64,000 nucleotides of DNA from Arabidopsis thaliana (Eukaryota > Streptophyta > Magnoliopsida > Brassicales > Brassicaceae): positions 11,719,001 to 11,783,000 of the forward strand of contig NC_003075.7 in the NCBI RefSeq assembly GCF_000001735.4, in the 5' to 3' direction. Below, one piece after another: positions 1 to 64,000 of the stretch. Under the pieces are notes generated by a model. It saw only the letters and a program-made list of their open reading frames with translations. It had not been told where the DNA came from and did not search any database. The translations under genes were made by a program, and so were the position numbers. Numbering within the stretch: position 1 is the first letter of the stretch; each line of letters opens with the position of its first letter.

Positions 1-144
1 TCTTAACCCCTTGAGATACCATTTTGAGAAGTAAACTCTATCATTGAAAGGCTGAAGCCTCAAAACCGCAAAGATTATGAAGAAAACAAAGGCACTGAGA
101 ATGTTTATCCCAGCTGATACACCAATATCCTGAAGTGTCGCCAT
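1..144 (-). CDS. OSCA1.2: OSCA1.2/CSC1 hyperosmolality-gated calcium channel, N-terminal 48 codons (partial)
   Basis: Reading leftward from the ATG at 144, the frame opens with MATLQDIGVSAGINIL, then a hydrophobic stretch (about residues 11-30) and RLQPFNDRVYFSKWYLKG, and leaves the window still open. This is the N terminus typical of the plant OSCA/CSC1 (DUF221, TMEM63-like) family: the first membrane segment followed by the conserved region after it. Family members are dimeric mechanosensitive or osmosensitive Ca2+-permeable channels of about 770 residues in the plasma membrane, so nearly all of the gene lies outside the window. A splice acceptor in the 5' leader (TTAACAG near 163) suggests a 5' UTR intron, with a leader exon around 480-800. 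Placement next to SRF8 fits At4g22120 from memory. The family is sure; the paralogue is inferred from position and sequence. Confidence 0.85.
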   Translation of the reverse strand, partial: MATLQDIGVSAGINILSAFVFFIIFAVLRLQPFNDRVYFSKWYLKGLR

Positions 145-800
145 CTATTAACTAACAATTCAACCTGTTAATCACACAAAGAAGCAACCAAATTTTGTTA
201 AAAATTGAAGCTTTGTGATCTTTGAAGTGATTCAAGTTGGAATCTAAGTGAAACCCCTGCTAATTATATACAGAACATGAAAAAATCCATAAAGGTGAAA
301 ACTTTAGGAACAAAACCCCACACAATCTAAATTCCAAAAACAAGTTCGAATCTTTTACAGAGACATAAAACAACTCAGACCATAAAATGTGAGCTAACCC
401 CAAATTTACTCCACCGAAATAATGAGATTCAGAGAAAGCAAGTTCAGAATTAGAGAGAAACCCTAGAGAAGAGGAGTGGAATAAGCCAGTGTTTTGGATC
501 ACTTCCAGATTCATCCAAAGCTAAGAACTTTTTGTTTTGTTTTTCTCTTTACCCTCTTCAGTGATTTAGTAACACACGCAACACACAAACGAAAAAAGGT
601 AAAATTTGTAAACCAATGAAACTTTTTAAGGTTTTTGATATAAAATTTATCAATAGAACTATTTGAGATAATGTTGCTATAGAAACTGACAAGAGAAGCA
701 GTTACGGACGAAGGGTTAAGATTTAAGAGAGTAGGCGGTGAAGGAGATCAGGAGATCGTACAGTCGCAAGGAAGAAAAAGAAGAACGAAGACGAGCTGAG

Positions 801-3800
801 GTTTTTATTTTTGGTTATTATTACGCTCATTGGCTTATCAAAAGTATTTATTTAATATTTATCATGTTTTTTTAATAATTCGATTTTCGAATATTTTATT
901 CTTAGTGCCGTTGGTTCTTTTGTGAAATTTGTTCACCTAAAACAAAGAACATTGGTCGGTTGATTATATAATTCTATAAGAATTAATTTAGTATTTTCCG
1001 AATCTTCCTTTGTTTTTAGCTTTTAATCAATTGTGATCTTGACGCAAAAATCATTTTCTTTGTAGTAAGTGTTTTCCTTTTATCGAATTTTCAAATTAAA
1101 TAATGGACCATTGATGATCCTTTCTTGAGTATGTGTATGTTGTTGTTCTTCTTCCTTGCGACTGTTAACTATAGTATTTTAATAATGAGAATTTATTGAG
1201 TGGTAGCTAGGTATTAGTATCGTAACGGTTAGTTGGAACATGAACTTTGTAACGGGCAGAAAATGTTGTGACATTTCAGATCACGCACAAACTAAAGCTT
1301 GTGTAGTGCACGTACAAACTTTTGTAGAGATTCTAGCGTAACGATTGGTGAGACATGCCCTTATCGTGGGGACACAGGTTAATAATGAGTGCACTCGCGG
1401 AGCGTGTGAGTGGTGCTTCTTAAAGCAAATAAACAATACTTAAAATGAGTAATTATTTTGGGCTATACTGTGTGAACTTTATGTTAATAATCATGCAAGA
1501 TGCGGTGTTTCTTTCATACTCCACTAAATCAGAATATTAATTGAGTCATTTATACAACGAAATAAAAAGGAAGTTGTTGAATTATTGAACTTTGGAGATT
1601 AGATTTTCGCAGCTTCTATATATACGTTCACCTTATGAGTGGCCACGACCATATTATACGTTCATGGATTATTTCGATTCCGAATCTGGAGCCCACTAAT
1701 ATGCTACTAATGTAAAGACCAGTTTGATTCGGTCACTACTCACTATATATATATAGAAAATGATATCAAGAGATTCAAGCATTACAACTAAGCATATACA
1801 CCACGAGAAAATCAAGGTTTCGATGTTTGTTAAAATAAATTGATCCATAATTCACGAATATTTTTCAAGCTTCAATCTGAATTTGTGTTTTTTTTAACGT
1901 TAATCCGAATTTGTTTTGTGTGGAAAGTTCTCATGTTTTTTCGATTTTTGTTTTTCCGGACGTGGTAAATGTATGGAAATGAGGAAAGATGTTCAAGAAA
2001 CTGTAGAAGCAATAAAATTATGGGCTGAACTCTACACAATAAGGCCCTTTTCAAATAGTCTTCAGCTTTATGGACCAGGCTACACAAATTCATCACATTT
2101 GAAGCAATTGGTCCGATGAGTTTTTTTTTCATTCAATGAACTTTGTATTGTTTTCGTAGTTGATTTCTATAGTCTCATTTGCATTTCCTCGACAATGACT
2201 TTGGCATGTGCTCACTTGATTTGATGTTGTGACTTGTAAAATTTATGTCACAGTCATAAGTTGTCATCAGTTGTGTTGTGTATTTATCGAAAAGAAAACA
2301 TAAAACTATGGTTTGAGATAGAATTCATTTGGAGCTACTAATTAAACTGAATTGGAAGATATACATTATACAGAGTATAGAAAATTCAATCGCATCTTTC
2401 GTTTGTCCTTCTCTTATCTTTCAGTGATTTTGATGCATCAACCTACAAAAAATCGTTAGGATTTACATAATTGAAAACTTGTAACGTTAATTTAATCTTT
2501 TTTGCTACGTATAACTGTCTGACTTGATTAGCTCAACTACTCATCAAAATTTAAGTTTTCCATGTGATTTATAACAAGTCTTGTTCCAAAGAAGTTAAGA
2601 TTTCATGAAAATATATATACATAAATAGTTAAAACTTACAACAGTAACCAACACACTGAAGTTTTTTTTCTATATAATGCTCAATTATAAAATAGATATA
2701 CGTTATTTAAAATAATCCAATACAAGGTCACGGGATTTCATTCCATGGAATAAAGTCTCTCTTTCAATACATTAAAAAAGCAATACTGATTCTTCCTAAT
2801 AACCCTCATTTACCCCACATTGAGTTCATGTGTTTTTTTTTAGTTCACCTATACAATACAAAAGATAAGAAATTATACGATATATAAAATGTAAACGAAT
2901 GAAACTACATGAATGTGACAAAGTAACATAAAACTACACGAATTTATGGTTTCCAGTGTCCGGCGAATTCATTTATTGGTAAGACGTAAGAGACAAATTA
3001 TATGATTCTACCATTCAAATTCAAATATCGTTCTAAACTTTGTATAAAAACATATAGAATGAAAAACCAAGAAAAATCTCGTTCTAAACTTTTTTTGTAT
3101 CAAAGATATAATGAAAAGATGAATAAAATGGGGGAAAAAAGTTGATTTAATATATCATTGATGTTCTATTCTCTGTCAAGAACAAGCGGGCGTATAAGCT
3201 ATTAGCCAGATTGGATCCACACATGATTTCACTTTGAGCTTTAAGTAGAGTCTCTTTTAAATGTGTATTTTACTCATTGATTAACATGAGAGGAATAATA
3301 GTTTTCATAAGAGTACAAAAAAATAAAGTATATAACATGAGAACAGGCCAAAAGGTAACATTATGCTCGTGGATTTCATGAGTGGACAATACTATCTTTT
3401 ACTCTATGTAGTCTATTATTAGTCGTTTTCACGAAACTATCCCACATTTCTTTTGTCCATCTATATCCTGTCGTTTTCCTTTTTGCTGCTATATCATTTT
3501 TTAGAATTCTCTCAAAATTTACATTTTTTTTTGCAAAATACAACCTTCACGTATTCTTTTGTGTGTTCTAAATTGTAACTCTGTTTTATAAAACCTCAAT
3601 TTGTTTTGTGTAGTTGAATTTACTAGCCAACTAATTAAGCCGAGTGTTTCTAATCGTCAAATCATTTTTCAGAAAAAAGTCAGCCAACTTACTTTCTCAC
3701 CAACAATAAGCCAATTTGGTTCTTATATACTCACTCAATATTCAACTATAATTTACAAAATACTTTTACTATTATGAAAAAAACTCATGCATAGTGTCTT

Positions 3801-4500
3801 CAATGTAAGTATGTCCTACAAAATGTTTTAGAGTTGGCTGGTCAATAAATGATAGATTCAGAATTCGTAAAGATGATGATATATAGAAAGAGCTTTTACA
3901 GTAGCAAGTACAAATAATTGATAACCAAATGGGTAGAATTTAACTCGAAGACGTGGCAGAGAAGGTGTACTATAAGGAATTTAAGAACACAAGTAGAGGA
4001 TTAACAAAAGAAGAAAAGGCTTTGGAAAAAGCAAAACAAAACTGATAGCGAAAGCCAAATAGCCCAAAAAGAACGCGAGTCAAATGTTGCCTCCCAAAAT
4101 TTACTATTTTTTTACTCTCATATTAAAATCACTCTAAATATACATAGAAAATTGTTCTCCAAAACATTAAAATATGTTGAAAAAATAAAATGAAAGCAAA
4201 TTCCAAACTCCCACCGACACCAACACAAACACACAAGTCAGTAAGTCAGATTCAATTATCAAATATGGTCAAGAAATTCAACAATCTCATATCAATCACA
4301 CAAGATAAAGTATAAAAAGACTTATATAAATGATTGAATCAGTGATATTAACTACTATTAACAATCTTGTCTTATGAGTTAAATGAAGTCTTAAATACGT
4401 TTTACCAATTAATGTGAATGAATCTACGGAGAAACAGAGGTTTTTAGTATAATAATCATAAAATAAACCTGAATTAAAATATTATATACTAAAAAATAGT
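801..4500. other. Intergenic, about 3.7 kb, no gene seen
   Basis: This AT-rich stretch lies between the divergent OSCA1.2 and SRF8 genes and so includes both promoters. Open frames are short (under about 90 codons), have no recognisable domain and no coding-like composition. No terminal inverted repeats or target duplications could be delimited by eye. CT-rich sequence around 4500-4580 probably marks the start of the SRF8 transcript. Confidence 0.6.
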
Positions 4501-4580
4501 TTCTCTCTCTTCATAACTCAGAGCAAGCTTGGAATCAATCTCTCAATCTCTCACTCTCTCACTACCTATCCTTTTCTTTA

Positions 4581-4712
4581 ATGGCGATGTCTCTAACTAC
4601 TACTATCCCCAACACACACTGTTACTCTTCTTCTTCTTCTCTGTCACTGTCTATTCTCTCTTTTGGACCTTTCATGGCTATGTTTCTCTGCAATGGAAGT
4701 CCAAGCTCGTGA
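4581..4712 (+). promoter_or_regulatory. Upstream ORF (43 codons) in the SRF8 leader
   Basis: An ATG at 4581 opens a 43-codon frame (starts MAMSLTTTIPNTH, serine-rich middle) that stops at 4710-4712, 21 bases before the SRF8 start. A second upstream ATG at 4693 starts a frame that overlaps the SRF8 ATG and stops at 4749. If transcription begins near 4500, both lie in the mRNA leader and could lower SRF8 translation. The peptide itself has no recognised homology. Confidence 0.45.
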
Positions 4713-4732
4713 TCACCAACACCGACACGCTA

Positions 4733-7700
4733 ATGGCTATTGGAGATAGAGCTATGTTTACTGTTTTGCTTCTATTCATTGCTTCGATCTCTGGATTCTC
4801 TGTTGTTCGTTGTGTTACTGATCCATCTGATGGTAAAGTATTCAGCTTTATGAGTTTTCTTCTTCTCTGCTTTTAACCTCATTGTTTTGATTGATCATCT
4901 ATGTGATTTGAGAGTGAAGGGTTTTTAAAAGTTGATTACTTTAGATTTAGAAGATGAAACCCTTTTGCATTAATGTAGATTTGATGATTTTTGACACCGT
5001 CTGTTTTCCTGAGAACCCGCCGGAAAATAATATTTCTGCTTTACTTACTTTTTTAGCTCAAAAAGGAAAGTTGTAAACTTTATGAAAGATTTTTCTTCTT
5101 TCTTGATAGATCCTTTGATGTGTTTTTCTGACTTGTGAGCTGTTTTCTTCTTTCTGGTATTATTGCAGTTCAAGCCCTTCAAGTTTTGTATACTTCACTA
5201 AATAGTCCTTCACAGCTAACCAATTGGAAAAATGGTGGTGGTGATCCATGTGGAGAGTCATGGAAAGGGATTACTTGTGAGGGCTCTGCAGTTGTCACTA
5301 TGTAAAGAATCAGATTTTGAGTATTATTTTTGTTCTTTCCACTTGCATTGATTTGTGATTGTCTTATAATGTTGTTGTTTTCTGTTGTTATGATTGTAAC
5401 AGAGATATATCGGATTTAGGAGTCTCTGGCACTCTTGGATACTTGCTCTCAGACCTTAAGTCACTCAGAAAATTGTATTGTTTTTGGAATTTTCCTTCTG
5501 TTTTTGTTTGTTTGATCTTTCTGCTCTTTGGATTTTGGTTCAATAACTTTGGTCTCTTTCGTTTTGGTTACAGGGATGTTAGTGGTAACAGCATCCATGA
5601 TACACTTCCATATCAGTTGCCACCGAATCTCACAAGCCTGTAATGCTGTGTTTGCTTAGCTTTGTTGTTATAGTATTTACTCTCAGTTTTCAATTTGAAA
5701 CTAACAGTTTAAAGAAAATGTAATGCAGAAATCTTGCGAGAAACAACCTAAGTGGTAACCTTCCATACTCCATATCCGCCATGGGTTCTCTTTCGTATAT
5801 GTGAGTTTGCCTTTCTAGAACCATACACTGTGAGATTAGCATGTTTAGTTTTCTTATGTATTATAGTTTGAAATGTTATTGTGTAGGAATGTAAGTGGTA
5901 ATTCACTTACAATGTCAATAGGAGATATCTTTGCTGATCATAAGTCACTGGCAACCTTGTAAGATCGCTTACCTATCACTTTAGCATAGTCATATCACTT
6001 CCAGTTTCCATTGATCTATTGTTTCTTTATTCAGGGACCTTTCTCATAACAACTTCAGTGGCGATCTTCCTAGTTCCTTAAGCACAGTGTCCACACTTTC
6101 CGTTCTGTAAGTGCTTTCAAACAATCTTTAGTGGAACAATACTTAAGAAGTGCGAAAGGAAATTCCATGATAATATCTGATTATCTTCATTTGTGACAGT
6201 TATGTTCAGAACAATCAATTGACAGGTTCCATCGATGTTCTCTCGGGGTTGCCTTTGAAAACTTTGTAAGTTTCATTGCAAGTAGAAAAAGAAACGAATG
6301 TATATATTCCTCCATCACACTTACCGTCTATGTTTTCTTGGCAGAAATGTTGCAAACAATCATTTCAATGGATCCATACCTAAGGAGCTTAGTTCTATTC
6401 AGACCTTAATGTAAGTTTTCAATAACAATCTGTTAATTTCAATTTAAACTGTAAGTTTATGTCTTTGACATTCCTAAATGAAACAGATATGATGGTAATT
6501 CCTTTGATAACGTCCCTGCCTCTCCTCAGCCAGAAAGACCTGGCAAAAAAGAGACACCTTCTGGTTCTAAGAAACCCAAAATTGGTTCTGAAGAGAAATC
6601 TTCAGACTCTGGCAAGGGTTTGTCTGGTGGAGTAGTCACTGGTATAGTGTTCGGTTCTCTATTTGTTGCTGGTATTATAGCACTTGTTCTTTACTTGTGC
6701 CTTCACAAGAAAAAACGGAAAGTTAGAGGAAGTACAAGAGCTTCCCAAAGAAGTCTTCCGCTTAGTGGAACACCTGAGGTGCAGGAGCAGAGGGTAAAAA
6801 GTGTAGCATCCGTTGCAGACTTGAAGTCTTCACCTGCAGAAAAAGTAACGGTTGATCGCGTTATGAAGAACGGCTCTATAAGTAGAATAAGATCTCCTAT
6901 CACTGCTTCACAATACACTGTTTCCTCTCTGCAAGTTGCAACAAACAGCTTTAGTCAAGAAAACATCATTGGTGAAGGTTCTCTAGGCCGTGTCTATAGA
7001 GCAGAGTTCCCCAATGGAAAGGTAACTCAAAAGTTGACAGCTTTCTACACTAAGCAAAGCTAATATTCTTTCTTTGAACTAAATTTTTCTGTGTAACATA
7101 ATTCTAGATAATGGCGATTAAGAAGATTGATAATGCAGCACTTTCATTACAAGAAGAAGATAATTTCTTAGAAGCCGTTTCAAATATGTCGCGGTTGAGG
7201 CATCCAAACATTGTTCCCTTGGCTGGATACTGCACCGAGCATGGTCAACGTCTTCTAGTGTATGAATATGTAGGAAATGGGAATCTAGATGATACGCTTC
7301 ACACGAATGATGATAGAAGCATGAATCTGACTTGGAATGCGCGTGTTAAAGTGGCTCTTGGAACTGCCAAGGCTTTAGAGTATGTGCAAATTGTTATGAT
7401 TATTTCTAGCCTCTTTAATGAACAACATTCATCTTAAACCAAAGTTTTCTGATTTTGTTTTTCTAGGTACTTGCACGAAGTTTGCTTGCCTTCAATTGTC
7501 CATAGAAACTTCAAATCAGCGAATATATTGCTAGACGAAGAACTTAATCCTCACCTATCAGACAGTGGTTTAGCTGCTTTGACACCTAACACTGAGAGAC
7601 AGGTAATAACAATGGAAAGAATCAGATTTAATCTAATTGAAACATTTTCTGAGTCTTTCATGGTTTATGCATGTCAACAGGTTTCAACTCAAGTGGTAGG

Positions 7701-8331
7701 TTCATTTGGATACAGCGCTCCAGAGTTTGCACTGTCGGGAATTTACACAGTGAAAAGTGATGTATACACTTTTGGAGTAGTCATGCTTGAGCTCTTAACT
7801 GGTCGGAAGCCTCTTGACAGGTTTCTTTTCATATTTTTAGTAGCCAATGTTGAGCAATAGCCAATGTGAGCAAAAGCCTGATTTGAGTTTCCTTATGTAA
7901 AATGTGCTTTGTGTATGTGTAGCTCGAGGACGAGAGCAGAGCAATCACTAGTGAGATGGGCAACACCGCAGCTTCACGATATAGATGCTTTGTCTAAAAT
8001 GGTTGATCCTTCTCTTAATGGCATGTATCCAGCTAAGTCACTGTCTCGTTTTGCGGACATCATTGCTCTCTGTATTCAGGTAAAATACCATCCAAACTCT
8101 GGAGAATGTCCTAATTGAACAAAACCGAAATTGTTTTGTAAAGTAACCATATCTCTCTATCTTTCTTTGTTAATTTAGCCGGAACCAGAGTTCAGGCCTC
8201 CAATGTCAGAGGTGGTGCAACAGCTAGTAAGATTAGTTCAAAGGGCAAGTGTTGTCAAACGAAGATCAAGTGATGACACTGGATTTTCATACAGGACACC
8301 TGAACACGAGCACGTCGATATCTCATTCTGA
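4733..8331 (+). CDS. SRF8: STRUBBELIG-receptor family 8, LRR receptor-like (pseudo)kinase
   Basis: Fifteen coding exons: 4733-4832, 5169-5301, 5403-5474, 5574-5639, 5729-5800, 5887-5958, 6035-6106, 6200-6265, 6345-6410, 6487-7021, 7108-7379, 7467-7602, 7681-7820, 7923-8079, 8179-8331. They total 2112 nt (703 residues), the length known for SRF8. Order: signal peptide (about residues 1-25), SUB-type N-terminal domain with [18 protein letters not shown], about six LRRs mostly encoded one per 66-72-nt exon, a Pro/Lys/Ser-rich stretch, one membrane helix ([20 protein letters not shown]) followed by basic residues, then a kinase-like domain. The ATP lysine is present (MAIKKID), but the catalytic loop reads HRN instead of HRD and DFG is DSG, so catalysis is doubtful, as known for STRUBBELIG relatives. 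SUB-family receptors act at the cell surface in morphogenesis and cell-wall or defence signalling. Confidence 0.95.
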
Positions 8332-9092
8332 GTAATGATCCAAAACTACTCCAAAATCGGGTCTTTTCTGTCATTCGAAGCTAAAATGCAGCTTGAAAAC
8401 TCAAAAGGAAGAGAGAGTTTTGCTCAATGCATAAGAGAATCTGATCCAAAGGACTACAGAGAAGTAAAGAAGCATCTTGGTTCATACCAAAAGTGTAAGA
8501 AAATATATGTTTGTGTATTTTTGTAAGAGTAAAATTAGAGTACATAACCATGTTTCAATCATCTTTCTTGTACCATTTTCTCTTCACCTGTTGAATAATC
8601 AAGTATGAGACTTGTTGCTGCATCAAAATAACATTTGAAATTTTGCCTATTTAAGAGCTCTTCTTTGTTGTTGAATAATTTCGTAGAAGCCAGTTTGATT
8701 CTTTAAGAAAAGTGAAGCATGATTAAGAAGAAAGATAGATCTGATGTTAATTTTTGTTGAGATGACCCAAGTCAAAAGCGTTGTTCATGTTCATCTGTTC
8801 TCATCAGCCACAAAATAACAACAGACCATAACAATAAACAAACCTAAAGTTAACTTAAACCCCACGGAAGTCTATACAACTGATTCTGCCAACATAGTTT
8901 TCTTCATCATCTCTCTGATCTCTCCTCTTTTTCACATTTCTCTAAGTTTTGGAACGCACCATACAGACATCACAACCATAGACGACAAAGACCGACAAAG
9001 ATAAACCCTAACTTACTAAAATCTGCACCAAAGAGCTTCCCAAGTTATATAACTTATCATCTCTTGTGGCTTTTATCCCCAAGAACTCGCGA
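8332..9092. other. Convergent 3' ends of SRF8 and EBS
   Basis: The stretch holds the 3' UTR of SRF8 (T-rich, likely ending near 8520-8640) and that of EBS on the other strand. No further coding region is seen. Confidence 0.6.
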
Positions 9093-11230
9093 TTACCTTT
9101 TTCTGCGCTTCGTTTCCACCTGATGATGAAAACATTTCAGCCTTGTTAATATCGGTGACAAGACTTTGGGCACAAAATAGGAAGGAAAAAACGGGTTCCT
9201 TAGAGTGCCAGACATTTCAGAAGGTAAGGAACAAAAGCTTTTAAAAATCAGGTTCTCTCCCGTAACAGTCACAGAGATTTCTAATCTGATATCTACAGAA
9301 TGCTTAAGTGTATGGAAGTAGAAGCATTAAAAAAATTGATCTTTGATGATAACCTTAACAGACAGATTGTTTTGCAGCAAGACCTGGAGGAATCTTAAGT
9401 AAAGATAAGATCCTTACAGGACCAATAACCATAAATTGTATCTTTCTGGTCATCCACCATTCATCAAGCACCATTAAGCCAGTGCATAATTTTGTTTTAG
9501 TAACTTTTCCCAGATCTCAATGACACAGGTGCACACAGAGGGGCAGAGACTAAAGTTATAAATAAGTGATAGAACATCTATATAGGAGATGACTAAAGAG
9601 AGACAAACGGACCTTAACATCATCAGCTGGAGATGAAGTAAACCCATTCTGCGATTTTTTGACATCGTCATCAGAACTGCATTCAGCACATACAAAGTGA
9701 TCAAGCTTCTTTGCTTCTTCAATCGTCATGCCAACACACGCAGGATGATACCTACAACAGCGAATTAATGCTTATTATCAATAATTCCTGGAAAAGAATA
9801 CGTAAGTTTAAAAACAGACATATAGTCTCTTTTCTGTTGAAACACAAGTAAGGAAGTTAATAAAAAAGACAAATATCAACATTTACCAGTCTTTGCAGCC
9901 TTCACACTGCACCATGAGATCGTCTGGATTGTAAGGCATTTCACATTTGCAGTACCTTCAGAACCAACAACAACCCACAACAGATAAAAAATCATGGAAA
10001 TTCCAGGTAATAAGAAGGCGTAGTTCTGATCTGATTACTATTTATCTACTTACACAGCAACTCGATCAGGGGTAAATGCGCCAGTAGCAGCCTTGTACTC
10101 GAATCTACAATAATAATCCTCTGCCCCAACGTTTTCAAGCCTCGTGTAGTTTTTGAAGGTGTGAACAATGCATTTTCCCTCAATGGTGTGTGCACTTTGA
10201 ACATCAAAATGGTCAGACAAGAAAAGCTCTTTGGCTCCATGAAATTGTCTCCTACCACCAAGTGACTCCTCAGGGCGGTAATACCATCGACAGTGCACCT
10301 TCACATTGTTCCTCGCATCAGCTTCAATCTTCTCAACACGGGCCACATATGGTGGTTTACCAGCATCTGATGGGCGCATCAACACACAATCTCCCGCTGC
10401 AGAAAATAACCTCAAAGATTAGTTCAGAGCTTATCATGCACATTAGTAAAGTGATATAAATGCCCAACACTAAAATTCTAACATCTAAAAAAGGTATAAG
10501 CTTTAAATGAACAAAAGTATGGGTTGCAAATTTTAAAAAACAGTGTTCAAGCTTTTAAAGATCACTCCCTTCAACGAAAAATGCCTAGACCATAACTCTT
10601 ATGCACCTATTCACCAGAAGGAAAAACCCAGAATTCTAGGTATACGCAGACACTTAACATGTGAAAGCACACATTTTGCGTCAACAAGCATAACAAGCTA
10701 CAATGCAGATGATAGAGATACAATGAATTCATGTTTCACATTTAACCAACCAGCCAAACACAAACTTCATTTATAGAAACCAAAAAAGCAAGGAAATTTA
10801 CACTAAAAAGCCCAAATCAAAACAATTCACTGCAAGAAATCTCAGTTCTAACAACAAGAGAGCTACCAAATATCACATTTTGTGCCATTTCATACACTAG
10901 AACACCCTACGGAGCAGTGACATACCCTTAGCAGCTAGCTACACAACACCAGAACAAAAAGACCAAAAACAAGAGTGAATCTAAAAGACCTAAGCAGACA
11001 TTGACTCCATAACCAAGCTTTCAAGCAATCCCTTCCTTTATAAACCATTACTCAACACTCAAATGCCCAAAATCATGCAGAGAAATGTCTAAATTTGACA
11101 AGTGACGATAACAAATGATAATATAAGCACTACCTCTCACAACTTTGTTGGTGCCCTTGATGGTATAAGAGTCCAGCTCCTTCCTTCCCGTCTTAATTTT
11201 GGAGGCGACACCAGGTCGAGTTTTCGCCAT
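9093..11230 (-). CDS. EBS: EARLY BOLTING IN SHORT DAYS, BAH-PHD histone reader
   Basis: Five exons on the minus strand: 11134-11230, 10054-10396, 9887-9955, 9613-9751 and 9093-9119, giving about 224 residues. Order: basic N terminus ([20 protein letters not shown]), a BAH domain (about residues 33-145, with [20 protein letters not shown] and [14 protein letters not shown]), then a PHD finger of C4HC3 type ([39 protein letters not shown]), and a short basic tail VETKRRKR from the tiny last exon. EBS represses flowering genes such as FT in short days. By established work its BAH domain reads H3K27me3 and its PHD reads H3K4me3. Reading through the exon-4 donor would give a different hydrophobic tail, so alternative C termini are possible. 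Start chosen as the ATG opening the BAH-containing frame. Confidence 0.95.
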
Positions 11231-12271
11231 GGAAGCTAGGGTTTTTCGAAAACTGGTTAAGCCGGAATAAAAAAAAAGCTAGGTTTTTTGTTCCCGGAAT
11301 GTATAAGGATTGGGGCTTCTAAGAAGATCAGGATGTGTAGATCGATGGGTAGAGAAAAAAGGAGAAGAAAAGGAAAATCCCAGTGGGGAAGAAGCGAAGA
11401 GAGGAAGACGAAGAGTAAATCTGGAACCCTAGATTCTCTCCAGGTGAAGAAGATGAGTCATTTGCAAATTTGGGAGTTTTACTGTTCACAAAGCCCAATT
11501 CATTTTTTTGCCCTTTGCTTTTATTTTATTTCTCTTATAACAATTTTGGAAATATTGTTACTTTTTCCTGCCACATTTACCGTAAAATGGGAAAAAAAAG
11601 TGGCTCGAATTTCAAATTTTTACTGTCGTTTTGAACTTTGATTGAATATTTTGAGCAAGTAAAAGTAAAAGTTTATAGGTGAAACAGTACAATAATTTTC
11701 ATGGTTATTCAAGTTTTTTTTTTATTTATGTTATCATGTATTTGAGCCATTTACTGGCAAGATCAATGTTTATATTTAAATCTAGAATGGTAGCACGCGT
11801 GTTTAATCTTTCGGCTAATGAAAATTACTAATTGTTTGATACAATAATCACTAGTTTTGGTATTTGATGAAACTAATCAAAACATTAGTGAATGAAACTA
11901 AATTAATCATGGATATACGTACGTCCAAAATAGCCAGTTTGGCACAGCAATAACATGAATATTTAATCAAAAGTTCAATGATATTTTGATATTACCAAAC
12001 TGTCATACACTAATTGTTTAGATTGAACTTTAATAAAACAAAGAAAATCAAATAATTGTTCATGTGAAATTTGAAGTAATGTTAGAACTCAAACTTTTCA
12101 CTCTCATATAGGTAACAAGTATGAAAGTAAACACATTGAAACGAAACAAGATAGAAACCATATGATGTTTTTATTTCTCTTGCCACAACAATAAGCCGAT
12201 TGAATATTTTCAGTACAATTCCAAGTTGTTGAAATCTCTCTCTAGTACAAAAAAAGAGAAACGAAACTTTT
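11231..12271. other. EBS promoter and PUX3 3' flank, no gene seen
   Basis: A purine-rich leader lies just upstream of the EBS ATG, followed by AT-rich DNA and the PUX3 3' UTR. A 117-codon plus-strand frame at 11288-11641 is basic and low-complexity and has no family resemblance, so I do not call it. Confidence 0.55.
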
Positions 12272-13605
12272 CTAGAATTTCTGAATGACTACAGAACTTG
12301 CTAGACCGGCTTGTTCAATGGTCTGAGAAGGGTCAGTAAGTGGCTTTGGTGGGAACCCCATGACCTGAAGGGTATAGTTGTTTGGATTCCCTGGTCGAGA
12401 AAACTCAATGAAACCACGAATGTCGTTAACCGTGTGATGGTTGTTGAACTTTGCTACCATGCGTGTCCCATCCGCGAGTCTAAGCTGGATCGATGTGGAT
12501 GGAAGAGTTTCATCTACTACAAGGCTCTGTAACGGTGATTGAACCGCTGCTACATCAGTTAGGTTACTTTGGCTTGAAGCTGTTGATGAGCTTGCACCAC
12601 CTAGAGTCCTTCCAACTCCTTGAAATGAAACCTTAAGCTTTTCTTTCTCCTACAAAAGAAGAAGAAACAAAGATGTTATAAGTGTTGGTACCATAGTCAT
12701 AAGATGGATCAAGCACAAGTTAGTGTATCCCAATAGGAACTTACAGGGCACTTCTCATCTCTTCTCATAAGATTAACATGTACAGGAGCTCTTTTATCAA
12801 CAGGCTCAAGCTCTTTCGGACATTCAGACTTTCGAATGCTCTGCAATACACGAAAATACAAGACAGTTCAACACAATATTCATAAGCCAATTCATAAGCA
12901 TTAACCAAAATAAAATTCACACTCACATCAAGAAAAGAAGCATTCTCTGGATCATCCAACTTCCTCAAAGGTCCATCATCTACAGTGAATCCATTAGACC
13001 AGAAAATAATATTGTGAATCACAGGCTCAGGCTGTTGAAGAGCCGTTGGCACACTTTCTCCAGAAAGCAATCTTCCTGTTCCTGTAAAGCTTCTAGAACT
13101 CGAAGGATGCTCAAGAGGTCCTTCCACAGCTCCTAGCTGTCTTGCTTGATTAAATATCTCATCAACATCATCGTGTTTTGGTTCTTTTGTAGGATCTTGA
13201 ACAAGCATACCACTTCACACATAAAACACAAAACAAAGATCCAACAATTTACCAACCATACTAATCATCAAATAGATAATTGATGATTAATAAATTACTC
13301 ACTAAACTACACAAATCTCAAAAAGTAATGATTTTGATTAAAACACTTAATTGGCCTAAGACCATTATAGTTGAATCATCAAAAACTTTAGTTAACACAT
13401 CATAATTAAGCAGATCATAGTAAAACTAGTGATTTAAGGGTTTTTTAAGTACGAACCTTTTTTCGCCACCGGTGAAGTATTCTTGAGGTCCATCGGAGTC
13501 ACTATCGGAATCAGGTTCTGATCTTCGGTTCAGATCGGAAAGTGTACGGATACCACCAGTACGACCACTTGTTGGCTTCGATAGTTTCTTGTCCTTAGAC
13601 GACAT
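12272..13605 (-). CDS. PUX3: PUX3, SEP/UBX-domain adaptor of the Cdc48/p97 ATPase
   Basis: Four exons on the minus strand: 13457-13605, 12927-13212, 12745-12840 and 12272-12649, about 302 residues. The N-terminal part is Ser/Asp-rich ([20 protein letters not shown]). A SEP domain follows ([20 protein letters not shown] to [15 protein letters not shown], basic [14 protein letters not shown]). The C-terminal UBX domain ends the protein ([44 protein letters not shown]). Proteins of this type (p47/Shp1-like) bind the N domain of hexameric Cdc48 through UBX and regulate its assembly or substrate choice in the cytosol and nucleus. An in-frame ATG lies upstream (about 13800), but the extension is hydrophobic and unlike the family, so 13605 is preferred. 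Confidence 0.95.
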
Positions 13606-13808
13606 ATCTCCGATGCTTTTTTCGCTGCTTTGATCGGAATAAAAAGGAAACGGATTAGGAATTAGGAAATCGAACTTATGAAATAATAATACGCTAAACA
13701 AGGCTTTTACGCGAAAACCAAGCGCGTGTAATACACTCCTTGTTAATTCTAAAGCGTGTTCTCTTATGCGCGTGTGCTTAGCCAGAAACAAAACTAGCAT
13801 TAATTATT

Positions 13809-13811
<3 letters not shown>

Positions 13812-13847
<36 letters not shown>
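13812..13847. repeat. 36-bp poly(T) tract flanked by a 14-bp direct repeat
   Basis: An uninterrupted run of 36 T sits between two copies of TTAATTATTAAATT (13800-13813 and 13846-13859). Read on the minus strand this is a poly(A) tail bounded by a perfect target-site-like duplication, the footprint expected of LINE-type target-primed insertion that retained only the tail. Confidence 0.7.
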
Positions 13848-13851
<4 letters not shown>

Positions 13852-13859
13852 ATTAAATT

Positions 13860-14181
13860 GTTAATATGCTTTATGTTATACTGTAATCGTTTGAGATTAT
13901 CAGAGGATTTTTCTTTTTCATGATGTTTGAGAAAATGTGATCTGATGGAGAATTATTTCCGAATAATCTTTTAGCGAATTTAATAGATTAAGAAGAGAAA
14001 ATTGATTTTTTTTTACGGAATTAATGAACAACTTTCGTATACGTGAAAAAGTTGCTTTTAATCGAAAGTGGAACCACTTTAGTCTAATCAGTTTTTAAAG
14101 TTGAAAGAATCAAAACCAAAACAACAAAACCCATGTTCCACTGTCTCTCTCTATATCTCTCTCTGCCCAAATTTACACTTC
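13860..14181. other. Short AT-rich spacer and leader of the next gene
   Basis: The spacer lies between divergent PUX3 and the gene at 14182. A CT-rich leader (14140-14170) precedes that ATG. No other feature is seen. Confidence 0.5.
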
Positions 14182-14610
14182 ATGGGCAAGTCGGCAAGAC
14201 TTCGCCGGAGCCAGACCTCATCGCCGGAGAATGTCTTGTTGGGTAAAGATAGCTCCGATGATCCTTACAGATCCGACTCAGAGACTGAATCAAACTCGAG
14301 CTCCGGGACCGAGTCGAACATGAGCTCTGACTCTACAACTTCGGCAGGAGTGTCGGCGATGATACGAGTCTTGTCTGATTCTCTGCTTCGAACGGAACTC
14401 GCGGAGATGGAGATGATCAAGGCTCGTGAAGCAGCGAGGTTGGAAGCTGAGAAGAGAAGGTTGGAAATGGAAGTCGACTTGACTCAGATGGTGCTTCAGA
14501 CTCATTTGCAAGCGATGTCGTCGTTACCCGTCGGAGAACATAAGATTTATCAGGCACAGAGGAAGAGGAAGAGATCAGACGTTGAAGAACTCGAGTCCTC
14601 TACAAGGTAA
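14182..14610 (+). CDS. Uncharacterised small acidic/coiled-coil protein
   Basis: I do not recognise a characterised family. The frame encodes about 142 residues: a basic start (MGKSARLRRSQTSSPEN), a Ser/Asp/Glu-rich stretch (about residues 24-55) and a predicted amphipathic helix or coiled coil (AEMEMIKAREAARLEAEKRR, then LEMEVDLTQMVLQTHLQAM). It ends in a basic patch (QRKRKRSDVEE) that could be a nuclear localisation signal. The stop at 14608-14610 overlaps a good donor (ACAAG/GTAAAG at 14606/14607). Splicing to an acceptor at 14674 would swap the last stop for a five-residue extension ending at 14690, so the exact C terminus is uncertain. Position suggests At4g22160 from memory. Function unknown. 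Confidence 0.75.
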   Translation: MGKSARLRRSQTSSPENVLLGKDSSDDPYRSDSETESNSSSGTESNMSSDSTTSAGVSAMIRVLSDSLLRTELAEMEMIKAREAARLEAEKRRLEMEVDLTQMVLQTHLQAMSSLPVGEHKIYQAQRKRKRSDVEELESSTR

Positions 14611-14690
14611 AGTCAAAACCCCCTCACCGGTATAGAAAAACATTGGTTTGGATTGGTATTTGGTAACATTGCAGAACTACAATGATATAA

Positions 14691-15327
14691 GTTACCGAAT
14701 GAAAACTTGCATAATGAAATTTTGTGTTGATTATATATATTTGCATAATGGTGGAACAACTATATATGCACTTTTTAACAATCTAACGAATAAAAATTCT
14801 TTAATGAATGTAGGGAAAAGAGTATAGCTTTGTTGGGATTACTCCAACTTAACCTGATTTTTTGGAACTCATTGACCTGAAAAATACAAAAGCCAAAGTC
14901 AGAAGGCCCAACTGTATCATGTTATTTACTCTTTCAGTCTTTTGTTCAACCTCTAATGAATAATTCTACGAATACAAGCTGTGTTGTGATTTGTTGAATA
15001 AAAGATGTCTACGAATTTCAGTGAGTAACTTTTATGAACTTTCCAGTAAGACACTCAAAAGTTATGGTTCTCCTAAATCCATTCACTCATTCAGTGTATG
15101 ATGCAAAAGTTTGAGAAAAAAAAAGAATTGGGTCAATTATGTAAATAAATGACAAAAATGGTTTGTTACAGTTGTTGATAAATGGGCTATCAAGATTAGG
15201 CCAAAAAGGCTCATATTAACGATGAAAAAACGAACAACTAAAATCATATAAAACCCTAGTTGTATTCTATCGTTTGATTTACAAAACCTTTCGGAGATTT
15301 CTCCTTTCTCCCCAATACTGTATTGCC
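14691..15327. other. Intergenic between the small protein gene and the F-box cluster
   Basis: AT-rich spacer with the 3' UTR of the preceding gene and the promoter of the first F-box gene. No feature can be supported. Confidence 0.5.
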
Positions 15328-16419
15328 ATGGAGAAGAACCATAACCCTAATACATGGTCGGAGCTTCCTCTAGATCTCTTGAACTTAGTTTTCAAACGCC
15401 TCAGCTTAGTTAATTTCCAACGAGCTAAATCCGTATGCTCCACTCGGTACTCTGTTTCGAGACAATGCGTGCCCGAACGTCAGATCGCTTTGCTGATTCT
15501 CTTCCCCAAAGAAGACAACACCGATAACAGTACTTGTAAGTTGTTCAATCCCGACGAAAAAGACAAACTTTACAAGATGCAAGATCTTGGTGTGGAATTT
15601 GCAAAGAGTGTTTGTAGGGCAACTTATGGAAGTTGGCTCCTGATGCAAGATTCAAAGTATCATCTATACATTTTGAATATATTCACTCGCAAGAGGATCA
15701 ATCTTCCTCCTGTGGAGTCACAACTTGGCATGGTAAAGATTGAACGAACCATATATGATTGGTTTCACTTTTCACACGGTCACTATAGCTTTTCGCTAAG
15801 TTCCCCTGTGTTTTGGATTGACGAGGAATCCAAAGATTATATAGTTATGTGGGGACTTGGAGTTTATTGTGTGGTTTATGCCAAGAAAGGAGATACCTCG
15901 TGGAATCAAATCCCCCAAACTTCATATTTTTATGACATGGTTTACAAGGATCACAAGCTTTACTTCTTAAGCAGTACTGGTACTTTCCAAATCTTAGATT
16001 TTTCTGAAGAGATGGACAACAAAACTTCCAAGGTGGTATGCTTGTTAGATAGAAAACTTGTAGTCACGGTAACAGGAAAAGCCCTCAAGGTTGCAAAAAT
16101 GTGGAGACCTACATATAGAACATGGTCCTTTCGGGTTTTCAAGATTTCTTCATCAGGATATGAAAAACTTGATTCTTTGGGTGATGAGGCATTGCTTTTG
16201 GATCTAGGCATCACTGTGCTCGCCAGTGACGTTGAGGGATTCAAAAGAAATTCCATCTATTTCAGTTGTAGACCTAGTGGTGGTTATGAAACTAACGCAA
16301 GTGATTTATTTCTTTTCAATCTCGAGACACAGAAGATGGAGCTACTGCACAAATTTGATTGTTCGTCCCTTCAACTCTATAGATCTCGATGGTTCTTACC
16401 AAGTTTGACTCACACATGA
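15328..16419 (+). CDS. F-box/DUF295 protein 1 of the tandem cluster
   Basis: Single-exon gene of 363 residues. An F-box opens the protein ([29 protein letters not shown]; about residues 10-50) and would bind an ASK/Skp1 adaptor of an SCF ubiquitin ligase. The rest is a DUF295-type domain predicted to form a beta-propeller-like substrate region, with family blocks [71 protein letters not shown] and SLGDEALLLDLGITV. The frame extends upstream to 15274, but the ATG at 15328 aligns with the starts of its neighbours. This lineage-specific family is fast-evolving and its substrates are unknown. Probably At4g22165. Confidence 0.85.
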   Translation: MEKNHNPNTWSELPLDLLNLVFKRLSLVNFQRAKSVCSTRYSVSRQCVPERQIALLILFPKEDNTDNSTCKLFNPDEKDKLYKMQDLGVEFAKSVCRATYGSWLLMQDSKYHLYILNIFTRKRINLPPVESQLGMVKIERTIYDWFHFSHGHYSFSLSSPVFWIDEESKDYIVMWGLGVYCVVYAKKGDTSWNQIPQTSYFYDMVYKDHKLYFLSSTGTFQILDFSEEMDNKTSKVVCLLDRKLVVTVTGKALKVAKMWRPTYRTWSFRVFKISSSGYEKLDSLGDEALLLDLGITVLASDVEGFKRNSIYFSCRPSGGYETNASDLFLFNLETQKMELLHKFDCSSLQLYRSRWFLPSLTHT

Positions 16420-16748
16420 TTGATCTTAGCTTTGTTTTCCTCTTCATTATGTTGTTTCTTTTTCCTTTTCTTCGGTTTTACTACTCAATATGCTGTTTTA
16501 CACTATTAATAATCATGACGTATGCTAGTTTTTAAGATAAACGTGAGTATACACACAAAGGATAAAAATACAAATGGGTACTGAAAATGATATGTTTAAG
16601 TGAGCTTTACTTGTGGAATCTATCTAGTATTTGATCTATGGAAGGGACATCTTTGAATTATTTCAGAAAGTTGTTTTTTTAGCGAATTTGATATAGAGAA
16701 GATTAAAAATTAGCACATGTTTAATGAGACATGTTTTTTATAGAGTTA

Positions 16749-16961
16749 GAGCACCATTATTGGTAGTTGTTTAGGTTGATTCTTAGAAAATTTTGATTAT
16801 AAATTAAATGCTTTTAATCATATAATTGTTAAGAGAGTCTCTTATATAACAGACAAAATGAGATTTTCTTAACTTTCCTTTCAAAAACTTTAAAATCAAT
16901 TATAAAAAAATCCTAAGAACTAACGTAAGACTAACCTACAATACTATCAATAATGATGCTT
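16749..16961. mobile_element. PIF/Harbinger-like (Tourist-type) MITE, 213 bp
   Basis: The ends are imperfect terminal inverted repeats: left GAGCACCATTATTGGTAGT, right (reverse-complemented) AAGCATCATTATTGATAGT. The similarity continues inward for about 40 bp, with TCTTAG blocks on both sides. Flanks are TTA at 16746-16748 and TTA at 16962-16964, the 3-bp target duplication of PIF/Harbinger elements. It has no coding capacity and lies between two F-box genes. Confidence 0.75.
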
Positions 16962-16964
16962 TTA

Positions 16965-17652
16965 AAGAACTTTTGTGAGAAGAAAAGAAAAATGTCGATG
17001 ATCACCAAAGTTAGTACCCTCTACCGAGAGTCCGAGACGTTGCAATTCTTCATTAGACACTTAAAAGAGATTTCTTTTTTTTCGATGATAATAACCTCAG
17101 TATTATTTAGGCATATATCACTTTCAACTTGTAAAAGCAAGTTTACTTTCTTTAAATTTTTCAAGATGTATTTTTTGTAACACAGTCTTTTTTTGATGAA
17201 TATAGTTTTACATTCATACCAGAAAATAAATAAAAAATATGCCAATTGATATGATACTTTCCTACTTACATAGCAACACAAAAATCAACATAGCATGTAA
17301 AGGATCACTACAAGCCGACAACAGGTACCCTACTTGATTACATGTAGTAACATCACACAATTTGGAATTGTCTCTCACGATCCAATGCCTCACGCATTAG
17401 TCTAAGCAAGGCATTTATATTAAACCCAAAGGCCCTTTTATTCATCACTATTTAGTTTGCTAAAATAACTACGAAAATCCATGTGTATCTTATCATATAT
17501 TCCTACAAAGACTTAGTAATTCGTACACTGGGCCGAAGAAGCCGATATATAACAGCCTAAATGACCTCAATACTCGTTACCAAATATAAACTCTAAACTT
17601 AAAGATTTTATCAAATATAATTCAGATATTTCCCCTGTTTCTCCAATTTGTC
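16965..17652. other. Spacer between F-box genes 1 and 2
   Basis: AT-rich DNA. The last 150 bases share blocks such as GGGCCGAAGAAGCC with the promoters of the other cluster members, as expected after tandem duplication. No gene seen. Confidence 0.5.
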
Positions 17653-18744
17653 ATGGAGAGGAAACATAACCCTAATTCCTGGTCTGATCTTCCTCACGAT
17701 CTCTTGAACTTGGTGTTCGAACGCCTCAGCTTTGCTAATTTCAACCGAGCCAGGTCCGTGTGTTCGTCTTGGTACTCTGCTTCGAGACAATCGGTGCCCA
17801 AAAATCAGATCCATTGGCTGATTCTCTTCCCTGAAGACAACAACAACAAGAACAACAGTTCATGCACGTTGTTCAATCCCGATGAAAAAGACAAACTTTA
17901 CAAAACGCAACATCTTGATGAGGAATTTGCAAAGAGTGTTTGTAGGGCAACCTATGGAAGTTGGTTCCTAATGGTAGATCCTCTGTTTAATCTCTATATT
18001 TTGAATCTCTTTACCCGCGAGAGAATCAATCTACATCCCGTGGAGTTACTGTGGAAAGATTACGAGTTAGGCGTTTCAAGTCGCAACCGAATGAAGTCGA
18101 GAGGTGGGAACGTACGATCTCCTGTGTTTTGGATTGACGAGATAACCAAAGATTATGTTGTTCTTTGGGGACTTAGAGATTGGTGTGTATTTTATTCCAA
18201 GAAAGGAGATACCTCCTGGAATCAAATCCCCCAAACTCCAGATTGTTACCGTTTGCGTTACAAGGATCACAAGCTTTACTTCCAAGGCTACTTCTCTAGT
18301 TTCAAAATCTTCGATCTTTCTGGAGAGATTCCACAACAAACCTTTGACTCGCTTGTTTTTGTGGACCATTGTCACTTTCGTCGTTGGGTCCTTTATTCCA
18401 CACTTGTAGTCACACTCACAGGAAAAGTCCTCAACGTTGAAAAAATGATGGACTGCTCTTTCACGGTTTTCGAGGTTTGTTCATCAGGAAGACGGATTCA
18501 TTCTCTGGGAGATGAGTCAATTCTTTTGGAACAAGGCATCACTGTGCTCGCCAATGACACTAATGGATTCATTAGAAATTCCATCTATTTCAATAATGAT
18601 TGTGAAAACATTGAAAAGCACACTTACGACATGTTTATCTTCAATCTTGAGACACAGAAGACGGAGCCACTACACACATTTGATAGTTCTTCATTTCAAT
18701 TCTCTAGAGCTCATTGGTTCGTACCTAGTTTCACGCTTACATGA
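17653..18744 (+). CDS. F-box/DUF295 protein 2 of the tandem cluster
   Basis: Single exon, 363 residues, the same length as the first cluster member. The F-box reads SWSDLPHDLLNLVFERLSFA with NFNRARSVCSSW. The DUF295 region carries [59 protein letters not shown] and a C-terminal end THTFDSS..WFVPSFTLT-like. A short stretch after the ELLWKDYELG region diverges from the paralogues. The role is inferred: a substrate receptor of an SCF ubiquitin ligase, substrate unknown. Probably At4g22170. Confidence 0.85.
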   Translation: MERKHNPNSWSDLPHDLLNLVFERLSFANFNRARSVCSSWYSASRQSVPKNQIHWLILFPEDNNNKNNSSCTLFNPDEKDKLYKTQHLDEEFAKSVCRATYGSWFLMVDPLFNLYILNLFTRERINLHPVELLWKDYELGVSSRNRMKSRGGNVRSPVFWIDEITKDYVVLWGLRDWCVFYSKKGDTSWNQIPQTPDCYRLRYKDHKLYFQGYFSSFKIFDLSGEIPQQTFDSLVFVDHCHFRRWVLYSTLVVTLTGKVLNVEKMMDCSFTVFEVCSSGRRIHSLGDESILLEQGITVLANDTNGFIRNSIYFNNDCENIEKHTYDMFIFNLETQKTEPLHTFDSSSFQFSRAHWFVPSFTLT

Positions 18745-18835
18745 TGTTGATCTCAACTATGTTTTTTTTCTTCAATATGTTTTTGTTTTTTGGTTTCAAT
18801 CAACATGTTAGTTTACTCTAGTTAATGAGCATCAC

Positions 18836-19276
18836 GTGCAAGTATTTGCAGACACGTGCAAGTACCTTGTGTTTGGTCATCGTTTTTATCGGCTAAGTGA
18901 TTCGTGGGTTGTTGATGAGACAAAACTTGTAGTCACAGTAACAGGAAATATCCTTAGGGTTCAAAGGATGTTAAGACCTTGGTCTGGAATCCAGTCATTT
19001 CGCGTCTGCAAGGTTTTCCCCAAATATGAAGAAGTTAATTCTTTGGGAGACGAGGCAATGCTTTTGGATCTAGGAATCACTGTGTCCGCCAATGAAGTTG
19101 AGGGACTACGTAGAAATTCCATCTATTTCAGTGGTATTCATGGAGAGAAGACAAATCAGATCTTAATCTTTAATATCGAGAGAAAAAATATGGAGTTGCT
19201 ACAAAAACTTGATGGTTCGTCAGCTCATCAACTCTCTAGAGCTCGATGGTTCTTACCAAGTTTAACGCATACATGA
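18836..19276 (+). pseudogene. C-terminal fragment of an F-box/DUF295 gene
   Basis: From about 18920 the plus strand reads KLVVTVTGNILRVQRML, SLGDEAMLLDLGITVSANEV, NSIYFSG and a family-type end ARWFLPSLTHT with stop at 19276. It matches the last 115-120 residues of the neighbouring genes, but the F-box and the first two thirds of the protein are absent. The fragment begins 90 bases after the stop of gene 2, next to a short repeat (CGTGCAAGTA twice, 18835-18868). It looks like the remnant of unequal crossing over or deletion. The frame is open, so expression as a third exon-like tail cannot be excluded but is unlikely. Confidence 0.75.
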
Positions 19277-19573
19277 TGATTTCTACTTTCTTCTTCAAAT
19301 ATGTTGTTTTTGGCTAATGAGTAATGGATTTCAAATTCTCTGTCCATTCTTGAACCAAACTTATTTTTCCTCTTTTTTACTATTTTTACGCAAAAACCAA
19401 TTAGAAATATTATTTGGAATTTTAAACTCACATGCCTAAGACAAAAGACTTGGCCGATGAAGCCCATATAATCAAACTTATGTTGCAATGAAATCCTAGG
19501 TTTAGGTTAAAATAAGACATAACTTCTTAAGCAACAAAACATTCAATCATCTGGATCTCGCTTTCAATTTTCC

Positions 19574-20782
19574 ATGGAAAAGTGGCATAACCCTAGTTCT
19601 CCTAAGCGTCTCAGAGGAGATACACCCAATTCCTGGTCGGAGCTTCCTCTAGATCTCTTGACTGCAGTGTTCGAACGCCTCAGCTATGCAAATTTCCAAC
19701 GAGCTAAATCCGTCTGTTCGTCTTGGCACTCCGGATCGAGACAATCCGTTCCCATACAGATCCCTTGGCTGATTCTCTTCCCGGAATACGACAACAACAA
19801 TTCATGCACGTTGTTCAATCCCGAGGAAAAAGGCCAAGTTTACAAAATGAAAGATCTTGGTGTTGAATTTTCAAAGAGTGTTTGTACTGCAACCTACGGA
19901 AGCTGGCTCCTTATGCGAGATCCACTGTATAATCTCTATATTTTGAATCTATTCACCCACGAGAGGGTAAATCTACCTCCTTTCGAGTCACAACTTGGCA
20001 TGGTAAAGATTGAACGAACCATATATGATTGGTTTCACTCTACACTCCATTACAACGGTAAGGAGTACCACAAACGTATTAGAATACTATCCACTGTGTT
20101 TTGGATCGATGAGAAAACAAAAGATTACGTAGTTATATGGGGACTTGGAAGTTCATGTGTGGTTTATTCCAAGAAAGGAGATAAATGTTGGAATCAAATT
20201 CCAGAAACTTCAAATTGTCATCACATGGTTTACAAGGATCACAAGCTTTACTTCTCTACGTCTACCTACAAATATGAATTCAGAATCTTTGATTTCTCTA
20301 GAGAGATTCCTCAACAAATCTTTCAAGGCTATGTCATTATGCAAGGACTTACATTAAATCGTCATCGTGGTCAACCAGGTTATCCCTTTGCTACTATTGA
20401 TACAAAACTTGTTGTCACAGTAACTGGAGATGTCCTTAAGGTTGACAGAATAGTGGAGAAAGAGACTAGAATCTGCAGATTTTTTTACGTCTACAAGGTT
20501 TATTCATCGGGGTCCTATAAGAAATATGAAAAAGTTGAATCTTTGGGGGACGAGGCAATTCTTTTGGATCTAGGTATCACTATGCTCGCCAATGACACTG
20601 TGGGACTCCTAGGAAATTCCATTTATTTCAGTGGTACTCATACAAAGTCGAAGGTCATTAACGATACATTTATCTTCAGTCTCGAGACACAGAAGATGGA
20701 TCCAGTGCACAAGTTTGATTGTTCATCAGCTCAACTCTCTAGTGCTCGATGGTTCTTACCAAGTTCACACAAACTTGATTGA
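19574..20782 (+). CDS. F-box/DUF295 protein 3 of the tandem cluster
   Basis: Single exon, 402 residues. An N-terminal insert absent from genes 1 and 2 (SSPKRLRGDTPN) precedes the F-box ([32 protein letters not shown]). DUF295 blocks follow: [75 protein letters not shown] and SLGDEAILLDLGITMLAND. The last residues (PSSHKLD) differ from the PSLTHT of its paralogues because the reading frame shifts just before the stop, a harmless C-terminal change. Probably At4g22180, a putative SCF substrate receptor. Confidence 0.85.
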   Translation: MEKWHNPSSPKRLRGDTPNSWSELPLDLLTAVFERLSYANFQRAKSVCSSWHSGSRQSVPIQIPWLILFPEYDNNNSCTLFNPEEKGQVYKMKDLGVEFSKSVCTATYGSWLLMRDPLYNLYILNLFTHERVNLPPFESQLGMVKIERTIYDWFHSTLHYNGKEYHKRIRILSTVFWIDEKTKDYVVIWGLGSSCVVYSKKGDKCWNQIPETSNCHHMVYKDHKLYFSTSTYKYEFRIFDFSREIPQQIFQGYVIMQGLTLNRHRGQPGYPFATIDTKLVVTVTGDVLKVDRIVEKETRICRFFYVYKVYSSGSYKKYEKVESLGDEAILLDLGITMLANDTVGLLGNSIYFSGTHTKSKVINDTFIFSLETQKMDPVHKFDCSSAQLSSARWFLPSSHKLD

Positions 20783-21073
20783 TTTCAACTTTCTTCTTCA
20801 TATGTTATTTTTCTGATTTTCTCTAATGAATAATGATGACGTGTTTGGTGTTTTAGTTATTATAAATTAACAAAATGATAATTGTAAAGATTGATGAAAT
20901 TTTTTTGTCAAAAGAACGACTGGTTAATTGGGCCGATGAAGCCCATAGAAACGACCTGATTTCTTATGAAATAAAACCCAATGGGTCACATTACAAATGC
21001 AATCCTAGGTTTTAGGTTCAGACCTTGACTCTTGTAATATAAATACGTAACTTCTGTGCTACGACAAAACATT

Positions 21074-22236
21074 TCAAGTAAGCATAACCCTAATTCTCAA
21101 AAGCGTCTCAGACGAGATTCATCCCATTCCTGGTCGGAGCTTCCTCTAGATCTCTTGGATTTAGTGTTCCAACGCCTCAATTTTGCTAATTTCCAACGAG
21201 CCAAATCTGTGTGTTCGTCTTGGTACTCTGCTTCGAGACAATGCGTGACCAAAACTAAGATCCCTTGGCTGATTCTATTCCCCAAAAGCGAAAAAAACAA
21301 TTCATTCACGCTCCTCAATCCCGAGGAAAAACACAAACGTTACAAAACGCAAGATCTTGGTGTGGAATTTGCGAAGTGTGTTTGTATAGCAACCTATGGA
21401 AGTTGGCTCCTTATGCAAGATTCAAAGTGTAATCTAAACATTTTGAATCCATTCACCCGCGAGAGGATCAACCTTCCTCCTGTGGAGTCACAACGTGGCA
21501 AGGTAAAGGTTAGACGAATCATAGATGATAGATTTCGCATTTCACACTATCACATCGGAAGCGAGTCCAAATATATGAGTATAGGATCCCCTGTGTTTTG
21601 GATTGACGAGAAAACCAAAGATTATATAGTTTTTTGGGGACTTAGAGATTGGTGTGTGGTTTCTGCCAAGAAAGGGTATACCTCGTGGAATCAAATTCCC
21701 AAAACTTCAAATTGTCGTGACATGGTGTACAAGGATCACAAGCTTTACTTCCTAACCAAGTCTGGTGGTTTAAAATCTTAGATTTTTCTGGTGAGATTCC
21801 ACAACAAATCTTCAAATGTGGTACGTTTCTGAAGAAAAGTCCTCCTAGTCCTTCTCCTAGTTGGAAACGACAGAATGCGTTTGGTCGCTGTCGTCGTCTA
21901 CCAAGTGATTATTGGTTTTTTTTCGATCCAAAACTTGTAGTAACAGTAAGAGGAGATGTCCTAAGGGTCATTATGAAACAGCATAGGTCTGAATACATAT
22001 GGTCCTTCGACGTCTACAACATTTATTCATCATCAGGGAACTTGATGATATATGAAAAAGTTGATTCTTTGGGAGACGAGGCAATGCTTTTGGATCTAGG
22101 CATCACTGTGCCCTCCAGTGAAATTGATGGACTCAATGGAAATTCCAAATGTAGGAAGACAAATGGTATTTTAATCTTCGATCTCGAGACAGAGAAGTTG
22201 GAGAAACTGCACAAATATGATTGCTCATCCGTTTGA
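21074..22236 (+). pseudogene. Broken F-box/DUF295 gene 4
   Basis: Homologous over its full length to gene 3, including the [19 protein letters not shown] opening. The ATG present at the same place in gene 3 is lost (GTAAGC where gene 3 has an ATG-bearing block). A single-base deletion near 21772 shifts the frame inside the block that reads FQILDF in gene 1, giving a stop at 21779-21781. Beyond it the other frame stays open through LVVTVRGDVLRV and SLGDEAMLLDLGITV to a premature TGA at 22234-22236, where paralogues continue with the ARWFLPS ending. Few lesions in otherwise well-conserved sequence suggest recent inactivation. Confidence 0.8.
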
Positions 22237-23101
22237 TTCTCTAGAGCTTGATGGTTCTTAGTTCTTACCAAGTTTCACGCAGACATGTCAACTATTTGGG
22301 TTTTCCTCTTTCATATGTGTTTTTATCTAACTAATGATGATGGTGACGTTCTTTTTTTGTTTGAAGTTTTGTTTAGTTCTTACCAAGTTTTATGCACAAA
22401 GGTTTAACTACACGTTAACTAGCAAATGGGGTACAAAATATATGCTTAAGTGAGCTTTTGTTGTGGAGTCTAACTGAAAATAAAGATATCACCTGTGCTA
22501 TTCTCATGCCTACCAATGAAATCTATTGAAGAACATATCAATGCCCATATCCAAAAACACTATCTTGTCTCCCAAATTAAGAATCAATTTGTTTCAAATT
22601 TCTTAAAGAACCCATGAATAAACTTTGTAGACCTAGAAGGAACAGATTCTATAGCTAGGTATTAACACTCGTTCAACCGTGAGAACATCTTCTGAATTCT
22701 GTTTTTGTGATTACAAGTTTTTTCGCTAGAACGCGCAATGAATTACTTGTTGAAAACGAAATAGGACCTAACTCCAATATTTTCAGAAGGATACGATCTT
22801 TGAAACTAGCGAAGTAGCTTAAGAAGTAAAAGCTTGTGATCCTTCTAAACAATGTGAAAACAATCTAAGTAGTTACATATTAATAAGCATCGAGTTCTTA
22901 ATTACATGATATATATAAGCAAATACGATATACTACCTAAATCCACACATCGTACTAACACCAAAAGCAGCAATTAAAAAAAAAAACGAAATTAAGAACA
23001 ATAAAAAGGTACCCTCGAGATTATATAATAAGAGGGTCTTTCGATAAAATGAACACTTATACAAGATTACTATAATACAAAAGAAAACAAAACAAATAAA
23101 G
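22237..23101. other. 3' flank of the F-box pseudogene, no gene seen
   Basis: Contains a decayed second copy of the F-box gene tail (GTTCTTACCAAGTTT at about 22258 and again at about 22376). A block at 22430-22475 matches the 3' flank of F-box gene 1 (around 16575-16625), so flanking DNA was copied with the genes. The 3' UTR of the next minus-strand gene lies at the right end. Confidence 0.55.
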
Positions 23102-24121
23102 TCAATACACTTTCTTAATGAAGAGATTACGAAAGCCAAATAAACCATTAGGATTAGGATTATTAGCGTTGGCGTTATTATTATTATTGTTGTCACTCCC
23201 AATGTTACTATTACCACCACCACTACTCTCTTCGGTTCTGCAGCTTAACCGGCTCCGATAACCGATGCACATAGGCACGTTCAAGTTCAAGACTTTTGCT
23301 TTATTGCTCTCAATTACTGTTTTACCCTTACGCGTCTCGGGAATCTCCCTTTTACCCACAACCCGACCCATCGGTTCCGGTATCGTTTTCCCAACCGGAG
23401 CTCCTCCTCCACGCCGGACTTGCCAAACCGGACTATTCCGACCAAGATGCACGCCGTTACGACTGGGACTACTCGGCCACTTCCTCGATTTGGATTCTCC
23501 GGTGGAGTTGCTACGTGAACACGGCGCACTGCTTACTTTCCGGGTCGTCGGAGCTCCAAACGACATTCTCGGTCGGGTCACGTTGTTACCAGCGGATCTA
23601 CTTCTTGAAAACGGCCAAATGTTGATATTCAGCTCCGCTCCTGAACCCGAACCCGAACTTGGACCCGACCCGGTTTTCTTCTTCTCCTTCTTATTCTCTT
23701 TCACCTTCTCTTTCTTCCCCGGCGGTTTGGTTTCGCTCTTCCTGAAAATATCTCTCCACCGCTTCGAAACCGTTGTTTCTCGGGTCAACTCGGATCCTAA
23801 ACCGGGTTCAAGATCACTTTTTTGCTCTGTAATCAAACTACCAGTCGAAGGAGATGGATCCGGGTCGCATTCTGCGATATTCGGGTCGGACTGAAGCTCT
23901 GATTTAACGGAGAGGAGGTCAAGAGGGAGAAGAACACCGTCGTGAAAAAGCTCGTCGGCGGAGAGGAGATCTGAATCAGCTTGAGGAAATGAAGAGTTAG
24001 TTAAACGCCAGAACTCGAACTCAGGTGGGTTAGAGTCGCAGCTGCTTCTCCGTCGTTGACTACCGCATGGAGAAAGAGTCTCCGGTAGTGGTTTACTACG
24101 TATGCTCGTCGGACTATCCAT
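23102..24121 (-). CDS. Ser/Arg-rich protein with FEFW motif, function unknown
   Basis: Single exon, 339 residues from the ATG at 24121 (MDSPTSIRSKPLPETLSP). The segment PPEFEFWRLTN, followed by LLSADELFHDGVLLPLDLL, is a signature of a plant protein group related in this motif to membrane-associated kinase regulators (MAKR/BKI1-like). A Lys-rich patch (KKEKVKENKKEKKK, about residues 130-143) and many RS/SR dipeptides follow, then an Asn-rich run and a hydrophobic end GLFGFRNLFIKKVY. In-frame ATG codons upstream reach 24265, but the added hydrophobic segment lies in an AG/CT-repeat leader, so I keep 24121. Probably At4g22190. The link to kinase regulation is only by motif. Confidence 0.75.
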   Translation of the reverse strand: MDSPTSIRSKPLPETLSPCGSQRRRSSCDSNPPEFEFWRLTNSSFPQADSDLLSADELFHDGVLLPLDLLSVKSELQSDPNIAECDPDPSPSTGSLITEQKSDLEPGLGSELTRETTVSKRWRDIFRKSETKPPGKKEKVKENKKEKKKTGSGPSSGSGSGAELNINIWPFSRSRSAGNNVTRPRMSFGAPTTRKVSSAPCSRSNSTGESKSRKWPSSPSRNGVHLGRNSPVWQVRRGGGAPVGKTIPEPMGRVVGKREIPETRKGKTVIESNKAKVLNLNVPMCIGYRSRLSCRTEESSGGGNSNIGSDNNNNNNANANNPNPNGLFGFRNLFIKKVY

Positions 24122-27100
24122 TGTTGACGACAGAGAGAGAGAGAGAGTTTTGGAAGGTCGAAGAAGAAGAAGAAGATAATAAATTAATGAATTCGTTAGA
24201 GAGAGAAAAGATGATGAGCAGGTGCAGTGTGACCATATATGCAGAGTTTGTGGTACATAACACATAAATGACGCATAAATTATGTACCCTTTTTTTTTGT
24301 CATACTAATTTTTTTTTTTTTTTCGATTGCTTGTTTGGTTATTTATAATTGGAAAATTAAGGGATGTTGTTTATGATTGTGAAAATCAAAATATCTTAGA
24401 CGTGTATATAATACGTAACGTGGAAATATATGTACTAATGTTTCTAATCTCTTGGCTACTTAACTTTTTGATACACAATATCTTATATTTCCTACTGTAA
24501 AATCATTACACATTTGTTTTTTTTTTTTTGTCACAACAAAATTTATTTTTATACTTCAGCCAAAAATTAAAAAGAAGACATAGTGTAGATTTTATTTGAT
24601 GTTAAATTTACCATTAATGATATATATTCTCAACACCGTAGAAGCTTTATGTCTCCTCACTATCTATATACCACCCAACTCATTAACTCTCCTCACCAAA
24701 CTTGAATTTTTAGCAAATAAATATATGAATCGTTTCTACATTTCAAGGGACAAGCTAACCAAATTATAGGTCTTAAGACGTAAATTGCCAAATCCTAATC
24801 AAATACCAACTCCATGATAAGACTCTTCTAGCAAAATTATGCTAATAATAGGTTATTTGAAAATTTATAGGTAAGATTCTTTTTTTCTTTTTGTCAACCC
24901 TAGGTAAGATTCATTTGTTACATTTTTACAACATACTCCTTAGTAGTGTTTTTTTTTTGTCAAGTTAATCATTCGTATTGTTTTCGCTTCTCTTACACAG
25001 TTTATTTAAACAATTACATATAGGTGGGAGGCATAAAAATGAGATGAAGAATATAAATTCCACTCAACCTTATTCCTGGACCCCTCGGAACTTGATAATT
25101 TTTCGATTTCTTGGTGAATGTTTCCCGAGAAAATAGCGAAAGTAAGTTAAACTTTATGGTTTACAAGAATAAAATCTCTAAATCGAAGTTGACCCTTTTT
25201 CATGTTTAAAATCTTCTGCAATTATCATTACCCTCTGAACCCAAAAGTCATTTCCATTTTACATTTTCCTCTTATTTTGTCTTCTAAAACACACAAAATT
25301 ATTTACGTTTTATTCAAATATGATGTCATTGTGATGTTGGTGATATCAACTTTCAAAACTTCAAAAGTTTAATTATTTATCCATCATGTGATTTTTCAAT
25401 CATTACTTTAATTTGACTATAATAATTAGACGAACGAACCACATTCCTCGACCGCATTTCATGGAAAATAAGAATAGCACATACTTAGGGATTTTACTTC
25501 ATAACTAATGAAAAATGAATACTTAGAGTTTTGTTTAATTGTAGATACAACCACCAAGCCACCGACGTACACGCATGCTATACATATTCGATATTCCTAG
25601 TCCTATACTTATGTACAAGCCTTTGTTTTGTTAGTATCAAGTTTCACTCGTTTGTGCCAAATAAAAACGACAAAATCAATGTATTGACTTTTTGATGATT
25701 AATTTACGAAATAGTCAAATTGTTTCATAAAGTGGTGGTTTTATTAGGAAAAATTAATCACAATAGGTTGGCGGAACATAGAAAATGAGTGATCAACAAT
25801 GAGAAAATCTATAAATACAGTACACTTTATTATTTAATTCTATTTAATATCTCCACCATTTTTAAAATTGAGTGTCTAACGAATGAATCTTATCATTAAT
25901 GTTTGATATTTTTCTCTACATTCACGAATAATTTCATTCTTTTGTTCTGCTATGTTTTTTTGTCTTGCCAAATTCCTTACCAAGTTATGTTATGTTTACG
26001 ACACCAATACACTTAATAGACAAATGTTGGCTGTCAAAACAAAAAAAAAACAAAAAACAAATGTAGTCCCAAAGTACATTATTATTAGCGATAAAAGACA
26101 GCCAGAAGGGGTAAACGGGCCAAGAATGAGGCCCATTAAACAGAAGGAAACAAATAGTTAAAAGAATGAAACGTGATTTTAATAGGACCTACACGTATTA
26201 AACGCTTTTTATCGTATTGTTTAGCTTTTTCTGCTGTAGCATTACGGGTTCACCACCAGTGACTGGCTGTGATTTTAACTAGTTCAAGAAATTTTTAAAA
26301 ATACTAAGAAAAAATATGTAAGCTAGCAGAAATATAAAAAAGATCTCATAAATCTATTTTTTTCTATATAAATGATCATCAAATGGGAAAAAATTAATAC
26401 AAAAATAGCAAAAAGATTTGTTGGTTGGTTTGTGTTTGGAAACAGACATAGATAATGTAAGGCCATGTGATGGATAGCATTATCTCACACTCATTTAATG
26501 TCGTAGGGTCGTGATTGTGAAATGTCGTAAATAACCCAACCCTTTCTCTCTGCACGCAACTTCGACGTTACATAGATTTGGTATTTTAGGTTTTCACATT
26601 TCCCCATCCGTACACCCCATGTTACGACTTACAAATTTTTAATTAGCTTTCAATGACACAATTTTTAATAATACAAATCATTCTAAACTGATTTTAAAAT
26701 AGTAATATTGAAACAATAGTTTTATATATGTTGGTTAACGAAGTTTTAGGCTCGAGTTCCTTTTAGCCAACGCATTTTCTGATACTCAAAAGTTGTTTAT
26801 ATTTGGATAGTTGATAAATGCTACACGAACTAAAATTTGGTAATGGACGACGACAGTCCATAATTGTTAACGGAGTTTCTTTGTAGGTCCTTAGACAGCA
26901 TACATATGGTTCTTTGCGTATTTTTCTCGTCAACGAATTATATTTTTCAAACTAATCACAAATCTAAGGATATAGTTTGAATGTTATTTTGGTTCTATGT
27001 TCTTGTCCATTTTTTATATGATTATCTCCACAATACTTTATTATTAGTTACATTCATATTTCTTACATCATACTAATTCAGAAAGAATCAACTCCACAAA

Positions 27101-27665
27101 AACTAGAAATGTGAGGTAGGGTTTGGAGTGTGTCTAAACTTCAAGTGGTACAAAAAAAAGTCGCATCATTTTATGGATTCATTGACAAAGAAATATCATA
27201 GAACTACTATTCACGTGAAGGTCACGTGGATCATTCTCTTCAACTCGACGACTATTCCATAATACCAAAGAATAAAGTTTTTCCCTTGCAAACAAAACAA
27301 CGTGTACAACCTCAAAAATTATGTTCCAAAATAAAATACGAAAAAAACTCAATAATTCAGCTAAATTCGAACCGTAGCATAGCATGTGATACTGATACTA
27401 CGACAGTCACGTCACATTTTCATATATGTAGAAACTATATACCTAGTTGAAAAGTTTGTACAGTAGATTAGGTTTCTAATAAATTTGAACTCATTTTGGA
27501 TTTTATTATTTTAGTAAATTTAAATTTATTATTTGGAACGTTTCTTACCCAAATATGTGTTACATCTCACTTTGATGGACGCATATAAATATTACAATTT
27601 GTTTTTCATTTTTTTGTCACGCTCTCTCTTATCTCAAACTTCATTTCGTTATAATTTTTCAACTT
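24122..27665. other. Intergenic, about 3.5 kb, no gene seen
   Basis: AT-rich DNA between the promoter of the Ser/Arg-rich protein gene and the 3' end of AKT2. Poly(T) tracts occur near 24295, 24310 and 24515. No open frame is longer than about 75 codons and no family resemblance was found. Two CACGTG boxes lie 11 bp apart at 27212-27228. No transposon ends could be delimited. Confidence 0.5.
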
Positions 27666-30600
27666 CTAAATTATCTTGTTTACGACAAAGTAGAGTTTGT
27701 CATTATCTCTAATCACTTCAATACTGTCAATCTCAGCTCCATCTTCATTCGTCACCATCGTCTCACTTCCATCAAACCCAAACTTCTCTCCTGTTTTTAG
27801 CACATGCACACCAAAACCCGGTTAGCTCAATAAACCAAAACCAATTTGAACCGGTTTAACACCATATAACCTAAACCGTAATTTGGTGTTTAAACTCTAG
27901 TCACTTGTGTAATTTGTATCTTTACCTGCAATTTTCTTGAGGTCATCAAGTGAAGGAGGAAGAAGAATAAGCTTCCCAGCTTCATTGCAACTTCTTTCTC
28001 TCCTCTCCAATGGATGTCCTCTGTAAATACTCACTCTTCCTCGTTCTTCTTCTTCTTCTTCTTCCACAACTCTTAACTTCTCCAATGGTGTGAATTCATT
28101 ATGTGTATTCACACAAACTACATCTGCACCGTTCGTCGCCAGGAGATTCACCATGTCCATCTGATCCTCCGCCATAGCGACCTGTAAAGCTGTGACGCCA
28201 TGGTGATCCTCTGTGTCGACGTTAAGCCCCTGTTTTAAAAGAGCCTTCATGACTTCTACATTGTTCTGTTTCGCTGCTTCACATAGAAGATCTCCAGCTA
28301 TGTGTGGATCCGATATGGCTGCGAAATGATAAAGGATTCTGAATATCTCGTAATGCTTCGATATTATTGCTTCCCATAGAGCACTATTACCATTCACATC
28401 TGCAAGATTATGATAAAATCTTGTTCTTAAAACATATCAGTAGAACATAAAACATAACGGTTCTTAAGTATGATGTGTTTACCTCTTATGTGGATGTTGC
28501 AACCGTGCTTTAAGAGTACTAAAACACAATCTTCATATCCTCTAGAAGCTGCTACATGCTGAAACATGAATATAAGACGACGAATTAACGGCTGTGATGA
28601 TGATTATGAGTAAGGGTTTTAAATGGCTTATGGTGAAAGCAAAACGTTACCAATGGAGTTTTTCCTTTGGAATCTGTAATGTCAGGGCTTAACTTAGCCT
28701 TAAGTAGCTCATCAAGAAGAGCTGCATTGCCTGTAGTCACCACAGCGATGAGATTTGAGGCAATGTTAGGAGGAACAACATCGGTGTTTTCGCCATTTTG
28801 TTGTGCCTTTAGATCACCAATGTCTAAATTACTCAGCTTTTTGTGATGCTGCAAGAAGTTCTTGAGCATTGTGGCATTGTCTTGTTGTTTAATCTGCATT
28901 GTCTCAATAAGGAAAGATGTTTTGAGTCGGAGAAGCTGTGATAAAGACTTAGTTTGAAAAGTGTAGCTTTGTGGTCTGCAACAAAGTGCTCCAACTTCTC
29001 CAAATATGTCTCCACAACGTAGAGTGCCTAAAACAGACTCTCTCTCCATCTCTGAATCAATGATCTCAACTTCTCCTGACACAATTATGTAAACATCATC
29101 CGGCGCTTCGTTCTGCATAATGACATCCTCTCTTGGTGGTATATACTCAGCCTTCATTTTTGAAACCTAATCACCAAAACCTCTGTTTAGAAAACTTATC
29201 CAGCAAGCCAAAACTCAACCAATCATGTCAGAAAATTAACTCACCAGAAGAAGAAGTATTTCTCTTGAGACGCCTTTGAAGAGGTAAACTTTTTCAACAG
29301 ATGGAAGAAAAAGATGTTGACAAATGCTTTTGTAGATAGATTTTGGGAGCTGGTCAATAAGATGTTGCTGATTTAAGCTCTCTGCTTTAAACCTTAAACA
29401 CATGTAAGCTAATATCTGGTCTTTTAATCTAGGAGGCAATCTGTTTCTGTTAACAAAGTTTGACGCTGCTTCAATGCTATTCCTCTGCACCACCACAACA
29501 ACAACATAAGATCTTCCTTGAGCAAACTATACAAACAGAAAAGACTTAATCTTGTATAGAGCGTGAGACTCACAAATTCCATGGTACGACGAGTCCCTTC
29601 CACGACCAAATTAGTCATGTTACCAATAAGGTAAGCAGTGAGGCCAAGATTGAATAACATGTAGACTGTTATGAATACCATTTCAATAGTGTTGCTTGCA
29701 TGAAGATCTCCATATCCCACTGTGGTCATTGTAGTGATAGACCAATATATAGCTGCAATGTATCTGATGGAAAGACTTGTCTCTGTGAAATTAGGGATCG
29801 CATCAGTCCATGTCTTTCCTTGGTGTGGATATCTGTCTGCTATTAGGTAATAACTGCATCCAGCACAGTGCACTAGAAACAATGTCACCTGTAAAACACT
29901 CAAACCTCATCATGTACTGCAACTACAAAATCTAAAGAAATGTGATCTTGTTCCTTCACTTATAAGTTATTTACTCACTGATAGAAGTCGAAAGCAGCGA
30001 ATCCAGAAATAGCTATATCTTATGTCCTTCTCGAGCCTAAAACAACACCAAAAATAGAATCATTTTGTTACCTTCTTGATCAGAGACATGACATAGAGTC
30101 ATAGGGAATTAGTGTACCTAGTGAAGAGGTGTTTAACTCTTCGAAGTCGCCAAAATCTAAGTAATCCCAAGAGATTACAAGTGATATTTAACGTGGATGT
30201 GCCAGTGATTAAGTATCCAATAGCGTCAAATGGTATAGTTGATGCAACATCCATCAAGAACCATGTTGATAGGTACCTTTAATGAGATATTAAAATAGCA
30301 TTAAGCAAGAACTAACACATTTATTTAAAAAGCTTTCTTTTCACCTAATATATATAAGTAGAATCTTTCTGTTTATTCCAAAAACAGAAATCTATCTAAC
30401 TGATTATGAAAATAAAAGAATCACATGGTGTGGGCTCAACAGTCACCTAAACCTTGTCTTCTTCCACTTAGCTAAAGATATCAGATCAAATAAAAAAGGT
30501 GAAACTAAGATCATGAATAACAATCACTGACCTCACTGCAATCTGTTTAGGTTCACGGACAAGAAGCTGTGTTCTTTCGTCTATGTAAGCAACGAAAAAC

Positions 30601-31091
30601 GTCAAGACAATGTCAACCGCGAAGAACAAGTCTACGATGTTGTCCGCGATACAAAGGTTTCTCTTTGGTGATGAATTCAGAAATGCAACTTCAAAAGGGT
30701 AAACCCACGCAGAGTATGCCACTAAAAGCACCATATAAAATTCCCAGCACCTGAATCAACCATTTAACTTCTTTACGTTATCACTAATTCAAGCATTCTT
30801 TTATGTCACTGAGATATAAAGAATGTATTTTTCAGGTACTCTGTTTCATCAATATGGATGGTACCTGTATCTTGAGTCCATAGGTGAGATGATCCATCCA
30901 CTAGACCTGATGTGATTCTGGTTATAGCTAGCAACACCAAGTGGAGGAAGAATAAGTTTTGACAGATTGTTCAAGCTGAGAGAAGAAGCATCATACTCTT
31001 CTTCTCTTCCTTTTCCTCGATGCTGATGAAAACGCCTGAGCTTCATGTCTGAGGATAAGTTGCAATGAGATGCTGAATACTTGAGGTCCAT
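27666..31091 (-). CDS. AKT2: AKT2, weakly rectifying Shaker K+ channel
   Basis: Ten exons on the minus strand: 30865-31091, 30532-30750, 30118-30276, 29979-30036, 29574-29888, 29245-29484, 28651-29166, 28483-28558, 27926-28399, 27666-27790. They total 2409 nt, 802 residues, the published AKT2 length. Order: cytosolic N terminus, S1-S4 with the basic sensor ([17 protein letters not shown]), the P loop with selectivity filter [13 protein letters not shown]6, C-linker, cyclic-nucleotide-binding-like domain ([20 protein letters not shown]), ankyrin repeats ([51 protein letters not shown]) and a KHA end ([21 protein letters not shown]). AKT2 mediates K+ uptake, and K+ leak after phosphorylation, in phloem and supports sugar loading. 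A run of eight Glu lies before the KHA region. Confidence 0.97.
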
Positions 31092-32084
31092 TATATTTCT
31101 CCTGAACAAAGAAAATTTAGCACTAAGAACAAGAAAGAGAGAGGGAGAAAGAGGTTTTAGTAGATGATATAATAATTGTAATGAAGAAGGAGTTTGTGGT
31201 TTGTATGATGCAAACCGTACGTGGTAGTGGTGGTCCTATTTGTTAAGATTGAAGTGAAATTGGGTAAGCTTTTGTGGGGAACACAAGTTTTAATTTTGGA
31301 GGGATCCAACACAATCAATAAGGCAAAAAAAAGTTGATTGATTTTATGTTTTGGTGATAAGGTAATGAAGTGTGAAAGATGTGGCCCCAAACGATAGAGA
31401 ATTATGCCAAACGTGGTATAATTAGAAGCCTTGAGGGTCCCAATATATCTCTCCATTAACAAATTTAAACTCTATTGAGAATCTAATCAGAAGGAGATTA
31501 ATTAAGAGGAGGACATTCTAATGCTTCGAGAAAACGTTGTGTGCACTTATTAACATTTGACTAGCGGGAATGTGAAGCAGAAGAAAATGAGAGATAAAGG
31601 AATTAGATTCTAAACCGGGACCACTTTTAGGTGAAAAGAAAGCTGATATATATATTTCCTTGTGTGTGTAGTCATCGTCGGTATAGTATTCATCTAGATT
31701 GATCATATATTCTTGAAATACCTTTAGAAACAATCAAATGGTTAGGTTTTAAGAAGAAAAAAAAAGACAGGGTAAAGAGGGATGACATTGTAATTGACCG
31801 ACCTGTTTGTCCTCTGTTATAGGAGAAATCGTCTTTAAGATCCCACTAAGTATCACACTTGCTACATTTGTCTAAACAATTTGTTTTAAGTAATAAGAGC
31901 AACATCTATTGGTGAGAAATTAAAAACGATTGATTCTTCAATAATTAACACGGGATCGTGGATTATATTTTTGGAGTTAAGTGATTCTCAAAATCATTAC
32001 ACTAGAGACTAAGAATTTGGAAGTCAATTCGAGTATATTTAAAACCTGATAATAGATTTGACGAATCACCCTACAAGCAGGCAA
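31092..32084. other. AKT2 promoter region
   Basis: DNA upstream of the AKT2 ATG, starting with a purine-rich leader at 31125-31160. No coding frame resembles a known family. A block at 31895-31960 (AACATCTATTGGTGAGAAAT) resembles the inward part of small inverted-repeat elements, but its partner end could not be found. Confidence 0.5.
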
Positions 32085-32290
32085 ATTGATGTCTCCGACG
32101 ATCGGAAACAGAGCACAGGAGAGGACACGTGGAAGACTGACGTTCAGTGGCGGGTTTCTATTTTTTTCAAAAGCGCGCGAAGAAGATAAGAAAGGGACAA
32201 AGGCAGACCAAGTATGAACCAAGAAAGTTTGCAATTCGACCCTTTAATTTCTGAATATATTTAATTCACCCTTAATTCTCTTAAAAAGAT
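32085..32290. repeat. Duplicated block R, copy 1
   Basis: About 200 bp sharing long blocks with 38795-38995: GACGTCTCCGA-like start, GAAACAGAGCAC, GGACACGTGGAAGA, GTGGCGGGTTTCTATTTTT, CAAAAGCGC and GAAGATAA. Both copies lie about 0.8-1.4 kb upstream of a defensin-like gene. GGACACGTGG is a G-box/ABRE-type core. The block's origin is unknown. Confidence 0.7.
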
Positions 32291-32503
32291 TTCAAAAGAC
32301 CTTTTCAAATCTAGGACTTGCCATTTTAAACGGAAAATTGTCATTTAATAGTCTAATTTTCGATTGACAAAAAAAGAAAGAAAAAAAACAAACAAACAGT
32401 TATTAAGCTTTAACAGATTTTCTAACATTTTTAACGATTCTCTTAGTCAAACCAAAACGATGTCATTTAAGCTCTAATCGATTAAAAATTAGATCTAATG
32501 CAG

Positions 32504-32690
32504 GTCTCGTTACGTATATTATACAAAAAAAAAAATTAGTGTTATCGTTGACATATGTGATAGTGAGTATTTTCAATATTTTAGACTCAATGTGTGTCTC
32601 GTTACGTATACTATATAATAAAATTCGATTTTATTGATGCTAATGACAGATGTGATTTTCAATATTGGAGAATCATTTTATTGTAAATAT
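32504..32690 (+). repeat. Two tandem 92-bp units upstream of defensin-like gene 1
   Basis: The unit begins GTCTCGTTACGTATA at 32504 and again at 32596, a spacing of 92 bp. It continues through ATTATA, TTATTGATGCTAT-like and GTGAGTATTTTCAATATTTTAGA segments. The same pair with the same 92-bp spacing occurs upstream of defensin-like gene 2. Confidence 0.7.
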
Positions 32691-32722
32691 GTTGACTGAA
32701 AGTTATTTGATCTATTTACTCA

Positions 32723-33251
32723 TCTACATATACATTTTTGCAGCACTTTTATGAAATAAATCCTCAAGTTGAGATTTATTTACCATCCAATGCCATTAGC
32801 ATTTAATATTTTAACAAATTTCTTCTCAAATCCAAATATAAATCAATTTTGTTACTAAAATTTAGAATTAAAATAAATATATCACAACAATCATTTAAAT
32901 CTTTCCAAATCTAAAATGTACTACACACTAATATTCTTTTTTAAAGAGATCTATTAGCATTAATGGTATATTATTATTGATATATTTTAACTTTATAAAA
33001 CATTATTAATATTTATCCTTATAAAAAGATATTAAAATATTATGAGACGAGTTATATAGTGGGACGGGTTTGCATTGATATAACGCGGGTTAAATCTTTA
33101 TTTATTATTCTATCATCACTAATTTTTTTTTTACAATATTAATATAAAATTATATAATTTTAATACTAAAAATTTAAAACCTTAAAATTTAAGATTATTA
33201 TATATATAAATAAAATATTTGCTCCGTGGTATACCACGGGTTAAATCCTAG
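32723..33251 (+). mobile_element. Non-autonomous Helitron, 529 bp
   Basis: The element starts TCTACATATACATTTTTGC after an A (32722). It ends with the 16-bp palindrome CCGTGGTATACCACGG (33224-33239), then GTTAAATCCTAG, followed by T (33252): TC start, hairpin, CTAG end and A/T target, the Helitron hallmarks. The homologous promoter of defensin-like gene 2 reads ACCCATTCCAATATA where this locus has ACTCA-element-TTCCAATATA. That gives an empty site that fixes both ends to the base. There is no RepHel coding sequence. Confidence 0.9.
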
Positions 33252-33363
33252 TTCCAATATAAAATTGCATAGTGATGTTTTCTTTAAAAATAAATACAAA
33301 TAACATAAATAAATAAAATAAAATAAAGTTACATGTTTGAGCCTCTCATTTTCCCTTCAGTGC

Positions 33364-33369
33364 TATAAA
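33364..33369 (+). promoter_or_regulatory. TATA box of defensin-like gene 1
   Basis: GTGCTATAAATTCAGACTCC is shared nearly word for word with gene 2 (TATAAA at 34955-34960) and recognisably with genes 3 (36279), 4 (39577) and 5 (43193). In each it lies 45-105 bases before the ATG, followed by a short leader with ATCACAAAG. Confidence 0.75.
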
Positions 33370-33467
33370 TTCAGACTCCTTCGCTAAATAAATCACAAAG
33401 CGGAAAAAAGAAAGAAGAATTGAGAGATATCTAGTGTTTTAAAAAAAAAAGAACTGAGAAATCAGCA

Positions 33468-33816
33468 ATGGGGAGCTTAAGAGTGAGCACATTTGCTGTT
33501 GCAGTAGTTGTATGTCTCTCCATCCTCCTCATGTCTCCTACAGGTACGTAAATTTAGTTAAAAGAAGATTTAGAATAAATACATGTTAATGAAATGTTGC
33601 ATCTTTCTATATATGGACTGGACACAAGTAGATGGGCGTAGAGTGTGTGACAGCGCAGCGGGTTTATGTAGTATGTTGTTCTCTTGCAATACACAATGCA
33701 ATTCATTGGGCCGCAATTTTACTGGAGGCGAATGCTCAGATGCTCGTTTTCCTGGTTTAAGTGTCTGTTATTGCTGCCATAATGTAGAGAGCAGTGCTGA
33801 AATGGAAAGCATGTGA
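33468..33816 (+). CDS. LCR85: Secreted defensin-like peptide 1 (probably LCR85)
   Basis: Two exons, 33468-33543 (signal peptide MGSLRVSTFAVAVVVCLSIL) and one from about 33629 to 33816, giving about 87 residues. The mature part has eight cysteines in the order C-C-C-C-C-C-C-CC with the GGEC block (NFTGGECSDARFPGLSVCYC), fitting four disulfides of a plant defensin-like fold. It ends SSAEMESM, as in its paralogues. The usual acceptor of the family (GGACAG) reads GGACAC here, so splicing must use CAAG/TA or TAG/AT three or six bases later; both stay in frame and drop one or two residues. The role is inferred as an extracellular peptide in defence or reproductive signalling. The locus name At4g22210 is from memory. 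Confidence 0.85.
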
Positions 33817-34954
33817 TTGCAGATGCTAGAAAACGACGTCGCTTTGTGTGTGTGAGTGTGTGTGTTTTGCTATTTGCATGTTTATGCTTTCATTTCATCA
33901 CATCATATGTTTTGAGTGTTTTGCCTTGTACTCTGTTGTGCTTCTGTTTGTTTTGCGTTGTCAAGTCTCCAATAAAGTTGGAGTGTTTCCGTTGACAAAC
34001 GTTTTTGTTAGTTCTTGTTGTATTTAGCTAACCAATGTTTTTAGATTTTTTTTTCTCTTTTTCTTTGTGTTAAACACTAATGTACATGTTTTTGTTTTCA
34101 TAAAGTTTGATGCATATTAGTTAAAAAGGGGTTACTTGTTTGAACATACAACAAAAGTTAAAAAGGTTACTAGTAAGCTAACTAAAGTCTTACAAATGTC
34201 CACTCTAGAAACAAAACCCACAAATTCACAAAAGACGGTTAGAAGCCCAACTAGTAGAGACCAAAAAGGTAGTAAGCCCCACAGGAGTAATAAGCCCTGT
34301 CAAGATGAAGGGAGTGACGAGGAAACAGATAGCTAAGGGTCACTTGTTCATCGAAGATTTTAATCGTGGTTGAATCAGGTTGACCCAATGATCTGGTGAT
34401 TTAGAAGATAGTCCAACTTAACGCTCGAATCAGGTTTAAAAATATTGGTTTATGTAGTATTTTCTTGAATCCCATATAGTATTTTTACTTTTGGTAAATA
34501 AATGTATTATTGAAATATTTAACATGAGGGTCTCGTTACATATATTATATAATAAAAATATTTTATTGATGCTATCGACATGTGATGGTGAGTATATTAC
34601 ATTATTTTAGATCAAATGCAGGTCTCGTTACATATATTATATAATAAAAATATTTTATTGATGCTATCGACATACAGTTAGTGAGTATATTTCAATACTA
34701 TAGACCAAATAATAGGTAGGTGAGTGGATGCCTGGATTAGTGGAAATATTTTAACAATTATTATTCTCTTACGCGTGGAAAGTTTTAAATTACTAAAAAA
34801 GGTAAACTTGGATAATCATTTTATTGTAAAGATATTGACAATTTGACATAAAGTATTTTGATCTATGTACCCATTCCAATATATAAAATTGCATAGTGGT
34901 TTTTTCTTACAAAAAAAAAAGAGTAACATCTAGATGCCCTTTCCCTTGGAGTGC
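33817..34954. other. Spacer between defensin-like genes 1 and 2
   Basis: Holds the 3' UTR of gene 1, an unexplained block at 34100-34440 with no counterpart after gene 2, and the two 92-bp units. A 66-codon Lys/Ser-rich frame at 34136-34336 has no family resemblance and is not called. Confidence 0.5.
34530..34710 (+). repeat. Two tandem 92-bp units upstream of defensin-like gene 2
   Basis: GTCTCGTTACATATA starts at 34530 and 34622, exactly 92 bp apart. Each is followed by TTATATAATAAAAATATTTT and ATTGATGCTATCGACAT. This is the paralogue of the pair at 32504 and 32596, so the doubling preceded the gene duplication. A diverged single unit lies near 39360 upstream of gene 4. Confidence 0.75.
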
Positions 34955-35018
34955 TATAAATTCAGACTCCTTCCCTAAATAAATCACAAAGCGAGAAAGA
35001 AAGACGAACTGATCAGCA

Positions 35019-35406
35019 ATGGGAAGCTTAAGGGTGAGCACAGTTGTTATTGCAGTAGTGGCTTGTCTCTCCATCCTCCTCATATCTCCTACAGGTACTT
35101 AAACAACCAAAATCTTTGATATCCCAAGATCTAAACTAAAACAAATTTAATGAAAAGAAGATCTAGAATAAATACAAGTTAATGAAATGTTGCCATCTTT
35201 CTATGGATTGGACAGAAGTAGATGGGCGTTTAGTGTGTGACACTCCAGCGGGTACATGTACCTCGAGCTCTACTTGCAATGACCAATGCAATACATGGGG
35301 CGGCAATTATAGTGGAGGCGAATGTGCAGATTCAAGCTTTCCTGGTTTAAGTATATGTTATTGCTGCCATTATGTAGGGAGCAGTGCTGAAATGGAAAGC
35401 ATGTGA
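35019..35406 (+). CDS. Secreted defensin-like peptide 2
   Basis: Two exons, 35019-35094 and 35216-35406, 88 residues. The signal peptide is MGSLRVSTVVIAVVACLSIL. The mature peptide begins near EVDGRLVCD and has eight cysteines (VCD, TCT, TCN, QCN, GECAD, SICYCC) and the tail GSSAEMESM. The intron is phase 1 with the family-typical GGACAG/AAG acceptor. It is the closest relative of gene 1; promoter, leader, intron and 3' UTR all align, so the pair arose by a recent tandem duplication. Probably a small secreted antimicrobial or signalling peptide. Confidence 0.88.
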
Positions 35407-36278
35407 TTGCAGATGATAGAAAACGACGCCGCTTTGTGTGCGTATGTGTGTGTTTTTTGCTAATCGCATGTTTATGCTTTCATTTCACATCCTATGTTTT
35501 GAGTGTTTGCCTTTGTACTTTGTTGTTGTGCTTCTGTTTGTTTTGCGTTGTCAAGTATCAAATAAAGTTGGAGTGTGTTTTTAACAAATGATTTTTTTAT
35601 TATTCTTGTTGTATTTAGCTAATTTATTTTATTTAAGAGTGTTTTATTTTTATCAATAATAATAATCATAATTGCGGTTTGTTGTGCGAATACCTATCTC
35701 TGTTTTTTGAGTTTTGAATTTGTTTAGATTTTAAGAGTTATGTGATTTTAGTTTCTTTCACTAATAGCAGTAAATGCTGCCTGGTCTCTTATTTTTTGAA
35801 TATGTATAAAACATTTTTTCTTGAAAAAAAATACAAAATCTGTTTTCAATATTGTAAAAATTCAGTTTAGATATTAAAGTTATATTTATTTATGCTATGG
35901 AAATATGATGAGCTTATTTAGCAATTTTCAACCATATACACAAATTAATAACCAACTGTAAACTAATGTTTCATGGTTCTAGTATTCTAGAACATATAAT
36001 AATAGGTGAGCTGGTGGAGATTTTTAGTAATCATTACTTTCTAACACGATTAATGTTAATTTTTAAAATAAATTTGTTAATTATTATAAAGATATTTGAC
36101 ATCAAGTTACATGATCTCTTTTGCTTAAAAAAATATATAGTGATGTAAGGAGAGCATCAAATGAATAGATAAACAAATAACATCTAGATATGCAAAATAT
36201 GGAGTAGTGGATAGTAAATGTAAAATAAAATAAAGTAAATTACGTCTTCGAGCTATTTCTCTCCTTCCCTTCGAGTGC
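35407..36278. other. Spacer between defensin-like genes 2 and 3
   Basis: 3' UTR of gene 2 followed by AT-rich DNA. No feature beyond the TATA-bearing promoter at the right end. Confidence 0.5.
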
Positions 36279-36357
36279 TATAAATTAAGACTTTTTTGCT
36301 AGTTCAATCACTCACAAAAAAAAAAGAAACAACAAAAGAAGAACTGAGAGATAAGTC

Positions 36358-37015
36358 ATGGGGAGCTTAAAGTTGAGCACAGTTGTTGTTACTGCACTAG
36401 TCGTTTGTCTCTCCATCCTCCTCATATCTCCTACAGGTACGTAAAAAAATACCAAAAATCTTTGATCAAAGAGCTAAAATGAATACATGTTTATGAAAAC
36501 GTTTGTCTCTTTGTATGGATTGGACAGAAGCAGTGGAGGGGAAACTGAAAGAAGAATGTGAGAATGTCCCATATGGTTTCTGTCCGTTTTGGTTATTCAA
36601 TCCGAGATCCGAGGAACTTTGCAAGGAGAAATGTAAGAGGTTTAAGTCAGAAACATCCGAATATTATGGTGGTTTTTGCACGCCTAATGGTCCACCTGGG
36701 GGAGTGTCTCTCACGGCGACTTGCAACTGCTGCGTTCGGGAAAAAGTCAGCCCTCCTGAAATAGAAGCAGTGGAGGGGAAACTGGAAGTATGTGACAATT
36801 TGCAAATCGGTATGTGTCTGTGGTATTTATGGCCTTGGTATGATTCCACTAAAAGATGCGAAGAGACCTGTCAAAAACAAAATAACAGCCCATCGGGAGC
36901 AAGATACCGTTATTATGGTGGTTTTTGCACGCCTATTGTTAGAGGAACTGGATTCTTTATCCATGGGGCTTGCAACTGCTGCATTCGGGATATAAAAAAG
37001 CAGGCATCATCCTGA
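36358..37015 (+). CDS. Two-domain secreted defensin-like protein 3
   Basis: Two exons, 36358-36436 and 36528-37015, 188 residues, about twice the size of its paralogues. After the signal peptide (MGSLKLSTVVVTALVVCLSI) come two cysteine-rich modules. Module 1 runs from EAVEGKLKEECENVPYGFC to TATCNCCVREK; module 2 from EAVEGKLEVCDNLQIGMC to GACNCCIRDIKK. Both contain YYGGFCTP. The DNA repeats too: GAAGCAGTGGAGGGGAAACTG occurs (split here) at the start of each module, about 238 bp apart. Module 2 has replaced the usual ESM tail; sequence for that tail survives out of frame just beyond the stop. Likely secreted; whether it is cleaved into two peptides is unknown. Confidence 0.85.
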
Positions 37016-37666
37016 TTCCTGAAATAGAAAGCATGTGATTTCAAAAACACACACTTTGTGTGCGTGTTTGTTAGTCTGTTATGTGTGAGTGTGCATTGCT
37101 GGTGACATCCGACATCTATATTTGAGTGTTTTGCTTCTGTATGTACTCGTTTTTCCTCATTGATCAAGTTTCAAATAAAGTTGGATTTTCTCCCATAATA
37201 TTAGAGTGTATTGCTTCTATTTTGTGTACCAACCAACTACCAAGTTATTTATTAACCGTGCAAGTTTTTCTATCTACAATTAATGAACTAATTAGTGTTA
37301 TCTTGCGCATACGTAAAAAATGAAAGTTTTGAGGGTTTTAAGTGGTTTTCGGATTATAGATTTGAGTTTTCGATTTTTGGTTTTTGGTTTCTCAAAAAGT
37401 TCATAAATGTGGGTTTTTAGATTTTTGTTAAAGAATTTGGTAAAACTCTCAAAATTTAGATTTCCTATTCTTTTCTTCCTTTCTAAAAACTAATAAGAAC
37501 ATCAAACACCAAGTGGGTGTCAAATTCAACTCTTTGAAATAGCAACGACCTCAAAAGAGTATTTATTCCACACTAGTCATTTACTTAATCGAAACAGAGA
37601 GCAAGTTATAATGTGAAAACACCAAAACTGAAAATTGTAGACTTGTCTTTAAAAATGATACATCTC
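37016..37666. other. 3' flank of defensin-like gene 3
   Basis: 3' UTR and AT-rich DNA. From about 37590 the sequence becomes recognisably similar to the stretch right of defensin-like gene 4 (around 40110-40190), the start of the duplicated ISU flank. Confidence 0.55.
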
Positions 37667-38316
37667 TAGGGATGTTGTGGTGGGTAAAAAAACCTAACCC
37701 AGCCCAAACCCATAAAAAAACCGCCCATAAAAATTCCAATTTAAAAAAACTCGAATGGGTTTTAGTACTTGTGGGTAAAACCCAGAAAAACCCATATAAT
37801 CCAGAACTACCCGTGGGTACCCAAATGTTATACAAATATATTTTAAATTGTATTTATTTTCTGTATTCTATATTGTATATATTTGGTGGGAAAATGTTGA
37901 ATCACGTTTTTGGCGGAAAAATGTTGAATCGCGTTTTTTGGGGGAAAATGTCGAATCGCGTTTTTGGCGGGAAAATGTCGAATCGCATTTTTGGCGGGAA
38001 AATTGTTGAATGTCGTTTTGGCGGGAAAATGTTAAATTGCGTTTTGGCGAGAAACTGTTGAATCGCGTTTTTTGGTGGGAAAATGTTGGATTTCGTTTTT
38101 GGCGGAAGAATGTGAAAAAAATTGACGAGAAAATATTGATTCACTCGAAAAAAGACCAAAAAAAACCTGTTGGTACCCATAACTCAATGAGATAAACCCA
38201 TATGGGCTTTATTTATTTGGATACCCAGCCCATTTTAAGCCTATGTTTTTTTCCCACAAAAAGTTTATGTGGGTTTTGGGTACCCAATGGGTTTTAACCC
38301 ATTATTAACATCTCTA
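37667..38316. mobile_element. Non-autonomous hAT-like element, 650 bp, with internal tandem repeats
   Basis: Terminal inverted repeats begin TAGGGATGTT (left) and TAGAGATGTT (right, reverse-complemented) and continue with TGGGT/GGGTTAAAACCC-type blocks. Flanks are TACATCTC (37659-37666) and TACATCTT (38317-38324), an 8-bp target duplication with one change, as hAT elements make. Subterminal regions are rich in GGGTACCC and AACCCA. There is no transposase. Sequence on both sides matches the ISU1 3' flank, so the element landed inside a duplicated copy of that flank. Confidence 0.8.
37885..38145. repeat. Array of about nine 26-28-bp repeats carrying E2F-like motifs
   Basis: The unit is approximately GGCGGGAAAATGTTGAATCG plus CGTTTTT. 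Three units contain a perfect TTTTGGCGGGAAAA (37962-37975, 37989-38002, 38016-38029), which matches the E2F site on both strands (TTGGCGGG and TTCCCGCC). Others differ by one or two bases (GGGGG, GGCGA, GGTGG, GGCGGAA). The array is the core of the hAT-like element. Confidence 0.8.
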
Positions 38317-38374
38317 TACATCTTCCAAAAAAGAAAGAGAAACCATTCCAACACAATAGAACATTAGACAACTA

Positions 38375-38652
38375 GAGGGCAAAAGCAAATCATTCTTGGA
38401 TATTTTTGTCAACAGAGTTTCATTACAAACCATAGGTTGTATGTATCCTCTTCTACTTCTCCCCTGTTTTCACCGTCATATACACGTTATGGTTTACTCA
38501 TTGGTTAAAAGAAAATCAAGCCTGTGTGGTTTATCCGGCTGTTGCATAACCGTTTGTTTTCACACACTTCTCCTTGTAGTCTTTCACAGCTGCCTTGATG
38601 GCGTCCTCCGCCAACATACTGAAATGGAGCTTGACTGGTGGGAGAGAAAGAA
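38375..38652 (-). pseudogene. ISU exon-3 relic 1
   Basis: Closely similar to the 3' UTR and last coding exon of ISU1 (40270-40590). The minus strand reads PVKLHFSMLAEDAIKAAVKD then YKEKCVKTNGYATAG and a stop. The third cluster-ligand cysteine of the LHCSML motif is Phe here. Similarity ends within GGTGGGAGAGAAAGA, before the exon boundary. Exons 1 and 2 are not found to the right, so the copy is a fragment. Similarity to the left continues as 3' flank, interrupted by the hAT-like element. Confidence 0.85.
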
Positions 38653-38794
38653 ATGGGAACCTTCTATACATTCATTCTTCCCAAATATGTTGGAACAATT
38701 GTTTAAGTTAATAAGAGAAACAGCCATTGGTAAGCAATTTTACTTCGTAAAAATAAATCACATGGTAGACTTGAAGCATCCCTAAGTCAGATTG

Positions 38795-38995
38795 ACGTCT
38801 CCGAAGATATGAAACAGAGCACTGGAGTGGGACACGTGGAAGATTGACGCTTTAGTGGCGGGTTTCTATTTTTCAAAAGCGCCAAGAAGATAAAAAGGAA
38901 CAGAGAACAGACCGAACCAGGAAAACTTTGCTATCTAAACCTTTTATTTTTAGATATTTTTAATTTTGACCCTGATTCTTATAGAAGACATTTTC
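38795..38995. repeat. Duplicated block R, copy 2
   Basis: Partner of the block at 32085-32290, sharing TTGACGTCTCCGAAGAT-like, GAAACAGAGCACTGGAG, GGGACACGTGGAAGATTGAC and GTGGCGGGTTTCTATTTTTC segments. It lies to the right of (upstream of) the ISU relic and about 0.7 kb before defensin-like gene 4. Confidence 0.7.
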
Positions 38996-39576
38996 ATCAC
39001 CCTTTATTGATCTTGGAGTTAGTATGTCACATGGAACTAAAAGTAATAATTAATGTTTTTTTTAATATAAAGAACTCAATGTAAAATTATACATATGAAC
39101 TTTGAATAAAATATATTGTTGTGAATTTATATTATTTAGAATTCTTTTTTGGTGAATTCCCCAGAAAAAATCTTCGGATTTTGTTAATAAGAATCTAAAA
39201 ATAAATTAATTACGGACTTGTCGCGGAAAAGTAGTTCCTTCAACATCATCCCTCATAATCGTCTCAACGCAAAGCGAAATAGAAGAAAAAGCATGAAAAC
39301 CTAACTATACAGTTAGGTTCTCAATACACGTGAGAAATTCTATGTGTGACATGCCGGTACGTCTTGTTACATAATCTTATTATATGTACTGTAGTTATGG
39401 ACATATAGCGAGCATATTTCACGTTAAAACTTAAAAAGTATTGTAGACGAGATGGATAATGTTTGATTTGTGTCTAGAAAATATAATTATAGGCGAGGTG
39501 GATCACATCGTGGAGACTCTTAATTAGATATTAATAATGTAGAAGTAGTGAAGAGAAAATGTGTTTGGTTGAGACG
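38996..39576. other. Upstream region of defensin-like gene 4
   Basis: AT-rich. A diverged 92-bp unit (CGTCTTGTTACATAATC) lies near 39360. No gene seen. Confidence 0.5.
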
Positions 39577-39624
39577 TATAAATTGAAAGCCTTTTGCTGA
39601 TAAAATCACAAAGAGAGATCAGCA

Positions 39625-39966
39625 ATGAGGAGCTTGAGGTTGAGAACAGTTGTTGTTGCTACAATAGTCGTTTGTCTATCGGTCCTCCTATCTCCCACCG
39701 GTACGTAAAATCAAGATCTCTAACTACATAGATACACAAGTTTTTGTTATAAATGTATGTGGCTGTTCGTGTCGACAGAAGTGGATGGAAGCTGTGACTT
39801 CCCATTAGGTGCTTGTACTCCTTTCCGTGATTGCAAGGAGAGTTGCATCAAGTTCAAAACGAGGGCTGGACAGACTTTTTTTGATGGCAAGTGCCGTCCA
39901 AGGGATAGGCCGAGCGTGTGGACGGCTTGTTTCTGCTGCTATTATGATAGTATCGGTGCTCAATAA
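39625..39966 (+). CDS. Secreted defensin-like peptide 4
   Basis: Two exons, 39625-39700 and 39779-39966, 87 residues. The signal peptide is MRSLRLRTVVVATIVVCLSV. The mature part begins about EVDGSCD and has eight cysteines (SCD, ACT, DCK, SCI, KCRP, ACFCC). It is basic in the middle (CIKFKTRAGQTFFDGKCRPR), unlike its acidic or neutral paralogues, and ends DSIGAQ without the ESM tail. It is the most diverged single-domain member, and its neighbours to the right (ISU1) are the intact form of what lies broken right of gene 3. Confidence 0.85.
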
Positions 39967-40443
39967 GAAAACATGTGATTCCGAAACCATATAATCGACA
40001 TCGCTTTGTTCTACTCTGCTTTGCTTTTGTTTGTTGTACTCTGCTTAATCCAATAACAGAGATAACGTTTCGAATAAAGGTTGGATGTTTTGTGACAATT
40101 CAGGAACAGAGAGATGATAAGTCAAGCTACACCCACATAGTTCCATGCAGAGAAAATTATAATGTCAAAATTGAAAATTGAAAATTTGTCTGTCAAAGTT
40201 GTAATTTATAAACCTCCCAAAGAAGAGAGAAAACATTACATCACATCGGTGCATAAAACAGCAAAAACTACAGGGCCGAAGCAAAATCATTCTTACACGT
40301 TTCTGTGAACAGAGTTTATTCTAAAATACTCCTTAAGTCTTGAACATTACAACATACCATAGGTTGTATGTATCATCCTCTTCTACTTCTCCCCTGTTTT
40401 CACCATCATATACACATTATGGTATACACACTAGTAAAAGGAA
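39967..40443. other. 3' flanks of defensin-like gene 4 and ISU1
   Basis: Convergent 3' ends. The ISU1 3' UTR covers roughly 40250-40443. No other feature. Confidence 0.5.
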
Positions 40444-41881
40444 TCAAGCCTGTGTGGTTTCTCCTGCTGCTGCAGCACCATTTGTCTTCACACGCTTCTC
40501 CTTGTAGTCTTTCACAGCTGCCTTGATAGCGTCCTCCGCCAACATACTGCAGTGGAGCTTGACTGGTGGGAGAGAAAGATGCTTTGCGATTTCGCTGGCA
40601 AAATAAATCACAGAAAGAGAAGCACACATTCAGAGTAAGTCTTCAGATATTGAGAAACTCCATGACAGAAATCACAATGTTTACTTTGTCTAAGAAAAAG
40701 AAGTCAAGAGGTCTGCATCATTATAGGCTGGAAAACCTTAAATACCATACAAACCAAACCAGTAACCAATCTCAGACCAATTGACCAAAATCCAGTAACT
40801 AAGTTCATCTAAACAAAATAATCACATTACTTCGTCTCAGGTATGTCAACATTCAATGAGTGCAGCAATTAGATAACACGAGTGTTCATATTTATGTTAA
40901 AAATCTGCAAAACATGAATAGGAACACAGGGCATACTAACCAGCAACCAATATTGTACCAACAGACAAAGTCCAGTGACCAAGTTCCTCAAAACAAAATA
41001 ACAGTCATGAAACACAGTAACTGGTATATCAACATTTAATGAGTTTAACCAATTAGACAACACTGATTGGCATAACACAACAACTCACAACAGATTATGT
41101 TAATATCTGCATAAAATGAATAGAAACAGACGGTACTTACGTGTTTTTGATGGTCAGAACATCCTCCATAGCTTTGCCTTTCACCCATTCAGTGGCTGAA
41201 AAAAACGTAAAAATGAATCATACATTAGATAACAGCAACAAATCCCCAGAGAGAAGATAGCTCCCACATAGAAGCTAAGCCAGAAACTGACGACATCGCA
41301 TCAAAAAGATGAAATCTTTCTCAATAACATTAGGAGACTAGGAGTATTACAAATTCAGCATTGAATCACCAATAAAAACGTCTCAACTGACCAAATCATG
41401 CACTAATTTGTCATTAACGACACCAATCCCAAATTTGAACACCGAATCTCTACACGAACCCATCAATTTAAAACCTAATTTCTCCATTTGAGAAAGACTA
41501 ATCAAAATCCCTAATTGAAATCATTTAATTTCTCTAATTCAATCCTCAATCGAACAAAACACGAAATTAGAATATAAACATACCAACAGATGAAGAAGCG
41601 ATGGCTGAACCACAACCAAAAGTCTTAAAGCGAGCATCAACGATTTGACCAGTCTTCTCATCGACCTTGATTTGAAGCTTCATCACATCACCACAAGCGG
41701 GAGCTCCTACGAGTCCCGTACCAACGTTGGGATCATTCTTATCGAAAGACCCAACGTTGCGGGGATTATCGTAGTGGTCGATGACGTTCTCATGGTAGGT
41801 TCGGAGGATACCAACAGACCACGGTGTTGATTGACGTGACGTAAGCCCTAGGGCCTTCTTCGCAGCTTGCTTGAGCATCAT
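40444..41881 (-). CDS. ISU1: ISU1, mitochondrial Fe-S cluster assembly scaffold
   Basis: Three exons on the minus strand: 41584-41881, 41141-41195 and 40444-40594, 504 nt, 167 residues. A short Arg/Ser-rich presequence (MMLKQAAKKALGLTSRQSTP) directs it to mitochondria. The IscU-type body follows: YHENVIDHYDNPRNVGSF, GAPACGDVMKLQI (Cys 1), FKTFGCGSAIASSS (Cys 2), the LPPVKLHCSMLAEDAI block (Cys 3, preceded by the chaperone-binding LPPVK motif) and DYKEKRVKTNG. ISU1 holds the nascent cluster received from the Nfs1 complex before transfer via HSCA/HSCB chaperones. It is an essential housekeeping gene inside a fast-evolving peptide cluster, with two fragmentary paralogous relics nearby. Confidence 0.97.
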
Positions 41882-43291
41882 CGTGTTTTTTTTAGGGTTT
41901 CGGAAGTAACTTTTGCTCCGCTGATTTTGGTAATGAGAAATGAGATCGGACTTTTCCTTTAAGGGTTGTGAGAAGAAGTCGGTTTGGTTTCAGACAGAGA
42001 GATAAGCGAGGGGACACGTGGACGGTTTAGATGGTTCTGAGATATTTGCTATTTCTTTTTTCTTTTCTTTTTTTCCTTTGATTTTTTCTTTTAGTATTAG
42101 CTAACTTGAGACGCTAACCTAAACTTTAGATTGAGATTTTGATAAGTTGACTTTTTCTTTTCAATTATATTTTTGATATCCTTCAAATGTTATAGTTTAT
42201 AAGACCTATCGCTCATAAATCGTACTTTTCAAGTTTACAATTGAATCGGAACATACTTCTTTTACGCAAACAATAGTCATGATGATTTAGTATGTGTATA
42301 GAAAGTTCTCAAATTTCAAGTGATGAAACAGTCTATTTAAAATTAACCTTAATTCATTAACGTATAGTTAATCATAACAATTAAACCTATAAGTTATAGG
42401 CTATAACAACATTATAGGCGAATGTCTTCGTCTAGATAAGTTGTGAGGAGCCATCTACGACTGTGCATTGTCCTATGGTAAACATATATTTGGTTAATGG
42501 TTGATCTTGATCATTTGAAAAGTCGTTTTGCAACATTAACAAATATATTTGTCTGTTATTTTTAGACGGCACCACCGGAACGGATTGGAAGCAAGATCAA
42601 GTAATAGATCTGAGATTTGGAAAGCTTCTCGTGAAGCGAGTTAGATAGCAAATTAAGTTGAGGATTGAGAAATATGGATTTTAAAATATATTAATATGTA
42701 TTTTTTAAAGTAGTACATATAGATTCGTAAATATAAAGTTATTTTAAGACACGAGTTCATTATGCATCTATACCGTGAAACATGTGGTACCGAGAAACAA
42801 ACAAAAATTTAAGTTTCATTATGCATGCAATTGGTTTCAGATATAATATTTTTTTTTGGACAAAGGTTTCAGATATACTAATAAAAAGCAAAAACAAACA
42901 AACAAATATGATTGAAGGAAAAATGAATCAATGATGATGATGAGCGCTTGGTCTCCGTTGATTTAGCATCTACCACTTTCTTTGGCATTGTTGATTAGTA
43001 TCTAAAAGTTGACTAATTTAATGAAGAAATCAAACGAAAGATTCTAAATATCTATCTTTATCTACACAATACAATAGTATTGATCATCTACAATAAGAGT
43101 CGGGGGTGTATTCAGTTAACTATTTAAAATGATTTGTCTTAAAATCATATATCTTACGTCATTTTAATCCCAACGACTTGTCCAGTGCTAGCTATAAATT
43201 AAAAACTCGCCTTTTGCCTAAATGAATCAATCACAAAGAGAGAGAGGGAAACAAAATAGAAAGAAAGAAGCTAAGAACTAATAAGCAATTA
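41882..43291. other. ISU1 promoter, fibrillin relic and upstream region of defensin-like gene 5
   Basis: A GGGGACACGTGGACGG G-box lies at about 42012. Blocks at 42600-42650 and 42962-43022 (GGCATTGTTGATTAGTATCT) recur upstream of gene 6 at 44365-44415 and 44144-44199, so upstream DNA was duplicated with the genes. No intact gene seen. Confidence 0.55.
42418..42480 (-). pseudogene. Relic of the fibrillin last exon
   Basis: CGAATGTCTTCGTCTAGATA and the following GTTGTGAGGAGCC..TGTGCATTGTCC match the intact fibrillin exon at 47159-47211 (CGAATGTCTTTGTCTAGATA, GTCGTGAGTAGCC, TGCGCATTGTCC). In the intact gene this encodes [19 protein letters not shown]. The relic carries small length changes, so the frame is lost. 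Nothing more of the gene is recognisable around it. Confidence 0.75.
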
Positions 43292-43657
43292 ATGGGGAGC
43301 TTAAGGTTGAGCACAGTCGCTATTGCAGTAGTCGTTTGTCTCTCCATTCTCCTCATATCTCCTACAGGTACGTAAAAAAAACCAAAGTCTTTGATCCCAA
43401 GATCTAAAATAAAACATGTTTATAAAATGTAGTATCTTCCTATTGATTGGACAGAAGTAGATGGGAGGCAAGTGTGTGACTACGATAAAGGTGAATGTAA
43501 TAGTTATGAGAAGAGCTCTACTTGTATTGAACCATGCAAGCAATTGGACAGCAAGTTTATTGGAGGCCGATGCATACCTGTTGGTGGTATTACTGGTATG
43601 GGGTTATGTGTTTGCTGCCGTGATGTACAGCGTGGTGCTGAAAAGGAAAGCATGTGA
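43292..43657 (+). CDS. Secreted defensin-like peptide 5
   Basis: Two exons, 43292-43367 and 43455-43657, 92 residues. The signal peptide is MGSLRLSTVAIAVVVCLSIL. The mature peptide begins EVDGRQVCDY and has eight cysteines (VCD, ECN, TCI, PCK, GRCIP, LCVCC) and the tail GAEKESM. Introns and 3' UTR blocks (AAAACGACGTCACTT) align with genes 1, 2 and 6. Probable secreted peptide of defence or signalling. Position fits At4g22230 from memory. Confidence 0.88.
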
Positions 43658-44724
43658 TTTGCAAATGATACAAAACGACGTCACTTTGTGTCTGTGTTTT
43701 GCGATTTGCATGTTAATGATTTCAGCTCAAAATCTATATTTGAGTGTTTGCCTTCTACAGATCTGTTTGTTTTGAATTGTCAAGTCTTAAATAAAGTTGG
43801 ATTGTTTTCCGATTATGACCTGACCTATTCATCATATTTTTTTATTTTTTTTATTTTTGTCTAATTGAAATCTAAATCGGAGGGGAAAAAATCAACAAAA
43901 AGAATTTTATACGAGTACATTAATTCTTGCAAATGTTAAATTATCCGTCTTATGATTTATACAAATAAGAATTGAATTAAGGGAGAAACTGATAAATACT
44001 TGTTCCTAACAAAGTTTAATAGATGTGTTGAGAAAACACACTTGTCCGTCGGTATAGACACTTATTCACCAATTTAGAACAATATGTAGATGTAGTTAGC
44101 TAGTTTATTAACTATAGTTTTTCTATTTAGCTAATTGATTTTATTTAGCATTTACCACTTTTTTTGGCATTGTTGATTACTATCTAAAAGTTGACTAAAC
44201 AAAATACGTGTTTAACGTTTTTTTAGCTGTCATAATATAGTAATATACAATTCGAGTTGGTATAATAAATATCTGATCGCATCTAAAAGGAAATAGTGAA
44301 TGGAACGACTTACAAAGAAGTATAATAATCCAACTATTTTTAAAATATCTCCTCCATGCATCCAGATCTGAGATTTGAAAATCTTCTCGGGAACCGGATC
44401 GGAGTGAAATTAGTTATACAATTTACAACTATATATAAATTTTAAGAATTTGATTTAAGAAAACATATGTCAATGAAGTCGTAACAGCTAGTCACACGAC
44501 AGTAAAACGAACAACCTAAACGACGACCAGTTACAGCAATAGTAAAACGAACAATATATAGTAAAATCTGATCGAAGTCGCTAACCGTATATTACGGGTC
44601 GCAGTTGCTAGCGTGCGAGTTTACATATAGAATACAATAAAATTGCATGTTTGGTTAAGCTCTCTCCCAACTAACTATTGCTAAAAAAGAAAGAAGCTAA
44701 GAAGAACTAAGAGATCAGCAAGTA
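43658..44724. other. Spacer between defensin-like genes 5 and 6
   Basis: 3' UTR of gene 5, AT-rich DNA and the duplicated upstream blocks shared with gene 5. No gene seen. Confidence 0.5.
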
Positions 44725-45089
44725 ATGGGGAGCTTAAAGCTGAGCACATTTGCAATAGTCGTTTGTCTCTCCATCCTCCTCATATCTCCTATAGGTACGT
44801 AAAAAAGACCAAAATATTTTGATCCAAAGATCTAAAATAAATACATGTTTATGAAATATTGTCTCTTTGTATGGATCATACAGAAGTGAATGGATGGGGA
44901 AAGTGTGACTTACGAAAGGGTTTATGTAGACTCGCGGACACGATCTCTACTTGCGATGTACCATGCAGGGCAGTGGACAGCAAGTATCATGGAGGCGAAT
45001 GCTTAAATGTTGGTGGTGGTCAAGGGATATGTTGGTGCTGCCGTGATTATGATGCTGCAAAGAGCGGTGCTGAAAAGGAAAGCATGTGA
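44725..45089 (+). CDS. Secreted defensin-like peptide 6
   Basis: Two exons, 44725-44794 and 44884-45089, 91 residues. The signal peptide is two codons shorter than in the paralogues (MGSLKLSTFAIVVCLSILLI). The mature peptide begins EVNGWGKCDL and has eight cysteines (KCD, LCR, TCD, PCR, GECLN, ICWCC) and the tail SGAEKESM. It is closest to gene 5 (VDSK, GGEC and AEKESM shared). The TATA motif is weaker than in genes 1-5 (TATAGAA or CAATAAA near 44630), so expression may differ. Confidence 0.87.
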
Positions 45090-46569
45090 TTGCAGATGAT
45101 AGAAAACGACGTCACTTAATTTGTGTGTCTGTGTGTTTTGCTATTTGCATGTTTATGATTTCATCTCACATCCATGTTTGAGTGTTTGCCTTCTACTTTG
45201 GGGGTATCAAAATAAAGCTTTGGCTTTTGCAATAAAACTAGCTGTCTAAATTGTGTCGTTGTTTTGTTTCTTTGTTCCTTCACTTTAAACTTTTTCAGTT
45301 TTTTTTTTATAAAAAAAAATTCAAACACAAATACGTAATGATGTAGACATGTATTGTGTTACGTTTGTGTTCGTTATAATTTTTGTAATTTTTAGGTGTC
45401 ATATACTGATAAAATGCCAAAAGTAGTCTGATATATATGGACTATAGTTGCTTTTTTTAGTGGTTGTCATCTTAGTCTTAGATCCATAAATTTATTTAAA
45501 TTATTATACGAAGAAGGTCGGATGATGAAAGTTACTATTATTATGATAGTGTTTTAGATAATACGAATACAATAATAGTAATCAATGTATATCTTGTTTG
45601 ACCGTGAAAAGTTTTAGACCCAAGAAATGGACCCTGTTTGTTAGGTGGTGGCAGAAATACTTAATTCCTTTCCAAAAATAAAACACGATTATTTTTCTTT
45701 TATACGTTTGCATAAAATTACAAAATTACAAAAGAGAACTAGTCCTTGTTGTTATATGCTGTAATTCTAATGGACCATTCTTATTTTTATTTTGTACTTA
45801 ACATGATAAAATTTATAAAAATACTGTAAAACATTAATGAGTGAAGAAGATTCGGGAGATACACTTTGCATGGCTGCACATGATATGTCTTAAAACAAGT
45901 GACTTTTAAGACAAACCACAATTATTTTCTCTTTTTTCAGTAGTTTGGCAGATTACAAATTTATTGCGAATTTATCATCTAAAAGACTAAAATATAGTAA
46001 TAGAAAATAAAAAAAATCATCTGCAAACCTAAACAAAAGAATGTATTTTTGACAACAAACTATATTATTACTAACGGTAGTTAGAGCGGACAAATACGTC
46101 AGCGATTTAGTCCGCTCTATTTTTAAAATGGGCAATAAACCGTTACGAACTAATTATATTTGTATGTAAAAACAGTCCGTAGTTAATCTGCAGTGGTTTT
46201 TTTTTTCTTTTTTAAATTCGCACCTATACAAATATGAATGATAAATAAAAAACAGTTCAAACCGCAAACGAATTTGTCCGCCTTAACCGTTGCAACCATT
46301 CAAATCCTATATAGCAAATATGTGCTACAATGATAAAGAGAGACATAGAAGAAAAAGAAAGTAATAAAACTCAGTTTACAGATTATTCTTCATTGTTATC
46401 ATTATTATTGTCTCCTCCACTTTCAGTTTTGGCTCTGATTCATGCTCTCCGCATCAAACCCTCCACCAAACTGTACATAACAAAACACAGTTTCAAACTT
46501 TCAGTTATATGAGAAATTTGGTCAATTTAGGTTTCTTATGTTCTTGTCTGAATTGAGTTTTTCCTTTAC
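45090..46569. other. Intergenic right of defensin-like gene 6
   Basis: 3' UTR of gene 6 and about 1.3 kb of AT-rich DNA without a supported gene. Confidence 0.5.
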
Positions 46570-46855
46570 CTGATGGTCTCTAAATAAATTACAGAAAGAA
46601 CAAACACATTCAAAATAGGGCTTCAGATATTGAGAAACTCTATGGCATATGCTAGAAACCTCGAGTACTATACTAACAAGTATCCCATACCATACTAATA
46701 GAACCATTTCCAGTGACTGAGTCCCTCAAAAAAAAAATGATAGGCATCAAGCACAGAGTGAACCAATTAGACAACAAAATGACAGTCATCATCTCGATTC
46801 TTATCGAAAGACCCGACGTTGCCGGGATAATTCTCATGTAACTCTTGCATCGGTA
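46570..46855 (-). pseudogene. ISU relic 2 (intron 2 and exon-1 pieces)
   Basis: 46580-46646 (AAATAAATTACAGAAAG, CTTCAGATATTGAGAAACTC) matches ISU1 intron 2 at 40603-40670. 46695-46790 (CCAGTGACTGAGTCCCTCAA, AACCAATTAGACAACA) matches 40968-41060. 46795-46845 (ATTCTTATCGAAAGACCC, GACGTTGCCGGGATAATTCT) matches exon 1 at 41733-41800. The order is that of the intact gene. Exon 2 and most of exon 1 are missing, and exon 3 is replaced or eroded. A second, older ISU copy. Confidence 0.8.
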
Positions 46856-47089
46856 CATAGTTTACTTTCTAAATCAAACAGAAGAGAATGAAATTCTAAA
46901 ACACTTGAATTTTGTGAAAATCTGAGACACATTTCATAGGCCATAGACGAGATGTTCTGTAGTAGTTAAAAACATTATATTCCTTATCATCGAGTTAATA
47001 ACAACGATTAAGAAGTAAACCTACAACCACACTATATATTTGTCTCACTTAACACAACGACAAGAGAGAGACATATATTTTGACCAAGT

Positions 47090-48227
47090 TCAAGGATTCA
47101 AGAGAGGGCTTCCTTCTTTGATAAGCACAAAGACACTTCCACCGTCTCCTCTAGAGATCCGAATGTCTTTGTCTAGATAAGTCGTGAGTAGCCAAGACTG
47201 CGCATTGTCCGCCGGCAAAGAGAATTTCAACGGTGGTTGGCTTGATATGGTTCTAGCCACAGACGAGGCTGTGTCTTGCACCGAGGTAAGTAACCCTCTG
47301 ATCGGGTTAAGATCAATCTTTTGACCAAGAACCTCTACATATTCCGGTATCTCAATAGAATCCGTTAGCTGAGGCGTCCCAATTACGCCTTGCTCAAACT
47401 TAATCTGCAAGAAAAATGAAATCCAAAACATTACTGAAAACGTTTCAAGATGTTGATATCAGATCATGGTCGATGAATGGTCAATTTACCTGGACGCGTT
47501 TAGGGCTTCGGATTTCGAATTTAGCGTTGGTGCTAATCGAGTTTGTACCTAAAGGACCAGCGAAACGAACAGAGTTCTGGACGGTGAAGTTATCTGAATC
47601 AATGGTTTGAGAGATCTCATCGACTTTTATTAACGGTACGATTCCTCGTGATAGCAACGGGAACAAATTCACGAACGATGTGTAGCTGCAAAAGAGGTTT
47701 AACCAAATCAAAAGCAGCACGAGATCTACCATTTGAATCCAGAATCCTACGAATGATGCTATCTACAGGACTACAAGAGAAAGTTTTCACCGGAAAAAAA
47801 CTTACGCGAGGATCCATTTGCCGTTGAGAAGGAAAAGAGCTTCCGTCGGAGCTGGAGTAGGGTTCTTAGACTCGAGCTGTGTGATTAGATCTCCGATTTC
47901 AGCTCTGGTTTCGCTCGATGCGCTTAAACCTCGATCTGTTCCGTACAACGAATCCACGAGCGATCTCTTTAGCCGCTCCGTCTCTTCCACGTCTTCAATT
48001 GCTTCCTCCGCCGCCAATAGAGCTGATCCTATCTCTCCCGTATCTGTGGCTCGGACTTTGAAAACTCTACGGGGGGAAACAGCGATTCCTCCGGTGGAGA
48101 TCATCGGGCGGTGAATAATTGAGGTCACCGGTACCAGAAACGGAGGCTTGGAGATAGATTTAGAGTTCGGTGAGATTGAAACTCTGGTTTGGCAGCTAAA
48201 TTGGGTGGACAATTGTACCGTCGCCAT
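47090..48227 (-). CDS. FBN1B: Plastid lipid-associated protein, fibrillin 1 type
   Basis: Three exons on the minus strand: 47806-48227, 47490-47685 and 47090-47404, 933 nt, 310 residues. The Ser/Arg-rich N terminus ([20 protein letters not shown]) is a chloroplast transit peptide of roughly 55 residues. The PAP/fibrillin domain includes [78 protein letters not shown] and the C-terminal [20 protein letters not shown]. Fibrillin 1 proteins coat plastoglobules and take part in carotenoid storage, lipid remodelling and ABA-linked photoprotection. Of the two close Arabidopsis copies this matches At4g22240 by position. A short exon-3 relic at 42418-42480 marks a lost duplicate. Confidence 0.93.
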
Positions 48228-48684
48228 TTTTTTTTGTTTCTTCGACTAAAATTTCGAAGCTAGTGAACAAGAATAGACCTGTACTGATTTTATAGACATT
48301 GTTACGTAAATGTTTTGCTTTCATCAACTACCAAACTCACACCAAGAGGGATAATATCGACTATTCCACATAGATCATGTACATTCGACTACGATACTGC
48401 CACGTGAGAGACAAGATCAACGGCCAAGAATCCACTCGACGGTGTGAGGCGAGCATTGTTTAGGCTAGATAAAATCCAAAATAACGGTTTACTGGGCTTG
48501 AATAGACTAAATGGGCCTCGTGAACAAAAAACCTCTTGTATTCTTTTTTGCATTTACATCATCTTCTTCAATAACCAAAAGAAACGTACAAAGTACACAA
48601 ACCGTAGTTAAAACTTTGGAAACGTATCTAGGGATCACCTCACTTACTCACGTGGATCGAGAACTTTTAGCCGTCCGATCGTTT
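48228..48684. other. Fibrillin promoter and 3' end of the RING gene
   Basis: About 450 bp between two minus-strand genes. It contains GCCACGTGAG near 48399, a G-box-like core that would suit a stress- or ABA-responsive fibrillin promoter. No gene seen. Confidence 0.5.
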
Positions 48685-49329
48685 TCAGAAAATATCGAGT
48701 ATCTCAATGATCGGACGGTTACAAAGAGGACACGATCCACGGTTCAGCCACAATTCTCTAGAGCACACTCTGCAAAAAGTATGACCACATGGAATAAACG
48801 CAGCGCCTTTCTTTCTTCCCATACACACGCAACACACCGAATCATTACCCGTTAACGTCCCAATAGACGCCGTTAATATCTCCGTTTCTTTCCCGTCGTC
48901 ATCAACGATTTTCTCCGCCGTCTCTTCCAACAATCTCATCAACGAAACTCTCCTCGGCGTCATATCTGCCTCCGCCTCCGTCGATTCTCCACGGTTATAC
49001 CTCTCCGCTTCTAACGCTGTCGCGAGATTCATACCCGTACCCGATCCATGATCCGATTCGAGAACGAGTCCGGTTTCAATTTGTAACTCTTCGATTTCGT
49101 CGTCTCTTGAGGTTGGACTGTGAAGAGTGGTGTTGTTAGTTAGACGGAGATTCCAGGTTGGACCACAGCATCCGATGCATTTGAATCTCAACCGTTCTTT
49201 TAACGTCCGTTTCCTTCTGGTGAGATCGTGACCGCTCATCTGTCGTCGGAGCAAATCAAGAAACGTCGTCGTCGTGCGGTGTGTTTCCGTCATCCTCTGA
49301 CTCGTTCCGAGATCGAGTTCACTCATCAT
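48685..49329 (-). CDS. RING-finger protein, probable E3 ubiquitin ligase
   Basis: Single exon, 214 residues from the ATG at 49329 (MMSELDLGTSQRMTETHR). The C-terminal 50 residues form a C3HC4 RING: CCVCMGRKKGAAFIPCGHTF, CRVCSRELWLNRGSCPLCNR, then PIIEILDIF. The rest is Arg/Ser/Thr-rich with TFLDLLRRQMSGHDLTRRKR and a short Cys cluster (CIGCCGPTW). RINGs of this kind recruit E2 enzymes; the target is unknown. The frame is open further upstream but has no earlier ATG. Position suggests At4g22250. Confidence 0.85.
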   Translation of the reverse strand: MMSELDLGTSQRMTETHRTTTTFLDLLRRQMSGHDLTRRKRTLKERLRFKCIGCCGPTWNLRLTNNTTLHSPTSRDDEIEELQIETGLVLESDHGSGTGMNLATALEAERYNRGESTEAEADMTPRRVSLMRLLEETAEKIVDDDGKETEILTASIGTLTGNDSVCCVCMGRKKGAAFIPCGHTFCRVCSRELWLNRGSCPLCNRPIIEILDIF

Positions 49330-50966
49330 CGACTCGGTAACGGAAACTCTAAACAAATTCTCAGATAGTGAAACAGAATCACCAGTGAAATAGACAGATT
49401 AGCTCCGCCATGAGAGAGCCCTGTGAGGGAGAGAGAGAAACTGTTTAGATCTTTGGGTCTCGCAGTGATGATGACATTATAAAGGAAGTTTTCAGAGTTT
49501 TTTTTTTCTCTTCACATTTCTTTATTTTTTTTGTTAAAGTTGCTTCCGAATATTGATTTCCCGCGAATTAAAATTACTTTATACAGTTTTACTAATTTTT
49601 AACAGTTATAACGATTCTGTTTGACTGGTATTCCACACAAAATTACAGTAGTAGTGGAATCGAGTATATTTGTAAAATATTTTTCCAACTTGAGTATATA
49701 ACTTTCAATTTTTAAAAACCAATTTTTAATAAGTTACTTACATCATTGTTTAAAACTTAAAAGGTTAATCAACTTATAATTATGTGTAATTTACCGAGAA
49801 ATGATGTACAGTGTACGCAATGGGGGCAACTATAATGTTAGTTCTTCTGAATTTCTGATAGAAAGAGAAAAAATAAATTTACTTAAGAGGAAAAATTTAA
49901 TGCTGTTTCTGTAACTGTACGACTTAGTTTTAAAATTAAATAAAAAAGTCTTCAAGGTCTCGAATAGAAACAAAATCGAATTAGTACTTAAGTTTATACT
50001 CCCTCCGTTTCATAATATAAGTTGTTTTATACCAAATTTTTTGTTTTATAATATAAGTTGTTTTCAAGTTTCTATGCAAATTATATATTATTTTAATACT
50101 TTATGATTATTTATATTCTACAGTTTTTTTTATAATTGGTTGAACATTTTAAAAATAAATATTCTTAATATACGTATTTTTAGTTAAAACAACTTATATT
50201 GTGAAACGAAGGGAATATTACCAACAAAAAAGGTCCTCCATCGGAGTTCAAACCCTATTAAAGATTAAACAAATCATCAATCGAATAAAGGTACTATTAA
50301 TGTAACGCTAACTCTGAAATAAAAGCGACGATCAAAGTATTCGAATTTGATTACTGCTAATTATACTAGACTGATGAATTCTCTTACCTGTGCTATAACC
50401 GGAACATGGTTTTTTGGTAAAACCTTTCTGGCGGGAAAACATTTTTGTTATTAAACCCGCGGAAAATCATTTTAAAAAGTGAAAGGCAAAGAAGAGACAA
50501 AAAAAAAAAAAAAAAAAGAAGAAAAATTAAAGAAGGCGCATGAATCAAGGCTTTTCCCACGTGAAATGTTCGCATAGACGACGTCGTCTTTGCGCCACAC
50601 TCTCCCCAACAAAACCAATAAAAATAAAAGTGTGGGATATAGAGATTCTAAACGCTAATACCAATATGCTTTTTGAGAGAATGATACATTCAATGATTTT
50701 GTACTTTTAAACATTTTTTTTACTCCTGTGAAATAAGAATTGAAGAAACCGACAATGCAACCACAAAGGCTAGTAGTATGGATAAAATGGTCTACAACGA
50801 CTTAAGCTCATCAAAGTACATTTACATCATTAGGGTATTTGATTCTCTCACACACTAGCACAACGATGGGAATTTCACATTATTCCTTTATTCCCAAGTA
50901 TATGGGATTATATCTATTGTTCATGAGCTGATACAAATAATCTTTTTTAGTTTACTTTCTAATTTA
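49330..50966. other. Intergenic between the RING gene and IMMUTANS
   Basis: RING gene leader with a GA-repeat at 49425-49440, AT-rich DNA, one Stowaway-like MITE and the IM 3' flank. A purine tract with 20 consecutive A lies near 50500. No gene seen. Confidence 0.5.
49999..50215. mobile_element. Stowaway-like (Mariner-type) MITE, 217 bp
   Basis: The left end CTCCCTCCGTTTCATAATAT and right end (reverse-complemented) TTCCCTTCGTTTCACAATAT form inverted repeats extending to AAGTTGTTTT. TA dinucleotides flank both ends (49997-49998, 50216-50217). The sequence ATAATATAAGTTGTTTT also repeats internally. CTCCCTCCGT is the canonical Stowaway terminus. No coding capacity. Confidence 0.85.
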
Positions 50967-53350
50967 TTAACTTGTAATGGATTTCTTGAGGCAGTCTACA
51001 ATACCTTCGCAATGAGCCTCCTCAGGAACAACACACCCTGATTCTTCTTCAGTATCATCATCTTCTAAAATGGAGTGTGGAGAACGCAGACTGCCTAGAG
51101 TCTGACAAGCTCTCATTGTCTTGCAGTGTTCTGCTTCATCATCTCTTATGTTCACAAACACATCGTATAGATTTTCTGCCCAACCGTAATCACAAAACAA
51201 CAAAAACGTTATATAGATTCTTATTTTAACATCAAAGTAAGTCACAAACTGTGAATAATGCTTCCTCCATACAAACATAAGACAGAATCTCAGTCATTTA
51301 TAGAGCGCAGAATCATAACCATGGATAAATCATAAACTTTTTTTTAGCATTTTGTGGTTCGACGGAATCAGAGATGGAAAGAACTAAACGGATATGAAAT
51401 AGATTTGCTACCTATTACTGGTCTTCGAGTATTGGGAGTTCTTGATGTTTGGAACTCATCTGCAGACAATACAGGGCCAGTTTAAAAGACTACTAATCAT
51501 AGGTAAAAACATCTCTACAACTCTGGAGGATATTGATAATTCCTGGAAAGACAAACTCACCAAATAAGTACAAGTCACCTCCCGTATAGTATTTTACTGC
51601 GATATCCGGTGCAGGCATATTCTTCAACTCCTCTGTTTAGGGAAACCAAAAAAAAATGAAGCACAACAATTCAGAATGTAAAGATCGTTGAAGAATTTTG
51701 TGTAATATTTCAAAGCAATAACTCCATTAACAACTTTAGTTCTAATGTAAATGGTACACAGAATGGTGGAGAAAGAAGAAAAAACCATTGGTAACCAACC
51801 TCCACTGGCCTTGAGAAATTTATCATAAGTCTCATATGCATGACTCTCCACACATTCCGAAAAGTGATCTGCATAGGTGACACAAGGTTAACGAAGTCAT
51901 GTAGACCAGAAGCAATTTATTCAGCTACTTTCTAGAAGTTACGCGGAAAGGAAACTTACATGCCATTCTAGGGCTTAAGATATACAAGAACACTGTCATG
52001 AAGTAGTAGAAGGTTGCTATGTGCTGAGCCAGAAAACGATCAAACCACCAAGAATTTCCACCCAATTCCTGTGATTAGAAACATTTGTTTTACTATTACT
52101 AACTATGTGAGTAAAGAGTATGAAACTTGTAGAGAAGTAACATTTTGGTTCTTACTTCCATTATGAGCAAGTGATGCATTTCATTCCAGCTCTCAGCAAA
52201 GTGTACTTTCAAATAATCTGCTCTCCTCCACCAACCAAAGGTCTCATACATATGTAGCACAGACATAAACGCTGCAAGGAGCATATAGAAGAAACAAACA
52301 TTATGTTCTAGCCTCGGAACAACTTTTCATTTGGTATCCAGATCCATAATTAGTGATAAACACACTAAAAAAAACAAGATTCGATTCTCAACAAATCCAA
52401 TATCTCGATGACTGAATCGCCTTTTGTTGTTAAGAGTTGAACTATGCTTCTAATGAGATAAGAAAGAGTACATATTCCTCAAACACAACTATTTCGTCAT
52501 TGTTCTTCTTCTGCACACATCTCAAGTGATGTTCACAATCTTACTGTCTTCTGAAGAATACAAAACCTAATGACTAGCTCTTAATGCTCTGCTCAATGTT
52601 TCTTGCAAATATTATAACGAACTGAAACTACAATTACAAATAGATGCACTTACCAAAATAAGGCACTCTAGCAATTGTCTCAAGAACAAAGAACCTTGCA
52701 TATGTTCGGTCACGATACAAAGTGTCAAGTATCTTAATAACCGAGTCCTGCGGAGAAAACGAAAACAAGACAACAATCAGAAGACATGAAATAACTTCCG
52801 GTAAAATAACACAACCAAAAAATCTATATTTCTAGTAAGACATAACGTTTCAGGTAAATAAAAGAGTTATAAAACCTTACTGTAAGGAAAACATTCACTC
52901 CTTGCTCAAGCTTGATGATCCATGTCTCAAAAGCACTAGTTGAAGAAGAACTCATATTTGGCTCCTCAAGTGGTTCTGTACCAGTAGAAGTCTCGGCTTT
53001 AAACGATTCCTCCACCACCACTTTCTCTTCATCGTCTTGCAAAATCGTTGCTTGGACTCGATGATTGTTCCTGAAGTTTTCAAAAAAGTTCCAATTTTCA
53101 GCAAACTAGAAATGGACGAAACAAAAGTACAGCAAAATTCAAATCCTTTTCATAATCACGTGTGAACAAATCAATTAAATATTAGCTGTAGCTAGGCACA
53201 CCTTAATAGCAGACGACGAGAAGAGAGAGGAAGATGATGAAGCAATCGGTGAGAGGAGCTGTACGAAACGGCGGCTCTAGAGCGTCGAAGAGTAACCAAA
53301 GGCCGTGAAATCGTCAACGTACCAGAGGAGATGCCTGAAATCGCCGCCAT
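50967..53350 (-). CDS. IM: IMMUTANS, plastid terminal oxidase
   Basis: Nine exons on the minus strand: 53202-53350, 52881-53070, 52654-52747, 52156-52271, 51960-52068, 51800-51868, 51561-51632, 51412-51459 and 50967-51175, 1056 nt, 351 residues, the known length. A Ser/Arg-rich transit peptide ([20 protein letters not shown]) precedes an alternative-oxidase-type di-iron domain. Ligand motifs are [44 protein letters not shown] and [11 protein letters not shown]. The 48-nt exon 8 ([16 protein letters not shown]) is the plastid-specific insert absent from mitochondrial AOX. The enzyme oxidises plastoquinol with O2 on thylakoids, needed for carotenoid desaturation; loss gives the variegated immutans phenotype. 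Confidence 0.97.
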
Positions 53351-54395
53351 CTCCGTCAGGAACCAAAGATTTGAGCAGATAATTTCACAGGAAAGAAAAG
53401 TAAAAGTTGGATATTTTTGGTAGAAATGGAGAAATTTTGCGGGTTTTAGAAGAAGAATGACGAATCCCAATGTGAGCGGATTCTCCACTACTTCTCATCC
53501 CCATCGACGTCGACGCGTCCAACAAATCACGGCCGGAGAAATTTCCTACCAAAATTAGGATCCGATTAAGTCAAATGATCCGACCCGGGTTAACTTATTG
53601 GGCTTAGAATAATAGCTTATGTGCTAAAAGGCCCTGAACATGGCGCCATCTTGTATGAAATAGTTCGAAATTAAAACTATCAACTGATTTTCTAGCCCGT
53701 GAAAATTGCTAACATTTCTGACTTGGAAACTGATTGATATATAATCCCGTGAATTCAATGACGTGTATAGTTTCAAAAAAAAAAATGATTAAGAATGTGA
53801 AAAAAAAAATATGACAATTAATTAGCGAATTCAACTCAATTTGATTATTTGTTTAAATTGACTTATTTAAAAAAAAAACTCAAAAATAGTAATAAAATTT
53901 TGGAACCATACTGTATCATCTGTCTTTTCTGTTGATCTGGTTTTTTAAATATTTTTAGGGTTACAAATTTAGCTGGAAGCTCAAAGTCATACAGAGACAA
54001 ATTCCTAAAACATTAAACACCTAATAAATCAGTCATTACTCATTAAATCATTGTATTTTCTTAAACCATTTTGAGTTTTTGACCATGACACTCTACTGCA
54101 TCCTTTTTAATCATTATTTTAGATATTAAACAGAAACTGAAAAAAAAAAACTTTACACCTACCAAAAAAGATGCAACCACATAATATCTGAAAACTAATA
54201 AAATAACAAATTATATAAAGTCCTATGTTAATACGTGTGTGTTTTTAAATTAAACATATAAAATTACGCAAAACTTTAGTATTTAAACAAGATTACAGGT
54301 TTAGCTTACAAAACCAATCAACGCGACATTACTTTTGCCTTTTTCCCTCTTTTGAATCTCTCAAAATTCTCCTAATTCCCAAAATTACCCCTCTC
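53351..54395. other. Divergent promoter region between IM and the DUF3537 gene
   Basis: About 1 kb upstream of both IM (minus) and the membrane protein gene (plus), AT-rich in the middle. No other gene seen. Confidence 0.5.
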
Positions 54396-56686
54396 ATGGC
54401 GACGAACGGATCGTCGGAGCATCTTCTCCCGGAGACGACAAGACCAAGCGCGATCATCAACAAACAACAACCGGAGTTTCCTGCATCACGATTCACGTTC
54501 ATGTCCCTCGTGCTCTGGTTCGACCAGTCAAATTTCGGTACGGCTCTGCTTTCGTGGTCCGTTTTCTTCCTTCTCGTCGTCATCGTTCCTTTGATCTCTC
54601 ACTTCTTGCTCGTTTGCTCCGACTGCGATTTCCATCACCGACGTCCGTACGACGTTATTGTGCAGCTTTCGTTATCGATTTTCGCAGGAATCTCGTTCGT
54701 TAGCTTATCGATTTGGTCGAGAAAATTTGGGATGCGACGGTTTTTGTTCCTTGATAAGCTTTGGGATGTTAGCGACAAAGTTAGAATCGAATACGAAGCT
54801 GAAATTCAGGTCAGCGTCTCTATTAATTACAAATTGATTATCAAAAAATTTCTTGATTTGAGGTTAAAGAGATATTGCAAACGTAAAATTCAAAAAAAAA
54901 AAAAAAACAGAAACTTTACCAAACCATTTATGTGACAAAGACGACAAACTGACAAAATATTAGTTAATTAATTTCTGAGTCTCGTTTTTTATTCCAGAAT
55001 TTAGTAAACCCAATAATAATCATTTACTAATTTTATTTTCAAAAGTTTTGGTCTATATTAATTACTCCTTACTAATTTCAGTTGATAAATAAATTATTTT
55101 TTAAAAAGGACTTGAAACTATCAACATTAGCAATCTTTGTTATTATTTCTTTAAAAAAAGGCTTGAAGTTATTGAAATAATCAATAAGTATCTGAAAAAA
55201 CGTCACTCAACAGTTACCAATTTTTTATTTCTGACCGACAATTTTTTTTGTTTTAGATAGTGAAATTTTCTTCTTTTAACATTCATTTGTTTGTTAATTA
55301 AACAATTTAAATCCAATAATAAAATACTTTTAAATAGGCTTGAAATTTTTGAAATATTCAGTAAGTATTTAAAAATAATCAGTCAACAGTTAACAATTTT
55401 TTAATTTCTGGCCGACATTTTCTGTTGTGATTTTTTTTTTTAATTAAACAAAAGAAAAAATCCGACCTGCCGGAATCGAACCAGCGACCTAAAGATTATC
55501 TGTCAAAGACTACAGTCTTCCGCTCTACCAACTGAGCTAAGGTCGGATGTTGTTTACTTCTGCTAGAAGTTAACTATAATTACTAAAACTGTTTTGCTCT
55601 GTTTTCTTGATTGATACAGAGATCACTAAAACGGCTAATGATCTTCGTCCTCCCATCACTAACACTCGAAGCAACCTACAGAATCTGGTGGTACATCTCT
55701 GGCTTCAACCAGATTCCTTACATCATCAATCCTATTCTTAGCCACGTCGTCGCTTGCACTCTCCAGCTCTCTTCTTGGCTTTACCGTAACTCCTTATTCA
55801 TCATTGTCTGCATTCTCTACAAAATCACATGTCATCTACAAACTCTTCGTCTTGATGACTTCGCTCGTTGCTTCGCTTCTGAGATCACTGACGTTAGATC
55901 AGCTCTCGGCGAGCATCAAAAGATTCGTCGTAATTTGAGGATTGTTAGTCATCGATTCAGGAGATTTATTCTTTTGTCTTTGATTCTTGTTACTGCTACT
56001 CAGTTCATGGCTTTGCTTACTACTACGAGAGCTAGTGTTGCTGTTAATATCTATGAAGTTGGCGAACTCGCGGTAAGAGTTCTTACCGGTTCTGTTTTGT
56101 TTTGCTCTGTTTATTCGGATTGAACTCATCACTAAATGTTTTTTGTTTTGGTCTATACAGTTATGTTCGTTGAGTTTGGTTACAGGAGTATTCATATGTT
56201 TGAGAAGTGCAACGAAGATAACTCACAAAGCTCAATCTGTAACCAGCCTTGCAGCTAAATGGAACGTTTGCGCAACAGTTGACTCGTTTGATCATCTTGA
56301 TGGCGAAACTCCTACTGGTTCCATTATTGAATCTCAAGTTTCCCTACGCGGCAATGCGATAGAGACGTCTGATGATGAAGAAGGAGAAGGAGACGATGAT
56401 CTCGATAATACCAAGATACATCCCATCTATGCCAATACAATTTCTTACCAAAAACGTCAAGCTCTAGGTAAAATAACATTTCCATGGCTAATTTGATATA
56501 GACCACAAAAATCGATATTTATGGATTTGTTGTTCTTTTTTCGCAGTGACGTATCTAGAGAACAACAAAGCTGGGATCACTGTGTATGGATTCCTTGTAG
56601 ATAGATCATGGTTGAATACGATTTTCGGGATTGAGCTCGCTCTTCTACTATGGTTGCTCAATAAAACAATCGGTATATTGGCTTAA
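54396..56686 (+). CDS. MRB1: DUF3537 multi-pass membrane protein
   Basis: Four exons: 54396-54809, 55620-56072, 56161-56467 and 56547-56686, 1314 nt, 437 residues. The N terminus is cytosolic (MATNGSSEHLLPETTRPSAI). Several hydrophobic segments follow (ALLSWSVFFLLVVIVPLISH, VIVQLSLSIFAGISFVSLSI, a loop NQIPYIINPI, RFILLSLILVTATQFMALLT, LCSLSLVTGVFICL) and a last helix near the C terminus (FGIELALLLWLLNKTIGILA). An acidic loop (TSDDEEGEGDDDLDN) lies in exon 3. The family is plant-specific and its molecular role is unknown; the symbol MRB1 (At4g22270) is recalled for a gene that affects organ size. Intron 1 (810 bp) is unusually long and holds a tRNA gene on the opposite strand. Confidence 0.88.
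55150..55425. repeat. Two diverged direct repeats inside intron 1 of the DUF3537 gene
   Basis: About 95 bp at 55153-55250 (GGCTTGAAGTTATTGAAATA, CAACAGTTACCAATTTTTTA, CTGACCGACA) recurs at 55335-55425 (GGCTTGAAATTTTTGAAATA, CAACAGTTAACAATTTTTTA, CTGGCCGACA), about 180 bp apart. Origin unknown. Confidence 0.7.
55462..55546 (-). tRNA. tRNA-Tyr (GTA) with a 13-nt intron
   Basis: The minus strand folds into a full cloverleaf. The acceptor stem CCGACCT/AGGTCGG is perfectly paired. The D arm is GCTC-AGTTGGTA-GAGC. The anticodon arm GAAGA/TCTTT has loop CTGTAG...A with anticodon GTA at 55513-55511, and the T arm is GCTGG-TTCGATT-CCGGC. The 20 bases between the anticodon-stem halves leave a 7-base loop and a 13-base intron after position 37, as plant nuclear tRNA-Tyr genes require. 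A T-run (complement of 55451-55460) follows as pol III terminator. It lies antisense within intron 1 of the DUF3537 gene. Confidence 0.93.
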
Positions 56687-57053
56687 AACCGGTTTCTCTT
56701 GTTTCCAAAAGGAACTTCTTTTGGCTATTTTTTAACCTTTGTATTGTTTGTCTTTGGTTGTGTGACAGTGAATATACCATGAACAAACACTTGGTTCTTT
56801 GTAATATATGAATTGTTTTGGCATGATGTTTCTCTCCAAGATATGATGAAGAACAGTAGAGGAGATTTTTCACGGTGGTGATGATATATGTCTCTCTCCA
56901 CTTACTTGTTTAGTTACAAATGTTGAGATACAACAACTATTTTTGGTTAATATATAGATATAAAGATGTACGATATGAAATATGTAATGTTTATTAGTGT
57001 AGAATTAATACAAACCAAAGTATATTTAGAGTATAGTGAATTTACTTGGTAAT
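56687..57053. other. Convergent 3' ends of the DUF3537 and F-box/LRR genes
   Basis: About 370 bp of 3' UTR and spacer; nothing else seen. Confidence 0.5.
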
Positions 57054-58517
57054 CTAACAAAACTTGAGCTTGATATTGCAATTGGACGATCTAGGAACCA
57101 TTAGCAGATCTTTGGTGATACGAGACTTTTCCTTGTCGTTTATTGCAGAAGCACGAACTTTGACAAGCTCAAGACATGGCAGTTTCTTTAAGAAATGTTC
57201 CATTTGCTCTAGCTCTTCATATTTTCCTCCATACTCAGTTATCTCCAATACTTTCACAGGACATGACAATCCATATTCTCGTTCATATCTATCAGCGGAC
57301 AATGGACCCTGAAACAAGAGGGACGATTAGAAATTTTAGATTGTCCAATAAACTTCAGGAGTTTCAGTTATACCTTGATGACGAGAGTCTCTAGTTTTGG
57401 AGACTTTTCTAGAAGTATTGGCAGAAGATTCCAAATGTAGTAGTGTCTTGAATTACTTTTAATAGATAAACGAAACAACTTGCTCAACACTGGGATTGCT
57501 TCACGGAAATCATATAATATCTGCAACAAAAATTAACTAGTCAATATACATAGTCATCAAACAATTTGCAATATTTGGATCCAAAAACCTCAAGACAGGG
57601 TTCCTAAAATTCGTCTCCAAGCTCTTCGATTATCTTACAGAGAAAGAAAAAGAGGGGAGATCAATCTTTACCTGACTAGTATAACCAGATGATAACTCCA
57701 AGACCTCAACATTTCTTAACCCCTTAATCAGATTTGTTGGATTGCTATCAGAACATAGATCAAGAGCGAGCTTAGCTTCGACAAGGGATTCAAGATTCAC
57801 AAACGGAAAGTGTCTTGGAACTAGATCAGAGTATTCTAAGTAGGCAAGACTCGGTGTATCGATAGTGATGCCCCAATATTCATAGTGAAAAGAAGACGTA
57901 ATAGTAAGTTTCTTAAGGGTCGAAGAGGAGACGGTGCGACAAAATTCTATATGTTGCCAGCACCCACCAATAATGGTTAATTCCTCAAGCACAGGGCAAG
58001 CAGAAAGAAGCCTTCCCAAAGGGCAACAATCCCTGTTACAGAACCAAATGGAACTAAGAAAGAGAGTCTTAAGCGATGGAAGAGAAACATAATCAGGAAC
58101 CATGGCATAAAATCCTCTTGCGAGTTTCAGCTCAACCAATGTCTTGCAAGTGAAGATCTCAAGAGGCACGAAACCGATGTCGTCTTCGGAAATTATGTCA
58201 ATATCAAGATATGAGACACCATGTTCCAGCACGTCAACCATCCAGCGGGTGACATGACCGGTGTCGATACTCATACGACATTTTATTGAGATTCTCCTTA
58301 TGGGGAAATTACCTGTCACAACCAATACTCTGTCCACAAAATCGATGAAACTGTCTCCTCCACCCACTTCTTGATCATCTAAACAGAGATTTGGTCTGAA
58401 GGCAAACAAATAACGCCATCGCATTGAGAGGACAGATGTAGAGGTGGCCTCTTTGAACGAAAGGAGAGATAGAATGTGGCAAATAATATCATCTGATAGA
58501 CCGTTGATCCTATCCAT
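57054..58517 (-). CDS. F-box/LRR (RNI-like) protein with FBD-type end
   Basis: Three exons on the minus strand: 57672-58517, 57374-57520 and 57054-57308, 1248 nt, 415 residues. The F-box is [20 protein letters not shown] with [23 protein letters not shown]-type repeats follow, with [61 protein letters not shown] and [10 protein letters not shown]. The end ([34 protein letters not shown]) is the FBD domain. It would be a substrate receptor of an SCF ubiquitin ligase; substrate unknown. A 5' UTR intron is likely, since TTTGCAG precedes the coding exon near 58606-58612. Probably At4g22280. Its start and upstream 0.8 kb are duplicated at 63040-63851. Confidence 0.88.
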
Positions 58518-59286
58518 CCTTTGCCAAATCCTAATAAACCTTTCAGGCGTGATCAATCTGAATAAGAGATCTCCAGCATCAACAACACCAAAGAAGATAA
58601 TCACACACTGCAAACAAAACAAAACAAAACAAAACAAAACAAAAAAGCCACTGTGAGATAAGTAAACATGAGTAAAACTGAAAAGATACTGCCATCAGAA
58701 AAAGAATGAAACTTGGACAAACCAACCAGCTGAAATCAATGCAGAATCTAAGATAAAGTACACTCCTTTACAAAGAAAGGATGGATCCTAGCTCAGAACC
58801 ATAATTCTCAATTCATTACAGTAAAAAAAAAAAGAGTGAAATTTGGACAAACACATCAGCTAACATCAATGGAAGCAGATGCAGAATCTAAAATAATGTG
58901 TTGAGCTTTACTAAAAAACCAAAGAATTCTCTCCCAAACCCATAATTGATAATTCAATTCACTACTATCAAAACATGTGAGCCTATAAGGGGGATGAGAT
59001 CAACCAATACTTGATAATTCAATGCAAACACCAACCATATCAGTCATACGGTGAGCATAAAACTGACCAGAGGGGACGAGACTCGAGAGTGGAGGGAGAC
59101 AGAGAAGCGTGCATCCGCCTTCGTAGAGAGAGTTTGGGGTTTTGTGTTTTCACTTTTCACATTAAATGGGTAAGTTTTGGGCTGTCTTTTATTTTCCACT
59201 TTTGGGCTTTAAGATTTAAGTTTCCACTATGGAAACCAATCAAAGGCTTCTACATGGGCTTTGTTGTTTACTAGCACAACATTGCA
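58491..59286. repeat. Duplicated F-box/LRR start and promoter, copy 1
   Basis: About 796 bp matches 63040-63851 at very high identity from ATCTGATAGACCGTTGAT to CTAGCACAACATTGCA. Differences include four extra AAAAC units here (58613-58643), and about 22 and 36 bp present in copy 2 but missing here (after TTTTCACTTTTCAC and after GGGCTTTGTTG). Confidence 0.92.
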
Positions 59287-60062
59287 CCTTTAACTTCAGA
59301 CTTATCATGCACTGATGTGAGATATTTAAGCCGTTAACGTTGACAATAGTTGCTGGATTTCTTCCCACAATACATGTCTCATCAGTCATCACATCCTTTT
59401 CCATTACTGTGGAAGAAAATCCAATGATACCAGTCAAAATAAACGCCTACATCAACAGTCTAATACTTCCCATTCTACTGAAGTACTCAGGGTTTAAAGA
59501 TTGATAGTGTATACATAAACCAGTCTATATACTATTAAAGATAGTATCTAATTTGGGTAAAATAATGATCCAAGGTTTGGATAGTGACTCTAATAGAAGG
59601 TTCTTTTTAGATTTTGGCTAAGATACTTGGTGCAACCCGAATAACAGTTTAAGATGCGTGTTGAATATAGCATACCCTTCTTTGAGACGCATGACACGGT
59701 CATCGGCTGAGAGGTTGTGTATTAAGATACAAATAAATTAGAAAAACACACACTTCTTTTTAAGATATTTTTTGGAAATGGAAACTCAAAAGTCAAATGT
59801 GTATTTTACTACAAAATTTCAAAAGTTGCAGAATTTGAAGACTTTTTACCAAAAGCTCTTCCCAAAACTCATACAATATGCGTTTTTTTACCAAGGTTTT
59901 TCATTATGATGAATCACTAGCAACAACAGGCTCTCTCTCTATCCTTAAAAAAGAGGTTCAAGAATCCCCTTTTTGAGTTCTAATCTCATTCCTCCTCAAT
60001 CCAAGATTAAACTGGTCACTTTTACTCTTAAAACCAGATGGAGTCAGTTTGTTTCCAGTGCT
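59287..60062. other. Spacer before the SAD1-like gene 3' end
   Basis: No gene. TCTATATACTATTAAAGATA at 59524 resembles the 5' end of Arabidopsis Helitrons, but the base before it is G rather than A and no matching CTAG hairpin end was found, so I do not call an element. Confidence 0.5.
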
Positions 60063-62898
60063 CTATTCCTCCTCCTGCTCATATATCTGCATGTATGCTT
60101 CCGATAGTTCTACCATCTGGGGAAGTGTCTCTGCAACATGAAGATCCTGCATCTCGTACCTGCAATGGACATTATCCCCCAAATGAATTTATGTCTTTCT
60201 TATGCACAGATCTAGATCATGCATTTGTGAACATGAAACACAATAATAGTTAATGATTGAGAAAGCTTACCATAGTTCTTGTGACTTGCGCTGCACAAAG
60301 ACTCTGAAGTATCCGTCCTCAGGCTTACCATCATGTACAATGTTAGCGATTAGATTATACTTTGAACACACATTCTCGCCTTCTGGTGCTCTAGGCAATG
60401 ATGGTATGTAATCCCTCAGCTCCATGTCCTTCACTGGGAAGTTAACTGTGGCATAGGAAAAAATTGGCATTAGGGATCCTTATACAACATGAACGTCACA
60501 AAAATTCCAAATAGACTCACCCAAGGTAGGGTTCTTCTCTTTGAAGAAGTTATTCTTCTTGAACCGAACCATATGGAACATCAAGTAACGAGGAGATTTG
60601 ATTACACGGTATCTCATTCTGGCCAGCTTAGGCCGAACCACCTCTGTCACAGTTTCTCCATCAAACTTCTTCAATAAATCAAATAGAGCAACCTGACCCA
60701 AACATCAAAGAAATTAGTTTCTGCTAACCTCACTTTGCAAACTAAACACTCTAAGACGCATATACGAGGTAGCAAGCCATAAAGGCTACAGGAGCTCCAA
60801 ACAACCAAGGACTCAGAGAATTCTACACTTTCCCAAGTCATAAACTAGATTCGAAAAAGACAGTTTACTCCAGGACAGTAAATTTGCAATGGCACTATTT
60901 AAGAATCCCTTTATTGTATCTCAACCAAATGTGACATTATTATATTGAGAATTATAAGTTTTCTAGCACTTCACGTTATCTTATTGATCAAAATGTTCCC
61001 CTTACTGAAATGCATTTTTCAAATGGCACAGAGTAGCAAGACGTTCAAGATTTGAAATAGCCATATACCTGCGGAATAATGTTTTTCTCCATGACATCTT
61101 TGAAAAGAGGAGGCGGTGGCAAATCTAGACCGAGCATCAGAAAAGACATCCTGGAGATTTCTTTGTTTTCATTGCCTTGAAACTCTTTCACAACCTCCAA
61201 CTCACCCTATAATGGTTAGAAGGTTACATGAAGATGCAGCTTTTTGTAAGCAATTATATCAAACTGCATTTAGGTTGACATGTCAAAGGACTGACACATA
61301 CCTGGAAGCACTTGTGGATGATACTGCTGGCGTCCTTTGAAGTTCTAAGATCCATGTGCAAAGTGTTGAGGAGCCACGACATAAACTCTACTGGATCTGA
61401 TTGTTGGCCAATCCTAAACCGTTTCTTGCTGGCTTTCATGACAGCTTGCAAGAATTCATGTGGACTCACCTGTTGATGCAAGGTGACTTAAATTAGCGAG
61501 GTCCTCAACAGGTGAGGGCATAACAAAAACTAAAAGTGAGAGGCATAAATTGAGTCAGACTTGTCCTTTAAAGTTTCGAGCATGCCAAATCTTGCGAGTT
61601 AGTTCCCCAAAACGGTGAACAAGAGGAGACTTGCAGTGCTGATAATTTTCAGGAATGAGGAAGAAATTCCTTAGAGGAGTAACTCTCATCAACGACTGGA
61701 TTGTAACATTCACAAACTCTGTCTTTTGTATGTTGTTCAACCCCACCTACATATTTACAAGCTTAACCTTTAGGAGACATTAATTTCAAGATCAAGTGTA
61801 ATCAAAGAGAAAGGATTACCATTCCTGGAAGATAGTCGGAGCCATCAAGAGCCCTAGACCACTGCCTATTCTTGTCAAGCTCGTTTACTTGTGCTCTACT
61901 AAACCTGTAAATGGATAACACCGAAGCCTTCATAAAAAGGAACTGTAAAATCAAAGAAAATTTGACAAGACATGAAAGAAGAGTAATATGTTCAAGCTAT
62001 CAAGAATAAAAATATAAATAGATGGTAGATGATACAGAGAACTAGCAAGAAGAAACTGATTGAGATAATAGTCAAAGCAATTTTGTTGTTGTTAACTACG
62101 TGCAAAGGCTCACATGTTCACAAATCAATACACAAAATGCAGTAAGAACTATGAAGTAGTAGTCACAAGATCTAATATACCTTGGGTTTAAAACATGGCG
62201 AATGTCATCCAAAGAAGGGTCATTGATCTCGTAACTATCAGGAAGACAATAAACCTTCTCTGTCAGAAGATTGATGTAAACGTGGTGTCCTGCTTCCAAG
62301 CTATGTGTATAAGCATGAGACTTCTGGCTTCTTCCTTGGAAGTACTTCCCACAAACAAGACACGCATACACATTCAGATTTGACAAGGACACAGAGCAAA
62401 ACCTCTCAAAATCAAAATCCAACACCTGAAATTCAACATACAACATGAGTTTAGATACTCAACACCAAAAACGATTATACAATGAAGACAGCAGAAACAT
62501 AACCATTGATCAAAGATTACAATCAAGAAATTAATTACCTGACGATTAACGGTATCAAGATAAGGACAATCACGGCGAACTTCAACATGGCGTGAATGCT
62601 TTCCCTTACCCTTCGAGACATCATCATCTTCGTCGTCATCGACCTCTTCTTGAGCTTCTCCTTTCACTTTGTTACCATTTCCCTCCCCTTTCGCAACTCC
62701 ATTACCACGAGCTTGCGATTTCTTCTGCTCGTTCTCCTCTTCCTCATCATCATCATCGTAAGTATTAGCCAACGGCAGAAGAGGATTGTTGAAACCTAGT
62801 GGTGGAGGTGGTGAATCAGACCGTTCCATCACTCTCTTCCTCTTCACTTCTCTCTCTTCCTCAGAAACACCATTCTTAACTTCTCTTTCACCTTTCAT
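60063..62898 (-). CDS. SAD1/USP39-like tri-snRNP protein (catalytically dead ubiquitin hydrolase)
   Basis: Nine exons on the minus strand: 62539-62898, 62181-62425, 61820-61904, 61561-61746, 61302-61469, 61069-61206, 60521-60692, 60271-60445 and 60063-60159, 1626 nt, 541 residues. A Lys/Glu-rich acidic N terminus (about 110 residues) precedes a ZnF-UBP domain (FCSVSLSNLNVYACLVCGKY, HAYTHSLEAGHHVYINL), then a USP fold. Where active USPs have GNTCYMN, this protein has GLNNIQKTEFVNVTIQSL, so the catalytic cysteine is absent, as in yeast Sad1 and human USP39. The C-terminal block (NIVHDGKPEDGYFRVFVQ, WYEMQDLHVAETLPQM, SEAYMQIYEQEEE) is USP39-like. SAD1/USP39 stabilises the U4/U6.U5 tri-snRNP for pre-mRNA splicing. 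Probably At4g22285. Confidence 0.93.
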
Positions 62899-63030
62899 TC
62901 TCAAAATTTTCCTTATGCTACAGCTTGCTTCAAAAACCCTAGAAGTCTAGAACACAAAATCCCAGCGTTTCACAAAGATCCTCAACCAAAGAAGCAATGA
63001 TTCTTCCAAACAAACGCCCTAGAATTCAAA

Positions 63031-63066
63031 TCAGAAGAGATCTGATAGACCGTTGATTCTATCCAT
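63031..63066 (-). promoter_or_regulatory. Upstream ORF from a captured F-box start codon
   Basis: The duplicated segment brings the F-box/LRR start codon to 63066, where it reads [11 protein letters not shown] and stops at 63031-63033, right after the duplication boundary. It lies 133 bases before the SAD1-like ATG (62898), so it would be an 11-codon upstream ORF if transcripts start within the duplicated promoter. Confidence 0.5.
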
Positions 63067-63851
63067 CCTTTTGCCAAATCCTAATAAACCTTTCAGGCGT
63101 GATCAATCTGAATAAGAGATCTCCAGCATCAACAACACCAAAGAAGATAATCACACACTGCAAACAAAACAAAAAAGCCACTGTGAGATAAGTAAACATG
63201 AGTAAAACTGAAAAGATACTTCCATCAGAAAAAGAATGAAACTTGGACAAACCAACCAGCTGAAATCAATGCAGAATCTAAGATAAAGTACACTCCTTTA
63301 CAAAGAAAGGATGGATCCTAGCTCAGAACCATAATTCTCAATTTCATTACATAACAAAAAAAGAGTGAAATTTGGACAAACCCATCAGCTAACATCAATG
63401 AAAGCAGATAGAGAATCTAACATAAAGTGTTGTGCTTTACTAAAAAAACAAAGAATTCAATCCCAAACCCATAATTGATAATTCAATTCATTACTATCAA
63501 AACATGTGAGCCTATAAGGGGGATGAGATCAACCAATAATCGATATTAATCGGTCATACGGTGAGCATAAAACTGACCAGAGGGGACGAGACTCGAGAGT
63601 GGAGGGAGACAGAGAAGCGTGCATCCGCCTTCGTAGAGAGAGTTTGGGGTTTTGTGTTTTCGCTATTCACAAGCAGAGTGAGAGACCGTAAATTAAATGG
63701 GTAAGTTTTGGGCTGTCTTTTATTTTCCACATTTGGGCTTTAAGTTTTAAGTTTCCACTATGGAAACCAATCAAAGGCTTCTACATGGGCTTTGTTGTCA
63801 TCAGCTTCTCTGCGGCTTTCATGCTTACTTGTTTACTAGCACAACATTGCA
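63040..63851. repeat. Duplicated F-box/LRR start and promoter, copy 2
   Basis: About 812 bp, the partner of 58491-59286 in the same orientation, now placed directly upstream of the SAD1-like gene. It keeps sequences lost from copy 1 (AAGCAGAGTGAGAGACCGTA near 63675 and CATCAGCTTCTCTGCGGCTT near 63799), so in these places it is the fuller version. Confidence 0.92.
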
Positions 63852-64000
63852 TGCACCTATTGCAGAGATGCCTAAGGTTTCCTTGGTGGATAAGAATAGT
63901 GGATAGGACATAATAATTATTTTAACAGAAAAGAGCATTTACACTTTGGGGCTCTATGTACACAAACATAAACCCCATACAAGGGGCAAAAAAAAAAAAC
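63852..64000. other. Right window end, nothing assigned
   Basis: About 150 bases without a recognisable coding frame or element; the window ends in an A-rich tract. Confidence 0.5.

Follow-up and report, generated by a model that had tools for sequence, protein, structure and literature searches.

Double-strand breaks in plants can be repaired with filler DNA or templated insertions at the join, and the pertinent part of a review of T-DNA integration describes filler DNA together with template switching, the filler often being templated from the flank (PMC8871565). Tandem clusters of defensin-like (DEFL) genes in Arabidopsis encode secreted cysteine-rich peptides and duplicate locally, and for the LCR85 group an excerpted report gives positive selection and recombination tracks, with a GARD column of 0 (1) (PMC5731061). 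Reciprocal silencing of duplicated genes has been described as leading to hybrid incompatibility (PMC8042742).

Here, we analyzed a window of 64,000 nucleotides from Arabidopsis thaliana chromosome 4 (NC_003075.7, positions 11,719,001 to 11,783,000), in which six DEFL genes are interspersed with ISU1, a fibrillin gene, and broken pieces of both (Table 1). The locus resembles filler repair in having ectopic DNA at a join, a deletion beside it, and, by eye, a few shared letters, but its filler is much longer (~1.1 kb without a nested repeat, or as much as 7.9 kb if inserted in one event), comes from another chromosome, unlike flank-templated filler, and is known here only from an old scar. With other DEFL clusters it shares secreted cysteine-rich peptides and local duplication, except that here the housekeeping genes next to the cluster were taken along and broken. 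As in reciprocal silencing, one copy of a duplicated gene survives; unlike there, the local copies all lie in one tandem stretch, so that losing one copy or another should segregate almost like a single locus. The case illustrates how a rapidly evolving peptide cluster can duplicate its essential neighbours and break them, and it distinguishes losses by decay from copies that were incomplete from the start; ISU1 itself is listed as likely embryo-lethal, only an RNAi knock-down having been obtained (PMC3721309). We favor, at a probability of about 0.45, a history in which the repair of a break placed a duplicate carrying today's ISU1 inside the original ISU gene. Its fuller form, in which one multi-template repair split ISU and inserted an intact ISU along with DEFL genes and a stretch from another chromosome, making ISU1 a daughter copy inside its own parent gene, we put at somewhat short of even odds; if true, it would be a natural, datable, kilobase-scale multi-template repair with an essential gene replaced by its own copy.

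Table 1. Features of the locus in window coordinates
Feature	Position	Strand	Basis or detail
Shaker-type K+ channel gene open frames, left flank	28585..31235	-	frames; gene may continue further left
Block A, upstream of channel gene; source or sister of A'	31839..32294		alignment to A'
Young dispersed repeat, upstream of DEFL1	32722..33253		98% identical copies elsewhere
DEFL1, 87 aa	33468..33816	+	two-exon model
DEFL2, 88 aa	35019..35406	+	gene model
DEFL3, two-domain, 188 aa	36358..37015	+	gene model; internal repeats (self-alignment)
hAT-like element with 27-bp minisatellite, beside ISU relic 1	37664..38315		class and ends judged by eye
ISU relic 1: downstream spacer, 3'UTR, most of exon 3	38324..38651	-	identity to ISU1
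Block A', copy of A adjoining ISU relic 1	38657..38996		secure from 38694
DEFL4, 87 aa	39625..39966	+	gene model
Intact ISU1 CDS (At4g22220)	40444..41881	-	exons 41584-41881, 41141-41195, 40444-40594
Fibrillin relic, part of last exon only	42419..42534	-	secure to 42473
DEFL5, 92 aa	43292..43657	+	gene model; Pfam AtDEF-like
DEFL6, 91 aa	44725..45089	+	gene model
Filler, ectopic copy of C3:9357518-9358772	45197..46584		chromosome 3 match
ISU relic 2: two intron 2 stretches and exon 1 piece	46582..46831	-	self-alignment
Intact fibrillin gene	47090..48227	-	frames; PAP_fibrillin match

The channel frames carry a cNMP_binding Pfam match, with KAT1 and AKT1 as best PDB sequence matches, and the gene is presumably AKT2; we likewise take the intact fibrillin to be FBN1b (At4g22240) and DEFL1 to be LCR85 (At4g22210), while DEFL2 to DEFL6, assigned by order, are probably At4g22212, At4g22214, At4g22217, At4g22230, and At4g22235, respectively. 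ISU1 exon 1 matches NifU_N and two fibrillin exons match PAP_fibrillin. At C4 1.932-1.964 Mb, an ancient paralogous segment carries a fibrillin gene, which we take to be FBN1a, and ISU3, ordered and oriented alike, so the fibrillin-ISU pair is old. Unlike the local pair, those two genes lie ~30 kb apart, no DEFL match was found at that segment, and it is far older than the local copies (ISU1-ISU3 dS 1.3).

Self-blastn on positions 27001-52000 of the window recovered both ISU relics, the fibrillin relic, and the DEFL genes in the order given by an initial annotation, along with the local duplication that it had proposed; its strand assignment held as well, since ISU1, fibrillin, and their relics align in the same direction on the minus strand and the six DEFL genes lie on the plus strand. 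Relic 1 (38315-38651) matched ISU1 40207-40579 at 305 bits, and three colinear pieces of relic 2, 46582-46647, 46670-46756, and 46797-46831, matched ISU1 40601-40667, 40933-41017, and 41735-41769 at 68.9, 47.3, and 50.9 bits, respectively; the fibrillin relic (42419-42473) matched fibrillin 47160-47210 at 59 bits. At E<=1e-3, the real sequence of 31000-49000 gave 40 off-diagonal matches, against none in 18 of 20 block-wise dinucleotide shuffles and a single match in each of the other two (40.1 and 39.2 bits), confirming that the relics are real. No mention of ISU or fibrillin relics at this locus was found in literature titles and abstract openings, nor of the cluster in the excerpt of PMC9856046.

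Both ISU relics are nearest the local ISU1, as had been proposed: the coding part of relic 1 is identical at 127/138 positions to ISU1 versus 96/134 to ISU2 and 90/119 to ISU3, and relic 2 scores 338 versus 159 and 177. They are not, however, two comparable worn copies, and cover complementary parts of the gene instead. Relic 1 is a 3' fragment (286/322 identical to ISU1) that stops at ISU1 base 40579, and relic 2 is the 5' part, with exons 2 and 3 not seen, starting at ISU1 40599-40601. The relics look like two halves of one broken gene, not two separately lost copies; by a hand estimate, two independent breaks within 22 bp of a ~1.78-kb transcribed region would have a chance near 2.5%, which counts for one break.

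No fibrillin piece was found after relic 1; in its place stands block A', which copies DNA from upstream of the K+ channel gene and starts within 42 bases of the relic's end. A aligns to A' 38657-38996 with a K2P of 0.199+-0.028 and is, among the matches listed, the only match to the A' part besides itself. A was also considered as a promoter relic of ISU, fibrillin, or the channel gene and rejected: in all ten comparisons of A and A' with the 5' regions of these genes (ISU1, ISU2, and ISU3 for ISU), 15 to 108 of 200 shuffles scored as well or better, and A is therefore read as channel-upstream intergenic DNA.

On the other side, the chromosome 3 filler reaches from the DEFL6 3'UTR, whose similarity ends at ~45196-45200, to relic 2, where ISU exon 3 is missing; the 3'UTR end, the spacer, and ISU exon 3 were not found between ~45200 and 46582, so that a deletion and an ectopic genomic copy lie together at this join. 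Similarity to chromosome 3 stops at the first bases of relic 2, AAA being common to both, and by eye ~3-4 letters are shared at the joins. The source comprises the last intron, last exon, and 3' flank of CHUP1 up to upstream of a protease gene; as it is a continuous genic stretch, copying ran from chromosome 3 to chromosome 4. A transposon as the splitter of ISU was rejected, since among the matches listed 45197-46584 has one long relative (two chromosome 3 pieces) besides itself; this relative lies in a genic region, hence the reading as filler, and only a nested repeat (~46074-46318), to which 37 of 41 of the matches listed belong, is dispersed.

The fibrillin relic of the initial annotation is present, but comprises only 55-115 bases of the last exon, and a score of 232 to the local fibrillin versus 200 makes this relic only slightly nearer the local gene; no full second fibrillin copy was seen at the locus. 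When nine intergenic gaps were tested against ISU and fibrillin, no further piece stood out: the nearest comparison, 32300-33340 versus ISU, was reached by 2/100 shuffles and the remaining 17 by 11 to 87 of 100.

The segments and their order, the joins at A' and at chromosome 3 DNA, and the complementary ends of the relics are seen directly; that one event made them, in which direction, and by break repair, we infer. The ancestral order would have been K+ channel, A, DEFL(s), ISU, and fibrillin, and the original ISU would have broken within exon 3, close to where intron 2 ends. The repair would then have inserted ~7.9 kb: at the left end, a copied tract of A', DEFL4, ISU, and the fibrillin 3' end joined to the ISU 3' half; at the right end, a chromosome 3 patch (the CHUP1 3' end) and then, attached through its 3'UTR, a DEFL tract. 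The two tracts would have met between the fibrillin fragment and the DEFL5 upstream region. Relics 1 and 2 would thus be halves of the original ISU and today's ISU1 the inserted copy; the fibrillin relic would never have been complete, the original being the fibrillin gene that is still intact. DEFL gains, gene conversion, and three mobile-element insertions would have followed. The relic ends lying within 22 bp of each other on ISU1, A' beside relic 1, chromosome 3 similarity ending at relic 2, the continuous genic source on chromosome 3, the lack of other ISU or fibrillin pieces that stood out in nine gaps, and divergences of one order, to which the DEFL mature-domain dS values are added, support this history. 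It is weakened by relic 2 introns that look older than the filler, a still less diverged 3' filler part, DEFL3-DEFL4 flanks (K 0.47-0.64) more diverged than relic 1 from ISU1, and spacers that hardly align. Also counted against it, the position of the fibrillin/DEFL5 join was not located, and a three-template repair of 7.9 kb is a large claim.

Judged from the sequences, divergences of A (57/327 mismatches), the relics (relic 1 noncoding, 25/186; relic 2 introns, 42/205; exons, 11/136 and 3/35), and the main filler part (123/868) are of one order, with p>0.05 in 6/7 Fisher tests (3' filler part left out). Relic 2 introns appear older than the main filler (uncorrected p 0.031) and, marginally (p 0.080), than relic 1 noncoding DNA. 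The 3' filler part adjoining relic 2 is less diverged still (16/235; K2P 0.071+-0.018), for which constraint on the CHUP1 side may be a cause. Spacer alignments reached z 2.1 to 2.8 in 5/7 comparisons and were left out as homology evidence; these include the A'-DEFL4 versus A-DEFL1 spacers, hardly alignable (z 2.8, 0/100 shuffles), and the ISU1-fibrillin relic versus relic 2-fibrillin spacers (z 2.3, 3/100). DEFL3-relic 1 versus DEFL4-ISU1 gave z 10.4 with the element omitted, over a stretch that includes part of relic 1, and z 2.1 for the left flank alone, and the DEFL1 and DEFL2 upstream spacers gave z 22.8.

Nearly as likely is a stepwise origin, in which a tandem DEFL-ISU-fibrillin duplication with its join inside fibrillin was followed by a duplication from A to ISU exon 3, leaving relic 1 truncated from birth, and then by a separate break, healed with chromosome 3 filler, that deleted the 3' half of the last ISU copy. 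The somewhat older look of the relic 2 introns relative to filler and relic 1 fits this order, as do the tandem duplication of DEFL clusters, the signs of further local duplication at DEFL1-2 and DEFL5-6, and a hidden tandem copy published for the locus, at whose At4g22214 (DEFL3) the Col-0 reference is given as collapsed (excerpt of PMC6529160, which names GenBank MG720229 as the corrected Col-0 clone). It takes three events versus one, however, and requires that two ISU copies broke within 22 bp of the same point, by chance or at a fragile site.

Improbable, by comparison, is the initial annotation's proposal that a whole three-gene unit was duplicated several times, with the outer ISU and middle fibrillin copies decaying reciprocally. 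Shared order and strand and the kinship of the relics to ISU1 agree with it, but the relics end at foreign joins, relic 1 being followed by A' and not by fibrillin and the missing half of relic 2 being replaced by chromosome 3 DNA, and no fibrillin trace stood out next to DEFL1 or DEFL2 or in the DEFL5-DEFL6 interval, the nearest case being 32300-33340 (2/100 shuffles), so that not every unit holds ISU and fibrillin or their relics. With relic 1 a 3' fragment followed by A', relic 2 the complementary 5' part with exon 3 replaced by a chromosome 3 copy, and the fibrillin relic a last-exon piece, repeated units with reciprocal decay are therefore not the best reading. An assembly or collapse error is highly improbable despite that published collapse, as copies ~75-92% identical would not arise from collapse and the relic joins lie outside DEFL3.

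As to the inserted elements, the flanks of repeat 32722-33253 match 34808-34908 without it, the DEFL2 copy being uninterrupted at 34874, and the hAT-like element has dispersed copies, with the spacer aligning across the gap once it is omitted. Among the DEFL genes, mature-domain dS was 0.18-0.42 for four of six, and pairwise distances differ between 5' and 3' parts, which suggests gene conversion; no DEFL tree was therefore built to order the duplications. With AtDEF-like PF25052, DEFL3 exon 2 had no match and DEFL1 scored 19.6, below the curated cut-off of 25, while DEFL5, the third sequence scanned, exceeded it at 25.8.

Self-alignment of the locus, which lies on chromosome 4 (window C4:11719001-11783000) within a 119.66-Mb genome, recovered the fibrillin relic and both ISU relics, relic 2 in three colinear stretches, among 40 matches, far above shuffled controls (n = 20; none in 18, one in each of 2), confirming the gene fragments that the initial annotation had described. 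The channel gene at its left end is one we take to be AKT2. Nothing sets ISU1 or fibrillin apart from normal, apparently intact genes; one source gives ISU1 as likely embryo-lethal (PMC3721309).

Features of the locus (window positions unless a chromosome is named)
Feature	Position	Strand	Description
Shaker K+ channel gene	left end of window		intact
Block A	31839-32294 (core 32079-32266)		upstream of channel gene
Dispersed repeat	32722-33253		98% identity to a copy elsewhere
DEFL1-DEFL6	33468-45089	plus	six defensin-like genes, intact
DEFL3	36358-37015	plus	two cysteine-rich domains within one exon
hAT-like element	37664-38315		internal 27-bp minisatellite, 8.6 copies
Relic 1	38324-38651	minus	ISU fragment
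Block A'	38657-38996 (core 38785-38965)		copy of A
ISU1		minus	intact; NifU_N (Pfam)
59-base repeat	42958-43016, 44140-44198		upstream of DEFL5 and DEFL6; 93% identity
Second small repeat	42606, 44364		
Filler	45197-46584		copy of C3:9357518-9358772
Relic 2	46582-46831	minus	ISU fragment
Fibrillin		minus	intact; PAP_fibrillin (Pfam)
Fibrillin + ISU3	C4:1932144-1964248		order and orientation as at ISU1 locus

Both relics match ISU1 best, relic 1 by coding identity (127/138, against 96/134 for ISU2 and 90/119 for ISU3) and relic 2 by alignment score (338, against 159 and 177), so an origin from distant ISU paralogues, which would have undercut a local history, fails. Relic 1 carries the ISU 3' flank, 3'UTR, and exon 3 as far as ISU1 base 40579 (exon 3 starts at 40594), and relic 2 begins at 40599-40601 and holds two intron 2 stretches and a piece of exon 1; the two are thus complementary ISU parts separated by a gap of ~20 bases. 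The fibrillin relic is part of the last exon only (55 bases secure, ~115 including a weak extension) and leans only slightly to the local gene (score 232 vs 200). Nine gaps were searched for further ISU or fibrillin pieces in 18 comparisons: 2 of 100 shuffles equalled or exceeded the strongest (32300-33340 against ISU), and between 11 and 87 of 100 did so for each of the remaining 17.

Foreign DNA adjoins both relics. Block A', ≤42 bases from relic 1, copies DNA upstream of the channel gene (K2P 0.199±0.028 against A), that site being the only other match for the A' part among those listed in a genome search with 38360-39000. Comparisons of both blocks with the 5' regions of ISU1-3, of fibrillin, and of the channel gene stayed within the range of shuffled sequence. 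By eye, the A/A' core is seemingly more conserved than its surroundings and shares a CACGTG motif, and this core may serve as a channel-gene regulatory element. The chromosome 3-derived filler occupies the interval from the cut DEFL6 3'UTR to the start of relic 2; missing there are the exon 3 half of the ISU copy to which relic 2 belongs, the spacer, and the last part of the DEFL6 3'UTR. Its source comprises a last intron, a last exon, which we take to be the end of CHUP1, and 3' flank, ending in the stretch that precedes an aspartyl protease gene. CHUP1 is recognised here from an exon farther upstream, which matches PDB 8wag, "Protein CHUP1". Identity to the source is 74% in each of two pieces in gapped alignments, and 85.8% (longer) and 93.2% (shorter) over ungapped positions; a dispersed repeat nested in the filler accounts for 37 of 41 matches listed in a genome search with the filler segment.

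This anatomy is seen directly, whereas the number and order of events behind it are what we infer. We put a probability of roughly 45% on a break in a single original ISU that was mended by synthesis from several templates and then end joining, whereby the inserted copy would have been left as today's ISU1; such a repair covers at once the complementary relic ends, the copied block A', the shortened fibrillin, and the chromosome 3 filler. A review of plant break repair describes both filler DNA and template switching at T-DNA joins, and one of its figure legends denies that plants have break-induced replication (PMC8871565); the repair proposed here is several-template synthesis with end joining.

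Nearly as likely, the same anatomy arose stepwise: a pair of duplications came first, and a break healed with filler followed. Such a history better fits the older-looking relic 2 introns (42/205 mismatches) and younger-looking filler (main part 123/868; Fisher p = 0.031), but requires two breaks within 22 bp. Mismatches were 57/327 for A and 25/186 for relic 1 noncoding sequence (p = 0.080 against relic 2), and the other five of seven Fisher tests, all excluding the shorter filler part, gave p = 0.17, 0.26, 0.42, 0.91, and 1.0 (relic exons). That shorter part (16/235; K2P 0.071±0.018) looks younger or constrained. The wider relic 1 alignment gave K2P 0.273±0.043 for spacer and 0.092±0.033 for 3'UTR, several spacers align poorly, DEFL3-DEFL4 divergence exceeds that of relic 1-ISU1, and DEFL mature-domain dS is 0.18-0.42 (four of six genes). 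Repeated duplication of a whole defensin-like, ISU, and fibrillin unit with reciprocal loss, as initially proposed, is improbable, conflicting with A', the absent fibrillin pieces, and the foreign joins.

The fibrillin-ISU pair itself is old, given its colinear counterpart with ISU3 elsewhere on chromosome 4 and an ISU1-ISU3 dS of 1.3; the local copies are much younger than that segment. A DEFL5 protein search, which could reach close relatives only, placed no match in that segment, all 10 of its matches falling within the cluster.

Pairwise distances differ between DEFL 5' and 3' parts, in agreement with the recombination already described in the group to which LCR85 belongs, for which positive selection is also reported (PMC5731061). 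Mature peptides mostly show dN > dS, DEFL1-DEFL2 excepted (DEFL1-DEFL6, 0.469 vs 0.181, Fisher p = 0.044; three other pairs, p = 0.07-0.22). The Col-0 reference is reportedly collapsed at At4g22214, truly one degenerate plus one complete copy, with apparently at least one additional degenerate copy in Nd-1 (PMC6529160), so the window lacks some sequence around DEFL3, and the two-domain form of that gene is provisional. Four cluster DEFLs are listed in another study as Fusarium oxysporum-responsive (2.5- to 6.5-fold, and 38.7-fold for At4g22214, the latter in roots at 6 days; PMC4388846). The hAT-like element is bordered, by eye, by a near-perfect 8-base direct repeat, and the dispersed repeat at 32722-33253 is a recent insertion, judging from its close copy elsewhere and the continuous paralogous site upstream of DEFL2. 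The second small repeat has its order swapped relative to the 59-base repeat.
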